From: Marchantia polymorpha subsp. ruderalis
Lineage: Eukaryota > Streptophyta > Marchantiopsida > Marchantiales > Marchantiaceae
NCBI GenBank assembly: GCA_037833965.1
Contig: AP031355.1
Location: forward strand, 10,131,501 to 10,195,500
Reading direction: 5' to 3'
DNA length: 64,000 nt
Positions 1-64,000 of this stretch are shown in pieces. The notes beneath the pieces are model-generated. The model saw only the letters and a program-made list of their open reading frames with translations, had not been told where the DNA came from and made no database searches. How positions within the stretch are numbered: the first letter of the stretch is position 1; every line of letters begins with the position of its first letter. A program made the translations under genes and the position numbers.

Positions 1-692
1 GTGTTTCTTTCTGATTGTACTCCTTTGGGATTTTTCCCCTGAATGCCAAAGTGAAGTTTTGCTACTTCGTGTAAGCCTTGGTTGTAAATTCAGGTTACGC
101 TGCAGCAGGTGCCTTGAGGGTAACCCCTGTAGTAGTTCTGGGAATGACAAGTGCCTGAGAATTCAAACTCTTCAATAGACTGTTGTTGTGTTACTGGAAT
201 GTTTCACAGTGGGTCCTTCAGTGCGGACCTGTGTTCTCTGCGCGTTTTGTGAGTTGAGAGTGTTGTTCACCGCGTAGGAGTGACTTCGATCCGAAGTAGG
301 CAGTCCAAACCGGGTTTCCTACGCTAGCAGCAAGCTAGTGGAAGCGTTGTAAAAGCCGGAGTTGGAAGTCACTACCCGTAGCTTCGCTGAGTGTACTCTT
401 GAGAGACTTCCCCCCTGAAATCTTGAGTAGAGGTCCTAACGGATCTCTGGGTTGTGTTTCTATAGTTTCAGGTGTGTGTGTGTGTGTGTGTGTGTTACGC
501 TGCACTGTGCGACCTCCGAGTGCGCTCCGAGTGGACACTTGCAGTATTTCTGGGAGTGACAGTCGCCTGAGAATTCAAACTCCTCAATAGTCTGTTAAAT
601 GTGACACTTTGTACCCTGTGTGTTCCTCTGTCCCTGTGGGTTCGACCTTTCTACCACTATATTGCAGTTTTAGCCTTTAGTGGGTTATTACA
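1..692 (+). mobile_element. LTR1 (Ty3/gypsy family 1), 3' part of a 5' LTR cut by the window edge
   Basis: This is the R/U5-side part of a family 1 LTR, matching the last ~690 bases of the full LTRs at 24003-29398 and 46397-51802. It ends GGGTTATTACA at 692 and is followed 22 bases later by the primer binding site, so it is the 5' LTR of the element whose gag follows. It contains a GT microsatellite (about 472-495) and two diverged copies of a ~60-base module (about 128-185 and 541-600). The rest of the LTR lies left of the window. Confidence 0.9.
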
Positions 693-714
693 TAAGAAGC
701 CGACAACTTCTTTT

Positions 715-732
715 TGGCGCCGCTGCCGGGGA
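715..732 (+). promoter_or_regulatory. Primer binding site, tRNA-Asp type
   Basis: TGGCGCCGCTGCCGGGGA differs by one base from the complement of the plant tRNA-Asp 3' end (TGGCGCCGTTGCCGGGGA), the primer site known from Tat/Athila-type Ty3/gypsy elements. The same 18 bases recur at 29421 and 40623. The spacer between LTR end and PBS holds a small inverted repeat (AAGAAG...CTTCTT) in all three copies. Confidence 0.88.
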
Positions 733-767
733 CAGTTGCGTCAACACCGGGGTTTTTACGAGCAGCC

Positions 768-809
768 ATGCTCGGTGAATGTCGACTGGAGCTAGCGGGA
801 GCAACCTAA
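768..809 (+). CDS. Short upstream ORF overlapping the gag start
   Basis: An ATG at 768 opens a 13-codon frame ending in TAA at 807-809, overlapping the gag ATG (779) in another frame. The same uORF with the same length is present in the leaders at 29474 and 40676, with only a few substitutions. An overlapping uORF would be expected to lower initiation at gag or require leaky scanning or re-initiation. Whether it is translated cannot be told from sequence. Confidence 0.4.
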   Translation: MLGECRLELAGAT

Positions 810-2306
810 GTGCGAGAGCTGTCCGCAGGTTCCGACGAGATTCAGAGAAGGCCGTGGAAGAGACACAGCGTCAAAACAAGAAAACACCAAAAAGAGTACC
901 TAAGCCTAGTTCGGCCGACATCCTTGGGGAACCTACCCCCGGCGACTCGGAACCAAACTTGGTGCTTACAGTTTTACTAGATATTCCTTGCACGGACCCT
1001 CCTCGTGATTTAGAACCGACCGCCCGAGAACCGTCGACAGACACACCGATGGCGGACGGACAAGCCAATGTGCGGCTACCTCAGCCGATTACTAAACATT
1101 CCTACCCAAAGTATAAAGGGAGTGGGGATGACGACGATGCAGATTCATACATCAAGTTGTTCGAATCGGTGTCCATTGCCAATCGCGAGATCGTAGACGA
1201 CGACCGACTAAGGATCTTTCCAAGCCTTCTGCGGAAGAAAGCGAGAAGTTGGTACAATCACGAGAGCATCGATCCGACTGGGTTGACAACATGGGCCCAG
1301 CTGAAGGAGAAGTTCCTTCGCCGCTTCCGCGAGCTCGGCTACGACAGTCGGGTATTGACAAAGTTACGTAATTTGCAGTGAGAGAAGAAGGAGAGTCTGC
1401 GTGACTACACTGAGAGATTTCTGGACCTCCTTGACAGAATACCGAAAACAGGACCAGGGTCCCCTTTCTCGGTACAACAAGCTGTGGATTGGTACGTGAC
1501 CGGCTTAACTCGGGAGATGGAGACTTTTTGCCGACGCAGCAAGTGCGACACTATTGAGGATGTGATTGCATCGGCAGAAGCCTTCGAGACTTCCACTCTC
1601 AACCGAAGAGGGAGAGAGAGACGGGAGTCAAAGGAGCAAAAACCGAAGGGGGGGCGAAGACGACGCAGAGGTACAACTCCGTCATCGGAAGAATCGTCTT
1701 CGGACGAGAACCGTTCCTTATCCGAAGAAGAGGAAACCTCATCGTCAGAGGAAGAGAAGAAGAGGAAGAAGCATGGGGCAGCGAAGAAGAAGGGCACCCG
1801 ACGAGTGACTACGGACAGAGCGCCGGGAGACATAGCCTCGAAGATGGAGACCCTTGTGAAGGACTTCGCCGACCTCAAGGTTCAAGTGGTAGGCGGCCAT
1901 GATCGCCGAAAATCACCCGGGAGAGTGCGAGCGAACTTGTGGTGCACTACGTGCGGAGCGGTGGGACATGCAAACACCGAGTGCCTTACCACCCGTCCGT
2001 CATACCCAGTCAACGCAGTAGAGTGGGCACAACCGTACTATGGAGAACACCCCCAGTACTATGGAGAGGCTAGCGAAGAGACAGCCTACGCCGTCCAGTC
2101 GGTTCCCACCCCTACTGCAGTTTCAGCAATGCAGGTCCCACGATATCATCCGGTGGATCGGGCCACTACAGTACCCGTGAGGCGGAGAGCACCTCCAGGG
2201 ACGTTTGACCCACCGCCACCGCGAGCTTGTTATAATTGCGGAGAAGTTGGACACTTCGCACCGCAGTGCCCCCATCCAAAAAGGCGAAACGATTATGTCC
2301 CGACAT
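779..2306 (+). pseudogene. gag: gag of a family 1 Ty3/gypsy element, fossil, interrupted by a solo LTR
   Basis: The region encodes the structural Gag: a capsid-like retrotransposon gag domain (around SWYNHESIDP, TTWAQLKEKFLRRFRELGYD), an acidic/basic low-complexity stretch of Ser/Glu and Lys/Arg, then CCHC zinc knuckles (CTTCGAVGHANTEC, CYNCGEVGHFAPQC). It is closely related to the longer gag-protease frames at 29485 and 40687. It starts with ATG 779 downstream of the tRNA-Asp primer site. It is broken (about one break) and is then split by the LTR at 2307-7664. Beyond that LTR only about 15 bases of gag remain before unrelated repeat sequence, so protease and pol of this element are absent. 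Confidence 0.85.
2302..2306 (+). repeat. Target-site duplication GACAT (left)
   Basis: GACAT directly precedes TGTGGTACC and recurs directly after GGGTTATTACA at 7665-7669. The uninterrupted gag at 31007-31013 has a single copy, so this is the 5-bp duplication made by insertion of the LTR between them. Confidence 0.9.
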
Positions 2307-2605
2307 TGTGGTACCCCACTTTTGGTAATTTTGAGGAAATTAAAACATTTTTGGAAAAAACTGTACCCTGGCAGCATTGTAAATAGCCTTCGGTACATCA
2401 AAACAGAGTGAATCCGGAAGATCGCGGGGATTCTCGAGGGATCTTGTAGAATCTAGGATTTGGGGTGCAGCAGTAAGGATGGGCACCACCCTCCCTGCGA
2501 GCTCTGCAGTTAGGATCCCTGCGGCGCAAGGCGCAAAACCCGCCTTCGGAGGTTGCGTCCGCGGCGGTAGGGAAATCCTTCATAATTAGGTCAACCCTCA
2601 GGCGC

Positions 2606-2702
2606 CTTGACCGAGTTAGGGTCTCGTTGGAAAGAGCTCGACGCACTGATTCCAACGAGTCCAAGAACGCTTGGAACGGATGAGGACTTAGGGAGTTATC
2701 AC
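2606..2702 (+). repeat. Cross-family LTR motif, LTR1 copy
   Basis: Contains GTTGGAAAGAGCTCG, then TTCCAACGAG, CCAAGAACG, GGAACGGATGAGG and GAGTTATC in fixed order. The same order is found at 24299-24395, 34411-34505 and 46694-46788, on the minus strand at 12141-12236, in LTR1b at 19455-19552, and several times on the minus strand of the unrelated family 2 LTRs. Function unknown. Confidence 0.8.
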
Positions 2703-3534
2703 TATTGGAAGATACGTAGACGTTCGCCTTCGGCGGAAGGAGTTCGCCACCGGCGGGAATTCCGCCTACGCGGAAGGGGAATCAAGTTTTGTCCTATGCG
2801 CGGACAAAGGAAGTTCGCTTGTGCACAGGCGAAGTAGGGTTTGGGGAGGCGCGAAGTCCGCCTACGCACAGGCGCTTCGGCGTCGGCGGAAAATCCGCCT
2901 TGGGCCCTAGAAATGCGCCTTGTGAGGTAGAAAGTGTACGGCGCCTTCTGCGCCAGCGCGGCGCCGCGGACGAGCAAGGAGCCGCCAGAGTAATCAAATC
3001 CGTACGGACCATGCGGACGGGACGGGTGGATGCGCTCTTGGACGGACGGAGTTGCGGCGGCGGAAGCGCCGACGAAGAGACAAGGAACGGACAGTCTGGA
3101 CGGAGACGGCTGACCACGGTCAACGCCTTCCGCGCCAGCGCGACGCCGCGGACGGAATTCGCCTGCGCACAGGCGAGCGCCTGTGCACAGGAGGATGAAG
3201 TTCCGCGCCGGCGGAGAATCCGCCGAGGAGTCTGCCTGCGCACAGGCAGGAGTTGAACTTTTGTCCGACATGCGGACACACGCGTCGAGGCGGAAGGGGA
3301 TTGGCCGAGGGGCGGTACGAACAAGTGTACCGCGCAAGGCGGAAAACTCGCCTTCGGCGCTGCGCTCCCATGTCCGCGGGGTAATACGCTCGCGGAGTTC
3401 AAATCAGCCAATTCGAGCGTGAGAGTTTAATCGGCGACGGCGGAGCGTGAAGCCGCGCGTGAGAGCGGAGACCGTTCCAGCGTAGAGCCGGCGCGGCCAT
3501 CAAGTGAGACGTCCTCCACGAGCAAGAGCCGACC

Positions 3535-6500
3535 ATGACCTTCGACCGGGCGGCGGAGAGCGTCCCATTCTTGAATTCGCGATTCCAATCTCTTGTGCGC
3601 GCTGCGCGCGTCCATCTGCCGGCTGCTAAACATTCTCGACGTCGCCGCACAGGGGATTTCTTGGTGATTGAGGGAGAAGTGAGTGCGCGTGATTTGGAAT
3701 TGAGGGCGATTAGAGTTTGCCGAGAGAGAAAGGAGCTCGAGCGGTGCGGAAGTAGAATGAGCGGGCGAGCGAACTCCAGGAACGCAATGACGAGACCGGG
3801 CAGATTGCGGATGCTGCCGCTTCGCCTACCACAGAACGGGTTGCGCGCTTTCGAGGAGCGCTTAATAGCAAGAAAGCTCGATTTCTTGCTATGGGGATGG
3901 AACTACATCTGTGCGAATATGGTGCGCGAGTGGCTAGAGCCACAGGGACCACCCTCGCGCGGATTGCGTCCGCATGTTGATCGGTGGACAGTCCAAGATT
4001 GGGCGCAGGCATTGGGAAGATGTGCCGGCATGCCAGGGCATCTCCTCTTCGACAGTGAGAGCATCAAGGTGACCAAGCAGGAAGAGGCGCAATTTGTGGA
4101 GCTGTTCAAGACCGGGAGGTCTACCAAGAATGGGTACAGGACCCGTGATTACAAGGATCGATTTCGCCGGACTCTGTCCGCGGCGCTGATGCAATTACTG
4201 CAGCCACACCGCGCCTGCTACATCACATTGTGGCAGGTCTCTTTTGTGGAGTGCGTCATCGAGGGAACTCCAATTCACTGGGCGAGCATCCTGCACAAGG
4301 TGATGCGACAGCACGCTTTTGAGGAGAAGGGGGGGACTCTAAACCATCTCTCTCCTTTCCTCATCAATTTTTATCGACAGCGGAATTGTTTGACAGCGGC
4401 GGAGCTTGAGCATTTTGCGCCGTTGTCCGTCGACCATCCCGGGAAGTATGTGCGGGAGAATGAGGTCGACACTGATGCAGAGGAGTCACCGACTTCTACC
4501 CCATCAAGGCGGAGGGACGAAGGGAGAAACACTCATGCAGCACGAGTGCCGCGGAAGCGGCGATGGAGAGAAGAGTCCGAAGAGGAGCAGCATCAAGAAC
4601 CCTCTGCTCCCATTCGACCACGGCCGTTGTACGAGTCATACAGCCGGCCGAAGCAGAAGGCACGCAGACTGGTGTTACCAGCCAACAGTGCGGACACGGC
4701 GACGATTGCGACGGAGAAAGGAAGTGCGTCGCCAGAGAAGCATGAGGAAGCGCGGACGACCGCAGGAGCAACGGACCACGCTGCAGCCTCGACGGGTGTG
4801 AGGCCGCCTACGGGCCAAGGGCCTCCGGAGTTACCACGTGCGTTGCGGACAGGTGTTCCGTTTGCGCACAGACGAGACTCCGCGGACGGACGAGCCTCCG
4901 CGGACAGACGATCACAAGTGGACGTAGATCTGCGCTTACGCGTGGGAAGGAGCAGTCCGCCTGTGCACAGGCACTCGCCTGTGCACAGGTCACCTCCACA
5001 CGTGCCGCCTGTGCACAGGCAGGAATCACCCCCGTTCCAACGTAGGAAGGGGAAGGAGCCGGCGGAAGAGCCGCCTACGAGACACCGGCCCTCGGGGCCA
5101 GACCCTCCGGCGCACCACGCGCCGCAATTTGCGCCTTCGGCGCCAAGGCCTTCGAGCCGAGGAGATACGAGCAGGGAGTGTGCGGAGGCCACACTATCGG
5201 CGGGTAATCCGCCGGTAGATGCGCCTTCGGCGGTAGGGCCTCAGGAGCAAGGGACACCGGGCGAGCGGTCCCCGGCCATGTCGCCTTTGGCGATGGACAT
5301 CCGCGGCGCTACGCCTGCGGCGGACAAGGCGCCGGCATTTGCGCCTGTGCACAGGCCAAGCACAGCCCCCGCGGACCGATCAAGGGAGCAGCAACAGACG
5401 GAGGAGCGGAGTGACTGTCCGCGGGATGAAATTTCGATGCGCGATGCGCAATCAAACCCCGCGCAGCCACCCTCCGCTCGATCGCCTTCAGCGGCGGGCG
5501 TCGGCGGCAGAGAGGACGCGGTAGACGACCAACAAGCGAGCGGCGGGGATGCCGCACGGGCACATTCGCCTACCGCCTTAGACATTTTGGCAAAGAGCAG
5601 CGAGGCTGCAGCCGTGCCTTCGCAGGCAGCACACGTCGACGACGTGCAGCCCCACTCGGGTCAATCGCCGACGCAATCAATGGCGACTGAAATTCTCCAC
5701 TCGGATGATGACGACGGAGGCTCCACCGAAGAAATGTCAGGAGCAGGGGACACCGAGGAGGAGGAGGAGGAAATTGTTGGAGCGCCGGCGGCGGCGCTCT
5801 CTGAGCAGGTGATTCCGTTGCTGAGGTACTTGGATCGCAAAGTCGATAAATACGCCGACCCACTTCATCCGGGATCTTACATCGAGTTAGTGCGCAGGCG
5901 GACTCGCACTAAAGTCCACACCAGCAAGCTATTAGCTAGAGTGGACCAGGAGTTGAGGGAATTGAAGGAGAAGCATGAATGCTTGTGGGGTCAGTATAAA
6001 CTTAATCAGAAATTCTACAAGTACTCCGAGAAGGTGAGGGATGGGAAACTGGAAGAGCTCACCAAGGAGCAGGTGAAGGTCACAGAAGCACTAATTTCTG
6101 AGCAGGCCCAGAATCGGATTTTGTCAGAGGAGCTCGTGCGACAGACGCGGTTGTTGGAACAGTGTCAGCTCGCACGACAGGCGGATGAGGAGGTAATCCG
6201 CAGGCTACAGTTAGAGTGTGGTGAATTGAGAGCGCAACGTGCTGAAGCCGAATCGCAATTAGTGATAGTTGAAGAGGATCGCAGGAAGGAGGCAGATCGC
6301 ACAAAGGTGGAGACGGCGAGGCGTGTCGCCCACTGTCTCAAGGGCTACGCCCACTGGGAAGTGGCGGCGCAGGAGAAACTCACACTGCGTGAGTTTGAAC
6401 TTCGCGCAGCCGGGTTGTTGTCAGGCGACAGTAGGAGTCGGCGGAAGGTAGCAAAGAAGCTCGATGCTTTTCTGTCGAAGGCGCAGGATACCATGTCCGC

Positions 6501-6660
6501 CCTCGAAGTGGAGGTGTCCGCGGCGTTGCAGCGATTGGGACTGCGCAGTCGAGCGGAAGACTGGCAGGGTAGGGAGTTAGTGCGCGGCAGTCCGCCGCGC
6601 AGGAGACGTAGCACAGGTTCCGCGGAGTGTAGTGTAGCGTGGTCCCGTGCAGGCGTGTAG
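3535..6660 (+). CDS. U3-encoded ORF, 1,041 aa, conserved N-domain plus coiled coil
   Basis: Uninterrupted frame inside the U3 of the solo LTR, with ATG in a good context (ACCATGA). Residues ~1-85 are basic. Residues ~88-300 form a conserved, predicted helical domain (LLWGWNYICANMVREWLE, RTRDYKDRFRR, HWASILHKVMRQHA, GTLNHLSPFLINFYR). Residues ~300-680 are Pro/Arg/Ser-rich with PVHR repeats at ~472-499 encoded by GCCTGTGCACAGGC hairpins. Residues ~683-780 hold an acidic stretch and PLLRYLDRK. A coiled coil spans ~800-930, and the tail is basic (RRRRSTGSAEC). The central part of the N-domain faintly recalls a domain of plant transposon-associated proteins, but I do not assign a family. No envelope signature, signal peptide or membrane segment is visible. 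The stop lies ~40 bases before the LTR TATA box. Confidence 0.75.
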   Translation: MTFDRAAESVPFLNSRFQSLVRAARVHLPAAKHSRRRRTGDFLVIEGEVSARDLELRAIRVCRERKELERCGSRMSGRANSRNAMTRPGRLRMLPLRLPQNGLRAFEERLIARKLDFLLWGWNYICANMVREWLEPQGPPSRGLRPHVDRWTVQDWAQALGRCAGMPGHLLFDSESIKVTKQEEAQFVELFKTGRSTKNGYRTRDYKDRFRRTLSAALMQLLQPHRACYITLWQVSFVECVIEGTPIHWASILHKVMRQHAFEEKGGTLNHLSPFLINFYRQRNCLTAAELEHFAPLSVDHPGKYVRENEVDTDAEESPTSTPSRRRDEGRNTHAARVPRKRRWREESEEEQHQEPSAPIRPRPLYESYSRPKQKARRLVLPANSADTATIATEKGSASPEKHEEARTTAGATDHAAASTGVRPPTGQGPPELPRALRTGVPFAHRRDSADGRASADRRSQVDVDLRLRVGRSSPPVHRHSPVHRSPPHVPPVHRQESPPFQRRKGKEPAEEPPTRHRPSGPDPPAHHAPQFAPSAPRPSSRGDTSRECAEATLSAGNPPVDAPSAVGPQEQGTPGERSPAMSPLAMDIRGATPAADKAPAFAPVHRPSTAPADRSREQQQTEERSDCPRDEISMRDAQSNPAQPPSARSPSAAGVGGREDAVDDQQASGGDAARAHSPTALDILAKSSEAAAVPSQAAHVDDVQPHSGQSPTQSMATEILHSDDDDGGSTEEMSGAGDTEEEEEEIVGAPAAALSEQVIPLLRYLDRKVDKYADPLHPGSYIELVRRRTRTKVHTSKLLARVDQELRELKEKHECLWGQYKLNQKFYKYSEKVRDGKLEELTKEQVKVTEALISEQAQNRILSEELVRQTRLLEQCQLARQADEEVIRRLQLECGELRAQRAEAESQLVIVEEDRRKEADRTKVETARRVAHCLKGYAHWEVAAQEKLTLREFELRAAGLLSGDSRSRRKVAKKLDAFLSKAQDTMSALEVEVSAALQRLGLRSRAEDWQGRELVRGSPPRRRRSTGSAECSVAWSRAGV

Positions 6661-6696
6661 CATAGTGCAGTGTAGTGTTAGGTAGGACTTAGAAGG

Positions 6697-6725
6697 TATA
6701 AAATAGTTCCAGGCGTTTTGCCTGG
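6697..6725 (+). promoter_or_regulatory. LTR promoter: TATA box plus adjacent hairpin
   Basis: TATAAAATA (6697-6705) is followed by the perfect inverted repeat CCAGGC-GTTTT-GCCTGG (6709-6725). Both recur in every LTR1 copy. In LTR1b and others the stem reads CAAGGC/GCCTTG, a paired change that keeps pairing. The TATA box sets the U3/R border about 950 bases before the LTR end. Confidence 0.75.
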
Positions 6726-7664
6726 GGTTCTTTCCCATCAGAAGTGCAGATCAGGAACCCATTTCCTTTGCGTGTTTGTGTCCTTGAGTTCTGTCACCAC
6801 GCACGAGGAGTTACAACTTAGCGTTCCGCATTTTGTAGCTGAAGGCCTTCGGCCGAATGTTCAGAGCTAGTCCATTGGTTAGAGACTTGAGTAGTTCGGA
6901 TCTGAACCTGCGGGTGACTGCCGATGCTTAGAGCCAGTGACTAGTTAGATACTTGAACAGTTTCGCCCCTACACCTTCGAGTGTTCCTTTCTGATTGTAC
7001 TCCCTTGGGATTTTTCCCCTGAATGCCAAAGTGAAGTTTTGCTACTTCGTGTAAGCCTTGGTTGTAAATTCAGGTTACGCTGCAGCAGGTGCCTTGAGAG
7101 TAACCCCTGTAGTATTTCTGGGAATGACAAGTGCCTGAGAATTCAAACTCTTCAATAGACTGTTGTTGTGTTACTGGAATGTTTCACAGTGAGTCCTTCA
7201 GTGCGGACCTGTGTTCTCTGCGCGTTTTGTGAGTTGAGAGTGTTGTTCACCGCGTATGAGTGACTTCGATCCGAAGTAGGCAGTCCAAACCGGGTTTCCT
7301 ACACTAGCAGCAAGCTAGTGGAAGTGTTGTAAAAGCCGGAGTTGGAAGTCACTACCCGCAGCTTCGCCGAGTGTGCTCGCGAGTGACTTTCCCCCTGAAA
7401 TCCTGAAGTAGAGGTCCTAACGGATCTCTGGGTTGTGTTTCTGTAGTTTCAGGTGTGTGTGTGTGTTACGCTGCACTGTGCGACCTCCGAGTGCGCTCCG
7501 AGTGGACACTTGCAGTATTTCTGGGAGTGACAGTTGCCTGAGAATTCAAACTCCTCAATAGTCTGTTAAAACGTGACACTTTGTACCTTGTGTGTTCCTC
7601 TGTCCCTGTGGGTTCGACCTTTCTACCACTATATTGCAGTTTTAGCCTTTAGTGGGTTATTACA

Positions 7665-7680
7665 GACATGTAGTAATTGG
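7665..7680 (+). other. TSD GACAT (right) and last bases of the interrupted gag
   Basis: GACAT 7665-7669 is the right target-site duplication of the solo LTR; the next ~10 bases match the continuation of gag (compare 31012-31023). The sequence then jumps to an inverted LTR1 piece, so the rest of this element was lost in a rearrangement. Confidence 0.8.
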
Positions 7681-7880
7681 CTCCGTCCAGTCTGTCCATT
7701 TCTCGCCTCTCGCCGGCGCTCTTGTCGCCGTAACTCCGTCCGAAGGCGCACCCATCCGTTCCGTCCGTACAGTCCGTACGGATTTTGCTACTCCAGTGGG
7801 TCCTCGCCCGTTCGCACTTCTATGCTGGCGCGGAAGGCGCCGTACAATTTCTAACCCCGAAGGCGCATTTCTATCAATTG
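7681..7880 (-). mobile_element. Inverted LTR1 fragment
   Basis: The reverse complement matches the non-coding part of the LTR between the shared motif and the U3 ORF (compare 24621-24815 and the other inverted copy at about 11706-11905). It is ~200 bp and joined head to head to a forward LTR fragment. Confidence 0.75.
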
Positions 7881-7901
7881 CGGCGCGTTATAACGCGCCG
7901 C
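7880..7901. repeat. 22-bp perfect palindrome at a head-to-head LTR junction
   Basis: GCGGCGCGTTA followed by its exact reverse complement. It lies where an inverted LTR1 piece (to about 7871) meets a forward one (from about 7893). GCGCCGCRATTTGC is normal LTR1 sequence, so the palindrome seems to arise from joining the two orientations. Confidence 0.8.
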
Positions 7902-8247
7902 GATTTGCATCTGCGGCGCCAGGGCCTTCGGGCCAACGAGTTTTGAGCAGGGAGCGTGCGGAGACCGCAACTTCGGCGGGTAATCCGCCGGCAGATGCGC
8001 CGCGGCGCAGCAGGCGCCGGTACTTGCTCCTACGCGCAGGCCAGACGCAGCCCTCACGCAGGACCTAACGGAGGAGCGGATTGTCTGTCCGCGGGACGAA
8101 ATTTGGGTGCGCGATGCGCAATTACACCCCGCGCAGACACATTCCGCTCAATCGCCTTCGGCAGCGGACGTCGGCGGCGAAGAGGACACGATCGACGAGC
8201 GGTAGGCGGATGATGGGGATGTAGCTCGGCCACATTCACTCACCGCC

Positions 8248-9312
8248 TTGGACATTTTAGCGGGGAGCAGCGAAGCTACAGGAGTGCCTTCGGCGGCAGC
8301 ACCCGTAGATCACTCGCAGCTCCACTCGGGCCAGTTGCCAACGCAATCAATGGCGACCGAAATCCTTCCCTCGGATGATGACGAAGGAGGATCCACAGAA
8401 GCAATGTTGGGGTCGGTAGACACCGAGGAAGAGGAGGAGGAAATTGTTGGAGCGCCGGCGTCGGCGCTCTCTGAGCAGGTAATACCTCTGCTGAGGTACT
8501 TGGATCGCAAATTTGATAAATACGCAGATCCACTCCAGCCGGGGTCATACATCGAGTTAGTGCGCAGGCGGACTCGCACTAAAGTCCACACCAGCAAGCT
8601 ACTAGCTAGGGTGGACCGGGAACTTAAGGATTTGCGGGAGAAGCATACGTGTTTGTGGGGGCAGTATAATCTCGTGCGGAAGTCGCACACCCACTACGAC
8701 GCACTGAAGCAGGCGAGACTGGAAGAGCTCACCAGGGATGTGGTGAAGACCACGGAAGAACTGATTTCTGAGAAGACTCAGAATCAGGTTCTGTCAGAGG
8801 AGCTCGTGCGACAGACGCGGTTGTTGGCGGAGTGTCAGCTCGCACGACAAGCGGATGAGGATTTAATCCGCAGGCTGCAGTCGGAGTGCGGGGAATTGAG
8901 AGCTCAGCGTGCGGAGGCCGAATCGCAGTTGGTGGTAATTGAAGATGATCGCAGGCGAGAGGCGGATCGCACGAAGGAGGAGATGGCGAGGCGAGTCGCC
9001 CACTGTCTCAAGGGCTACGCCCACTGGGAAGGGGCGGCGCAGGAGAAACTCACACTGCGTGAGTTGGAGCTTCGTGCAGCCAGGTTGTTGTCAGGTGACA
9101 GTAGGAGTCGGCGGCGGGTAGCGAAGAAGTTAGACTCTTTTCTGTCGAAGGCGCGGGATACCATGTCCACCCTCGAGGCGGAGGTGTCCGCGGCGTTGCA
9201 GCGTTTGGGACTGCGCAGTCGAGCTAAAGACTGGCAGGGTAGAGAGTTAGTGCGCGGCAGTCCGTCGCGCAGAAGGCGAAGCACAGGTTCCGCGGAGTGT
9301 AGTGTAGCGTGA
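8248..9312 (+). pseudogene. U3 ORF remnant, C-terminal part (coiled coil)
   Basis: Encodes the acidic stretch, the PLLRYLDRK block, the coiled coil (many heptad Leu/Glu/Arg residues) and the basic tail ending STGSAECSVA, aligned with the last ~355 residues of the U3 protein at 3535-6660. Upstream coding sequence belongs to the same ORF family but is rearranged. Fossil fragment with no start of its own. Confidence 0.75.
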
Positions 9313-9366
9313 TTCCGTGCCGGCGTGTAGCGTAGTGCAGTGTAGTGCTAGTTAGGACTTAGAAGG

Positions 9367-9395
9367 TATAAAGTAGTTCAAGGCGTCTTGCCTTG
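9367..9395 (+). promoter_or_regulatory. LTR TATA box and hairpin
   Basis: TATAAAGTA followed by CAAGGC-GTCTT-GCCTTG, the alternative but still paired form of the hairpin seen at 6709-6725. Confidence 0.7.
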
Positions 9396-10339
9396 TGATC
9401 TTTCCCAACATCAGAAGTGCAGATCAGGAACTCATTTTCTCTGCGTGTTTGTGTCCTTAGTTCTGTCACCACGCACAAGGAGCTACACCTTAGCGATCCG
9501 CATTGTGTAGCTGAAGTTCTTCGGCCAAATGTTCAGAGCTAGTACATTGGTTAGAGACTTGAGTAGTTCGGATCTACACCTGCGGGTGATTGCCGATGCT
9601 CAGAGCCAGTGACTAGTTAGATACTTGAATAGTTTCGCCCCTACACCTTCGAGTGTTTGTTCCTGACTGTACTCCTTCAGGATTTTTCCCTTTGAATGCC
9701 AAAGTGAAGTTTTGCTACTTCCTATAAGCCTTGGTTCTAAATTCAGGTTACGCTGCAGCAGGTGCCTTCAGGATAACCCCTGTAGTATTTCTGGGAATGA
9801 CAAGTGCCTAAGAATTCAAACTCTTCAATAGACTGTTGTGGTGTGTTACTGGAATGTTTCTCAATGAGTCCTTTAGTGCGGACCTGTGTTCTCTGCGCGT
9901 TTTGTGAGTTGAGAGTGTTGTTCACCGCGTATGAGTGACTTCGATCCGAAGTAGGCAGTCCAAACCGGGTTTCCTACGCTAGCAGCAAGCTAGTGGAAGT
10001 GTTGTAAAAGCCGGAGTTGGGAGTCACTACCCGCAGCTTCGCTGAGTGTACTCTTGAGAGACCTTCCCCCTGAAATCTTGAGTAGAGGTCCTAACGGATC
10101 TCTAGGGGTTGTGTTTCTGTAGTTTCAGGTGTGTGTGTGTGTTACGCTGCACTGTGCGACCTCCGAGTGCGCTCCGAGTGGACACTTGCAGTATTTCTGG
10201 GAGTGACAGTCGCCTAAGAATTCAAACTCCTCAATAGTCTGTTAAGTGTGACACTTTGTACCCTGTGTGTTCCTCTGTCCCTGTGGGTTCGACCTTTCTA
10301 CCACTATATTGCAGTTTTAGCCTTTAGTGGGTTATTACA

Positions 10340-11260
10340 CCTCCCGGGATGGTCGACTAACAATGGCGGAAATCGAGCACGCTCCGCAGCGGTTAAACAA
10401 TTCCTCTCCCGAAAAAAATTTATCAAGAAGGGGGAGAGGTGATTGAGAGTTCCTCCCCGCTCCTCAAACGCATGCTATCGCATCACCCTATGTAGGATAC
10501 GCGCCAAGTGAACTAGAGCTCCGGCCAAGATGAGCTCCACGAATGACACCTGCCACAACGTGATGTACGTAGTGCGATGCGGCTGCAACAATTGCAGCAG
10601 CGCGATCACTAGGGTCGTGCGGAAACGATCTTTGTAGTCGCGGAGCCTGTATCCGTTCTTGGAAGACCTCTCCCGCTTGAATAATTCCACGAAGGAGGCT
10701 TCGTCCTACTTCGTTACCTTGACGCTCTCACTCTCGAATAGGAGGTACCCGTCGTCACCTGCGCACCTCCCCAATGCTTGTGCCCAATCGTGGACAGTCC
10801 ATCTATCTACGTGCGGACGCAATCCGCGCGTAGGTGGTCGCTCCTCGTCCAACCATTCGCGCACCATGTCTACGCACACGTAATTCCATCCCCACAGCAA
10901 GAACTCGAGTTTCCTTGCAATCAGCCGTTCCTCAAAGGCACGCAACCCATTCTGCAGAAGCTTGAGTGGCACCATCCGCAGCCTCATCGATTTTGACATT
11001 GCGTTCTTGAAATTGGTTCGCGCAACTCTCTCCCTACCCTGCCCGAGCCTCTTGCCCGCGCTTCTGCCTCCTGTGCAAACTCTAATTTCTCTCAATTCCA
11101 ACTTTTGCGCACTCAATTCTCTTTCAGCCACCGAGTAACTCTCCGCGCGGTGATGTCTAGAACGTCTCTCAGCTAGCAAGTGGACGCGCGCAGCTCGCAC
11201 CAGAAATTGAAATCGCGAATTCAAGAATGGGGCGTCCTCCGTCTCCTCGTAGGAGGTCAT
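10340..11260 (-). pseudogene. U3 ORF remnant, N-terminal conserved domain
   Basis: Minus-strand coding remnant starting with ATG at 11260. It shows the conserved N-terminal domain (LLWGWNYVCVDMVREWL, YRLRDYKDRFRTTL, TLWQVSFVELILAGALVHLARILHRVMR) with clear amino-acid divergence from the LTR1 version. Broken (about one break) and truncated by the junction at 10340. Its value is comparative: a third independent version of the domain besides LTR1 and LTR1b. Confidence 0.75.
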
Positions 11261-11942
11261 GGTCGCCTCTCGGTCCTGAAGGTCAAATCACTTGATGGCC
11301 GCGCCGGCTCCGCGGTATAACGGCCTTCTCTCTCACGCGCGGCTTCACGTTCCGCCGACGCCGACTTTACTCACACGCTCGAATTGGCAATTTGAACTCC
11401 GCCAGCGTACTACGCCGCGGACATGGGCGCGTAGCGCCGAAGGCGGATTTCTCGCCGACGCGCTACACTCCTTCGTACTTAACTTTGGCTAGTCCCGCTC
11501 CGCCGAAGGCGTTCGTCCGCTCATAGGACAAAAGTCGAACTTCCTTCTGCGTAGGCGGAATCCCCGGCGGAGTTTCCGCCGGCGCAGAACTTCATCTGCC
11601 TGTGCGTAGGCGAATTCCGTCCGCACACCGAACGTTCCTACGCGCAGGTCCCTCGCCGCAGGCGCAGCGGCGAAGGCGGCTGTGCCGAAGGCGTTGACCG
11701 CGGTCAACGGACTCCGTCAAGTCTGTCCATTTCTCTCGCCTCTCCGTCGGTGCTCTTGTCTCCGTAATCCCGACCGGCCGAAGGCGCACTCGTCTGTTCC
11801 GTCCGTACGGTCCGTACGGATTTTACTACTCCATTGGGTCCTCGTCCATCCGTGATGCACTGGCGCCGAAGGCGCCGTACAAGTTCCAACCCCGAAGGCG
11901 GATTTCTAGGGCCGAAGGCGGACTTCCCGCCGACGCCGAAGC

Positions 11943-12115
11943 GCCTATGCGTAGGCGATTCCCGTCCGCCTATGCGTAGGTGCAAGTCCTCCCCGCCTAT
12001 GCGTAGGCGGCATTCGCGGCGGACATCCCGCCGACGTCAAACCCTAGTTCGCCTATGCGTAGGCGAACTTCCCTCGTCCGCGCATAGGACAAACTTTCCT
12101 CGCCTATGCGTAGGC
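11943..12115 (-). repeat. Array of five GCCTA-loop-TAGGC hairpins
   Basis: GCCTATGCGTAGGC occurs at 11943-11956, 11995-12008, 12051-12064 and 12102-12115, with one variant near 11968. On the LTR sense strand each reads GCCTA-CGCA-TAGGC, a 5-bp stem with a 4-base loop. Confidence 0.8.
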
Positions 12116-12506
12116 GAAGATCTTCGTATCTTTCGACCGTCATAACTCCGTGAGTCCTCATCCGTTCCAGGCGTTCTTGGGCTCGTTAGAATCAGCGCGT
12201 CAAGCTCTTTCCAACGGAACCCTAACCAAGTCAAGGCGTTTGGGAATTGATCAGATTCTGAGGGATTTTTCTAGCGCCGAAGGCGGCTTAGGCGCCTTGC
12301 GCCGAAGGGGTGCCCCTTCAGAGTCCGTCGTTTAGGGCGGCGCCTGTCCCTTACGTTGCGCCCAACTCTTGGATTCTACGAGATTCTCTGAGATCATCCA
12401 GTTTCACTCTATTTTGACGTACCGATGGCTATTTACACTACTGCCGCGGTACAGTTTTCCGAAAATGTTGTAAATTCCACAAAAATTCCAAAAGTGAGGT
12501 ACCACA

Positions 12507-12859
12507 CATGCACACCACCAGCTCGATCGAGAGCAGAAGAAGAACCGCGAGCAGCACGAGTGCCGCGGAAGCGGAAGTGGGATGGAGAAGCGGCGTAGAG
12601 TCAGCGAGAAGCTTCTGCTGCTCCCGCCCGAAGTCGGGCGATTCAGGAGCCCTCCAGTCAGCCGAAGCAGAAAGCTCGCAAGCTCGTTCTGCCGGCAAGC
12701 AGCGCAGACACCGGACAAGCTGCGGAGAGAATAAACTCGCCATCCTCGGGGGAGGATGCGAGTGCACGAGCTAGCGGGAGTACAGCGGACCTCCCTGCAC
12801 CGAAAGCACAAACGCCGTCAAAGGAAGCAAGAAGGCCTTCGGGCCACAAAAGACGGTAT
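12507..12859 (+). mobile_element. Old LTR1b copy, left fragment (inside U3 ORF)
   Basis: Forward sequence resembling the middle of the LTR1/LTR1b U3 ORF (GTGCCGCGGAAGCGG, CCGAAGCAGAAAGCTCGCAAG; compare 21180-21300 and 26260-26380). It ends with GGTAT at 12855-12859, directly before the family 2 LTR, and appears to continue as 57063-59366 on the far side of the family 2 element. Much decayed. Confidence 0.65.
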
Positions 12860-13259
12860 TGTGAGTCGAACCTTCCACCCTTCAGCGTTTGTAGTCCAGG
12901 TGGGGGTTCGAGCTCCCATAATCTAACTTCGCTGATCACAAGCCATGTACTCACAGTGTATCCAAGACAACGAGATCATGAACACTTGCTCTTTCACAGA
13001 CAAATTATCCAGAACTGAAAATAATCACTTGCTTTCTGCAATTTTCACAAGAGCATCAGACAAGCTCTTTGTTACATAAAGATCTAACCCAACTCTGGGT
13101 GACTTCCTCAACACTACAGCCACTGTGGGCTTTCCTAGATCCCAGTCCCACTCCCAATTCCTACTCAGATTTCAGTATCGATTTCTCAGCTTTCACCTTC
13201 AAACCCCACCAGATTCCTCTCTTGGATTCAACCCTCCCTTTCCAGTTTCCCATTCAGAT

Positions 13260-13291
13260 CCCGACAGTCAGAGTTTAGTCTGACTGTCGGG
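13260..13291. repeat. 12-bp perfect inverted repeat at a deletion junction
   Basis: CCCGACAGTCAG - AGTTTAGT - CTGACTGTCGGG. The right arm is absent from the other LTR2 copy, where the sequence continues into ~750 bases missing here. The arm looks like a fold-back copy of the left arm made when the deletion formed. Confidence 0.8.
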
Positions 13292-13484
13292 TTTAGTACC
13301 CTATCCGCCGCTTTCGACGCTCATTACTCAGTGACGCCTTATCCGTTTGAAGAGTTCTTGGTCTCGTTGGAACGAGCGTCGCGAGGTCTTTCCAACAAGA
13401 CCCTAATCAAGCCAAACCGTTAACAAATGAAAAAGATATGCCGAGTTTACCGTTTCGCCGATGGCCCTTGCACGATGTTCACCG

Positions 13485-13670
13485 GCTCGGAGTTCGCCGA
13501 CCCCGAGTTTGCCGATTCCGAGTTCGCCGAAGGCCTGCTCGCAGTTGTCGCGAAGTCGTCCGAAGCCGGAGATGTTCGCAGCCGGAGACGTCCGGAGCCG
13601 AAGACGTTCGCAGCCGGAGACGTTTGCAGCCGGAGACGTCCGGAGCCGAAGACGTTCGTAGCCGGACTTG
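13485..13670 (+). repeat. Short tandem repeats inside LTR2
   Basis: Three 15-base units of the type GAGTTCGCCGAYYCC (about 13490-13533), then an array of units like TTCGCAGCCGGAGACG and GTCCGGAGCCGAAGACG (about 13563-13668). The other LTR2 copy (56520-56670) has the same repeats with fewer units in the second array. Confidence 0.75.
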
Positions 13671-14057
13671 CCTCAACCCTTCCCATCAGTAACTTCCGAC
13701 ACTCACAACTCAGTGATTCCTCATCCGTTTGAAGAGTTCTTGGTCTCGTTGGAACGAGCGTTGCGAGCTCTTTCCAAGGAAACACTAACTGAGTCAAGGA
13801 GTCACACATTGAAAACGTTATGAGGGTTTCACTGTTTCGCCGAAGGCCTTTCTCCGAAGGAACTTCACCGAAGGCTCTTCGCCGGAGACCCTGCCCTGAA
13901 AGCCCCGTTCCGGACCTTTGACTACTAGCTATTACACCAACTCCTAATCTTACCAAAACTTCCAGAAAACTCCGAGCATAATTTTGCAAGAGCTTAAATC
14001 TAAAACTTTAACTCTCACAAGGTTAAAAAGACATGTGAGCACAGTTTTGTGCTCACA

Positions 14058-14114
14058 TCATTGGCGACCATGAGGGGAAGATTCCAGAATCCTAGCTTTG
14101 CAGGCTAGACAGCT
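14058..14114. other. Sequence between LTR2 and the pol end; PBS-like on the plus strand
   Basis: Immediately after the LTR end, the plus strand reads TCAT then TGGCGACCATGAGGGG, shaped like a plant Ty3/gypsy primer site of the tRNA-Arg kind (TGGCGAC...GGGG). On the minus strand, where a polypurine tract would be expected before a 3' LTR, the sequence is pyrimidine-rich. Pol orientation and the sense of the shared motif both argue for minus polarity, so this is an unresolved conflict. Confidence 0.4.
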
Positions 14115-17100
14115 TCAAATCCGGTACTGCTTGCATCTACTTCCCGCAGTGCGTGTGGGGAAAACTTCTCCATTCAACGTTTCCAACTGCACTGAGTTGT
14201 TTGGAAATACCTCACGAATCAGATAAGGCCCTAATCATACTGCATCAAACTTTCCTGGGAACTCAAGCTTCCTACCATCCTGGAGCATCACCATCATACC
14301 TGGCCTCAGAGTCCTTTTCTTATGCTTCTTGTCAAAGGTGATCTTTCTCCTCCGTTGAATGGCCTCAATATGTTGAGCACTCATTCTCCTCCTCTCATCA
14401 AGCTCTTCTAATGTCGTCAGCCTATTCCTTAATGACTGACTGTTTGTAAGCCGTGACTGCACTGCAACTCGGAGTGATTCCACCTCAAATTCGATGGGGA
14501 GAGTGGCCTCCAATCCATACACTAAAGAAAATGGCGTTGCCTGGGTCGTCACCTTGAAAATTGTCCGGTAAGCCCACAATGTTGCTGTCAGCTTGGTGTC
14601 CCAATACCTTTTTGAGTCAACCACCGTCTTGCGAAGAATACTCACCAGAGTCCCATTGACTCGCTCTGTCTGACCATTGGTTTGTGGATGATACGGAGTA
14701 GTTTTTCTGTGATCTATCTGAAATCTATCTGTCATTTCTCGAATTACAGAATTCAGAAAATGCGAGCCCCTATCACTCACTAAAATTTTCGGACATCCAA
14801 AACGGGAGATAATATTCTCGTACATAAAATTGGCAACATGCACTGCTGTATTCGTCTTGACTGCTCTAGCCTCTGCCCACTTGGTCAGGTACTCCGTGGC
14901 CACTACAATGTAAGCCATGCCTCTTGACGAATGAGGATGAATCTCACCGATATAATCAATTCCCCATTTTTCAAAAGGTACAAGAGGCAATGAAACGTGT
15001 AGAGGCATCTCCATTCGAAGGTCATTCCTAGCATACCTCTGACAGGCATCACAGCGCTTCACATATTCATGAGAGTCCCTAAACAATCTAGGCCAGAAGT
15101 ATCCCGCTCTAAGTATTTTCTGACCTGTAAGTTGGCCAGAGAAATGTCCTCCACAAGCACTATCGTGGCAAGCCTCTAAAATTGCGGGAACCTCCACTTC
15201 TGACACACACCTTCTCAGAACACCATCAGCTCCCCTTCTAAACAATCTATGACCAATCACTGCGAAATGTCTACTGTTGACTCTCACCTTCCTCCTTTCC
15301 TCCTTAGTCCAATCACTTGACAACTGTTGAGTTGTCAAAAACTCTACTATTCCAGCATACCATTCTGGCTGAGCTGTTACTACAAAAAGACTATCATCTA
15401 TCAATCTATCATCTAATGGACTGGTCCCTACATTCTCTGACAGCCTAGATAGATGGTCGGCCTGCAATTGCATGCGACCAGGTTTATACTCCACCGTGTA
15501 GTCAAATTCCTCCAGCAATAAAACCCACCTGGCCAATCTTCCACTAAGCTCCGCCTTGTTCACCAGATATTTGATTGCCATATGATCAACAAAAAAAACG
15601 ACTGGATTACAGATTAGATAATGTCTAAACTTCTTGACAGAAAAAACCATGGCCAAGCACTCCCTCTCGGTCGTAGAATAGTTTCTCTCCGCTGGATTCA
15701 ACTGCCTACTGGCATAAGCGATTGGCAAGTCCTTCCCCTTCTCTGCTGTAGACTGACACAACGCACTACCCACTGCTACACTACTTGCATCACAGAAGAC
15801 ATGAAAAGGCATGCTCCAGTCAGGAGGCCTCAACACCGGATAAGTGCTCAACCTGGACTTCAATTCTTCAAAAGCTTCTTGACAAGCATCTGTCCACTCA
15901 AACCTGTTCTCCTTCCTCAACAATTGAGTAATAGGCACTACAATCTTGGCAAAGTCAAGAATCAACTCTCTATACCACCCTACATGTCCCAATAATTTGG
16001 CTACACCCTTGGCATTCGTGGGAGTTGCCAATCCTTCAATGACCGCAATCTTATCAGGATCCGGTTCTCTTCTCTTCTCACTCACAACATAACCCAAAAG
16101 AACTCCTCTCTGAACACCTAGGAATGTCTTCTCAGGATTCAAAGCTAGCTGCATTCTTCTACATCTAATGAGAGCTTCTCTAACACACTGCAGATGCTCA
16201 CCAGCACTTGACTGAGTGCTAAAATCGTCCACAAAAACTGTCATAGACTTGTATAACAGATCCGTGAAAATATACATCACCAACCTTTGGAATGTGGCTG
16301 GTGCATTGCACAATCCGAAAGGCATAACAACCCATACAAAAGTTCCCCACGGAGTTGTGAAGGCTGTTTTGTGAACATCTTGCACTGCTATGGAAATCTG
16401 ATTGTAGCCAGCATATCCATCCATGAACGTGTACCTCGCATGACCTCCAACTTCCTCCAAAAGCAGCGTGATAAAAGGTAAAGGAAAGTGATCCTTCTCA
16501 GTACAGGCATTCAGCTTCCTATAATCCACACACACTCTAAGTTTCCCATTCTTCTTCTTGACCAAAACCATAGGAGAAACCCAATCTGTGATCTCTACAG
16601 GCTTAATGAATCCAGCTTTGAGTAATCTCTCCAATTCTGCTCGAACTAACAACTGTAAATGTGGGTTCATTCTTCTCTCCTTCTGTCTAATAGGCTTAGC
16701 TCCAGGGACCAGAGAAATACAATGCTCCACCATTTCACGAGGTACTCCCTTCAACTCATCATACGACCAAGCAAAGGTATCACTGAATTCGTCTACCAAC
16801 TCACCATACTTTTGTATCTCATCCTCTCCTAGCTTAGAACCCATCTTCATTTGCTTCAACTCTCCTCCTCTGATGGACACCTCCACATATTTCCAGTCTT
16901 CCTCCGCCACATGAGTTTGTTCCTCCGAGCTTTGATACCAATCTGGAGGGACCTGAGGATAGTCCTTGACGTTTTGGCCCACCACAATTCCGGTTGATGT
17001 AGTCTTGAAATGCAAGGGTTCCTCCAACTTCGCAGTTTGCACAGTATTCTCCTCCTCTTGAGTTCCATCAACATGCACGAAATCCACGTCAGTAATATCC

Positions 17101-18389
17101 AACTCGTCCAACCATGGAGTGAGACCTCCATGTATCCACTCTTCCTCCATAAGAACCTCACATGGTTCTAGCAACAGATACTCTTCTCGCTGTGAACTGA
17201 TCACCTCCTTCTCGAAAATTTTGTGATGAGAAATCATCATGGCGTCACAACCTGACTCAGGATAATCTCTCAACCACTGAGCAAACTCTCCATCTTCGCT
17301 TCTGCTGTAAAAACTAGGACCCAAGCTACCTGATCCTACATCTAATCTATTTTTTCTGTCATTCAAATGAACCACTCCCACTAAAGTGTCATCACACTTG
17401 GCCTCGTTTTTTTCTTCTTCCTTCCCTGAAGATAACTCAGGATCCTCTCTCACCCTTCCACCTAATGACCCTATTGACACCTTGACTCTGTTATCCTGAG
17501 GACCATATGTGATTGATGGCTTCAGTCCTCCCCAATCCACAATTGCATTAGCCATTCTCAACCAAGGTCTGCCCAATAGAATAGGGAAAGTGTCCCTGTT
17601 CGAATGCATCTTAATCACATGAAATGTGACAATGTACTCCTCACCACCAGTGGACAGCCGGCAATCTTTAATCATCCCCACTGGTACAGCTGAAGTCTGA
17701 TTGGCCATATTGATAATGAAAGGTGAGGGGCCTATCAGATTCAAACCTAACCTTCTCATGGTGTGTTCGGGTAGGATGTTCAAACCACTACCCCCATCAA
17801 CTAATACATTGGGAATCACCTTGTCTACCACTATCACCTCTATCTCCACAGGTTTGACATCTTGACTTCCTTTTTGCAAATGAACTCTAGCAGCGACTCT
17901 AGTCTTCGTCTTTCTACTCCTTCTATGCACTGGAATGCCCTCCTTCAAGGTCTTACGAGCAATGGGAGATATTTCCAGCAGCTGACCAAAAGTAATGTCC
18001 GCCTTCAGCGAACTCAGATCTGACCACAAATTGTACTTCTCCGACTCTCTCCTTCTCTGACATCTCATGTCCTCCCACTCTTTCATGGGAATCCCCGGTC
18101 CTTCCCACTCTCTTGGTTCATTGCTTTCTGAATCTTGCGTGACAGGTGGCACTTCTGCATCATGCAGAATCTCATTTCTTTTCTCCTCTGCCCTTGTAGT
18201 CCTCCTTGCTCTCCTTGCCACTCTCTCAAGATCAGAGAGATGAGGAGGCTCCTCAGATGAAGTCTCCCCTTGCTCATCTTCATTTTTCTCAGTTTGCATC
18301 TTGCGATGCACAGCTCTGGTGGTGACAGCAAGGGCCGGAGCTTCATGCATAATCACATCATCCGAATTTTTCAACTTATAAGTAATCAA
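14115..18389 (-). pseudogene. pol: pol of family 2 Ty3/gypsy element (PR-RT-RH-INT), fossil
   Basis: Very long minus-strand coding region. From its start: an acidic/basic linker; aspartic protease (VLVDGGSGLNIL near residue 198); reverse transcriptase (YTFMDGYAGYNQ near 655, FVDDFS near 720); RNase H (FHVFCDASS near 866); integrase with an HHCC finger (~1073-1110), the D-D-E core (WGIDYIGE, SDRGSHF, TERVNG; ~1140-1245) and a GPY-type C-terminal module without chromodomain. It is less GC-rich than family 1 and clearly a different lineage of non-chromoviral Ty3/gypsy. Nearly whole with about one break. LTR2 follows ~57 bases after the coding end. Confidence 0.9.
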
Positions 18390-18407
18390 GTTAGTATGTG
18401 GAGGCCA

Positions 18408-19062
18408 CTAATTCTGCCCTTGTTCGACTATCCCCTTACCAAGATCAGAACTACTACGTTGGACATCTCCATCATCGTTTGCAAACCTAGCATCTTGAGA
18501 GTTTGAAGAACATGGATCTGCAAAAGAAACCTGTTTTCTGTTGTCATTACGAGGTTCATCTCGTGGTTCACTCTGGATAGGAATATATCTGTTCACTGTC
18601 TGCAGTCCAACAGGTGGATTGAATGTCTGTTTGCTGTTTTCATGATCATAATACAAGTTAGGAGGTCTAAGATTGTTAGAATGCTCATTCTGCGGTCTTG
18701 CACCCCTCATATTTTCTCTCGCCTAGTAAGGACTAACAGTAGGCTGAGGCATCCTAATAACTTTATCTGGCTGCCGACATTGGTCAGAGGGATGATTACC
18801 TCCACAATTACTACACCCATTAACCCCAACCTCAGACCAACACTGACCTGGATAGTGCCACCTACCACAAAATGCATGTAATTCTTTTCTCTCCATGTTC
18901 TGACCATCCTGACCCCTAGGAGGTCCTCTGTTCCCGTTTTGACCTTGGTAATTTGGTCCTTGGCCCCTTTGGTGTTGCACAGGTGGGCCACCGCTCATTC
19001 TGTTGTCACGGTTTGGCACCACCCTACAAAATTGCCTGGTATGTCCAGATTGACCACACTGG
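18408..19062 (-). pseudogene. gag: gag remnant of the family 2 element (nucleocapsid part)
   Basis: Minus-strand coding remnant upstream of pol with zinc-knuckle-like segments (CGQSGHTRQFC, CSNCGGNHPSDQC) separated by Gly/Asn/Gln/Arg-rich linkers, typical of a nucleocapsid. It continues at 23924-24002 on the other side of the solo LTR1b inserted at 19063. Broken (about two breaks); the capsid part was lost beyond 24002. Confidence 0.75.
19058..19062 (+). repeat. Target-site duplication ACTGG (left)
   Basis: ACTGG directly before TGTGGTAACAC and again at 23919-23923 directly after GGGTTATTACA. Confidence 0.9.
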
Positions 19063-19454
19063 TGTGGTAACACACTTTTTGTTTTTTTTGCAGAATTTAA
19101 ACAATTTTAGAGAACTAGTACCAAAGCAGTGTTTGTAGCTAGAGAAGGGTACGCTAAATAGAGTGGATTGATGAGATCGTCACGAGGGCACAAAGAATCA
19201 CGTAGTCGGATGTACCAACGCCAACGTCTTCGGCGCCTTCGGCAAAAGCTCCTTTTTGAGGTGTCTCTACTCACGAGCCTCTAGCGTATAAGAAAGCTAC
19301 GCTTCCGGCGCAGACACCTCAGGAGGAGGTTTTGCTAAAGACGTCAGGAGAAGGGTCCGGACCTCTAAAGGCATCCGACCATGAGTGCGCCTTCGGCGAA
19401 GCGCCGCTAGCGCGGAAAGGGAAGACCTTCATAACAATCGGGATACACGGTAGA

Positions 19455-19552
19455 TCCAGTTGGTTGAAGTTGCCTTAGAAAGAGCGCGGGACGCTCGTTC
19501 TAACGAGTCCAAGAGCGTTGGAGATGGATCAGGAATGGAGAAGTTATGAGCG
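19455..19552 (+). repeat. Cross-family LTR motif, LTR1b copy
   Basis: Shows TTAGAAAGAGCGCG, CTCGTTCTAACGAG, CCAAGAGCGTTGG, GGATCAGGAATGG and GAAGTTATGAGCGTCGG in the same order as the LTR1 and LTR2 copies, in a part of the LTR otherwise hard to align. Confidence 0.75.
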
Positions 19553-20417
19553 TCGGAAAACTCGTAGCCGGACATGCGCCGTTCGCGCTAGGGTTCACAG
19601 CCGGAAGGGATTCCTGTACACCCTCGGCGATGCGCCTTCGGCGGAATCACGCGCTCATAGGAGGAAACCAACTCAGAGTCGGAAGCGCCTTTGGCGGCTG
19701 TTCATGGAAGGAAAGCGCCGGTCGGATGTACGCCTCCGACGTGGCGCTGACGGCCGGATGCGCTGGCATGAGTTGCGCTGGCGGATATGCGCCGGCAGCA
19801 ACGGACGAGGTATAAAAGACAAAATAGGCGGTGCGACTGCGCGCCGGCGTAATTCGTTCCGGCTGGATGTGCGCCTCCAGCAAGGCGCCGACGGATAATG
19901 AACGCACCAGCGGCGACACGCCTCCGGAGAAGGGCGGGTTAGGAAAAGACAACAGGGCCGACGTATACCCTGCAGCGGACTCGAGTCCGGAAGGTGGCGG
20001 CGGCGGGAGAATTCAACGTTTAAGCATGCGAATGCGCGCAATGCGGAGACGTGAATTCGCGCATGCAAAGGGCGAACCGTTAAGCCGTATAGCCGGCTGC
20101 GTACGTTGCAACCAGTAAGAACGTTGGACGTTCTTGACATCGGAGAAGAAAAGACTGCACTCCAATCTCATTCTCTCATTCTTGACTTTGCGATTTCCAG
20201 TTCCAAGATTACGCGCAAGGGCGGAGCGACCTGCAGTGAGAGTAGAGAGTGCGGAGACGAGTTGCGCAAGGATCTTGGCGGACCTTGAAAGAATTGTGAG
20301 TAGCGATCTTGAACGAGCGCAGAGAGAGTGAGCAGTCAGTGCTTGAGTGACCGACGCGCGGTGGCGATTGTGAGAGAGCGAGCGAAAGGGAGAACGTTTG
20401 TGTGTGCAGGCAACGCA

Positions 20418-22961
20418 ATGTCGAAGGTTCTCCAGCTGCGAGTGTCTCCACTCAGGGTGCCGCAGATCGGTCTACGCGCATTTCAAGATGTGCTGTTGAG
20501 GCTGAAGCTCAATTTTCTCCTATGGGGGTGGAATTGGACATGTCCGGAGATGGTGCGCGAGTATCTGCAAGAGAGACACAAGCCTTCTCGCGGATTTCGC
20601 CCACACCCAGAGAGATGGGACATTTGCAATTGGGCGCAGGTGTTGGGCAGGTGTGCCGGCGAGGAAGGGGATCTCCTCTTCGAGGCCGACAGCGTGAAGG
20701 TGTCCCAGGAGGAAGAAGTCTCTTACAATGAGCTCTTCAAAGTTGCCAGACATCCCAAGAACGGTTTCCGGACACGGGATTACAAGGATCGATTGCGGAG
20801 AAATGTCGCGACGGCATTGCTGCAGATATTGCAGCCGACCAAGACTGCCTACATGCATGGTTGGCAGGTAGAGTTTGTGGAGCTAGTGTTGTCAGGAGCT
20901 CCAGTGCATTGGGCACGGCTCCTGTGGAAGGTGACGCGCCAACATGCGCAAGAAGAGAGGGGAGGAACCCTCAATCATCTATCGCCTTACTTAATCGTGT
21001 TTTACCGGGCGATGGGATGTTTGACGAATGCTGAGAAAACTCGGTTTCCGCAGCTGACCCGGACTTATCCAGGTAGATATTCGAGGGAGGCCGAAGTAGA
21101 CACGGATCCGGACGAGGAACCTGCCAGTACGCCTCCGGCTCCGGCTCCAGCAAGAGCAGCAGAAGAACGTCGAAGTGAGCGCATTCCGCGAAAGCGGAAG
21201 TGGGATGAGAGACCTGAGGACAGGCAGCCGGAAGTGCCAGCTGGTCGGCCCACCCCCGAGCCTCACAGTCGACCAAAACAGAGGGCACGCAAAATGCCAA
21301 CTGTTACTGAGGAGACCAGGCAAACTCCGACCCGGCGGAATCTCACACAGGAAGAGATAATCGCTCAGATCCTAGGGAAGACGGCAGAAACCTCTGCACA
21401 GAAGGCACCACGGCCTTCGGGAGGAGATGGACGGACTGACAGCCGGCCGGCTGCGAGTCGGATGACTGAAGGTCGACAAGCGGAAGGAAGGCCAACTGAA
21501 CGGCGCGTTGAACCGGATAGCAGGCCGGAAGCAGAAGAGAGTTTGGCTGACGAGCCAACAATCCTCAGAGGGTCGTCTTTGGCGGAAGGCACTTCTGGAA
21601 GGACGCCACCAGCAAGCAGGCCAAGTGGAGTCAAGACGCGCAGGGTGTATCCGACTCCCAGTCGGACAACTGCTGGTCGGCCGACTGCGAGTCGGACAAC
21701 AGAGAGTCAGTCGGATTCGCCGACTGCGAGACGGATGGGGCCAACGACGAGTGTGCGGACGCCTTCGGCGGACGCACCTTCAGCAAGGACACCTTCTGCG
21801 CAGATTGCGCCGGAAGGACAGGCAGCAGAAGCGGGCGGATCAAGAGTGACAAAAGTCACTGCGGCGTCGACCCCTTCACAAACCGAAGATCGAACCGGAA
21901 CAGGGGCTCAAGCAGTGGGATCTCCCACTGCCCTGGATATTTTAGCAGGCAGTGGAGCAGCAGCCGCAGCGGAAGCTGCTGCGCGCCACAGTTCCAGGGA
22001 GTCGCCAAGGGATTCGGTGGCGACTGAAATCCTCGAGACTGAGGATGAGACGAGCTCGGAAGAGCAAGAAGAGGATTCGGTGCAGAAAACGCCAACAGGG
22101 GTGCTGTGCGAACAGATAGTTCCACTCCTGCGATATCTGGATCGCAAGACGTCCAAATACGCAAGTGCTTTAAAACCGCAGTCGTATGTGGAGACTATCA
22201 GGCGAAGGACGAGGAGCAAGGTGGCAAGGTGGGCCTCTAGATGCCAAGTATATGTGGATAGGAACACCGCCCTCCAACAACACCTGGCGGTCACACAGAA
22301 GCTATACCAAGCCTTGCAGCAGCAGAGGGAGGATGCGGCGACGAAAAGTCAGGCGGATGCCGAACTAATACGGGCAAAGATCGAGTCGGAACTGCAGGAG
22401 GAGCGGAGACAGAACAAAGTCTTAGCAGCCGAGCTTGCGCGCCAGACGCGCGCCTTAGAAGAAAGTCAAAGAGCCCGCAAGGAGGATGAGGAGTTGTTGT
22501 GCAACTTGCAATCCGAGTGCTTGGATTTGAGGACACAACGTGCGGGATTAGAAATGCAGCTGGCAGAGGTGGAGAGCAGCTGTAGGGCACGAGGAGAGTT
22601 GGCGGCACGGGTGACTCGTTGTCTAAAAGGATACACCCATTGGGAGGTGGCAGCTCAAGAGAGGGTTACACTCCGGGAGTTCGAGCTTCGGGCGGCGGCC
22701 TTGACGGAAGGTGACAGTCGGAGTCGGCGGCGAGTGGCGAGAAAATTAGAAACCTTCTTGTCGGGTGCGCGCGACACTATGGCGCACTTGCAGTCGGAAG
22801 TCACTGCAGCGCTCCGACGCCTGGGGTTACGCAGCCGGTCGGAAGACTGGCAAGGTAGAGATAGTAAGCGGAGCAGTCCGGCGCGCAGGAGGCGCAGCAC
22901 CGGATCTGCTGAGTGCAGTAGAGTAGTTTGGTTTCGCGCAGATGCTGCGAGTGGTAGATAG
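20418..22961 (+). CDS. U3-encoded ORF of LTR1b, 847 aa from the conserved ATG
   Basis: Uninterrupted frame. The ATG at 20418 (AACGCAATG) aligns with an internal Met of the LTR1 protein just before the conserved domain; the frame is open further upstream from about 20328. Residues ~1-215: conserved domain (LLWGWNWTCPEMVREYL, YKDRLRRNVATALLQILQP, VHWARLLWKVTRQHAQEERGG). Residues ~215-530: Pro/Arg/Thr-rich, with 'ASRTT/SRPT' repeats rather than PVHR. Then DILAGSGAA, an acidic block, VPLLRYLDRK, a coiled coil, and a basic tail (RRRRSTGSAEC). Many substitutions separate it from LTR1, but domain order, spacing and core residues hold while flanking LTR DNA does not align well. This points to selection on the protein. 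Function unknown. Confidence 0.75.
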   Translation: MSKVLQLRVSPLRVPQIGLRAFQDVLLRLKLNFLLWGWNWTCPEMVREYLQERHKPSRGFRPHPERWDICNWAQVLGRCAGEEGDLLFEADSVKVSQEEEVSYNELFKVARHPKNGFRTRDYKDRLRRNVATALLQILQPTKTAYMHGWQVEFVELVLSGAPVHWARLLWKVTRQHAQEERGGTLNHLSPYLIVFYRAMGCLTNAEKTRFPQLTRTYPGRYSREAEVDTDPDEEPASTPPAPAPARAAEERRSERIPRKRKWDERPEDRQPEVPAGRPTPEPHSRPKQRARKMPTVTEETRQTPTRRNLTQEEIIAQILGKTAETSAQKAPRPSGGDGRTDSRPAASRMTEGRQAEGRPTERRVEPDSRPEAEESLADEPTILRGSSLAEGTSGRTPPASRPSGVKTRRVYPTPSRTTAGRPTASRTTESQSDSPTARRMGPTTSVRTPSADAPSARTPSAQIAPEGQAAEAGGSRVTKVTAASTPSQTEDRTGTGAQAVGSPTALDILAGSGAAAAAEAAARHSSRESPRDSVATEILETEDETSSEEQEEDSVQKTPTGVLCEQIVPLLRYLDRKTSKYASALKPQSYVETIRRRTRSKVARWASRCQVYVDRNTALQQHLAVTQKLYQALQQQREDAATKSQADAELIRAKIESELQEERRQNKVLAAELARQTRALEESQRARKEDEELLCNLQSECLDLRTQRAGLEMQLAEVESSCRARGELAARVTRCLKGYTHWEVAAQERVTLREFELRAAALTEGDSRSRRRVARKLETFLSGARDTMAHLQSEVTAALRRLGLRSRSEDWQGRDSKRSSPARRRRSTGSAECSRVVWFRADAASGR

Positions 22962-22994
22962 GATAGCGTAGTGCTAGTTAGGATCTTTTGAGAG

Positions 22995-23024
22995 TATAAA
23001 GTAGATCAAGGCGTTTTGCCTTGG
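22995..23024 (+). promoter_or_regulatory. LTR1b TATA box and hairpin
   Basis: TATAAAGTA followed by CAAGGC-GTTTT-GCCTTG; compare CCAGGC-GTTTT-GCCTGG in LTR1. The second base pair of the stem is changed on both sides. Confidence 0.72.
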
Positions 23025-23918
23025 GACTCTTCCAGTTTCGGAAGTGCAGATCAGGAACTCACTTTCTTGGCGTGTTTGTGCATTTTGGTCCTGGCACCAC
23101 GTAGAGAAGCTTCAGCATAGCGAAGTTACCGTATGTTATAGTTGAAGGCCTTCGGCTGAATGTTCAGAGCTAGCACCCGGTTAGAGACTTGAGTAGTGCG
23201 GATCTGCACCTGCGGGTGATTTCTGATGCTCAGAGCCGGCTGCGAGTTAGATACTTGAACAGTTCCCCCTTACTCCTTCGAGTGACATATCCTGATTGTA
23301 CTCCTACGGGAAGTTTCCCCTGAATGCCAATGTGAAGTTTCATTACTTCGTGTAAACCTTGGTTTGTAATTCAGGTTGTGTGTGTGTTACTGGATCGTGT
23401 TTTCAGTAAGTTCTCAGTCGGGTCTGCACTCCCTGCGTTTTGTGTGATAGTCGAGGGTGACGTCCACGGCGTACGTAGAGGCTTCGTTCCGAAGTGAGAA
23501 GTCCAGTCCGGGTACCCCCGCTAGTTCCTGGCGGAAGGGCAGTAAAAGCCGGAGTGGGAGGCACTTCCTGCAGAACCTCTGAGTGAACTTGCGAGACACT
23601 TTCCTCCTGAAATCCGAAGCGGAGGTCCTGACCGACCTCCGAGTTGTGCTTTTTGCCAGTTTCAGGTGTGTGTGTGTGTGTGTTGAGTGACCAAGCTGTA
23701 CCGTGCATCCTCCGAGCATCCTCCGAGTTGAGATCCTCCTCCGAGTCGAGCCGCCGAGTCGAGCACTGCAGTATTTCTGGGAGTGACAGTCGCCTAGAAT
23801 TCAAACTCTACAAAAGTCTGTTAAACGTGACACTTTTACTCTGTGTGTTGCCTCTGTCCCTGTGGGTTCGATCTTTTTACCACCATACTGCAGTTTTAGC
23901 CTTTGGTGGGTTATTACA

Positions 23919-24002
23919 ACTGGACACACCACATGCTTGATGAATGTCTACCTGACTCGACTGGAGGAGGAGGCCCTGGCTGTTGACTCCTGATCATCAA
24001 GG
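23919..24002 (-). pseudogene. TSD ACTGG and continuation of the family 2 gag
   Basis: ACTGG (23919-23923) is the right duplication of the solo LTR1b. The remaining ~80 bases continue the minus-strand family 2 gag, rich in Gly/Pro codons, until the next family 1 insertion at 24003, preceded by CAAGG. Confidence 0.7.
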
Positions 24003-25249
24003 TGTGGTACCCCACTTTTGGCAATTTTGAGGAAATTAAAACATTTTTGGAAAACTCTACCCTGGCAGCATTGTAAATAGCCTTCGGTACATCAAAACGG
24101 AGTGAATCCGGAAGATCGCGGGGATTCTCGAGGGATCTTGTAGAATCTGGGATTTGGGGAGCAGCAGTAAGGACAGGCACCACCCTCCCTGCGAGCTCTG
24201 CAGTTAGGACCCCTACGACGCAAGGCGCAAAACCCGCCTTCGGAGGTTGCGTCCGCGGCTGTAGAGAAATCCTCCATAATTAGGTCAACCCTCGGGCGCC
24301 TTGACCAAGTTAGGGTCCCGTTGGAAAGAGCTCGACGCACTGATTCCAACGAGCCCAAGAACGCCTGGAACGGATGAGGACTTAGGGAGTTATCACTATT
24401 GGAAGAAACGGAGGCGGTCGCCTACGGCGGAAGGAGTTCGCCATAGGCGCGAATCCCGCCTACGCGGAAGGGGGAATCAAGTTTTGTCCTATGCGCGGGC
24501 GAAGGCGTTCGCCTGTGCACAGGCGAAGTAGGGTTAGGAAAGGCGCGAAGTCCGCCTATGCACAGGCGACCGCCTGTGCACAGGCGCTTCGGCGTCGGCG
24601 GGAAATCCGCCTTGGGCCTTAGAAATGCGCCTTGTGAGGTAGAAAGTGTACGACGCCTTCCGCGCCAGCGCAGCGCCGCGTACGGCGGAAGAGCCGCTAG
24701 AGTAATCAAATCGGTACGGACTATGCGGACGGGACGGGTGGATGCGCTCTTGGACGGACGGAGTTGCGGCGGCGGAAGCGCCGACGGAAAGACAAGGAAC
24801 GGACAGACTGGACGGAGACGGCTGACCACGGTCAACGCCTTCCGCGCCAGCGCAGCGCCGCGCACGGAATTCGCCTGCGCACAGGCGAACGCCTGTGCAC
24901 AGGAGGATGTTCAAGTTCCGCGCCGGCGGAGGATCCGCAGAGGAGTCTTCCTGCGCACAGGCAGGAGTTGAACTTTTGTCCGACATGCGGACACACGCGT
25001 CAAGGCAGAGGGGGATTCGCCGAGGGGCGGTACGAACAAGTGTACCGCGCAAGGCGGAGAACTCGCCTTCGGCGCTACGCCCCCATGTCCGCGGGGTAAT
25101 ACGCTCGCGGAGTTCAAATCCGCCAATTCGAGCGTGAGAGTTTAATCGACGACGGCGGAGCGTGAAGCCGCGCGTGAGAGCGAAGACCGTTCCAGCGTAC
25201 AGCCGGCGCGGCCATCAAGTGAGACGTTCTTCACGAGCAAGAGCCGACC

Positions 25250-28200
25250 ATGACCTTCGACCGGGCGGCGGAGAACGTTCCATTCTTGAATTCGCGATTC
25301 CAATCTCTTGTGCGCGCTGCGCGCATCCATCTGCTGGCTGCTGAACATTCTCGACGTCGCCGCACAGGAGATTTCTTGTTGATTGAGGGAGAAGTGAATG
25401 CGCGTGATTTGGAATTGAGGGCGATTAGAGTTTGCCGAGAGAGAAAGAAGCTCGGGCGGTGCGGAAGTAGAATGAGCGGGCGAGCGAACCCCAGGAACGC
25501 AATGACAAGACCAAGCAGGTTGCGGATGGTGCCACTTCGCCTACCACAGAACGGGCTGCGCGCTTTCGAGGAGCGCTTAATAGCAAGAAAGCTCGATTTC
25601 TTGCTATGGGGATGGAACTACATCTGTGCGAATATGGTGCGCGAGTGGCTAGAGCCACAGGGACCACCCTCGCGCGGATTGCGTCCGCATGTTGATCGGT
25701 GGACAGTCCAAGATTGGGCGCAGGCGTTGGGAAGATGTGCTGGCATGCCAGGGCATCTCCTTTTCGACAGTGAGAGCATCAAGGTGACCAAGCAAGAAGA
25801 GGCGCAATTTGTGGAGCTGTTCAAGACCGGAAGATCTACCAAGAATGGGTACAGGACCCGTGATTACAAGGATCGATTTCGCCGGACTTTGTCCGCGGCT
25901 CTGATGCAATTACTGCAGCCGCACCGCGCCTGCTACATCACATTGTGGCAAGTCTCTTTTGTGGAGTGCGTCATCGAGGGAACTCCAATTCACTGGGCGA
26001 GCATCCTGCACAGGGTGATGCGACAACACGCGTTTGAGGAGAAGGGGGGAACTCTAAACCATCTCTCTCCTTTCCTCAACAATTTTTATCGACAGCGGAA
26101 TTGTTTGACAGCGGCGGAGCTTGAACATTTTCCGCCATTGTCCATCGACCATCCCGGGAAGTATGTGCGGGAGAATGAGGTCGACACTGATGCAGAGGAG
26201 TCACCGACTTCTACCCCATCAAGGCGGAGGGACGAAGGGAGACATACTCCTGCAGCACGAGTGCCGCGGAAGCGGCAATGGAGGGAAGAGTCTGAAGAGG
26301 AGCAGCATCAAGAACCCTCTGCTCCCATTCGACCGCGGCCGCCGTGCGAGCCATACAGCCGGCCGAAGCAGAAGGCACGCAGACAGGTGTTACCAGCCGA
26401 CAGTGCGGACACGGCGACGATTGCGACGGAGAAAGGAAGTGCGTCGCCAGAGGGGCATGAGGAAGCGCGGACGACCGCAGGAGCGACGGGCCACGCTGCA
26501 ACCTCGACGGGAGAGAGGCCGCCTACGGGCCAAGGGCCTCCGGAGTTACCACGTGCGACGCGGACAGATGTTCCGTTTGCGCACAGACGAGTTTCCGCGG
26601 ACGGACGAGCCTCCGCGGACAGGCGATCACAAGTGGACGTGGATCTACGCTTACGCGTGGGAAGGAGCACTCCGCCTATGCACAGGCGCTCACCTGTGCA
26701 CAGGTCGCCTGTGCACAGGACACCTCCACACGTGCCGCCTGTGCACAGGCAAGAATCACCCCCGTTCCAACGTAGGAAGGGGAAGGAGCCGGCGGAAGAA
26801 CCGCCTACGAGACACCGGCCCTCGGGGCCAGACCCTCCGGCGCACCACGCGGCGCAATTTGCGCCTTCGGCGCCAGGGCCTTCGAGCCGAAGAGATACGA
26901 GCAGGGAGCGTGCGGAGGCCGCACCATCGGCGGGAAGTCCGCCGATAGTTGCGCCTTCGGCGGTAGGGCCTATAGGCCAAGGAACATCGGGCGAGCGGCC
27001 CCCGGCCATGTCGCCTTCGGCGATGGATGCCCGCGGCGCTACGCCTGCGGCGGACAAGGCGCCGGCAAATGCGCCTGCGCACGGGCCGGGCACAGCCCCC
27101 ACGGACTGATCAAGGGAGCGGCAACAGACGATGGAGCGGAGTGACTGTCCGCGGGATGAAATTTCGATGCGCGATGCGCAATCAAACCCCGCGCAGCCAC
27201 CCTCCGCTCGATCGCCTTCGGCGGCGGGCGACGGCGGCAGAGAGGACGCGGTAGACAACCAACAAGCGAGCGACGGGGATGCCGCACGAGTACATTCGCC
27301 TTCCGCCTTAGACATTTTGGCGACGAGCAGCGAGGCTGCAGCCGTGCCTTCGCAGGCAGCACACGTCGACGACGTGCAGCCCCACTCGGGGCAGTCGCCG
27401 ACGCAATCAATGGCGACTGAAATTCTCCACTCTGATGATGACGACGGGGGCTCCACGGAAGAAATGTCAGGAGCAGAAGACACCGAGGAGGAGGAAGAGG
27501 AAATTGTTGGAGCGCCGGCGGCGGCGCTCTCTGAGCAGGTGATTCCGTTGCTGAGGTACTTGGATCGCAAGGTCGATAAATACGCCGACCCACTCCAGCC
27601 GGGATCTTACATCGAATTAGTGCGCAGGCGGACTCGCACTAAAGTCCACACCAGCAAGCTATTAGCTAGAGTGGACCAGGAGTTGAGGGAATTGAAGGAG
27701 AAGCATGCATGCTTGTGGGGTCAGTACAAACTTAATCAGAAATTCTACAAGCACTCCGAGAAGATGAAGGATGAGAAACTGGACGAGCTCACCAAGGAGC
27801 AGGTGAAGGTCAAGGAAGCACTCATTTCTGAGCAGGCCCAGAATCGGATTTTGTCAGAGGAGCTCGTGCGACAGACGCGGTTGTTGGAGCAATGTCAGCT
27901 CGCACGGCAGGCGGATGAAGAGTTAATCCGCGGGTTACAGTCAGAGTGTGGCGAATTGAGAGCGCAACGTGCTGAAGCCGAATCGCAATTAGTGATAATT
28001 GAAGAGGATCGCAGGAAGGAGGCGGATCGCACGAAGGTGGAGACGGCGAGGCGTGTCGCCCACTGTCTCAAGGGCTACGCCCACTGGGAAGTGAAGGCGC
28101 AGGAGAAACTCACACTGCGTGAGTTTGAATTGCGCGCAGCCGGGTTGTTGTCAGGCGACAGTAGGAGTCGGCGGAAGGTAGCAAAGAAGCTCGATGCCTT

Positions 28201-28390
28201 TCTGTCGAAGGCACAGGATACCATGTCCGCCCTCGAAGTGGAGGTGTCCGCGGCGTTGCAGCGTTTGGGACTGCGCAGTCGAGCGGAAGATTGGCAGGGT
28301 AGGGAGTTAGTGCGCGGCAGTCGGCCGCGCAGGAGACGTAGTACAGGTTCCGCGGAGTGTAGTGTAGCGTGGTTCCGTGCAGGCGTGTAG
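25250..28390 (+). pseudogene. U3 ORF in the 5' LTR of element B
   Basis: Same start context, domain order and end as the 1,041-aa frame at 3535-6660 and highly similar in sequence: conserved N-domain, PVHR repeats encoded by GCCTGTGCACAGGC hairpins, acidic block, coiled coil, basic tail. This copy carries about one break. Confidence 0.8.
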
Positions 28391-28426
28391 CGTAGTGCAT
28401 TGTAGTGCTAGGTAGGACTTAGAAGG

Positions 28427-28455
28427 TATAAAATAGTTCCAGGCGTTTTGCCTGG
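28427..28455 (+). promoter_or_regulatory. LTR promoter (TATA plus hairpin) driving element B
   Basis: TATAAAATA followed by CCAGGC-GTTTT-GCCTGG. As part of a 5' LTR this would start the genomic RNA about 1 kb upstream of gag. Confidence 0.75.
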
Positions 28456-29420
28456 GGTTCTTTCCCATCAGAAGTGCAGATCAGGAACCCATTTCCTTTG
28501 CGTGTTTGTGTCCTTGAGTTCTGTCACCACGCACGAGGAGTTACAACTTAGCGTTCCGCATTTTGTAGCTGAAGGCCTTCGGCCGAATGTTCAGAGCTAG
28601 TCCATTGGTTAGAGACTTGAGTAGTTCGGAACTGCACCTGCGGGTGACTGCCGATGCTCAGAGCCAGTGACTAGTTAGATACTTGAACAGTTCGCCCCTA
28701 CACCTTCGAGTGTTTCTTTCTGATTGTACTCCTTGGGATTTTTCCCCTGAATGCCAAAGTGAAGTTTTGCTACTTCGTGTAAGCCTTGGTTGTAAATTCA
28801 GGTTACGCTGCAGCAGGTGCCTTGAGGGTAACCCCTGTAGTATTTCTGGGAATGACAAGTGCCTGAGAATTCAAACTCTTCAATAGACTGTTGTTGTGTT
28901 ACTGGAATGTTTCACAGTGAGTCCTTCAGTGCGGACCTGTGTTCTCTGCGCGTTTTGTGAGTTGAGAGTGTTGTTCACCGCGTAGGAGTGACTTCGATCC
29001 GAAGTAGGCAGTCCAAACCGGGTTTCCTACACTAGCAGCAAGCTAGTGGAAGTGTTGTAAAAGCCGGAGTTGGAAGCCACTGCCCGCAGCTTCGCTGAGT
29101 GTGCTCGCGAGAGACTTTTCCCCCCTGAAATCTTGAGTAGAGGTCCTAACGGATCTCTGGGTTGTATTTCTGTAGTTTCAGGTGTGTGTGTGTGTGTGTG
29201 TTACGCTGCACTGTGCGACCTCCGAGTGCGCTCCGAGTGGACACTTGCAGTATTTCTGGGAGTGACAGTTGCCTGAGAATTCAAACTCCTCAATAGTCTG
29301 TTAAATGTGACACTTTGTACCCTGTGTGTTCCTCTGTGCCTGTGGGTTCGACCTTTCTACCACTATATTGCAGTTTTAGCCTTTAGTGGGTTATTACATA
29401 AGAAGCCGACAACTTCTTTT

Positions 29421-29438
29421 TGGCGCCGCTGCCGGGGA
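29421..29438 (+). promoter_or_regulatory. Primer binding site, tRNA-Asp type
   Basis: TGGCGCCGCTGCCGGGGA, 22 bases after the LTR end; identical to the sites at 715 and 40623. Confidence 0.9.
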
Positions 29439-29484
29439 CAGTTGCGTCAACACCGGGGTTTTTACGAGCAGCCATGCTCGGTGA

Positions 29485-32319
29485 ATGTCGACTAGGGCTA
29501 GCGGGAGCAACCTAAGTGCTAGAGCTGTCCGCAAGTTCCGACGAGATTCAGAGAAGGCCGTGGAAGAGACACGGCGTCAAAACAAGAAAACACCAAAAAG
29601 AGTACCTAAGCCTAGTTCGGCCGACATCCTTGGGGAACCTACCCCCGGCGACTCGGACCCAAACTTGGTGCTTACAGTTCTACTAGATATTCCTTGCACG
29701 GACCCGCCTCGTGAAGTAGAACCGACGAACCGAGGACCGTCGACAGACACACCGATAGCGGACGGACAAGCCAATGTGCGGCTACCTCAGCCGATTACTA
29801 AACATTCCTACCCAAAGTATAAAGGGAGTGGGGATGACGACGATGCAGATTCATACATCAAGTTGTTCGAATCGGTGTCTATTGCCAATCGCGAGATCGC
29901 AGACGACGACCGACTAAGGATCTTTCCAAGCCTTCTGCGGAAGAAAGCGAGGAGTTGGTACAATCACGAGAGCATCGATCCGACTGGGTTGACAACATGG
30001 GCCCAGCTGAAGGAGAAGTTCCTTCGCCGCTTCCGCGAGCTCGGCTACGACAGCCGGGTTTTGACAAAGTTACGTAATTTGCAGCGAGAGAAGAAGGAGA
30101 GTCTGCGTGACTACACTGAGAGATTTCTGGACCTCCTTGACAGAATACCGAAAACAGGACCAGGGTCCCCTTTCTCGGTACAACAAGCTGTGGATTGGTA
30201 CGTGACCGGTTTAACTCGGGAGATGGAGACTTTTTGCCGACGCAGCAAGTGCGACACTATTGAGGATGTGATTGCATCGGCAGAAGCCTTCGAAACTTCC
30301 ACTCTCAACCGAAGAGGGAGAGAGAGACGGGAATCGAAGGAGCGAAAACCGAAGGGAGGGCGAAGACGACGTAGAGGTACAACTCCGTCATCGGAGGAAT
30401 CGTCTTCGGACGAGAACCGTTCCTCATCCGAAGAAGAGGAAACCTCATCGTCGGAGGAGGAGAAGAAGAGGAAGAAGCATGGGGCAGCGAAGAAAAAGGG
30501 CACCCGACGAGTGACTACGGACAGAGCGCCGGGAGACATAGCCTCGAAGATGGAGACCCTTGTGAGGGACTTTGCCGATCTCAAGGTTCAAGTGGTAGGC
30601 GGACATGATCGCCGAAAATCACCCGGGAGAGTGCGAGCGAACTTATGGTGTACTACGTGCGGGGCGGTGGGACATGCAAACACCGAGTGCCTTACCACCC
30701 GTCCGTCATATCCAGTCAACGCAGTAGAGTGGGCACAACCGTACTATGGAGAGCACCCCCAGTACTATGGGGAGGCTAGCGAAGAGACAGCCTACGCCGT
30801 CCAGTCGGTTCCTACCCCTACTGCAGTTTCAGCAATGCAAGTCCCACGATATATTCCGGTGGATCGGGCCACTACAGTACCCGTGAGGCGGAGAGCACCT
30901 CCAGGGACGTTTGACCCACCGCCACCGCGAGCCTGTTATAATTGCGGGGAAGTTGGACACTTCTCACCGCATTGTCCCCATCCAAAAAGGCGAAACGATT
31001 ATGCTCCGACATGTAGTAATTGCAAGAAGACCGGGCATACTGCGCCAGAGTGTGATCAGCCACCAGTCCCTCGGCCAGCGGTACGATTTGTGAACACTCC
31101 TGCCAAGGAGGACGTCCAAGTTAACCAGGTCGAAGTAGGCTCAGACGGGGATGACGAAGACGAAGAATGGCCGGCGGAAGAGGTTATGTGCGCACGGGTC
31201 GAAACTCGTAGTTCCAAGAAATCGAAGGAGCAAGAGCGTGACACTCGCAAGCACGAACGGAGAACCGACGACCGGACGGGAAAAGGGAAGGAGAAGACAT
31301 CCAGCAAGTCCGACTTGCGACCTGCACGGAAGTCTTCGGCTACGCGAGAGGCACCAGCAGTGCGCCCCCAGACAGCAGTCGAGGACGAGCCAGTACGCTT
31401 GCTGAAACGGGACTATGCTCCGGATATCCGCAACGAGGTAACCAACCTGTTGAAGGAAGCGATCCGCACTCAAAAGGACCCACAGCGGCCAGACTTGACA
31501 TCCGTCCTTGGGGCGAAGTTGGCAGCCACCATGGAACCTCGCAGAGCGTCGCCGCAGACCCCGGCGACCCAACGCGCCCACTATGACTTGGTCGAAGATC
31601 TCGGGAGTCGAAAAGTGAACATCACGTTCAAGCAGCTCTTGGAGGACAATAAGACGTATCGGAGAATGTTGATGCTTTCGCTACGGCATCCGCGGAAGCC
31701 GCGCGCATCCACATCCTCTCAAGTATATCAAGTGGAGAGCGAAGACCAAGGGCCACCAGAGATGGATGTGGAAATAGCAGGGTGTTGTGTACGCAGGGTG
31801 CCAATCGACTCTGGATCAGGAGTCAACATAATGACGGAGGATACCGCGAGAGCCTTGGGGTTCAGTCAATACGAACCCTCGAAGCGTGTGTTGAGATTAG
31901 CGGATCAGACGCGGAGAATGCCTGCAGGTATGCTGCGCAATGTCAAGACAATCATCGGGGGTGCGGACTTTCGGTTGACGTATATCATCCTTCAACCGAT
32001 GATGAAGCAGGGCTATGACGTTCTGCTCGGGCGACCATGGCTATATGGCGCACAAGTCAGATGTGATTGGCGAAGGCATCGCCTTAAGTTTCCCCATCCT
32101 TCGGAACCGACCAAAACCATTACGGTGCCCTGGAATAGGGTCAGACACGAAGGAGAGACCCCATCGACAAGTGCAGGTTACACATCGGGCGGAGACAGTG
32201 AGTCGACCGCGCGATCGGATTCCAGTGGTACCGAATCCGATTATTTCGTGGGATTCGTTGCCTGCTGTTCGGTGGGAGAAGAAGAAGAGCCGGAAGCTAT
32301 TCAGCCGGAAGACGAATAG
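29485..32319 (+). CDS. gag-PR: gag-protease of family 1 element B, 944 codons, open throughout
   Basis: Gag domain (residues ~100-250, SWYNHESIDP...LRRFRELGYD), an acidic/basic low-complexity region, three CCHC knuckles (CTTCGAVGHANTEC, CYNCGEVGHFSPHC, CSNCKKTGHTAPEC; CX2CX4HX4C), a charged linker, then a retropepsin-type aspartic protease with DSGSGVNI and the distal LLGRPWL motif. The frame ends with UAG followed by CAA UUA and stays in frame with pol, a known read-through context. The protease therefore sits on the gag side of the boundary. A 13-codon uORF overlaps the start. Pol itself is truncated here ~170 bases further on. Confidence 0.9.
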   Translation: MSTRASGSNLSARAVRKFRRDSEKAVEETRRQNKKTPKRVPKPSSADILGEPTPGDSDPNLVLTVLLDIPCTDPPREVEPTNRGPSTDTPIADGQANVRLPQPITKHSYPKYKGSGDDDDADSYIKLFESVSIANREIADDDRLRIFPSLLRKKARSWYNHESIDPTGLTTWAQLKEKFLRRFRELGYDSRVLTKLRNLQREKKESLRDYTERFLDLLDRIPKTGPGSPFSVQQAVDWYVTGLTREMETFCRRSKCDTIEDVIASAEAFETSTLNRRGRERRESKERKPKGGRRRRRGTTPSSEESSSDENRSSSEEEETSSSEEEKKRKKHGAAKKKGTRRVTTDRAPGDIASKMETLVRDFADLKVQVVGGHDRRKSPGRVRANLWCTTCGAVGHANTECLTTRPSYPVNAVEWAQPYYGEHPQYYGEASEETAYAVQSVPTPTAVSAMQVPRYIPVDRATTVPVRRRAPPGTFDPPPPRACYNCGEVGHFSPHCPHPKRRNDYAPTCSNCKKTGHTAPECDQPPVPRPAVRFVNTPAKEDVQVNQVEVGSDGDDEDEEWPAEEVMCARVETRSSKKSKEQERDTRKHERRTDDRTGKGKEKTSSKSDLRPARKSSATREAPAVRPQTAVEDEPVRLLKRDYAPDIRNEVTNLLKEAIRTQKDPQRPDLTSVLGAKLAATMEPRRASPQTPATQRAHYDLVEDLGSRKVNITFKQLLEDNKTYRRMLMLSLRHPRKPRASTSSQVYQVESEDQGPPEMDVEIAGCCVRRVPIDSGSGVNIMTEDTARALGFSQYEPSKRVLRLADQTRRMPAGMLRNVKTIIGGADFRLTYIILQPMMKQGYDVLLGRPWLYGAQVRCDWRRHRLKFPHPSEPTKTITVPWNRVRHEGETPSTSAGYTSGGDSESTARSDSSGTESDYFVGFVACCSVGEEEEPEAIQPEDE

Positions 32320-32493
32320 CAATTAACTGTGGGACTGGGAAGGAGTGAGACGAGTCACACCGAGGGCATTGTCGACCCTAGTGACTGTCACGAAGTGCAA
32401 CTCAGTCCCGACAAGTGCTTGAAGGTATCAAGCGCAGTGAAGGAGACGAGCTAAGGGAAGTTCAAGCATTCCTTAGCCATTATGTCGACGTCT
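32320..32493 (+). pseudogene. Start of pol, truncated
   Basis: Matches the first ~170 bases of the complete pol region at 43519 onward (GGACTGGGAAGGAGTGAGAC, TTAGCCATTATGTCGACG). It is then joined to LTR1 sequence across a few untemplated-looking bases. No catalytic RT motif is included. Confidence 0.8.
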
Positions 32494-33412
32494 GACGTTG
32501 CACTGACTCCAACGAGCCCAAGAACGCTTGGAACGCATGAGGACTTAGGGAGTTATCACTATTGGAAGAAACGGAGACGGTCGCCTACGGCGGAAAGAGT
32601 TCGCCACCGGCGCGAATTCCGCCTACGCGGAAGGGGGAATCAAGTTTTGTCCTATGCGCGGGCGAAGGCGTTCGCCTGTGCACAGGCGAAGTAGGGTTAG
32701 GAAAGGCGCGAAGTCCGCCTACGCACAGGCGCGCGCCTGTGCACAGGCGCTTCGGCGTCGGCGGAAAATCCGCCTTGGGCCCTAGAAATGCGCCTTGTGA
32801 GGTAGAAAGTGTACGGCGCCTTCCGCGCCAGCGCAGCGCCGCGTACGTCGGAAGAGCCGCCAGAGTAATCAAATCGGTACGGACCATGCGGACGGGACGG
32901 GTGGATGCGCTCTTGGACGGACGGAGTTGCGGCGGCGGAAGCGCCGACGAAGAGACAAGGAACGGACAGACTGGACGGAGACGGCTGACCACGGTCAACG
33001 CCTTCCGCGCCAGCGCGACGCCGCGCACGGAATTCGCCTACGCACAGGCGAACGCCTGTGCACAGGAGGATGTTCAAGTTCCGCGCCGGCGGAGAATCCG
33101 CAGAGGAGTCTGCCTGCGCACAGGCAGGAGTTGAACTTTTGTCCGACATGCGGACACACGCGTCAAGGCAGAGGGAGATTGGCCGAGGGGCGGTACGAAC
33201 AAGTGCACCGCGCAAGGCGGAAGACTCGCCTTCGGCGCTACGCCCCCATGTCCGCGGGGTAATACGCTCGCGGAGTTCAAATCCGCCAATTCGAGCGTGA
33301 GAGTTTAATCGACGACGGCGGAGCGTGAAGCCGCGCGTGAGAGCGAAGACCGTTCCAGCGTACAGCCGGCGCGGCCATCAAGTGAGACGTTCTTCACGAG
33401 CAAGAGCCGACC

Positions 33413-34113
33413 ATGACCTTCGACCGGGCGGCGGAGAACGTCCCATTCTTGAATTCGCGATTCCAATCTTGTGCGCGCTGCGCGCATCCATCTGCTGGCT
33501 GCTGAACATTCTCGACGTCGTCGCACAGGAGATTTCTTGTTGATTGAAGGAGAAGTGAATGCGCGTGATTTGGAATTGAGGGCGATTAGAGTTTGCCGAG
33601 AGAGAAAGAAGCCCGGGCGGTGCGGAAGTAGAATGAGCGGGCGAGCGAACCCCAGGAACGCAATGACGAGACCGAGCAGATTGCGGATGGTGCCACTTCG
33701 CCTACCGCAGAACGGGCTGCGCGCTTTCGAGGAGCGCTTAATAGCAAGAAAGCTCGATTTCTTGCTATGGGGATGGAACTACATCTGTGCGAATATGGTG
33801 CGCGAGTGGCTAGAGCCACAGGGACCACCCTCGCGCGGATTGCGTCCGCATGTTGATCGATGGACAGTCCAAGATTGGGCGCAGGCGTTGGGAAGATGTG
33901 CTGGCATGCCAGGGCATCTCCTTTTCGACAGTGAGAGCATCAAGGTGACCAAGCAGGAAGAGGCGCAATTTGTGGAGCTGTTCAAGACCGGGAGGTCTAC
34001 CAAGAATGGGTACAGGACCCGTGATTACAAGGATCGATTTCGCCGGACTTTGTCTGCGGCGCTGATGCAATTAGTGCAGCCGCACCGCGCCTGCTACATC
34101 ACATTGTGGCAGG
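33413..34113 (+). pseudogene. U3 ORF of LTR T, N-terminal part
   Basis: Begins with the usual ACCATGACC context and covers the basic N-terminus and most of the conserved domain. It is cut off by the insertion of element C at 34114 and resumes at 51808. Broken besides the insertion (about one or two breaks). Confidence 0.75.
34109..34113 (+). repeat. Target-site duplication GCAGG (left)
   Basis: GCAGG before TGTGGTACC; repeated at 51803-51807 after the 3' LTR and, unexpectedly, also at 39527-39531 after the first LTR-like unit. Confidence 0.9.
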
Positions 34114-35359
34114 TGTGGTACCCCACTTTTGGCAATTTTGAGGAAATTAAAACATTTTTGGAAAACTGTACCCTGCCAGCATTGTAAATAGCCTTCGGTA
34201 CATCAAAACAGAGTGAATCCGGAAGATCGCGGGGATTCTCGAGGGATCTTGTAGAATCTGGGATTTGGGGTGCCGCAGCAAGCACAGGCACCACCCTCCC
34301 TGCGAGCTCCGCAGTTAGGATCTCTACGGCGCAAGGCGCAAAACCCGCCTTCGGAGGTTGCGTCTGCGGCTGAAGGGAAACCCCCGTAATTAGGTCAACC
34401 CTTGGGCGCCTTGACCAAGTTAGGGTCCCGTTGGAAAGAGCTCGACGCGCTGATTCTAACGAGCCCAAGAACGCCTGGAACGGACGAGGACTTAGGGAGT
34501 TATCGCTACTGGAAGAAACGGAGGCGGTCGCCTACGGCGGAAGGAGTTCGCCACCGGCGCGAATTCCGCCTACGCGGAAGGGGGATTCAAGTTTTGTCCT
34601 ATGCACGGACGAAGGCGTTCGCCTGTGCACAGGCGAAGTAGGGTTAGGGAAGGCGCGAAGTCCGCCTACGCCCAGGCGTACGCCTGTGCACAGGCACTTC
34701 GGCGTCGGCGGAAAATCCGCCTTGGGCCCTAGAAATGCGCCTTGTGAGGTAGAAAGTGTACGGCGCCTTCCGCGCCAGCGCAGCGCCGCGTACGTCGGAA
34801 GAGCCGCCAGAGTAATCCAATAGGTACGGACCGTGCGGACGGCACGGGTGGATGCGCTCTTGGACGGACGGAGTTGCGGCGGCGGAAGCGCCGACGGAGA
34901 GACAAGGAACGGACAGACTGGACGGAGACGGCTGACCACGGTCAACGCCTTCCGCGCCAGCGCAGCGCCGCGGACGGAATTTGCCTGCGCACAGGCGAAT
35001 GCCTATGCACAGGAGGATGTTCAAGTTCCGCGCCGGCGGAGAATCCGCCGAGGCCCCTGCCTGCGCACAGGCAGGAGTTGAATTTTTGTCCGACATGCGG
35101 ACACACGCGTCAAGGCAGAAGGAGATTGGCCGAGGGGCGGTACGAACAAGTGTACCGCGCAAGGCGGAAAACTCGCCTTCGGCGCTACGCCCCCATGTCC
35201 ACAGGGTGACACGCTCGCGGAGTTCAAATCCGCCAATTCGAGCGTGAGAGTTTAATCGACGACGGCGGAGCGTGAAGCCGCGCGTGAGAGCGAAGACCGT
35301 TCCAGCGTACAGCCGGCGCGGCCATCAAGTGAGACGCTCTTCACGACCAAGAGCCGACC

Positions 35360-38300
35360 ATGACCTTCGACCGGGCGGCGGAGAACGTCCCATTCTTGAA
35401 TTCTCGATTCCAATCTCTTGTGCGCGCTGCGCGCATCCATCTGCTGGCTGCGGACCATTCTCGACGTCGTCACACAGGAGATTTCTTGTTGATTGAGGGA
35501 GAAGTGAGTGCGCGTGATTTGGAATTGAGAGCGATTAGAGTTTGCCGAGAGAGAAAGAAACGCGGACAGTGCGGAAGTAGAATGAGCGGGCGAGCGAACC
35601 CCAGGAACGCAATGACGAGACCGAGCAGATTGCGGATGGTGCCACTTCGCCTGCCGCAGAACAGGCTGCGCGCTTTCGAAGAGCGCTTAATAGCAAGAAA
35701 GCTCGATTTCTTGCTATGGGGATGGAATTACATCTGCGCGAATATGGTGCGCGAGTGGCTAGAGCCACAGGGACCACCCTCGCGCGGATTGCGTCCGCAT
35801 GTTGACCGGTGGACAGTCCAAGATTGGGCGCAGGCGTTGGGAAGATGTGCTGGCATGCCAGGGCATCTCCTTTTCGACAGTGAGAGCATCAAGGTGACCA
35901 AGCAAGAAGAGGCGCAATTTGTGGAGCTGTTCAAGACCGGGAGGTCTACCAAGAATGGGTACAGGACCCGTGATTACAAAGATCGATTTCGCCGGACTTT
36001 GTCCGCGGCGCTGATGCAATTACTGCAGCCGCACCGCGCCTGCTACATCACATTGTGGCAGGTCTCTTTTGTGGAGTGCGTCATCGAGGGAACTCCCATT
36101 CACTGGGCGAGCATCCTGCACAGGGTGATGCGACAGCACGCGTTTGAGGAGAAGGGGGGAACTCTAAACCATCTTTCTCCTTTCCTCATCATTTTTTATC
36201 GACAGCGGAATTGTTTGACAGCGGCGGAGCTTGAACATTTTCCGCCATTGTCCATCGACCATCCCGGGAAGTATGTGCGGGAGAACGAGGTCGACACTGA
36301 TGCGGAGGAGTCACCGACTTCTACCCCATCAAGACGGAGGGATGAAGGGAGACACACTCCTGCAGCGCGAGTGCCGCGGAAGCGGCGATGGAGGGAAGAG
36401 TCCGAAGAGGAGCAGCATCAAGAACCCTCTGCTCCCATTCGACCGCGGCCGTTGTGCGAGCCATACAGCCGGCCGAAACAGAAGGCACGCAGACTGGTGT
36501 TACCAGCTGACAGTGCAGACACGGCGACAATTGCGACGGAGATAGGAAGTGCGTCGCCAGAGAGGCGAGAGGAAGCGCGGACGACCGCAGGAGCAACGGG
36601 CCACGCTGCAACCTCGTCGGGAGAGAGGCCGCCTACGGGCCAGGGGCCTCCGGAGTTACCACGTGCGATGCGGACAGATGTTCCGTTTGCGCACCGGCGA
36701 ACCTCCGCGGACGGACGAGCCTCCGCGGACCGGCGAACACAAGTGGACGTGGATCTACGCTTACGCGTGGGAAGGAGCAGTCCGCCTGTGCACAGGCGCT
36801 CGCCTGCGCACAGGTCACCTGTGCACAGGTCGCCTGTGCACAGAACACCTCCGCACGTAACGCCTGTGCACAGGCAAGAATCACCCCCGTTCCAACGCAG
36901 GAAGGGGAAGGAGCCGGCGGAAGAACCGCCTAACAAGACACCGGCCCTCGGGGCCAGACCCTCCGGCGCACCACGCGTCGCAATTTGCGCCTTCGGCGCC
37001 AGGGCCTTCGAGCCGAGGAGATACGAGTAGAGAGCGTGCGGAGGCCGCACCATCGGCGGGAAGTCCGCCGATAGATGCGCCTTCGGCGGTAGGGCCTATA
37101 GGCCAAGGAACATCGGGCGTGCGGCCCCCGGCCATGTCGCCTTCGGCGATAGATGTCCGCGGCGCTACGCCTGCGACGGACAAGGCGCCGGCAAATGCGC
37201 CTGCGCACGGGCCGAGCACAGCCCCCACGGACCGATCGAGGGAGCAGCAGACGGAGGAGCGGAGTGATTGTCCGCGGGATGAAATCTCGATGCGCGATGC
37301 GCAATCCAACCCCGCGCAGCCACCCTCTGCTCAATCGCCTTCGGCGACGGACGACGGCGACAGAGAGAACGCGGTAGGCAATCAACCAGCGAGCGACGGG
37401 GATGCCGCTCGGATACATTCGCCTTCCGCCTTAGACATTTTGGCGACGAGCAGCGAGGCTGCAGCCGTGCCTTCGCAGGCAGCACACGTCGAGGACGTGC
37501 AGCCCCACTCGGGGCAGTCGCCGACGCAATCAATGGCGACTGAAATTCTCCACTCGGATGATGACGACGGAGGCTCCACGGAAGAAATGTCAGGAGCAGA
37601 AGACACCGAGGAGGAGGAGGAGGAAATTGTTGGAGCGCCGGCGGCGGCGCTCTCTGAGCAGGTGATTCCGTTGCTGCGGTACTTGGATCGCAAGGTCGAT
37701 AAATACGCCGACCCACTCCAGCCGGGATCTTACATCGAGTTAGTGCGCAGGCGGACTCGCACTAAAGTCCACACCAGCAAGCTATTAGCTAGAGTGGACC
37801 AGGAGTTGAGGGACTTGAAGGAGAAGCATGAGTGCTTGTGGGGACAGTACAAGCTTAATCAGAAATTCTACAAGCACTCCGAGAAGATGAAGGATGAGAA
37901 ACTGGGCGAGCTCACCAAGGAGCAGGTGAAGGTCAAGGAAGCACTCGATTCTGAGCAGGCCCAGAATCGGATTTTGTCAGAGGAGCTCGTGCGACAGACG
38001 CGGTTGTTGGAACAATGTCAGCTCGCACGGCAGGCGGATGAAGAATTAATCCGCAGTTTGCAGTCAGAGTGTGGCGAATTGAGAGCGCAACGTGCTGAAG
38101 CCGAATCGCAATTAGTGACGATTGAAGAGGATCGCAGGAAGGAGGCGGATCGCACGAAGGTGGAGACGGCGAGGCGAGTCGCCCACTGTCTCAAGGGCTA
38201 CGCCCACTGGGAAGTGAAGGCGCAGGAGAAACTCACACTGCGTGAGTTTGAATTGCGCGCAGCCGGGTTGTTGTCAGGCGACAGTAGGAGTCGGCGGAAG

Positions 38301-38513
38301 GTAGCGAAGAAGCTCGAGGCCTTTCTGTCGAAGGCACAGGATACCATGTCCGCCCTCGAGGGGGAGGTGTCCGCGGCGTTGCAGCGTTTGGGACTGCGCA
38401 GTCGAGCGGAAGAGTGGCAGGGTAGGGAATTAGTGCGCGGCAGTCGGCCGCGCAGGAGACGTAGTACAGGTTCCGCGGAGTGTAGTGTAGCGTGGTTCCG
38501 TGCAGGCGTGTAG
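35360..38513 (+). pseudogene. U3 ORF in the left LTR of element C
   Basis: Near-identical to the intact 1,050-codon frame in the right LTR (47642-50794) with the same domain order. This copy carries about one break. Confidence 0.8.
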
Positions 38514-38549
38514 CGTAGTGCAGTGTAGTGCTAGGTAGGACTTAGAAGG

Positions 38550-38579
38550 TATAAAATAGTTCCAGGCGTTTTGCCTGGG
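38550..38579 (+). promoter_or_regulatory. LTR TATA box and hairpin
   Basis: TATAAAATA followed by CCAGGC-GTTTT-GCCTGG. Confidence 0.72.
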
Positions 38580-39526
38580 GTTCTTTCCCATCAGAAGTGC
38601 AGATCAGGAACCCATTTCCTTTGCGTGTTTGTGTCCTTGAGTTCTGTCACCACGCACGAGGAGTTACAACTTAGCGTTCCGCATTTTGTAGCTGAAGGCC
38701 TTCGGCCGAATGTTCAGAGCTAGTACATTGGTTAGAGACTTGAGTAGTTCGGATCTGCACCTGCGGGTGACTGCCGATGCTCAGAGCCAGTGACTAGTTA
38801 GATACTTGAACAGTTTCGCCCCTACACCTTCGAGTGTTTCTTTCTGATTGTACTCCTTGGGATTTTTCCCCTGAATGCCAAAGTGAAGTTTTGCTACTTC
38901 GTGTAAGCCTTGGTTGTAAATTCAGGTTACGCTGCAGCAGGTGCCTTGAGGGTAACCCCTGTAGTATTTCTGGGAATGACAAGTGCTTGAGAATTCAAAC
39001 TCTTCAATAGACTGTTGTTGTGTTACTGGAATGTTTCACAGTGAGTCCTTCAGTGTGGACCTGTGTTCTCTGCGCGTTTTGTGAGTTGAGAGTGTTGTTC
39101 ACCGCGTCTGAGTGACTTCGATCCGAAGTAGGTAGTCCAAACCGGGTTTCCTACACTAGCAGCAAGCTAGTGGAAGCGTTGTAAAAGCCGGAGTTGGAAG
39201 TCACTGCCCGCAGCTTTGCCGAGTGTGCTCGTGAGAGACTTTCCCCCTGAAATCTTGAGTAGAGGTCCTAACGGATCTCAGGGTTGTGTTTCTGTAGTTT
39301 CAGGTGTGTGTGTGTGTGTGTGTGTGTGTTACGCTGCACTGTGCGACCTCCGAGTGCGCTCCGAGTGGACACTTGCAGTATTTCTGGGAGTGACAGTCGC
39401 CTGAGAATTCAAACTCATCAATAGTCTGTTAAACGTGACACTTTGTACCCTGTGTGTTCCTCTGTCCCTGTGGGTTCGACCTTTCTACCACTATATTGCA
39501 GTTTTAGCCTTTAGTGGGTTATTACA

Positions 39527-40166
39527 GCAGGTGTCTTTTGTGGAGTGCGTCATCGAGTGAACTCCAATTCACTGGGCGAGCATCCTTCACAGGGTGATGC
39601 GACAGCACGCGTTTGAGGAGAAGGGGGGAACTCTAAACCATCTCTCTCCTTTCCTCATCAATTTTTATCGACAGCGGAATTGATTGACAGCGGCGGAGCT
39701 TGAACATTTTCCGCCATTGTCCATCGACCATCCCGGGAAGTATGTGCGGGAGAATGAGGTCGACACTGATGCAGAGGAGTCACCGACTTCTACCCCATCA
39801 AGGCGGAGGGACGAAGGGAGACACACTCCTGCAGCACGAGTGCCGCGGAAGCGGCGATGGAGGGAAGAGTCTGAAGAGGAGCAGCATCAAGAACCCTCTG
39901 CTCCCATTCGACCGCGGCCGCCGTGCGAGCCATACAGCCGGCCGAAGCAGAAGGCACGCAGACTGGTGTTACCAGCCGACAGTGCGGACACGGCGACGAT
40001 TGCGACGGAGAAAGGAAGTGCGTCGCCAGAGAAGCATGAGGAAGCGCGGACGACCGCAGGAGCAACGGGCTCCGCTGCAACCTCGTCGGGAGAGAGGCCG
40101 CCTACGGGCCAAGGGCCTTCGGAGTTACCACGTGCGATGCGGACAGATGTTCCGTTTGCGCACAGA
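39527..40166 (+). repeat. Duplicate of the target flank between two LTR tails
   Basis: This 0.64-kb segment begins with the GCAGG duplication and repeats the U3 ORF sequence found after the 3' LTR at 51803-52440, sharing variants with that copy that other LTRs lack. It is joined at AGA (40164-40166) to the R/U5 part of an LTR. The segment is best read as the right flank of a former solo or 3' LTR, joined by microhomology to the 5' LTR tail of a second copy of the element. Confidence 0.8.
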
Positions 40167-40600
40167 GTGTTGTTCACCGCGTCTGAGTGACTTCGATCCG
40201 AAGTAGGTAGTCCAAACCGGGTTTCCTACACTAGCAGCAAGCTAGTGGAAGCGTTGTAAAAGCCGGAGTTGGAAGTCACTGCCCGCAGCTTTGCCGAGTG
40301 TGTTCGTGAGAGACTTTCCCCCTGAAATCTTGAAGTAGAGGTCCTAACGGATCTCTGGGTTGTGTTTCTGTAGTTTCAGGTGTGTGTGTGTGTGTGTGTG
40401 TGTTACGCTGCACTGTGCGACCTCCGAGTGCGCTCCGAGTGGACACTTGCAGTATTTCTGGGAGTGACAGTCGCCTGAGAATTCAAACTCATCAATAGTC
40501 TGTTAAACGTGACACTTTGTACCCTGTGTGTTCCTCTGTCCCTGTGGGTTTGACCTTTCTACCACTATATTGCAGTTTTAGCCTTTAGTGGGTTATTACA
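40164..40600 (+). mobile_element. LTR1 tail directly upstream of the PBS of element C
   Basis: Corresponds to about 39090-39526 (AGTGTTGTTCACCGCG... to GGGTTATTACA) with a shorter GT repeat (40380-40403). It is the functional-position 5' LTR end but lacks U3 and TATA of its own; the nearest promoter is at 38550. Confidence 0.85.
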
Positions 40601-40622
40601 TAAGAAGCCGACAACTTCTTTT

Positions 40623-40640
40623 TGGCGCCGCTGCCGGGGA
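40623..40640 (+). promoter_or_regulatory. Primer binding site, tRNA-Asp type
   Basis: TGGCGCCGCTGCCGGGGA, 22 bases after the LTR end at 40600. Confidence 0.9.
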
Positions 40641-40686
40641 CAGTTGCGTCAACACCGGGGTTTTTACGAGCAGCCATGCTCGGTGA

Positions 40687-43518
40687 ATGTCAACTGGGGC
40701 TGGCGGGAGCAACCTAAGTGCTAGAGCTGTCCGCAAGTTCCGACGAGATTCAGAGAAGGCCGTGGAAGAGACACGGCGTCAAAACAAGAAAACACCAAAA
40801 AGAGTACCTAAGCCTAGTTCGGCCGACATCCTTGGGGAACCTACCCCCGACGACTCGGAACCAAACTTGGTGCTTACAGTTCTACTAGATATTCCTTGCA
40901 CGGATCCGCCTAGTGAAGTAGAACCGACCGCCCGAGAACCGTCGACAGACACACCGATGGCGGACGGACAAGCCAATGTGCGGCTACCTCAGCCGATTAC
41001 TAAACATTCCTACCCGAAGTACAAAGGGAGTGGGGATGACGACGATGCAGATTCATACATCAAGTTATTCGAGTCGGTGTCTATTGCCAATCGCGAGATC
41101 GCAGACGACGACCGACTAAGGATCTTTCCAAGCCTTCTGCGGAAGAAAGCGAGGAGTTGGTACAATCATGAGAGCATCGATCCGACTGGGTTGACAACAT
41201 GGGCCCAGCTGAAGGAGAAATTCCTTCGCCGCTTTCGCGAGCTCGGCTACGACAGCCGGGTTTTGACGAAGTTACGTAATTTGCAGCGAGAGAAGAAGGA
41301 GAGTCTGCGTGACTACACCGAGAGATTTCTGGACCTCCTCGACAGAATACCGAAAACAGGACCAGGGTCCCCTTTCTCGGTACAACAAGCTGTGGATTGG
41401 TACGTGACCGGTTTAACTCGGGAGATGGAGACTTTTTGCCGACGCAGCAAGTGCGACACTATTGAGGATGTGATTGCATCGGCAGAAGCCTTCGAAACTT
41501 CCACTCTCAACCGAAGAGGTAGAGAGAGACGGGAGTCGAAAGAGCGAAAACCAAAGGGAGGGCGAAGACGACGTAGAGGTACAACTCCGTCATCGGAGGA
41601 ATCGTCTTCGGACGAGAACCGTTCTTCATCCGAAGAAGAGGAAACCTCATCGTCGGAGGAGGAGAAGAAGAGGAAGAAGCATGGGTCAGCGAAGAAAAAG
41701 GGCATCCGACGAGTGACTACGGACAGAGCGCCGGGAGATATAGCTTCGAAGATGGAGACCCTTGTGAAGGACTTCGCCGATCTCAAGGTTCAAGTGGTAG
41801 GCGGGCATGATCGCAGAAAATCACCCGGGAGAGTGCGAGCGAACTTATGGTGTACTACGTGCGGGGCGGTGGGACATGCAAACACCGAGTGCCTTACCAC
41901 CCGGCCGTCATATCCAGTCAACGCAGTAGAGTGGGCGCAACCGTACTATGGAGAGCACCCTTAGTACTATGGAGAGGCTAGCGAAGAGACAGCCTACGCC
42001 GTCCAGTCGGTTCCTACCCCTCCTGCAGTTTCAGCAATGCAAGTCCCACGATATATTCCGGTGGATCGGGCCACTACAGTACCCGTGAGGCGGAGAGCAC
42101 CTCCAGGAACGTTTGACCCACCGCCACCGCGAGCTTGTTATAATTGCGGGGAAGTTGGGCACTTCTCACCGCAGTGTCCCCATCCAAAAAGGCGAAACGA
42201 TTATGCTCCGACATGTAGTAATTGCAAGAAGGTCGGGCACACTGCGCCAGAGTGTGATCAGCCACCAGTCCCTCGGCCAGTGGTACGATTTGTGAACACT
42301 CCTGCCAAGGAGGACGTGCAAGTTAACCAGGTCGAAGTAGGTTCAGACGGGGATGGCGAAGACGAAGAATGGCCGGCTGAAGAGGTCATGTGCGCACGGG
42401 TCGAAACTCGTAGTTCCAAGAAATCGAAGGAACAAGAGCGTGACACTCGCAAGCACGAACGGAGACCCGACGACCGGACGGGAAAAGGAAAGGAGAAGAC
42501 ATCCAGCAAGTCCGACTCGCGACCTGCTCAGAAGTCTTCGGCTACGCGGGAGGCACCAGCAGTGCGCCCCCAGACAGCAGTCGAGGACGAGCCAGTGCGC
42601 CTACTGAAACGGGAGTATGCTCCGGATATCCGCAACGAGGTAGCCAACCTGTTGCAGGAAGCGATCCGCACTCAAAAGAACCCACCGCGGCCAGACTTGA
42701 CATCCTCCCTGGGAGCGAAGTTGGCAGCCACCGTGGAACCTCGCAGAGCGTCGCCGACCCCGGCGCCCCAACGCGCCCACTATGACTTGGTCGAAGATCT
42801 CGGGAGTCGAAAAGTGAACATCACGTTCAAGCAGCTCTTGGAGGACAATAAGACGTATCGGAGAATGTTGATGCTTTCGCTACGGCATCCGCGGAAGCCG
42901 CGCGCATCCACATCCTCTCAAGTATATCAAGTGGAGAGCGAAGACCAAGGGCCACCCGAGATCGATGTGGAAATAGCAGGGTGTTGTGTACGCAGAGTGC
43001 CAATCGACTCTGGATCAGGAGTCAACATAATGACGGAGGATACAGCGAGAGCCTTGGGGTTTAGTCAATACGAACCCTCGAAGCGTGTGTTGAGATTAGC
43101 GGATCAGACGCGGAGAATGCCTGCAGGTATGCTGCGCAATGTCAAGACAACCATCGGGGGTGCGGACTTTCGGTTGACGTATATCATCCTTCAACCGATG
43201 ATGAAGCAGGGCTATGACGTTCTGCCCGGGCGACCATGGCTATATGGTGCACAAGTCAGATGTGATTGGCGAAGACATCGCCTTAAGTTTCCTCATCCTT
43301 CGGAACCGACCAAAACCATTACGGTGCCCTGGAATAGGGTCAGGCACGAAGGAGAGACCCCATCGACAAGTGCAGGTTACACATCGGGCGAGGACAGTGA
43401 GTCGACCGCGCGATCAGATTCCAGTGGTACCGAATCCGATTACTTCGTGGGATTCGTTGCCTGCTGTTCGGTGGGAGAAGAAGAAGAGCAGGAAGCTATC
43501 CAGCCGGAAGACGAATAG
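40687..43518 (+). pseudogene. gag-PR: gag-protease of element C
   Basis: Same layout as the open frame at 29485: gag domain, acidic/basic region, three CCHC knuckles, linker, aspartic protease with DSGSGVNI. It carries about one break. The boundary to pol is UAG followed by CAA UUA, identical to that in element B and in frame with pol. The overlapping 13-codon uORF at 40676 is kept. Confidence 0.88.
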
Positions 43519-46359
43519 CAATTAACTGTGGGACTGGGAAGGAGTGAGACAAGTCACACCGAGGGCATTGTCGACCCTAGTGACTGTCACGAAGTACAAC
43601 TTAGTCCCGGCAAGTGCTTGAAGGTATCAAGCGCAGTGAGAGGAGACGAGCTAAGGAAAGTACAGGCATTCCTTAGCCATTATGTCGACGTCTTCGCCTG
43701 GAAGATCGAAGACATGAAGGGGATACCTGCACGGTATGGGGAACACCGTATCGATTTACTGGACGACTCAGTACCCATACGACAGCGCCAGTATCGCCTC
43801 AACCCAAAGTACTCCTTGCTAGTGAAAGAGGAGATAGATAAGTACTTGAGCGCTGGTATTATTTACCCTGTGCTCAGCAGCGAGTGGGTGTCGCCGATTG
43901 TTATCGTACCCAAGAAGTTGACGGGTAAGATACGAGTGTGTCAGGATTTCCGGAAGTTGAATGCAGCAACACGCAAGGATCATCACCCGTTACCATTCAC
44001 GGATGCCATTCTAGACCATGTCGCAGGACATGAATGTTATAGCTTCCTGGATGGGTTCTCAGGTTACAATCAGGTGTCTATCCGTGAACAGGACAAGGAT
44101 AAAACTACGTTCACAACCGACTGGGGAACTTACGCATACCACAAGATGCCCTTCGGTCTGTGCAACGCGCCTGCCACCTTTCAACGGATGATGACCAATA
44201 TCTTTCAGGAACAACTGAGGAAGTTCCTGGAAATATTCATAGATGACTTCTGTGTCTTTGGGAAGAGGTCTGAACACCTAAGTCACTTGAAGCAGACCTT
44301 CGATAAATGTAGAGAGAGCAGTTTATCACTGCATCCCGAGAAGTGCTTTTTCTTTATGACTAGTGGAATCTTGTTGGGTCATCGGGTCTCGGCAGAAGGC
44401 ATTGCGGTGGACATCGAGAAGGTCAAGGTTATACTCGAGCTTGAGCCACCCACGAATCTAAGAGAGCTGCGAGCATTCCTGGGTCATGTGGGCTACTACC
44501 GAAGATTCATACACATGTATGCAATACTAGCGGCGGACCTGACCAAGTTGTTGAAGAAGGACGAGCCCTATGCTTGGGGTGCGAACCAGCAGACAGCATT
44601 TGAAGCTCTGAAAGCGAAACTCACGACTGCTCCCGTACTAAGGAGTCCAGACTGGAATCGACCATTCCATGTTTACATTGACACTTCGGCATTCGCCATC
44701 GGTGTAGTACTGAGTCAAAAGGATGACAACAAAAAGGACTACCCGATCTACTTCGCGAGCCGACAGCTGTCTCTAGCGGAGCGGAAGTACACCACGACGG
44801 AGAGAGAAGCGTTGGGGATGGTGTACTCCTGTAAAAAGTTCCGTCACTACCTAATCTGCTACGAGTTTGTGTTCCATGTGGACCACTACGCATTGCAACA
44901 CCTAGTCAAGAAAGCCGACCTATCCGGTCGGATCGCCAGGTGGGTGTTATTACTACAAGAGTTCACCTACACAGTCCAGACCAGGAAAGGGGTGCACCAC
45001 GAAAATGCGGATTACTTGTCCCGATTATGGACCCAGCCGACAGAGGAGGAATTGGTGGACGATTTTCCAGATGAAGAGTTATTTCAGTTGTCTGCAGGAC
45101 ATGAGTCCCGCTATGCCGACCTGTATCGATATCTGCTAACCCTCCAGTGCCCCGAAGGCATGGATTTGGAACAGCGAACTGTCTTTATTCATAAGGCAGG
45201 CCCGTACCAACTCCAGCAGGGGGTTTTGTTCAAGAAGATGGCGGATGAGCGCTTATGCAGATGCCTTGAGGAATCAGAAGTACCAAGAATAGTGAGTGCG
45301 ATGCATACAGAGGAGGCGGGTGGACACTATGCCACCAGGAACACGGTCACAAAGATCCTAAATGCGGGGTATTGGTGGCCGACCATGTTTAAGGATGTTC
45401 ACGATTACATCCGCAAGTGCGACAGTTGCCAGAGGACGGGGAGACCGACGCCTACAACACGCTGGCCCCTGACTCCCATCATGCCTCTAGCACCTTTCGA
45501 AAAGTGGGGTATTGACTTTGTAGGGCCGATACAACCAGTGACTAGAAGTACACGAAGGCGCTACATTCTGGTAGCAACGGACTACGCCACCAAAATGGTA
45601 GAGGCCAGAGCCACCAGAAGGGATGATGCTGCCACAGTGGCAGCATTCTTGTTTGAGTCGATCATCACACGTTACGGATGTCCCTTAGAGCTAGTCAGCG
45701 ACCAGGGCACGCATTTTCTGAATCAGATCATCGAAGATCTGACACGGTATTTCCACATCAAGCACCGGAAGACTACTCCCTACAATCCCAAGGCAAATGG
45801 ACTGACGGAGAAGTCCAATGGTCTGCTGTGTAAAATACTACTCAAGGTCACGGTGAATCACGCTCACGACTGGGATACGAAGCTAGCAGCCGCTCTATGG
45901 GCGTACCGCACAGCTGAGAAGATCACGACCAAACAGACACCATACTTTCTGGTGTATGGGCAACACCCGATCCTCCCGATCGAATTTGAAGTACCCACCC
46001 AACGAACGTTGGATTTGCAGAGGATGGGCGCAGAGGAGAGTCAGCTCTACAGGTTACAGGAAGTCACGCTGCTGGATGAGAGGAGAAGAGACGCCGAAGA
46101 TCGCACCAGGAAAATCCAGCTCCGCCGAAAGGAGAGATACGATAAAAAGATCAAACCGGTACTCCTGCAGGCGGGTGATTTGGCATTGCTCTACGACAGC
46201 AGGCATGCCAGATTCCCAGGCAAACTGCACCTAAGGTGGATGGGACCTTACAGGGTTGTCGAAGTCTTCCCGAATGGATCCATCCAACTTGCGGACCTGG
46301 CCGGCGATTTGTTAGGCGACCGAGTGAACGGGTGGCGGTTGAAGAAATACCACATGTGA
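43519..46359 (+). CDS. pol: pol of element C: RT, RNase H, integrase (~943 codons)
   Basis: Open frame directly downstream of, and in frame with, the gag-PR terminator. It has no ATG start of its own near the beginning (the first plausible codon is GTG 43528), which fits expression by read-through. Residues counted from 43528: reverse transcriptase with YSFLDGFSGYNQ (~172), MPFGLCNAPATFQR and FIDD (~237); RNase H with YIDTSAF (~382) and TTEREAL; integrase HHCC finger (~590-635), D-D-E core (GIDFVG ~661, SDQGTHF ~723, GLTEKSNG ~757) and a GPY module (~904) ending VNGWRLKKYHM. No chromodomain follows. RT and IN motifs place it with the non-chromoviral Tat/Athila-like lineages. Confidence 0.93.
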   Translation, partial: QLTVGLGRSETSHTEGIVDPSDCHEVQLSPGKCLKVSSAVRGDELRKVQAFLSHYVDVFAWKIEDMKGIPARYGEHRIDLLDDSVPIRQRQYRLNPKYSLLVKEEIDKYLSAGIIYPVLSSEWVSPIVIVPKKLTGKIRVCQDFRKLNAATRKDHHPLPFTDAILDHVAGHECYSFLDGFSGYNQVSIREQDKDKTTFTTDWGTYAYHKMPFGLCNAPATFQRMMTNIFQEQLRKFLEIFIDDFCVFGKRSEHLSHLKQTFDKCRESSLSLHPEKCFFFMTSGILLGHRVSAEGIAVDIEKVKVILELEPPTNLRELRAFLGHVGYYRRFIHMYAILAADLTKLLKKDEPYAWGANQQTAFEALKAKLTTAPVLRSPDWNRPFHVYIDTSAFAIGVVLSQKDDNKKDYPIYFASRQLSLAERKYTTTEREALGMVYSCKKFRHYLICYEFVFHVDHYALQHLVKKADLSGRIARWVLLLQEFTYTVQTRKGVHHENADYLSRLWTQPTEEELVDDFPDEELFQLSAGHESRYADLYRYLLTLQCPEGMDLEQRTVFIHKAGPYQLQQGVLFKKMADERLCRCLEESEVPRIVSAMHTEEAGGHYATRNTVTKILNAGYWWPTMFKDVHDYIRKCDSCQRTGRPTPTTRWPLTPIMPLAPFEKWGIDFVGPIQPVTRSTRRRYILVATDYATKMVEARATRRDDAATVAAFLFESIITRYGCPLELVSDQGTHFLNQIIEDLTRYFHIKHRKTTPYNPKANGLTEKSNGLLCKILLKVTVNHAHDWDTKLAAALWAYRTAEKITTKQTPYFLVYGQHPILPIEFEVPTQRTLDLQRMGAEESQLYRLQEVTLLDERRRDAEDRTRKIQLRRKERYDKKIKPVLLQAGDLALLYDSRHARFPGKLHLRWMGPYRVVEVFPNGSIQLADLAGDLLGDRVNGWRLKKYHM

Positions 46360-46383
46360 GTGTTCGCGTGGGCGCTCACAATT

Positions 46384-46396
46384 GAGGAGGGGGGCA
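46384..46396 (+). promoter_or_regulatory. Polypurine tract
   Basis: GAGGAGGGGGGCA lies directly before the 3' LTR start TGTGGTACC (46397), 24 bases after the pol stop. It primes plus-strand synthesis in the family and independently fixes the LTR start. Confidence 0.88.
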
Positions 46397-47641
46397 TGTG
46401 GTACCCCACTTTTGGCAATTTTGAGGAAATTAAAACATTTTTGGAAAACTGTACCCTGGCAGCATTGTAAATAGCCTTCGGTACATCAAAACAGAGTGAA
46501 TCCGGAAGATCGCGGGGATTCTCGAGGGATCTTGTAGAATCTGGGATTTGGGGTGCCGCAGCAAGCACAGGCACCACCCTCCCTGCGAGCTCCGCAGTTA
46601 GGATCTCTACGGCGCAAGGCGCAAAACCCGCCTTCGGAGGTTGCGTCCGCGGCTGAAGGGAAACCCCCGTAATTAGGTCAACCCTTGGGCGCCTTGACCA
46701 AGTTAGGGTCCCGTTGGAAAGAGCTCGACGCGCTGATTCTAACGAGCCCAAGAACGCCTGGAACGGACGAGGACTTAGGGAGTTATCGCTACTGGAAGAA
46801 ACGGAGGCGGTCGCCTACGGCGGAAGGAGTTCGCCACCGGCGCGAATTCCGCCTACGTGGAAGGGGGATTCAAGTTTTGTCCTATGCACGGACGAAGGCG
46901 TTCGCCTGTGCACAGGCGAAGTAGGGTTAGGGAAGGCGCGAAGTCCGCCTACGCCCAGGCGTACGCCTGTGCACAGGCACTTCGGCGTCGGCGGAAAATC
47001 CGCCTTGGGCCCTAGAAATGCGCCTTGTGAGGTAGAAAGTGTACGGCGCCTTCCGCGCCAGCGCAGCGCCGCGTACGTCGGAAGAGCCGCCAGAGTAATC
47101 CAATAGGTACGGACCGTGCGGACGGCACGGGTGGATGCGCTCTTGGACGGACGGAGTTGCGGCGGCGGAAGCGCCGACGGAGAGACAAGGAACGGACAGA
47201 CTGGACGGAGACGGCTGACCACGGTCAACGCCTTCCGCGCCAGCGCAGCGCCGCGGACGGAATTCGCCTGCGCACAGGCGAATGCTTGTGCACAGGAGGA
47301 TGTTCAAGTTCCGCGCCGGCGGAGAATCCGCCGAGGCCCCTGATGCGCACAGGCAGGAGTTGAATTTTTGTCCGACATGCGGACACACGCGTCAAGGCAG
47401 AAGGAGATTGGCCGAGGGGCGGTACGAACAAGTGTACCGCGCAAGGCGGAAAACTCGCCTTCGGCGCTACGCCCCCATGTCCACAGGGTGACACGCTCGC
47501 GGAGTTCAAATCCGCCAATTCGAGCGTGAGAGTTTAATCGACGACGGCGGAGCGTGAAGCCGCGCGTGAGAGCGAAGACCGTTCCAGCGTACAGCCGGCG
47601 CGGCCATCAAGTGAGACGCTCTTCACGACCAAGAGCCGACC

Positions 47642-50600
47642 ATGACCTTCAACCGGGCGGCGGAGAACGTCCCATTCTTGAATTCTCGATTCCAATCTCT
47701 TGTGCGCGCTGCGCGCATCCATCTGCTGGCTGCGGACCATTCTCGACGTCGTCACACAGGAGATTTCTTGTTGATTGAGGGAGAAGTGAGTGCGCGTGAT
47801 TTGGAATTGAGAGCGATTAGAGTTTGCCGAGAGAGAAAGAAACGCGGACAGTGCGGAAGTAGAATGAGCGGGCAAGCGAACCCCAGGAACGCAATGACGA
47901 GACCGAGCAGATTGCGGATGGTGCCACTTCGCCTGCCGCAGAACGGGCTGCGCGCTTTCGAAGAGCGCTTAATAGCAAGAAAGCTCGATTTCTTGCTATG
48001 GGGATGGAATTACATCTGCGCGAATATGGTGCGCGAGTGGCTAGAGCCACAGGGACCACCCTCGCGCGGATTGCGTCCGCATGTTGACCGGTGGACAGTC
48101 CAAGATTGGGCGCAGGCGTTGGGAAGATGTGCTGGCATGCCAGGGCATCTCCTTTTCGACAGTGAGAGCATCAAGGTGACCAAGCAAGAAGAGGCGCAAT
48201 TTGTGGAGCTGTTCAAGACCGGGAGGTCTACCAAGAATGGGTACAGGACCCGTGATTACAAAGATCGATTTCGCCGGACTTTGTCCGCGGCGCTGATGCA
48301 ATTACTGCAGCCGCACCGCGCCTGCTACATCACATTGTGGCAGGTCTCTTTTGTGGAGTGCGTCATCGAGGGAACTCCCATTCACTGGGCGAGCATCCTG
48401 CACAGGGTGATGCGACAGCACGCGTTTGAGGAGAAGGGGGGAACTCTAAACCATCTTTCTCCTTTCCTCATCAATTTTTATCGACAGCGGAATTGTTTGA
48501 CAGCGGCGGAGCTTGAACATTTTCCGCCATTGTCCATCGACCATCCCGGGAAGTATGTGCGGGAGAACGAGGTCGACACTGATGCGGAGGAGTCACCGAC
48601 TTCTACCCCATCAAGACGGAGGGATGAAGGGAGACACACTCCTGCAGCGCGAGTGCCGCGGAAGCGGCGATGGAGGGAAGAGTCCGAAGAGGAGCAGCAT
48701 CAAGAACCCTCTGCTCCCATTCGACCGCGGCCGTTGTGCGAGCCATACAGCCGGCCGAAACAGAAGGCACGCAAACTGGTGTTACCAGCTGACAGTGCAG
48801 ACACGGCGACAATTGCGACGGAGATAGGAAGTGCGTCGCCAGAGAGGCGAGAGGAAGCGCGGACGACCGCAGGAGCAACGGGCCACGCTGCAACCTCGTC
48901 GGGAGAGAGGCCGCCTACGGGCCAGGGGCCTCCGGAGTTACCACGTGCGATGCGGACAGATGTTCCGTTTGCGCACCGGCGAACCTCCGCGGACGGACGA
49001 GCCTCCGCGGACCGGCGAACACAAGTGGACGTGGATCTACGCTTACGCGTGGGAAGGAGCAGTCCGCCTGTGCACAGGCGCTCGCCTGCGCACAGGTCAC
49101 CTGTGCACAGGTCGCCTGTGCACAGAACACCTCCGCACGTAACGCCTGTGCACAGGCAAGAATCACCCTCGTTCCAACGCAGGAAGGGGAAGGAGCCGGC
49201 GGAAGAACCGCCTACAAGACACCGGCCCTCGGGGCCAGACCCTCCGGCGCACCACGCGCCGCAATTTGCGCCTTCGGCGCCAGGGCCTTCGAGCCGAGGA
49301 GATACGAGTAGAGAGCGTGCGGAGGCCGCACCATCGGCGGGAAGTCCGCCGATAGATGCGCCTTCGGCGGTAGGGCCTATAGGCCAAGGAACATCGGGCG
49401 TGCGGCCCCCGGCCATGTCGCCTTCGGCGATAGATGTCCGCGGCGCTACGCCTGCGACGGACAAGGCGCCGGCAAATGCGCCTGCGCACGGGCCGAGCAC
49501 AGCCCCCACGGACCGATCGAGGGAGCAGCAGACGGAGGAGCGGAGTGATTGTCCGCGGGATGAAATCTCGATGCGCGATGCGCAATCCAACCCCGCGCAG
49601 CCACCCTCTGCTCAATCGCCTTCGGCGACGGACGACGGCGACAGAGAGAACGCGGTAGGCAATCAACCAGCGAGCGACGGGGATGCCGCTCGGATACATT
49701 CGCCTTCCGCCTTAGACATTTTGGCGACGAGCAGCGAGGCTGCAGCCGTGCCTTCGCAGGCAGCACACGTCGAGGACGTGCAGCCCCACTCGGGGCAGTC
49801 GCCGACGCAATCAATGGCGACTGAAATTCTCCACTCGGATGATGACGACGGAGGCTCCACGGAAGAAATGTCAGGAGCAGAAGACACCGAGGAGGAGGAG
49901 GAGGAAATTGTTGGAGCGCCGGCGGCGGTGCTCTCTGAGCAGGTGATTCCGTTGCTGCGGTACTTGGATCGCAAGGTCGATAAATACGCCGACCCACTCC
50001 AGCCGGGATCTTACATCGAGTTAGTGCGCAGGCGGACTCGCACTAAAGTCCACACCAGCAAGCTATTAGCTAGAGTGGACCAGGAGTTGAGGGACTTGAA
50101 GGAGAAGCATGAGTGCTTGTGGGGACAGTACAAGCTTAATCAGAAATTCTACAAGCACTCCGAGAAGATGAAGGATGAGAAACTGGGCGAGCTCACCAAG
50201 GAGCAGGTGAAGGTCAAGGAAGCACTCGATTCTAAGCAGGCCCAGAATCGGATTTTGTCAGAGGAGCTCGTGCGACAGACGCGGTTGTTGGAACAATGTC
50301 AGCTCGCACGGCAGGCGGATGAAGAATTAATCCGCAGTTTGCAGTCAGAGTGTGGCGAATTGAGAGCGCAACGTGCTGAAGCCGAATCGCAATTAGTGAC
50401 GATTGAAGAGGATCGCAGGAAGGAGGCGGATCGCACGAAGGTGGAGACGGCGAGGCGAGTCGCCCACTGTCTCAAGGGCTACGCCCACTGGGAAGTGAAG
50501 GCGCAGGAGAAACTCACACTGCGTGAGTTTGAATTGCGCGCAGCCGGGTTGTTGTCAGGCGACAGTAGGAGTCGGCGGAAGGTAGCGAAGAAGCTCGAGG

Positions 50601-50794
50601 CCTTTCTGTCGAAGGCACAGGATACCATGTCCGCCCTCGAGGGGGAGGTGTCCGCGGCGTTGCAGCGGTTGGGACTGCGCAGTCGAGCGGAAGAGTGGCA
50701 GGGTAGGGAGTTAGTGCGCGGCAGTCGGCCGCGCAGGAGACGTAGTACAGGTTCCGCGGAGTGTAGTGTAGCGTGGTTCCGTGCAGGCGTGTAG
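47642..50794 (+). CDS. U3-encoded ORF, 1,050 aa, intact, in the 3' LTR of element C
   Basis: Open from ATG 47642 (ACCATGACC) to the stop at 50792-50794, about 37 bases before the TATA box. Same order as the other copies: basic N-terminus; conserved helical domain (~88-300); Pro/Arg-rich middle with PVHR/PAHR repeats; acidic block (HSDDDDGGSTEE, DTEEEEEEIVG); PLLRYLDRKVDKYADPLQPG; coiled coil; basic tail. It starts ~1.28 kb after the pol stop, so on a full-length RNA it would be the last gene. How it is expressed (spliced RNA, internal promoter) is not visible. I see no recognised enzyme motif. Confidence 0.78.
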   Translation: MTFNRAAENVPFLNSRFQSLVRAARIHLLAADHSRRRHTGDFLLIEGEVSARDLELRAIRVCRERKKRGQCGSRMSGQANPRNAMTRPSRLRMVPLRLPQNGLRAFEERLIARKLDFLLWGWNYICANMVREWLEPQGPPSRGLRPHVDRWTVQDWAQALGRCAGMPGHLLFDSESIKVTKQEEAQFVELFKTGRSTKNGYRTRDYKDRFRRTLSAALMQLLQPHRACYITLWQVSFVECVIEGTPIHWASILHRVMRQHAFEEKGGTLNHLSPFLINFYRQRNCLTAAELEHFPPLSIDHPGKYVRENEVDTDAEESPTSTPSRRRDEGRHTPAARVPRKRRWREESEEEQHQEPSAPIRPRPLCEPYSRPKQKARKLVLPADSADTATIATEIGSASPERREEARTTAGATGHAATSSGERPPTGQGPPELPRAMRTDVPFAHRRTSADGRASADRRTQVDVDLRLRVGRSSPPVHRRSPAHRSPVHRSPVHRTPPHVTPVHRQESPSFQRRKGKEPAEEPPTRHRPSGPDPPAHHAPQFAPSAPGPSSRGDTSRERAEAAPSAGSPPIDAPSAVGPIGQGTSGVRPPAMSPSAIDVRGATPATDKAPANAPAHGPSTAPTDRSREQQTEERSDCPRDEISMRDAQSNPAQPPSAQSPSATDDGDRENAVGNQPASDGDAARIHSPSALDILATSSEAAAVPSQAAHVEDVQPHSGQSPTQSMATEILHSDDDDGGSTEEMSGAEDTEEEEEEIVGAPAAVLSEQVIPLLRYLDRKVDKYADPLQPGSYIELVRRRTRTKVHTSKLLARVDQELRDLKEKHECLWGQYKLNQKFYKHSEKMKDEKLGELTKEQVKVKEALDSKQAQNRILSEELVRQTRLLEQCQLARQADEELIRSLQSECGELRAQRAEAESQLVTIEEDRRKEADRTKVETARRVAHCLKGYAHWEVKAQEKLTLREFELRAAGLLSGDSRSRRKVAKKLEAFLSKAQDTMSALEGEVSAALQRLGLRSRAEEWQGRELVRGSRPRRRRSTGSAECSVAWFRAGV

Positions 50795-50830
50795 CGTAGT
50801 GCAGTGTAGTGCTAGGTAGGACTTAGAAGG

Positions 50831-50860
50831 TATAAAATAGTTCCAGGCGTTTTGCCTGGG
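50831..50860 (+). promoter_or_regulatory. LTR TATA box and hairpin
   Basis: TATAAAATA followed by CCAGGC-GTTTT-GCCTGG in the 3' LTR. Confidence 0.72.
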
Positions 50861-51807
50861 GTTCTTTCCCATCAGAAGTGCAGATCAGGAACCCATTTCC
50901 TTTGCGTGTTTGTGTCCTTGAGTTCTGTCACCACGCACGAGGAGTTACAACTTAGCGTTCCGCATTTTGTAGCTGAAGGCCTTCGGCCGAATGTTCAGAG
51001 CTAGTACATTGGTTAGAGACTTGAGTAGTTCGGATCTGCACCTGCGGGTGACTGCCGATGCTCAGAGCCAGTGACTAGTTAGATACTTGAACAGTTTCGC
51101 CCCTACACCTTCGAGTGTTTCTTTCTGATTGTACTCCTTGGGATTTTTCCCCTGAATGCCAAAGTGAAGTTTTGCTACTTCGTGTAAGCCTTGGTTGTAA
51201 ATTCAGGTTACGCTGCAGCAGGTGCCTTGAGGGTAACCCCTGTAGTATTTCTGGGAATGACAAGTGCCTGAGAATTCAAACTCTTCAATAGACTGTTGTT
51301 GTGTTACTGGAATGTTTCACAGTGAGTCCTTCAGTGTGGACCTGTGTTCTCTGCGCGTTTTGTGAGTTGAGAGTGTTGTTCACCGCGTCTGAGTGACTTC
51401 GATCCGAAGTAGGTAGTCCAAACCGGGTTTCCTACACTAGCAGCAAGCTAGTGGAAGCGTTGTAAAAGCCGGAGTTGGAAGTCACTGCCCGCAGCTTTGC
51501 CGAGTGTGCTCGTGAGAGACTTTCCCCCTGAAATCTTGAAGTAGAGGTCCTAACGGATCTCTGGGTTGTGTTTCTGTAGTTTCAGGTGTGTGTGTGTGTG
51601 TGTGTTACGCTGCACTGTGCGACCTCCGAGTGCGCTCCGAGTGGACACTTGCAGTATTTCTGGGAGTGACAGTCGCCTGAGAATTCAAACTCATCAATAG
51701 TCTGTTAAACGTGACACTTTGTACCCTGTGTGTTCCTCTGTCCCTGTGGGTTCGACCTTTCTACCACTATATTGCAGTTTTAGCCTTTAGTGGGTTATTA
51801 TAGCAGG

Positions 51808-54262
51808 TCTCTTTTGTGGAGTGCGTCATCGAGGGAACTCCAATTCACTGGGCGAGCATCCTTCACAGGGTGATGCGACAGCACGCGTTTGAGGAGAAGG
51901 GGGGAACTCTAAACCATCTCTCTCCTTTCCTCATCAATTTTTATCGACAGCGGAATTGATTGACAGCGGCGGAGCTTGAACATTTTCCGCCATTGTCCAT
52001 CGACCATCCCGGGAAGTATGTGCGGGAGAATGAGGTCGACACTGATGCAGAGGAGTCACCGACTTCTACCCCATCAAGGCGGAGGGACGAAGGGAGACAC
52101 ACTCCTGCAGCACGAGTGCCGCGGAAGTGGCGATGGAGGGAAGAGTCTGAAGAGGAGCAGCATCAAGAACCCTCTGCTCCCATTCGACCGCGGCCGCCGT
52201 GCGAGCCATACAGCCGGCCGAAGCAGAAGGCACGCAGACTGGTGTTACCAGCCGACAGTGCGGACACGGCGACGATTGCGACGGAGAAAGGAAGTGCGTC
52301 GCCAGAGAAGCATGAGGAAGCGCGGACGACCGCAGGAGCAACGGGCTCCGCTGCAACCTCGTCGGGAGAGAGGCCGCCTACGGGCCAAGGGCCTCCGGAG
52401 TTACCACGTGCGATGCGGACAGATGTTCCGTTTGCGCACAGACGAGCCTCCGCGGACGGACGAGCCTCCGCGGACCGGCGAACACAAGTGGACGTGGATC
52501 TACGCTTACGCGTGGGAAGGAGCAGTTCGCCTGTGCACAGGCGCTCACCTGTGCACAGGTCGCCTGTGCACAGGTCACCTCCACACGTGCCGCTTGTGCA
52601 CAGGCAAGAATCATCCCCGTTCCAACGTAGGAAGGGGAAGGAGCCGGCGGAAGAACCGCCTACGAGACACCGGCCCTCGGGGCCAGACCCTCCGGCGCAC
52701 CACGCGCCGCAATTTGCGCCTTCGGCGCCAGGGCCTTCGAGCCGAGGAGATACGAGCAGGGAGCGTGCGGAGGCCGCACCATCGGCGGGAAGTCCGCCGA
52801 TAGATGCGCCTTCGGCGGTAGGGCCTATAGGCCAAGGAACATCGGGCGAGCGGCCCCCGGCCATGTCGCCTTCGGCGATGGATGTCCGCGGCGCTACGTC
52901 GGCGGCGGACAAGGCGCCGGCAAATGCGCCTGCGCACGGGCCGGGCACAGCCCCCACGGACCGATCAAGGGAGCAGCAACAGACAATGGAGCGGAGTGAC
53001 TGTCCGCGGGATGAAATTTCGATGCGCGATGCGCAATCAAACCCCGCGCAGCCACCCTCTGCTCGATCGCCTTCGGCGGCGAGGATCGTCCGGCCCGCCG
53101 ATCGCCCGGCGGCGGCGGCGGGGTAGACAACCAACAAGCAAGCGACGGGGATGCCGCACGGGTACATTCGCCTTCCGCCTTAGACATTTTGGCGACGAGC
53201 AGCGAGGCTGCAGCCGTGCCTTCGCAGGCAGCACACGTCGATGACGTGCAGCCCCACTCGGGGCAGTCGCCGACACAATCAATGGCGACTGAAATTCTCC
53301 ACTCGGATGATGACGACGGGGGCTCCACGGAAGAAATGTCAGGAGCAGAAGACACCGAGGAGGAGGAGGAGGAAATTGTTGGAGCGCCGGCGGCGGCGCT
53401 CTCTGAGCAGGTGATTCCGTTGCTGAGGTACTTGGATCGCAAGGTCGATAAATACGCCGACCCACTCCAGCCGGGATCTTACATCGTGTTAGTGCGCAGG
53501 CGGACTCGCACTAAAGTCCACACCAGCAAGCTATTAGCTAGAGTGGACCAGGAGTTGAGGGAATTGAAGGAGAAGCATGAGTGCTTGTGGGGACAGTACA
53601 AGCTTAATCAGAAATTCTACAAGCACTCCGAGAAGATGAAGGATGAGAAACTGGGCGAGCTCACCAAGGAGCAGGTGAAGGTCAAGGAAGCACTCGATTC
53701 TGAGCAGGCCCAGAATCGGATTTTGTCAGAGGAGCTCGTGCGACAGACGCAGTTGTTGGAACAATGTCAGCTCGCACGGCAGGCGGATGAAGAGTTAATC
53801 CGCAGGTTACAGTCAGAGTGTGGCGAATTGAGAGCGCAACGTGCTGAAGCCGAATCGCAATTAGTGATAATTGAAGAGGATCGCAGGAAGGAGGCGGATC
53901 GCACGAAGGTGGAGACGGCGAGGCGTGTCGCCCACTGTCTAAAGGGCTACGCCCACTGGGAAGTGAAGGCGCAGGAGAAACTCACACTGCGTGAGTTTGA
54001 ATTGCGCGCAGCCGGGTTGTTGTCAGGCGACAGTAGGAGTCGGCGGAAGGTAGCAAAGAAGGTCGATGCCTTTCTGTCGAAGGCACAGGATACCATGTCC
54101 GCCCTCGAAGTGGAGGTGTCCGCCGCGTTGCAGCGTTTGGGACTGCGCAGTCGAGCGGAAGATTGGCAGGGTAGGGAGTTAGTGCGCGGCAGTCGGCCGC
54201 GCAGGAGACGTAGTACAGGTTCCGCGGAGTGTAGTGTAGCGTGGTTCCGTGCAGGCGTGTAG
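51808..54262 (+). pseudogene. U3 ORF of LTR T, remainder after the nested insertion
   Basis: Continues the frame family interrupted at 34113: end of the conserved domain, Pro/Arg-rich part with hairpin-coded PVHR repeats (about 52525-52605), acidic block, coiled coil, basic tail. Broken (about two breaks besides the insertion). Confidence 0.78.
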
Positions 54263-54298
54263 CGTAGTGTAGTGTAGTGCTAGGTAGGACTTAGAAGG

Positions 54299-54328
54299 TA
54301 TAAAATAGTTCCAGGCGTTTTGCCTGGG
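54299..54328 (+). promoter_or_regulatory. LTR TATA box and hairpin (LTR T)
   Basis: TATAAAATA followed by CCAGGC-GTTTT-GCCTGG. Confidence 0.72.
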
Positions 54329-55278
54329 GTTCTTTCCCAAACTCAGAAGTATAGATCAGGAACCCATTTCCTTTGCGTGTTTGTGTCCTCGAGTTCTGTC
54401 ACCACGCACGAGGAGTTACAACTTAGCGTTCCGCATTTTGTAGCTGAAGGCCTTCGGCCGAATGTTCAGAGCTAGTACATTGGTTAGAGACTTGAGTAGT
54501 TCGGATCTGCACCTGCGGGTGACTGCCGATGCTCAGAGCCAGTGACTAGTTAGATACTTGAACAGTTTCGCCCCTACACCTTCGAGTGTTTCTTTCTGAT
54601 TGTACTCCCTTGGGATTTTTCCCCTGAATGCCAAAGTGAAGTTTTGCTACTTCGTGTAAGCCTTGGTTGTAAATTCAGGTTACGCTGCAGTAGGTGCCTT
54701 GAGGGTAACCCCTGTAGTATTTCTGGGAATGACAAGCGCCTGAGAATTCAAACTCTTCAATAGACTGTTGTTGTGTTACTGGAATGTTTCTCAGTGAGTC
54801 CTTCAGTGCGGACCTGTGTTCTCTGCGCGTTTTGTGAGTTGAGAGTGTTGTTCACCGCGTAGGAGTGACTTCGATCCGAAGTAGGCAGTCCAAACCGGGT
54901 TTCCTACACTAGCAGCAAGCTAGTGGGAGTGTTGTAAAAGCCGGAGTTGGAAGTCACTGCCCGCAGCTTTGCCGAGTGTGCTCGCGAGAGACTTCCCCCC
55001 TGAAATCTTGAGTAGAGGTCCTAACGGATCTCTGGGTTGTGTTTCTGTAGTTTCAGGTGTGTGTGTGTGTGTGTGTGTGTTATGCTGCACTGTGCGACCT
55101 CCGAGTGCGCTCCGAGTGGACACTTGCAGTATTTCTGGGAGTGACAGTTGCCTGAGAATTCAAACTCCTCAATAGTATGTTAAAACGTGACACTTTGTAC
55201 CATGTGTGTTCCTCTGTCCCTGTGGGTTCGACCTTTCTACCACTATATTGCAGTTTTAGCCTTTAGTGGGTTATTACA

Positions 55279-57057
55279 GAGATCATGAACACTTGCTCTT
55301 TCACAGACAAATTATCCAGAACTGAAAATAATCACTTGCTTTCTGCGATTTTCACAAGAGCATCAGACAAGCTCTTTGTTACATAAAGATCTAACCCAAC
55401 TTTGGGTGACTTCCTCAACACTACAGCCGCTGTGGGCTTTCCTAGATCCCAGTCCCAGTCCCAATTCCTACTCAGATTTCAGTATCGATTTCTCAGCTTT
55501 CACCTTCAGACCCCACCAGATTCCTCTCTTGGATTCAACTCTCCCTTTCCAGTTTCCCATTCAGATCCCGACTGTCAGAGTTTAGTCTCAGATTTCACTT
55601 CACTCTCAGCTCCCATTCTCAGATCTTCCACTATGATTTCAGCTCCCACTCACAGATTTTACACTTCAATCTCAGATCCCACTTCAACTTCACTCTCAGA
55701 TACGACTTTCCACCCACGAGAGTCTGCTTTCTCCTACTTCGAACTCTCCACACTCTGGTACACTACAAGCTCTCGCACACTGGTACACTACAAGCTCTCC
55801 GTTACCAGGCCGAACTCCCCACTTCGAAGTCCAAGGCCGAGACACCCACAGCCCGCCTGAAATGCAACACTCGCAATGATGGGTGGCTGCCTACTCCCCT
55901 TGCGCGACTACATGCACCGTCGTCTTGCCCCCCCCCACTTGACTTCACGCCGCTGCCGCTGCCACACCTGCACATTCTACATTCCTGACCACCCGATCTC
56001 CGCCGGAGGGAATCTTCTTCCGCGCACCGCCGAAGGCATCCACCCGCCGAAGACGCACGACCACACCTTTGCTTATCCATAACAGTCACTCCCGACACCC
56101 ATAACTCACAGATTCTAGCTCCGTTTCAAGAGTTCTTGGGCTCGTTGGAACGAGCAAGTCGAGCTCTTTCCAACGAGACCCTAACTAAGTCAACTCGTTA
56201 CGAATTGCAAAAGTTATGCCGGTTTTACCCTTCGCCGAAGGCCTGTTATCTGTTATCGCCGAAGGCGCCCGCACGATGTTCGCCGGTTGGATGTCTTCCG
56301 GTTGGATGTCTTCCGGTTCGATGTTGTCCTACCCTATCCGCCGCTTTCGACGCTCATAACTCAGTGAAGCCTTATCCGTTTGAAAAGTTCTTGGTCTCGT
56401 TGGAACAAGCGTCGCGAGCTCTTTCCAACGAGACCCTAATCAAGCCAAACCGTTAACAAATGAAAAAGATATGCCGAGTTTACTGTTTTGCCGATGGCCC
56501 TTGCACGATGTTCACCGGCTCGGAGTTCGCCGACCCCGAGTTTGCCGATTCCGAGTTCGCAGAAGGCCTGCTCGCAGTTGTCGCGAAGTCGTCCGAAGCC
56601 GGAGATGTTTGCAGCCGGAGACGTTCGGAGCCGAAGACGTTCGCAGCCGGAGACGTTCGCAGCCGGACTTGCCTCAACCCTTCCCATCAGTAACTTCCGA
56701 CACTCACAACTCAGTGATTCCTCATCCGTTTGAATAGTTCTTGGTCTCGTTGGAACGAGCGTTGCGAGCTCTTTCCAAGGAGACACTAACTGAGTCAAGG
56801 AGTCACACATTGAAAACGTTATGAGGGTTTCACTGTTTCGCCATGGCCTTTCTCCGAAGGAACTTCACCGAAGGCTCTTCGCCGGAGACCCTGCCCTGAA
56901 AGCCCCGTTCCGGACCTTTGCCTACTAGCTATTACACCAACTACTAATCTTACCAAAACTTCCAGAAAACTCCGAGCATAATTTTGCAAGAGCTTAAATC
57001 TAAAACTTTAACTCTCACAAGGTTAAAAAGACATGTGAGCACAGTTTTGTGCTCACA
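55279..57057 (-). mobile_element. LTR2, right copy (5' LTR of the minus-strand family 2 element, one end missing)
   Basis: Homologous to 12972-14057 and ends GTGCTCACA at 57057. It keeps ~750 bases (about 55585-56335) deleted from the left copy, including a pyrimidine-rich tandem stretch (55585-55790, units like CTCAGATYCCAC) and an extra copy of the shared motif. The ~112 bases at its left end were lost at the junction with LTR T. Confidence 0.8.
56098..56800 (-). repeat. Three copies of the cross-family LTR motif in LTR2
   Basis: At about 56098-56195, 56355-56450 and 56700-56800. On the minus strand each reads CTTGGAAAGAGCTCG or GTTGGAAAGAGCTCG, then GTTCCAACGAG, CCAAGAAC, AAACGGAT and GAGTTATG/GAGTTGTG, the same order and sense as in LTR1. 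Confidence 0.8.
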
Positions 57058-57062
57058 GGCAT

Positions 57063-58400
57063 GCGGCACCAACCAGTGTGCCAGCGACGGACAGGTGCTT
57101 GGCCTCAGAGCAAGTACCATTCGACGACTCGACTTTGGGTCAAGAGTCTTTGGCTCAAGCGCCTCCTGTGCAGGAGAAGTGTGGGGAGGAGCCTTCGGCT
57201 TAGAGGACTTCGGGTCAGACGCCTTCAGCGGAAGCGCCTTCGGCAAAGACCCAACTTGAGGAATCGGCCAAGGACAAAGGTCGAAAGGAGGAGACACGTG
57301 TGGATTCGGCACAGTCGCCTTCGGCACAAGCGTCTTCGGCGGTAGCAGATCAGTCAAGAGAAGCGGGCCCACTGGAAGCCAGATCTTCCACCGCGTTGGA
57401 GATCTTAGCAAGGAGTGGAGCGGCGGTCGCGGCAGAAGAAGCCACGCGACCTAGTTCTAGGGAATCGCCGAGGATTCCTGTGGCGACAGAGATCCTCGAC
57501 TCAGAGGACGAAGACTTAGGTTCGAAAGAGCAGGACGTGGAGTCGGTGCTAGGTACGCCGACAGGAGTGTTGTGCGAGCAGGTGGTGCCACTATTGCGGT
57601 ATCTCGATCGCAAGGCGGCGAAGTATGCCGATCCCCGCCATCGGAGATCCTACGCCGAATTGGTGCGGAACCGGACGCGAATCAAAGTCGCGACGAATCC
57701 TGTACCAATTTCCCTGGACCGCCAGTGCAGAGAGTTGGAGGAGAAGAACGATGCCCTACACGGACATCTTACTCTCTCGCGAAAACTGCATAAGGCAGTA
57801 GTACAGCTGCGCGATGACGCAGCAGCCAAGGCCCAAAGCGAATTTGAGAAGCAGCGTGAAACGATTGAGGCGGAGCTCCATTCGGAGCGAATTCAGAATA
57901 GCACCTTGGCAGAGTAGCTCGTGCGTCAGACGCGGTTGTTGTAGCAGTTTCAGATCGCACGCAAGACAGATGAAGAGTTACTACATCGCTTGCAATCGCA
58001 GCGCGACAAATTGAGAGCGCAGCGTGCGGATGCGGAGCTGCAAATAGTGGAAGTTGAAGGTGACAGCCGGCGCGAGACAGATGTTAGAGGAGTTAGTCAC
58101 GCGCGTGAACCAATGTCTGAGAGGTTACACTCTCTGGGAGGTGGCAGCGCGGGAGAGAATGACCTTGCGCGAGTTAGAGATTCGTGCGGCAGCCTTGATG
58201 TCGGGTGACAGTCGGAACCGGCGGCGAGTGGCGAAGCGGTAAGATTACTTCCTGGCGAGGTCGCGAGACGCCATTGCGAAGCTCGAGGCAGAGGTGACCG
58301 CGGTGTTGCGGCGGCTGGGATTGCGAAGTAAGGCCAAAGACTGGTCTAATAGGGAGACAGTGCGCGGTCGACATTCGCACAGGAGGCATAATAGATGATG
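57063..58400 (+). pseudogene. U3 ORF remnant of the old LTR1b copy
   Basis: Retains LEILARSGAA, VATEILDSEDED, CEQVVPLLRYLDRK, the coiled-coil segment and traces of the tail; alignable to both LTR1 and LTR1b proteins. Broken (several breaks). Confidence 0.75.
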
Positions 58401-58439
58401 TGTAGTAGGTGAAGTGTTAGGTAATTAGGACTTAGAAGG

Positions 58440-58468
58440 TATAAAGTAGTTCAAGGCGTTTTGCGTTG
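58440..58468 (+). promoter_or_regulatory. Decayed LTR TATA box
   Basis: TATAAAGTA followed by CAAGGC-GTTTT-GCGTTG, where the hairpin is partly lost, in keeping with the age of this copy. Confidence 0.6.
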
Positions 58469-59366
58469 GGGATTTTCCAGTTTTGGAAGTGCAGTTCAGG
58501 AACTCATTTTCTCTGCGCGTTTGTGTCCTTAGTTCTGTCACCGCGCAAGAGGAGCTACAGCTTGACGAAGTTACCGCATTTTGTAGCTGAAGGCCTTTGG
58601 CCGAATGCTCAGAGCTAGTGTATACTGGTTAGATACTTGAGCAGTTCGGACATACACCTTCGGGTGATTGTTCCTGTTTGTACTCCTTCGGGATTTTTCC
58701 CCCTGAATGCCAAAGTGAAGTTTTGTTACTTCGAGTAAACCTTAATTAACAATTCAGGTTGTACGCTGCCTGAGGCGCCTTTGGGGGTAGCCTCCGCAGT
58801 ATTTCTGGGAATGACTAATGCCTGAGAATTCAAACTCGTCAATAGACTGTTATGGTGTGACACTGGAGCTTTTCTCAGTTGAGTTTCTCAGTTCGGTTCA
58901 TATATTCTCTGCGCGTTTTGTGAGTTGAGTGTGTTGTTCACCGCGTGTGAGTGACTTTGGTTTGACGAAGGTACCGCATCCGAAGTAGGAAGTTCAACCC
59001 AGGTGCTCTGCTCTAGTTGTTAGAGTTAACAATCCGGAGTTGGGGAACACTACCTGCAGATCCTCTGAAGGTACTCTTGAGAAACTTTCTCCCTGAACCT
59101 TGAGTGGAGGTCCTAATCGACCTCTTAGTTGTGCTTTTCCAGTTTCAGGTGTGTGTTGGGGTAAACTACGCTGCAGTGTGCGTCCTCCGAGTGACCTCCA
59201 AGTTGAGCACTTGCAGTATTTCTGGGAGTGACAGTCGCCTAAGAATTCAAACTCTTCAATAGTCTGTTAAAACGTGACACTTTGTACTCTGTGTGTTGTC
59301 TCTGTCCCTGTGAGTTTGACCTTTTTGCTGCTATACTGCAGTTTTATCCTTTGGTGGGTTATTACA

Positions 59367-62300
59367 ATGACATGCATTTTAAATCTTGTCATTTGGCACA
59401 AAACATGTCCAAATACAATTTCAATTACTAGTTGTAGCTGAAATTGATGGCAGTGATTTTATCCACGGTTCTTGACTCTCAACATTCATAATCTTTACAT
59501 TATCCATTAGGTTCAAATAACATATGAATTTATATAAAAGACAATTGAAGAAAACCTGAAAAAATTATATACAAAACATTGTTATTGATTTCCTTTTATG
59601 AATAGAAAGGAAAGTTTACATTTTTTTAAAAAGTGTTGAAATTTTTAATCTAATATTTCATTCCAACATTGATATTGAAACCATTTGTCGTTGAAAGAAT
59701 AATGTTAAGAATAAGCAAGAGTGAGTCAAGCACTGATATTTTTTTCCCTCAGTGTATATTTCAAAGGTTGTCAAGGAAGATTGACTGATTAGGACTCATA
59801 TTTCAAAAAGTTGCCAAAAAAATCTTCCTTGGAGTGACTTTTAACCATCAGACCCTCCAAGAAAAAAGTCCAACTTGGATAAGTATGTGAGCCTTTAACT
59901 TGAAATCAAAAGAAAGTTAAGCCGAAGACGAAAGCGTTGGAGCTGCTTTCGCAGGAAATTATGAAACAGATATGTTGGTTCTAGAGTTGGAGCATAAGTT
60001 GAACACAACTATTACGATAGTTCTCGTGGACGTCAACAAGCTAGTACCTTTATAGATTCAGGACTTAGATCCTGCAGAAAGGAGCTCAAGTATGGCTGAT
60101 CCAGGACAAATACATTGTGCGGCTGATAGACCTACACGGGAGGGCCTCAAGGCGTGAATCTTGGCTCAATTCCGGACACTGGGATTATCCTAAACGACCG
60201 TATACTAGTAAGTACATTGGGTTTAATCAAAGTAGAAAAGCATTAGAAGCTCAACGAGCAATTAAACTCGTAACTCCATCCAAATCCCTCCACAGCAGCT
60301 TATATCACCATTTCATCTGCCACAATGGCACGTGTAGAATATGTCAACAGGGTTATGAATTTTAATAGAAATTAGGAATGGTTGTGTCGAAGACCCGACC
60401 CTAGCATCTTGGAAGTTTCAAAACACGGTACTCCGGGACTCATACAGCGAACAGTTGAAGAATGTCCACCACAGTTGAAAATCCAAAACATTTGCAACCC
60501 AATCAGGACTTGAAACCGCTGCACAGATACAAAGCTTGCTAAAGATATAGATGAATCTAGGTCGTGTCAAGAAAATATTTTCACGATCAAAAGCTACAAG
60601 AAATTGCAGAAGCCGCGGGATACAAACAGAAGAACACTTTTTATGCATTAGACTCCCTTAATACATGTATATTCAAATATGTCTCTAAAATATTACCGCC
60701 ATTTTACCCGTATTAAAAATGGCCCAGACATAACAAAATTCGTGTTCTACACATGTTCAGCCCGATCTTAAACAGACAAGCAAAACACCATAACAAGCAT
60801 CACTCAACATGTACTTAATACTCCCAGGTTTTCTGAAAGAGCCATTCAGTTGTATCTGATATTCATCAGATAGCCTACTCATCTCTCGACGTACAATCCT
60901 CTGAGTACAATGGAGTTTCCGCATGAAAGCTTTCCGGTGTATGCTGATCACATGGATGACGATGGTGCACATCGAAATAAACTTTCATATCGAAAAGATA
61001 AACGGCGGAAGTGATGTTATCACTCTCCTTCCCAGTAACAACTATCACTATCATTGCAGTGGTGTAGAGTCTCGTTTCGCTGCGCAGGGCTAACATCTAC
61101 ACTGCTCTGGAGGAGATATCCGTAATTCCTGATAGCGATGGGGCTGTAGTGGAGTGAGGAGTGAGGATCAGACCATCTTGCGGTGGAAACTACTTTGGAA
61201 AGCTCTAAGGCGGTTCAAGGGAGACAGAAGGTTCTTGCTACTGGAATGCCTTTGCAAACAAAGCAAGTTCGTCTCCAGTACCTTTTACATATACGAACGA
61301 CTTGTTACACTGCCATGTGCGGATAGCAGCAAAATAAAGTCAACAGCAACGATTGAGTTTGACATTCAGGATTGGTTGAAAATACATCTTTTTTCGTATT
61401 TGATTATATTATTATATTCAATATTTTAGAAATATCTAAAAATAGATATCCATTAAATATGATATAATCAAAAAAATAATTGAAGTATTTGAACGTTATT
61501 TGTGTACTAATTAAAGTCATTCCTCAGTGATATTTGATTAGTTCAGTGTAATTACTTGTATATAATTCTCTAGAAGATGTTAAGCTTTTATTGATACTTG
61601 AATCATATGTATGTGAATATCCCACGCCAAAGGAGATAGTTGTGAAGACTAAACACACGTAAATTAGTATCTTAAAAAAAGCTTTACATCTTCGATGTTT
61701 TAAGTAAAAACTAAATACACTTTGATGTAATCAAAAAGAAGTTCCGTAGTCTGAACCTTTCCCCATTCGAACACAAGAGTTAACTTGTTACTGTCATAAT
61801 AATTCCAATCAGAAAGGAAAACCCTCTGATTGTTCTCAAACACAGGCTAAACATATTGAGTTATAAAAATTAGAATGCTTTTAGTTCAAAATCCTTATAG
61901 GCCAAGGTCAATTTCAAGGCTTCTCTATCGAGAGGCAATCAAGTCAGGACTTGGTAAGTCTGAATCGTGGAAACTGGCTTTTCCAGAAATACTGAACTAG
62001 GGTGCATTGCCAGCGAGTCGAAGAGGTGAAGGTGGTGCATTTTGCTTCGCATTACTCTCAATAATATTCCTGATTTAAGATGAGTCTCCGGAAGTCTTCA
62101 AATACGGTCAAGCCAAAGGCAGAGAGATCCAAGTCACACAATTGCAGATTCTAAAGAACGAACGAAACGTGCTAAATTGGCCTGCACCTGTTCGATCACC
62201 TCACACCGAATTTTATCTTCTCGTCTTCTTGTTTGACCATCGAACGCGTAGGATCATGAGCAACGGTTGACTGTAAAAAGCTCTTGGGGATGAGCAGCTG

Positions 62301-62391
62301 CACTTCTCATAAGAATTCTTGAAACTTGTTTTGAGCTGAGTCTGATCTGATCCAATCATCGGCCATCGTCATCGTCGAGGGCGAGCCTGCT
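59367..62391. other. AT-rich flanking DNA without a recognised gene
   Basis: Base composition shifts sharply to AT-rich at 59367, right after the LTR end. Only short open frames occur (for example 60117-60365 plus, 60875-61096 minus, 61154-61429 plus). None shows a motif, splice pattern or similarity I recognise, and I do not call them. The 61370-61700 stretch is especially AT-rich. I see no RNA gene or repeat. Confidence 0.6.
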
Positions 62392-63161
62392 ATGGAAGCT
62401 CCCAAAGCCGAGACCGCAGAGTAAGTTTATCCTTGCGACACGTTCTTTCTGCTTTGCGCTGAATACAACGACAACCTTTGTGCGAGAAAATTCTAAGCAC
62501 CGATAAAAAGGTCGAATTGACGATAAGCGCAACTGAAAAGCTTCAATTGATTTGAAATCTCGAAATTTGTTGCAGATTATTTCTCGGCCTGAGACCAAAC
62601 TCGCGGAGACCAACTCCGGCACCCTGGACCACGAGGGAGAAACCCAAGAGACTCAGTGCTCCTGATCACGTCTATGGGAAGGCCACGCCCGCAGCATCGA
62701 GCGTGGAGTCGATCAAATCAGACATCATGTCGAAAATGGCGACGTTGGAAGCTTCTCTTGTGGCGCAGATTCACGAGTCGAGGTCGAGGGAAGAGAAGCT
62801 TCGGAACAAGCTGGCGAAATCGAGAGTGGCGAAGAAAGATCTGCAGGCCAAGCTGAGCCGGTACGATCATGATCGGGCAGAGGGGCAGACGATTGTCGTC
62901 GAAAAGCCGCCCGAGCTGCCGATGTCCAGCAGAGCGAGCTGGAGTCCCCCGATGCTGTCGTGCTGCGGCGATCTGAGACAGTTGGCCAGGAATCAGGTCA
63001 TCCGGATCGTGCAGGACTTATCGCCCGAGTTCACGGTCGATTTGGAAGTTCACAGCTACGGCGGCTACATACCGTGGTCGAAGGTTTTGGATTGGCTCGA
63101 GGACCACCCTGACATTGTCAAAACTATCGGACTGAACTTCCATGCCCTGCGAACGATATGA
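62392..63161 (+). CDS. Two-exon host gene, 204-aa coiled-coil protein of unknown function
   Basis: Exon 1 is 62392-62420 (ATGGAAGCTCCC...GCAGA), the intron 62421-62575 (155 bp, GTAAGT...TTGTTGCAG), exon 2 62576-63161 with stop TGA. The joined codon is GAA and the frame stays open: 615 nt, 204 residues. Residues ~10-50 are Pro/Arg-rich (LGLRPNSRRPTPAPWT). Residues ~53-110 look like a coiled coil (SDIMSKMATLEASLVAQIHE, EEKLRNKLAKSRVAKKDLQAKL). Residues ~140-204 form a compact domain (DLRQLARNQVIRIVQDLSPE, GGYIPWSKVLDWLEDHPDI). I do not recognise the family. The gene model rests on consensus splice sites and frame continuity; 5' and 3' ends of the transcript are unknown, and further exons cannot be excluded. 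Confidence 0.6.
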
Positions 63162-64000
63162 TCAGAATGCTCGTCTTTCCTTACTCTTGATCATTCGCAT
63201 TTGCAGGACCGTCACTGCACACTTTCGTTCATTGCGATGAGAAATTCCTCCTTCAGGACACGACAGAATTTTATGCCTTTGGTAGACAATTTCAGCCGCC
63301 AGCGATGACAGATTTCCGCTAAACTCAAAGCATCGATAGACTCCTGACGTCGTCCGCTGCGGACGCCTTTAGTTCACGAACGACTCGAGCCAGCAGCTTC
63401 AGGGGCGAGTGAAGCTCCCGTTGATCTAGAAATACGCTCAAATCTTCGATCCGTCTCACCGACTAAAGTTCAAGACATCAATTCTGCAACATTCCGTCTA
63501 ATCACTTCTGAAAGGAATTTTCGGCTCGTTTAATTACGGGAACTTCGAGCATCGAGAGTGGAAGTGCCAATGTAATGCCACTCGTTGAATCTGGACATTT
63601 CCTTCGTATCCTGTGAGGGTACAATTGCAGCCCCATCCACACGATAGAGTTGTGTATTTCAGATTTCAAGCGGTTTCGTTTGTGCTCACATCGAGCGTCC
63701 ACCGTATTCTGACAGCAGAGAATCCCACCGAACCTAACTCGTTAAAACGCCTCGGTTTGGCTCGACGGGCCGAACTCGAAGAGTGACGGAGAACGGGATT
63801 GGGAAGGTCGTGTGATCGAGAGATTCGTAATGGCCTCGACGGTTCGAAAGAAGCACCTCGCCGAATCCTTGCGGAGGTAGGGACGGAGGAATCGAAGCCC
63901 AAAGAGGCCCGGACTTCTGGAGTCTTCTTCATAGATAAATACGAGCAACATTTCGCACCACCGCAATGCATGCAGCTCTTATCAAAAGACATGTCTACCA
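63162..64000. other. Downstream DNA without a confident gene
   Basis: Possible 3' UTR of the gene ending at 63161, then sequence with only short frames. An ATG at 63830 opens a short plus-strand frame reaching GCGGAG|GTAGGG, which could be a first exon cut by the window end, but nothing else supports it. Confidence 0.35.

What the first reader, a model, noticed from the sequence alone, without database searches (positions are those of the whole stretch)
47642..50794. A long protein gene lies inside the U3 of the LTR
Three LTR copies keep an uninterrupted frame of 847-1,050 codons (3535-6660, 20418-22961, 47642-50794), and four further copies hold remnants. It sits upstream of the LTR TATA box, thus in U3, and in the 3' LTR it is downstream of pol on the genomic RNA. 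MMTV sag and lentiviral nef are known examples of genes in or overlapping U3; I know of no gene of this size in a plant LTR. Being in both LTRs, it is copied by every integration and survives as a complete gene in solo LTRs.
Basis: partly seen in the sequence, partly recalled or inferred. Interest (0 to 1): 0.88.

Follow-up and report, generated by a model that had tools for sequence, protein, structure and literature searches.

The report
Large conserved gene inside plant LTRs
A retrotransposon, probably from the liverwort Marchantia, carries a protein gene of about 3,000 bases inside its long terminal repeats, and the way its copies differ shows that selection has kept the protein working.

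Summary
The window is a nest of Ty3/gypsy elements, probably from Marchantia polymorpha or a close relative, with LTRs of 4.9-5.4 kb. Nine copies of the LTR-borne frame are present and three are intact: two in solo LTRs with perfect 5-bp target duplications, one in the 3' LTR of element E, which has its own 5-bp duplication.

The frame is not chance: 0 of 300 shuffles reach its length. It is under purifying selection: NG86 dN/dS against the 47642 copy is 0.15-0.43 in six comparisons, and in each 0 of 2000 context-matched placements were as conservative. The two LTRs of element E differ neutrally. Codons 1-84 look neutral, so the likely start is the conserved Met at 47894 (966 aa).

The stop lies 33-36 nt before TATAAA in seven of seven measured copies, which puts the frame in U3 if that box is the promoter.

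The protein has a conserved N-terminal domain, basic clusters, a disordered middle and a long coiled coil; no transmembrane stretch and no credible Pfam match. Of 73 relatives, 66 are named, all M. polymorpha hypothetical proteins.

Best reading: a nuclear accessory protein of the element. Transcription, promoter start and function could not be tested.

The parts
34114..51802 (+). Element E (Ty3/gypsy), 5-bp target duplication GCAGG, inserted in the 3' LTR of an older element D
46397..51802 (+). 3' LTR of element E (5.4 kb)
47642..50794 (+). Reported frame E3, 1050 aa from the first ATG
47894..50794 (+). Likely coding sequence from the conserved Met (966 aa): N-domain, basic clusters, disordered middle, coiled coil
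50831..50836 (+). TATAAA, 36 nt after the stop codon; inferred LTR promoter
43528..46359 (+). pol of element E: reverse transcriptase, RNase H, integrase
34114..39526 (+). 5' LTR of element E; frame broken by a frameshift
2307..7664 (+). Solo LTR A, duplication GACAT, intact frame 3535-6660
19063..23918 (+). Solo LTR F of a divergent subfamily, duplication ACTGG, intact frame 20418-22961
24003..29398 (+). LTR C (5' LTR of element D); frame with one internal stop
32500..34113 (+). Left piece of the 3' LTR of element D (cut by E)
51803..55278 (+). Right piece of the 3' LTR of element D; frame with one stop and a frameshift
7889..10339 (+). Remnant B: C-terminal half of the frame and the LTR end
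10340..12506 (-). Remnant G: LTR start and N-terminal part of the frame, two stops
57117..59366 (+). Remnant H: C-terminal part of the frame, TATAAA at 58440 and LTR end

Best explanation
The U3 of this Ty3/gypsy family carries a real gene. It encodes a protein of about 850-970 residues: a conserved, mostly helical N-terminal domain, basic clusters that look like nuclear localisation signals, a disordered P/S/A/T-rich middle and a long C-terminal coiled coil. It is most likely an oligomerising nuclear accessory protein that helps the element replicate, integrate or escape silencing. Shown: the frame lies inside the LTRs, ends just before a conserved TATA box, is downstream of pol in the 3' LTR, has been kept by selection, and is intact in two solo LTRs. 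Inferred: the TATA box is the LTR promoter; the protein is made from the 3'-terminal part of the genomic RNA (a spliced or subgenomic message) or from a promoter in the first 1.2-1.5 kb of U3; it enters the nucleus; it acts for the element and not for the host.
For: Frame far longer than in shuffles. Selection: dN/dS 0.15-0.43 against E3, N-domain 0.01-0.12 (A, C, D3L, G); context-matched control 0 of 2000 in six of six; gag of the same elements 0.17-0.19, so the gene evolves much like a structural gene. E3 and F still share 41% of residues over about 1,000 positions, in the same place before the TATA box. Two solo LTRs with intact frames. Basic clusters conserved among the fuller relatives. 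Long helix with pLDDT above 90 in its core. No hydrophobic 19-residue window above 1.14.
Against: No transcript or start site was available. Function rests on anatomy: both fold models are poor outside the coiled coil and no profile gives a function. Nuclear entry is inferred from short motifs. Pairs without E3 have higher dN/dS (0.37-0.47) and the middle of B is not clearly below 1 (0.69, interval 0.46-1.13). Context matching raises the ratios to 0.24-0.61. E, A and C show no TATA box ahead of the frame (0 of 3), so an own promoter is unsupported there; the splice-site scan was weak.
Confidence: 0.55

Rival explanations
1. The frame is chance or a by-product of GC-rich sequence, with no coding role.
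For: Long frames can arise in GC-rich DNA; six of nine copies are broken.
Against: 0 of 300 shuffles reach its length; selection signal in the sense frame and not in the other two forward frames; context-matched control.
Confidence: 0.02
2. It is an ORF0-like leader gene: transcription starts upstream of the frame, so the frame lies in R and is the first cistron of the RNA.
For: F has a TATAAAA at 19811, about 600 nt before its start. Retrosat2, also with LTRs over 3 kb, has an ORF0 upstream of gag-pol (PMC3485330, passages).
Against: No TATAWA ahead of the frame in three of three E-type copies checked. The TATAAA after the frame is kept in eight of eight copies that hold that end.
Confidence: 0.15
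3. It is an env-like third gene that has come to lie inside the LTR.
For: Sense orientation and position after pol, as in plant env-like ORFs (PMC7264820).
Against: No transmembrane-like stretch: highest 19-residue hydropathy 1.14, 1.14 and 1.09 in E3, A and F. Basic clusters and coiled coil suggest a soluble nuclear protein.
Confidence: 0.05
4. It is a host gene captured by the element, or LTR copies now kept for a host function.
For: Two solo LTRs hold intact frames. Many relatives are annotated as Marchantia genes; one, Mp_8g15400, is 96% identical to F over 59% of it.
Against: Among 73 relatives the 66 named ones are unnamed multi-copy hypothetical proteins of M. polymorpha; no relative with a host-gene name was listed (candidate lists capped). 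The intact solo frames may simply be young.
Confidence: 0.06

Closest known systems
MMTV sag and lentiviral nef (recalled, no call)
   Same: Accessory gene in or overlapping U3, expressed downstream of pol from the 3' end of the genome
   Different: Viruses of animals, small proteins of a few hundred residues or less; here a plant Ty3/gypsy element and about 966 residues. No sequence comparison was made.
Sense additional ORFs of plant LTR retrotransposons (env-like; PMC7264820, parts 1 and 2 of 3 read)
   Same: Extra gene in sense, after pol
   Different: Those lie between pol and the 3' LTR; this lies inside the LTR, so it is present twice per element and in solo LTRs; no transmembrane stretch
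Grande gene23 and Retand ORF4 (antisense ORFs, as described in PMC7264820)
   Same: Accessory gene of a plant element, gene23 reported as nuclear
   Different: Antisense, internal region, not in the LTR
Retrosat2 ORF0 (PMC3485330, passages)
   Same: Element with LTRs over 3 kb and an extra ORF without known function
   Different: ORF0 is upstream of gag-pol in the element, not described as in the LTR in the passages seen
Plant mobile domain, Transposase_28 and Athila ORF-1 extra ORFs (PMC6317226, passages)
   Same: Extra ORFs of non-chromoviral Ty3/gypsy elements; the N-domain reminded me of such helical domains (recall only)
   Different: No Pfam match to them at E up to 10 in eight proteins, nor among the 25 of 27 families shown for 32 members

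Membership tests
Ty3/gypsy LTR retrotransposon | RT and RNase H followed by integrase in pol | tested here: met
Ty3/gypsy LTR retrotransposon | LTR pair with PBS, polypurine tract and short target duplication | tested here: met
   (element E)
Chromovirus clade | Chromodomain at the end of pol | tested here: not met
   No chromodomain among Pfam matches at E up to 0.01 in 43528-46359
Tat clade | Additional (archaeal-type) RNase H domain | tested here: not met
   Only RT-linked RNase H matches in Pfam at E up to 0.01; no phylogeny made
Athila clade | Place in the reverse transcriptase tree | not tested
   No reference set at hand; the PBS type is recalled as tRNA-Asp
U3-encoded gene (works like sag or nef) | Coding frame within the LTR upstream of the LTR promoter | tested here: inconclusive
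   Inside the LTR: shown. Upstream of the promoter: TATA box only
U3-encoded gene (works like sag or nef) | Expressed protein | not testable with these tools
   No RNA or protein data; selection implies past expression
U3-encoded gene (works like sag or nef) | Purifying selection on the frame | tested here: met
Plant env-like additional ORF | Located between pol and the 3' LTR | tested here: not met
   Starts over 1.2 kb inside the LTR
Plant env-like additional ORF | Transmembrane segment | tested here: not met
   Highest 19-residue hydropathy 1.14
Plant mobile domain, Transposase_28 or Athila ORF-1 family | Profile match | tested here: not met
   (25 of 27 families shown); a fold-level relation is not excluded, since the N-domain model is poor

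The most novel reading that the evidence does not exclude
The U3 gene makes each solo LTR an independent gene copy that supplies a nuclear, self-associating factor in trans. The family then keeps a dispersed store of its own accessory or anti-silencing protein that outlives gag and pol, a retrovirus-like U3 gene strategy in a plant.
Probability: 0.25. Interest if true: 0.88.

Novelty: new variant of a known kind. Interest (0 to 1): 0.72.

Why it matters
U3 is usually treated as regulatory DNA and solo LTRs as dead footprints. Here more than half of the LTR is a conserved gene that ends right before the presumed promoter, is doubled at each insertion, and can outlive the rest of the element in solo LTRs. 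It gives a concrete test case for whether LTR-encoded proteins act in trans, and it suggests that a set of Marchantia 'hypothetical proteins' (66 named relatives seen) are element genes.

Tried and rejected
Chance frame: rejected. Antisense frame 48700-49590 as the real gene: its dN/dS (0.54, 0.50, 0.38 for A, C, D3R) is close to that of the sense frame in the same stretch (0.47, 0.39, 0.35), so alone does not decide; I prefer the sense frame because A has an extra stop in the antisense frame and only the sense frame is conserved at both ends. High CpG mutation as the cause of high dS: tested by context matching; the signal weakens but stays. Pfam and PDB relatives by sequence: none credible; weak coiled-coil and extensin-like matches put down to composition. 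Fold searches with low-confidence models gave nothing (best E 2.0 in PDB; 0.076 in viral). A rough splice-site scan with recalled weights was inconclusive. Papers: nine answered searches (one search found no paper) showed, among the titles and abstract starts listed, no plant LTR with a gene inside it; lists were capped at 15-25 rows and only open-access text is held.

Full report
What was checked. The frame 47642-50794 encodes 1050 residues without a stop. Self-alignment of the window resolves a nest of one LTR family. Element E runs 34114-51802 with GCAGG on both sides and sits in the 3' LTR of an older element D, whose two pieces are 32500-34113 and 51803-55278. LTR A (2307-7664) is a solo LTR between copies of GACAT. 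LTR F (19063-23918) is a solo LTR of a divergent subfamily between copies of ACTGG. D shows no matching outer flanks: the bases left of 24003 and right of 55278 differ.

Anatomy. pol of E (RT, RNase H, integrase) ends 37 nt before the 3' LTR, with a purine-rich tract between. gag, the zinc knuckle and protease part, and pol of E are in three separate frames. A PBS-like site starts 23 nt past the LTR end in three of three internal regions; I recall its type as tRNA-Asp. Inside the LTR the order is about 1.2 kb of GC-rich sequence, the frame, 33-36 nt, TATAAA, and about 970 nt to the LTR end. The spacing was measured in the seven copies that keep the stop (E3, E5, A, C, B, D3R, F); H also has the box, making eight of eight copies that hold that end. 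This places the frame in U3 if that box is the promoter.

Copies. Nine copies: A, F and E3 intact; C with one stop; E5 with a frameshift; D3' cut by element E and with a stop and a frameshift in its right piece; B and H keeping C-terminal parts; G keeping an N-terminal part on the minus strand. Two short fragments lie at 12506-12820 and 39527-40163.

Selection. Against E3, NG86 dN/dS is 0.31 (A), 0.23 (C), 0.15 and 0.36 (the two pieces of D3'), 0.43 (B) and 0.19 (G). In residues 85-310 it is 0.06 (A), 0.01 (C), 0.03 (D3L) and 0.12 (G). In residues 1-84 the interval includes 1 in the four comparisons with enough changes (A, C, D3L, G). E5 versus E3 has 9 nonsynonymous and 2 synonymous changes, as expected after a recent insertion. 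Pairs without E3 are higher: A-C 0.37, A-D3R 0.43, C-D3R 0.47; the middle of B is 0.69 (interval 0.46-1.13). F versus E3 is saturated at synonymous sites over the whole frame; its N-domain gives 0.20. When each change is placed at random on a site of the same trinucleotide context, 0 of 2000 trials are as conservative in six of six whole-frame comparisons (A, C, D3L, D3R, B, G; approximate ratios 0.24-0.61), while leader 1-84 and E5 look neutral. For the D3R N-domain (5 changes, one a stop) 96 of 2000 were as low, and for the coiled coil of C and D3R 16 and 37 of 2000. gag of the same elements gives 0.17 and 0.19. In two of two other forward frames no such excess of synonymous change is seen.

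Start codon. A Met is conserved at 47894 in E3, 3787 in A, 25502 in C and 20418 in F. Of 73 relatives, 21 align from the first 12 residues of F, and 13 of these begin at that Met. With the neutral leader this makes 47894 the likely start, 966 aa.

Protein. An eight-sequence model of F gives a long helix, residues 590-764, with pLDDT above 90 in its core and low confidence elsewhere (mean 46.7). A 32-sequence N-domain model stays poor (mean 50.2). Basic clusters of the kind PRKRRW and SRPKQKARK recur in the aligned fuller relatives; simple patterns match 35 and 23 of 74 proteins, many of them fragments. The highest 19-residue hydropathy is 1.14. Nuclear location is inferred from the basic clusters only.

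Relatives. Three searches gave 73 distinct proteins at E up to 1 (weakest, P0074, 0.064); candidate lists were capped. Of these, 66 are named M. polymorpha subsp. ruderalis hypothetical proteins and 7 come from a source marked lgn. The closest to F is Mp_8g15400 (96% over 59% of F). The closest to E3 is P0039 (300 of 305 residues), from lgn; whether from DNA or RNA is unknown. In a tree of 35 N-domains the E-type copies group with G, P0039 and P0025 (100/100) and F with P0014 (100/99). E and F lineages both carry the frame before the TATA box, so that arrangement probably predates their split. The host is inferred from these names only.

Literature. A review places plant additional ORFs in the internal region, mostly between pol and the 3' LTR (PMC7264820, parts 1 and 2 of 3 read). 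Neumann et al. describe extra ORFs as heterogeneous, 21.4% with similarity to known domains (PMC6317226, passages). Retrosat2 ORF0 is upstream of gag-pol (PMC3485330, passages). A passage of PMC1560396 concerned a host gene lying within an element. Nine answered searches listed no plant LTR with an internal gene, judged from titles and abstract starts; subscription papers are not covered. sag and nef are cited from recall.

Verdict. A real, selected gene inside the LTR (very likely), in U3 (likely), encoding a nuclear accessory protein of the element (plausible, untested).

Noticed in passing
39527-40600: E's 5' LTR is followed by a copy of the target duplication and about 637 nt of the D LTR that flanks E's other end, then a second LTR end; it looks like recombination or conversion between the two LTRs that copied 3' flank.
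   Followed up: partly
50831-51802: The stretch from the TATA box to the LTR end is the least changed part of the LTR (about 2% against E3 in A and C, versus 5-7% before the frame).
   Followed up: partly
14235-18389 (minus strand): A second Ty3/gypsy family with a 1384-aa frame whose pol is 47% identical to that of E.
   Followed up: no
19811: LTR F alone of four checked LTRs has a TATAAAA about 600 nt before the start of its frame, a possible own promoter.
   Followed up: no
12972-14057 and 55279-57057: Two further direct repeats of 310 nt (97.7%) and about 760 nt (91.5%), not part of the LTR family, next to LTR remnants.
   Followed up: no
48700-49590 (minus strand; also 26308-27570 and 52163-53167): Antisense frames of 296-420 aa overlap the disordered middle of the gene; probably by-products of its codon bias, not excluded.
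   Followed up: partly
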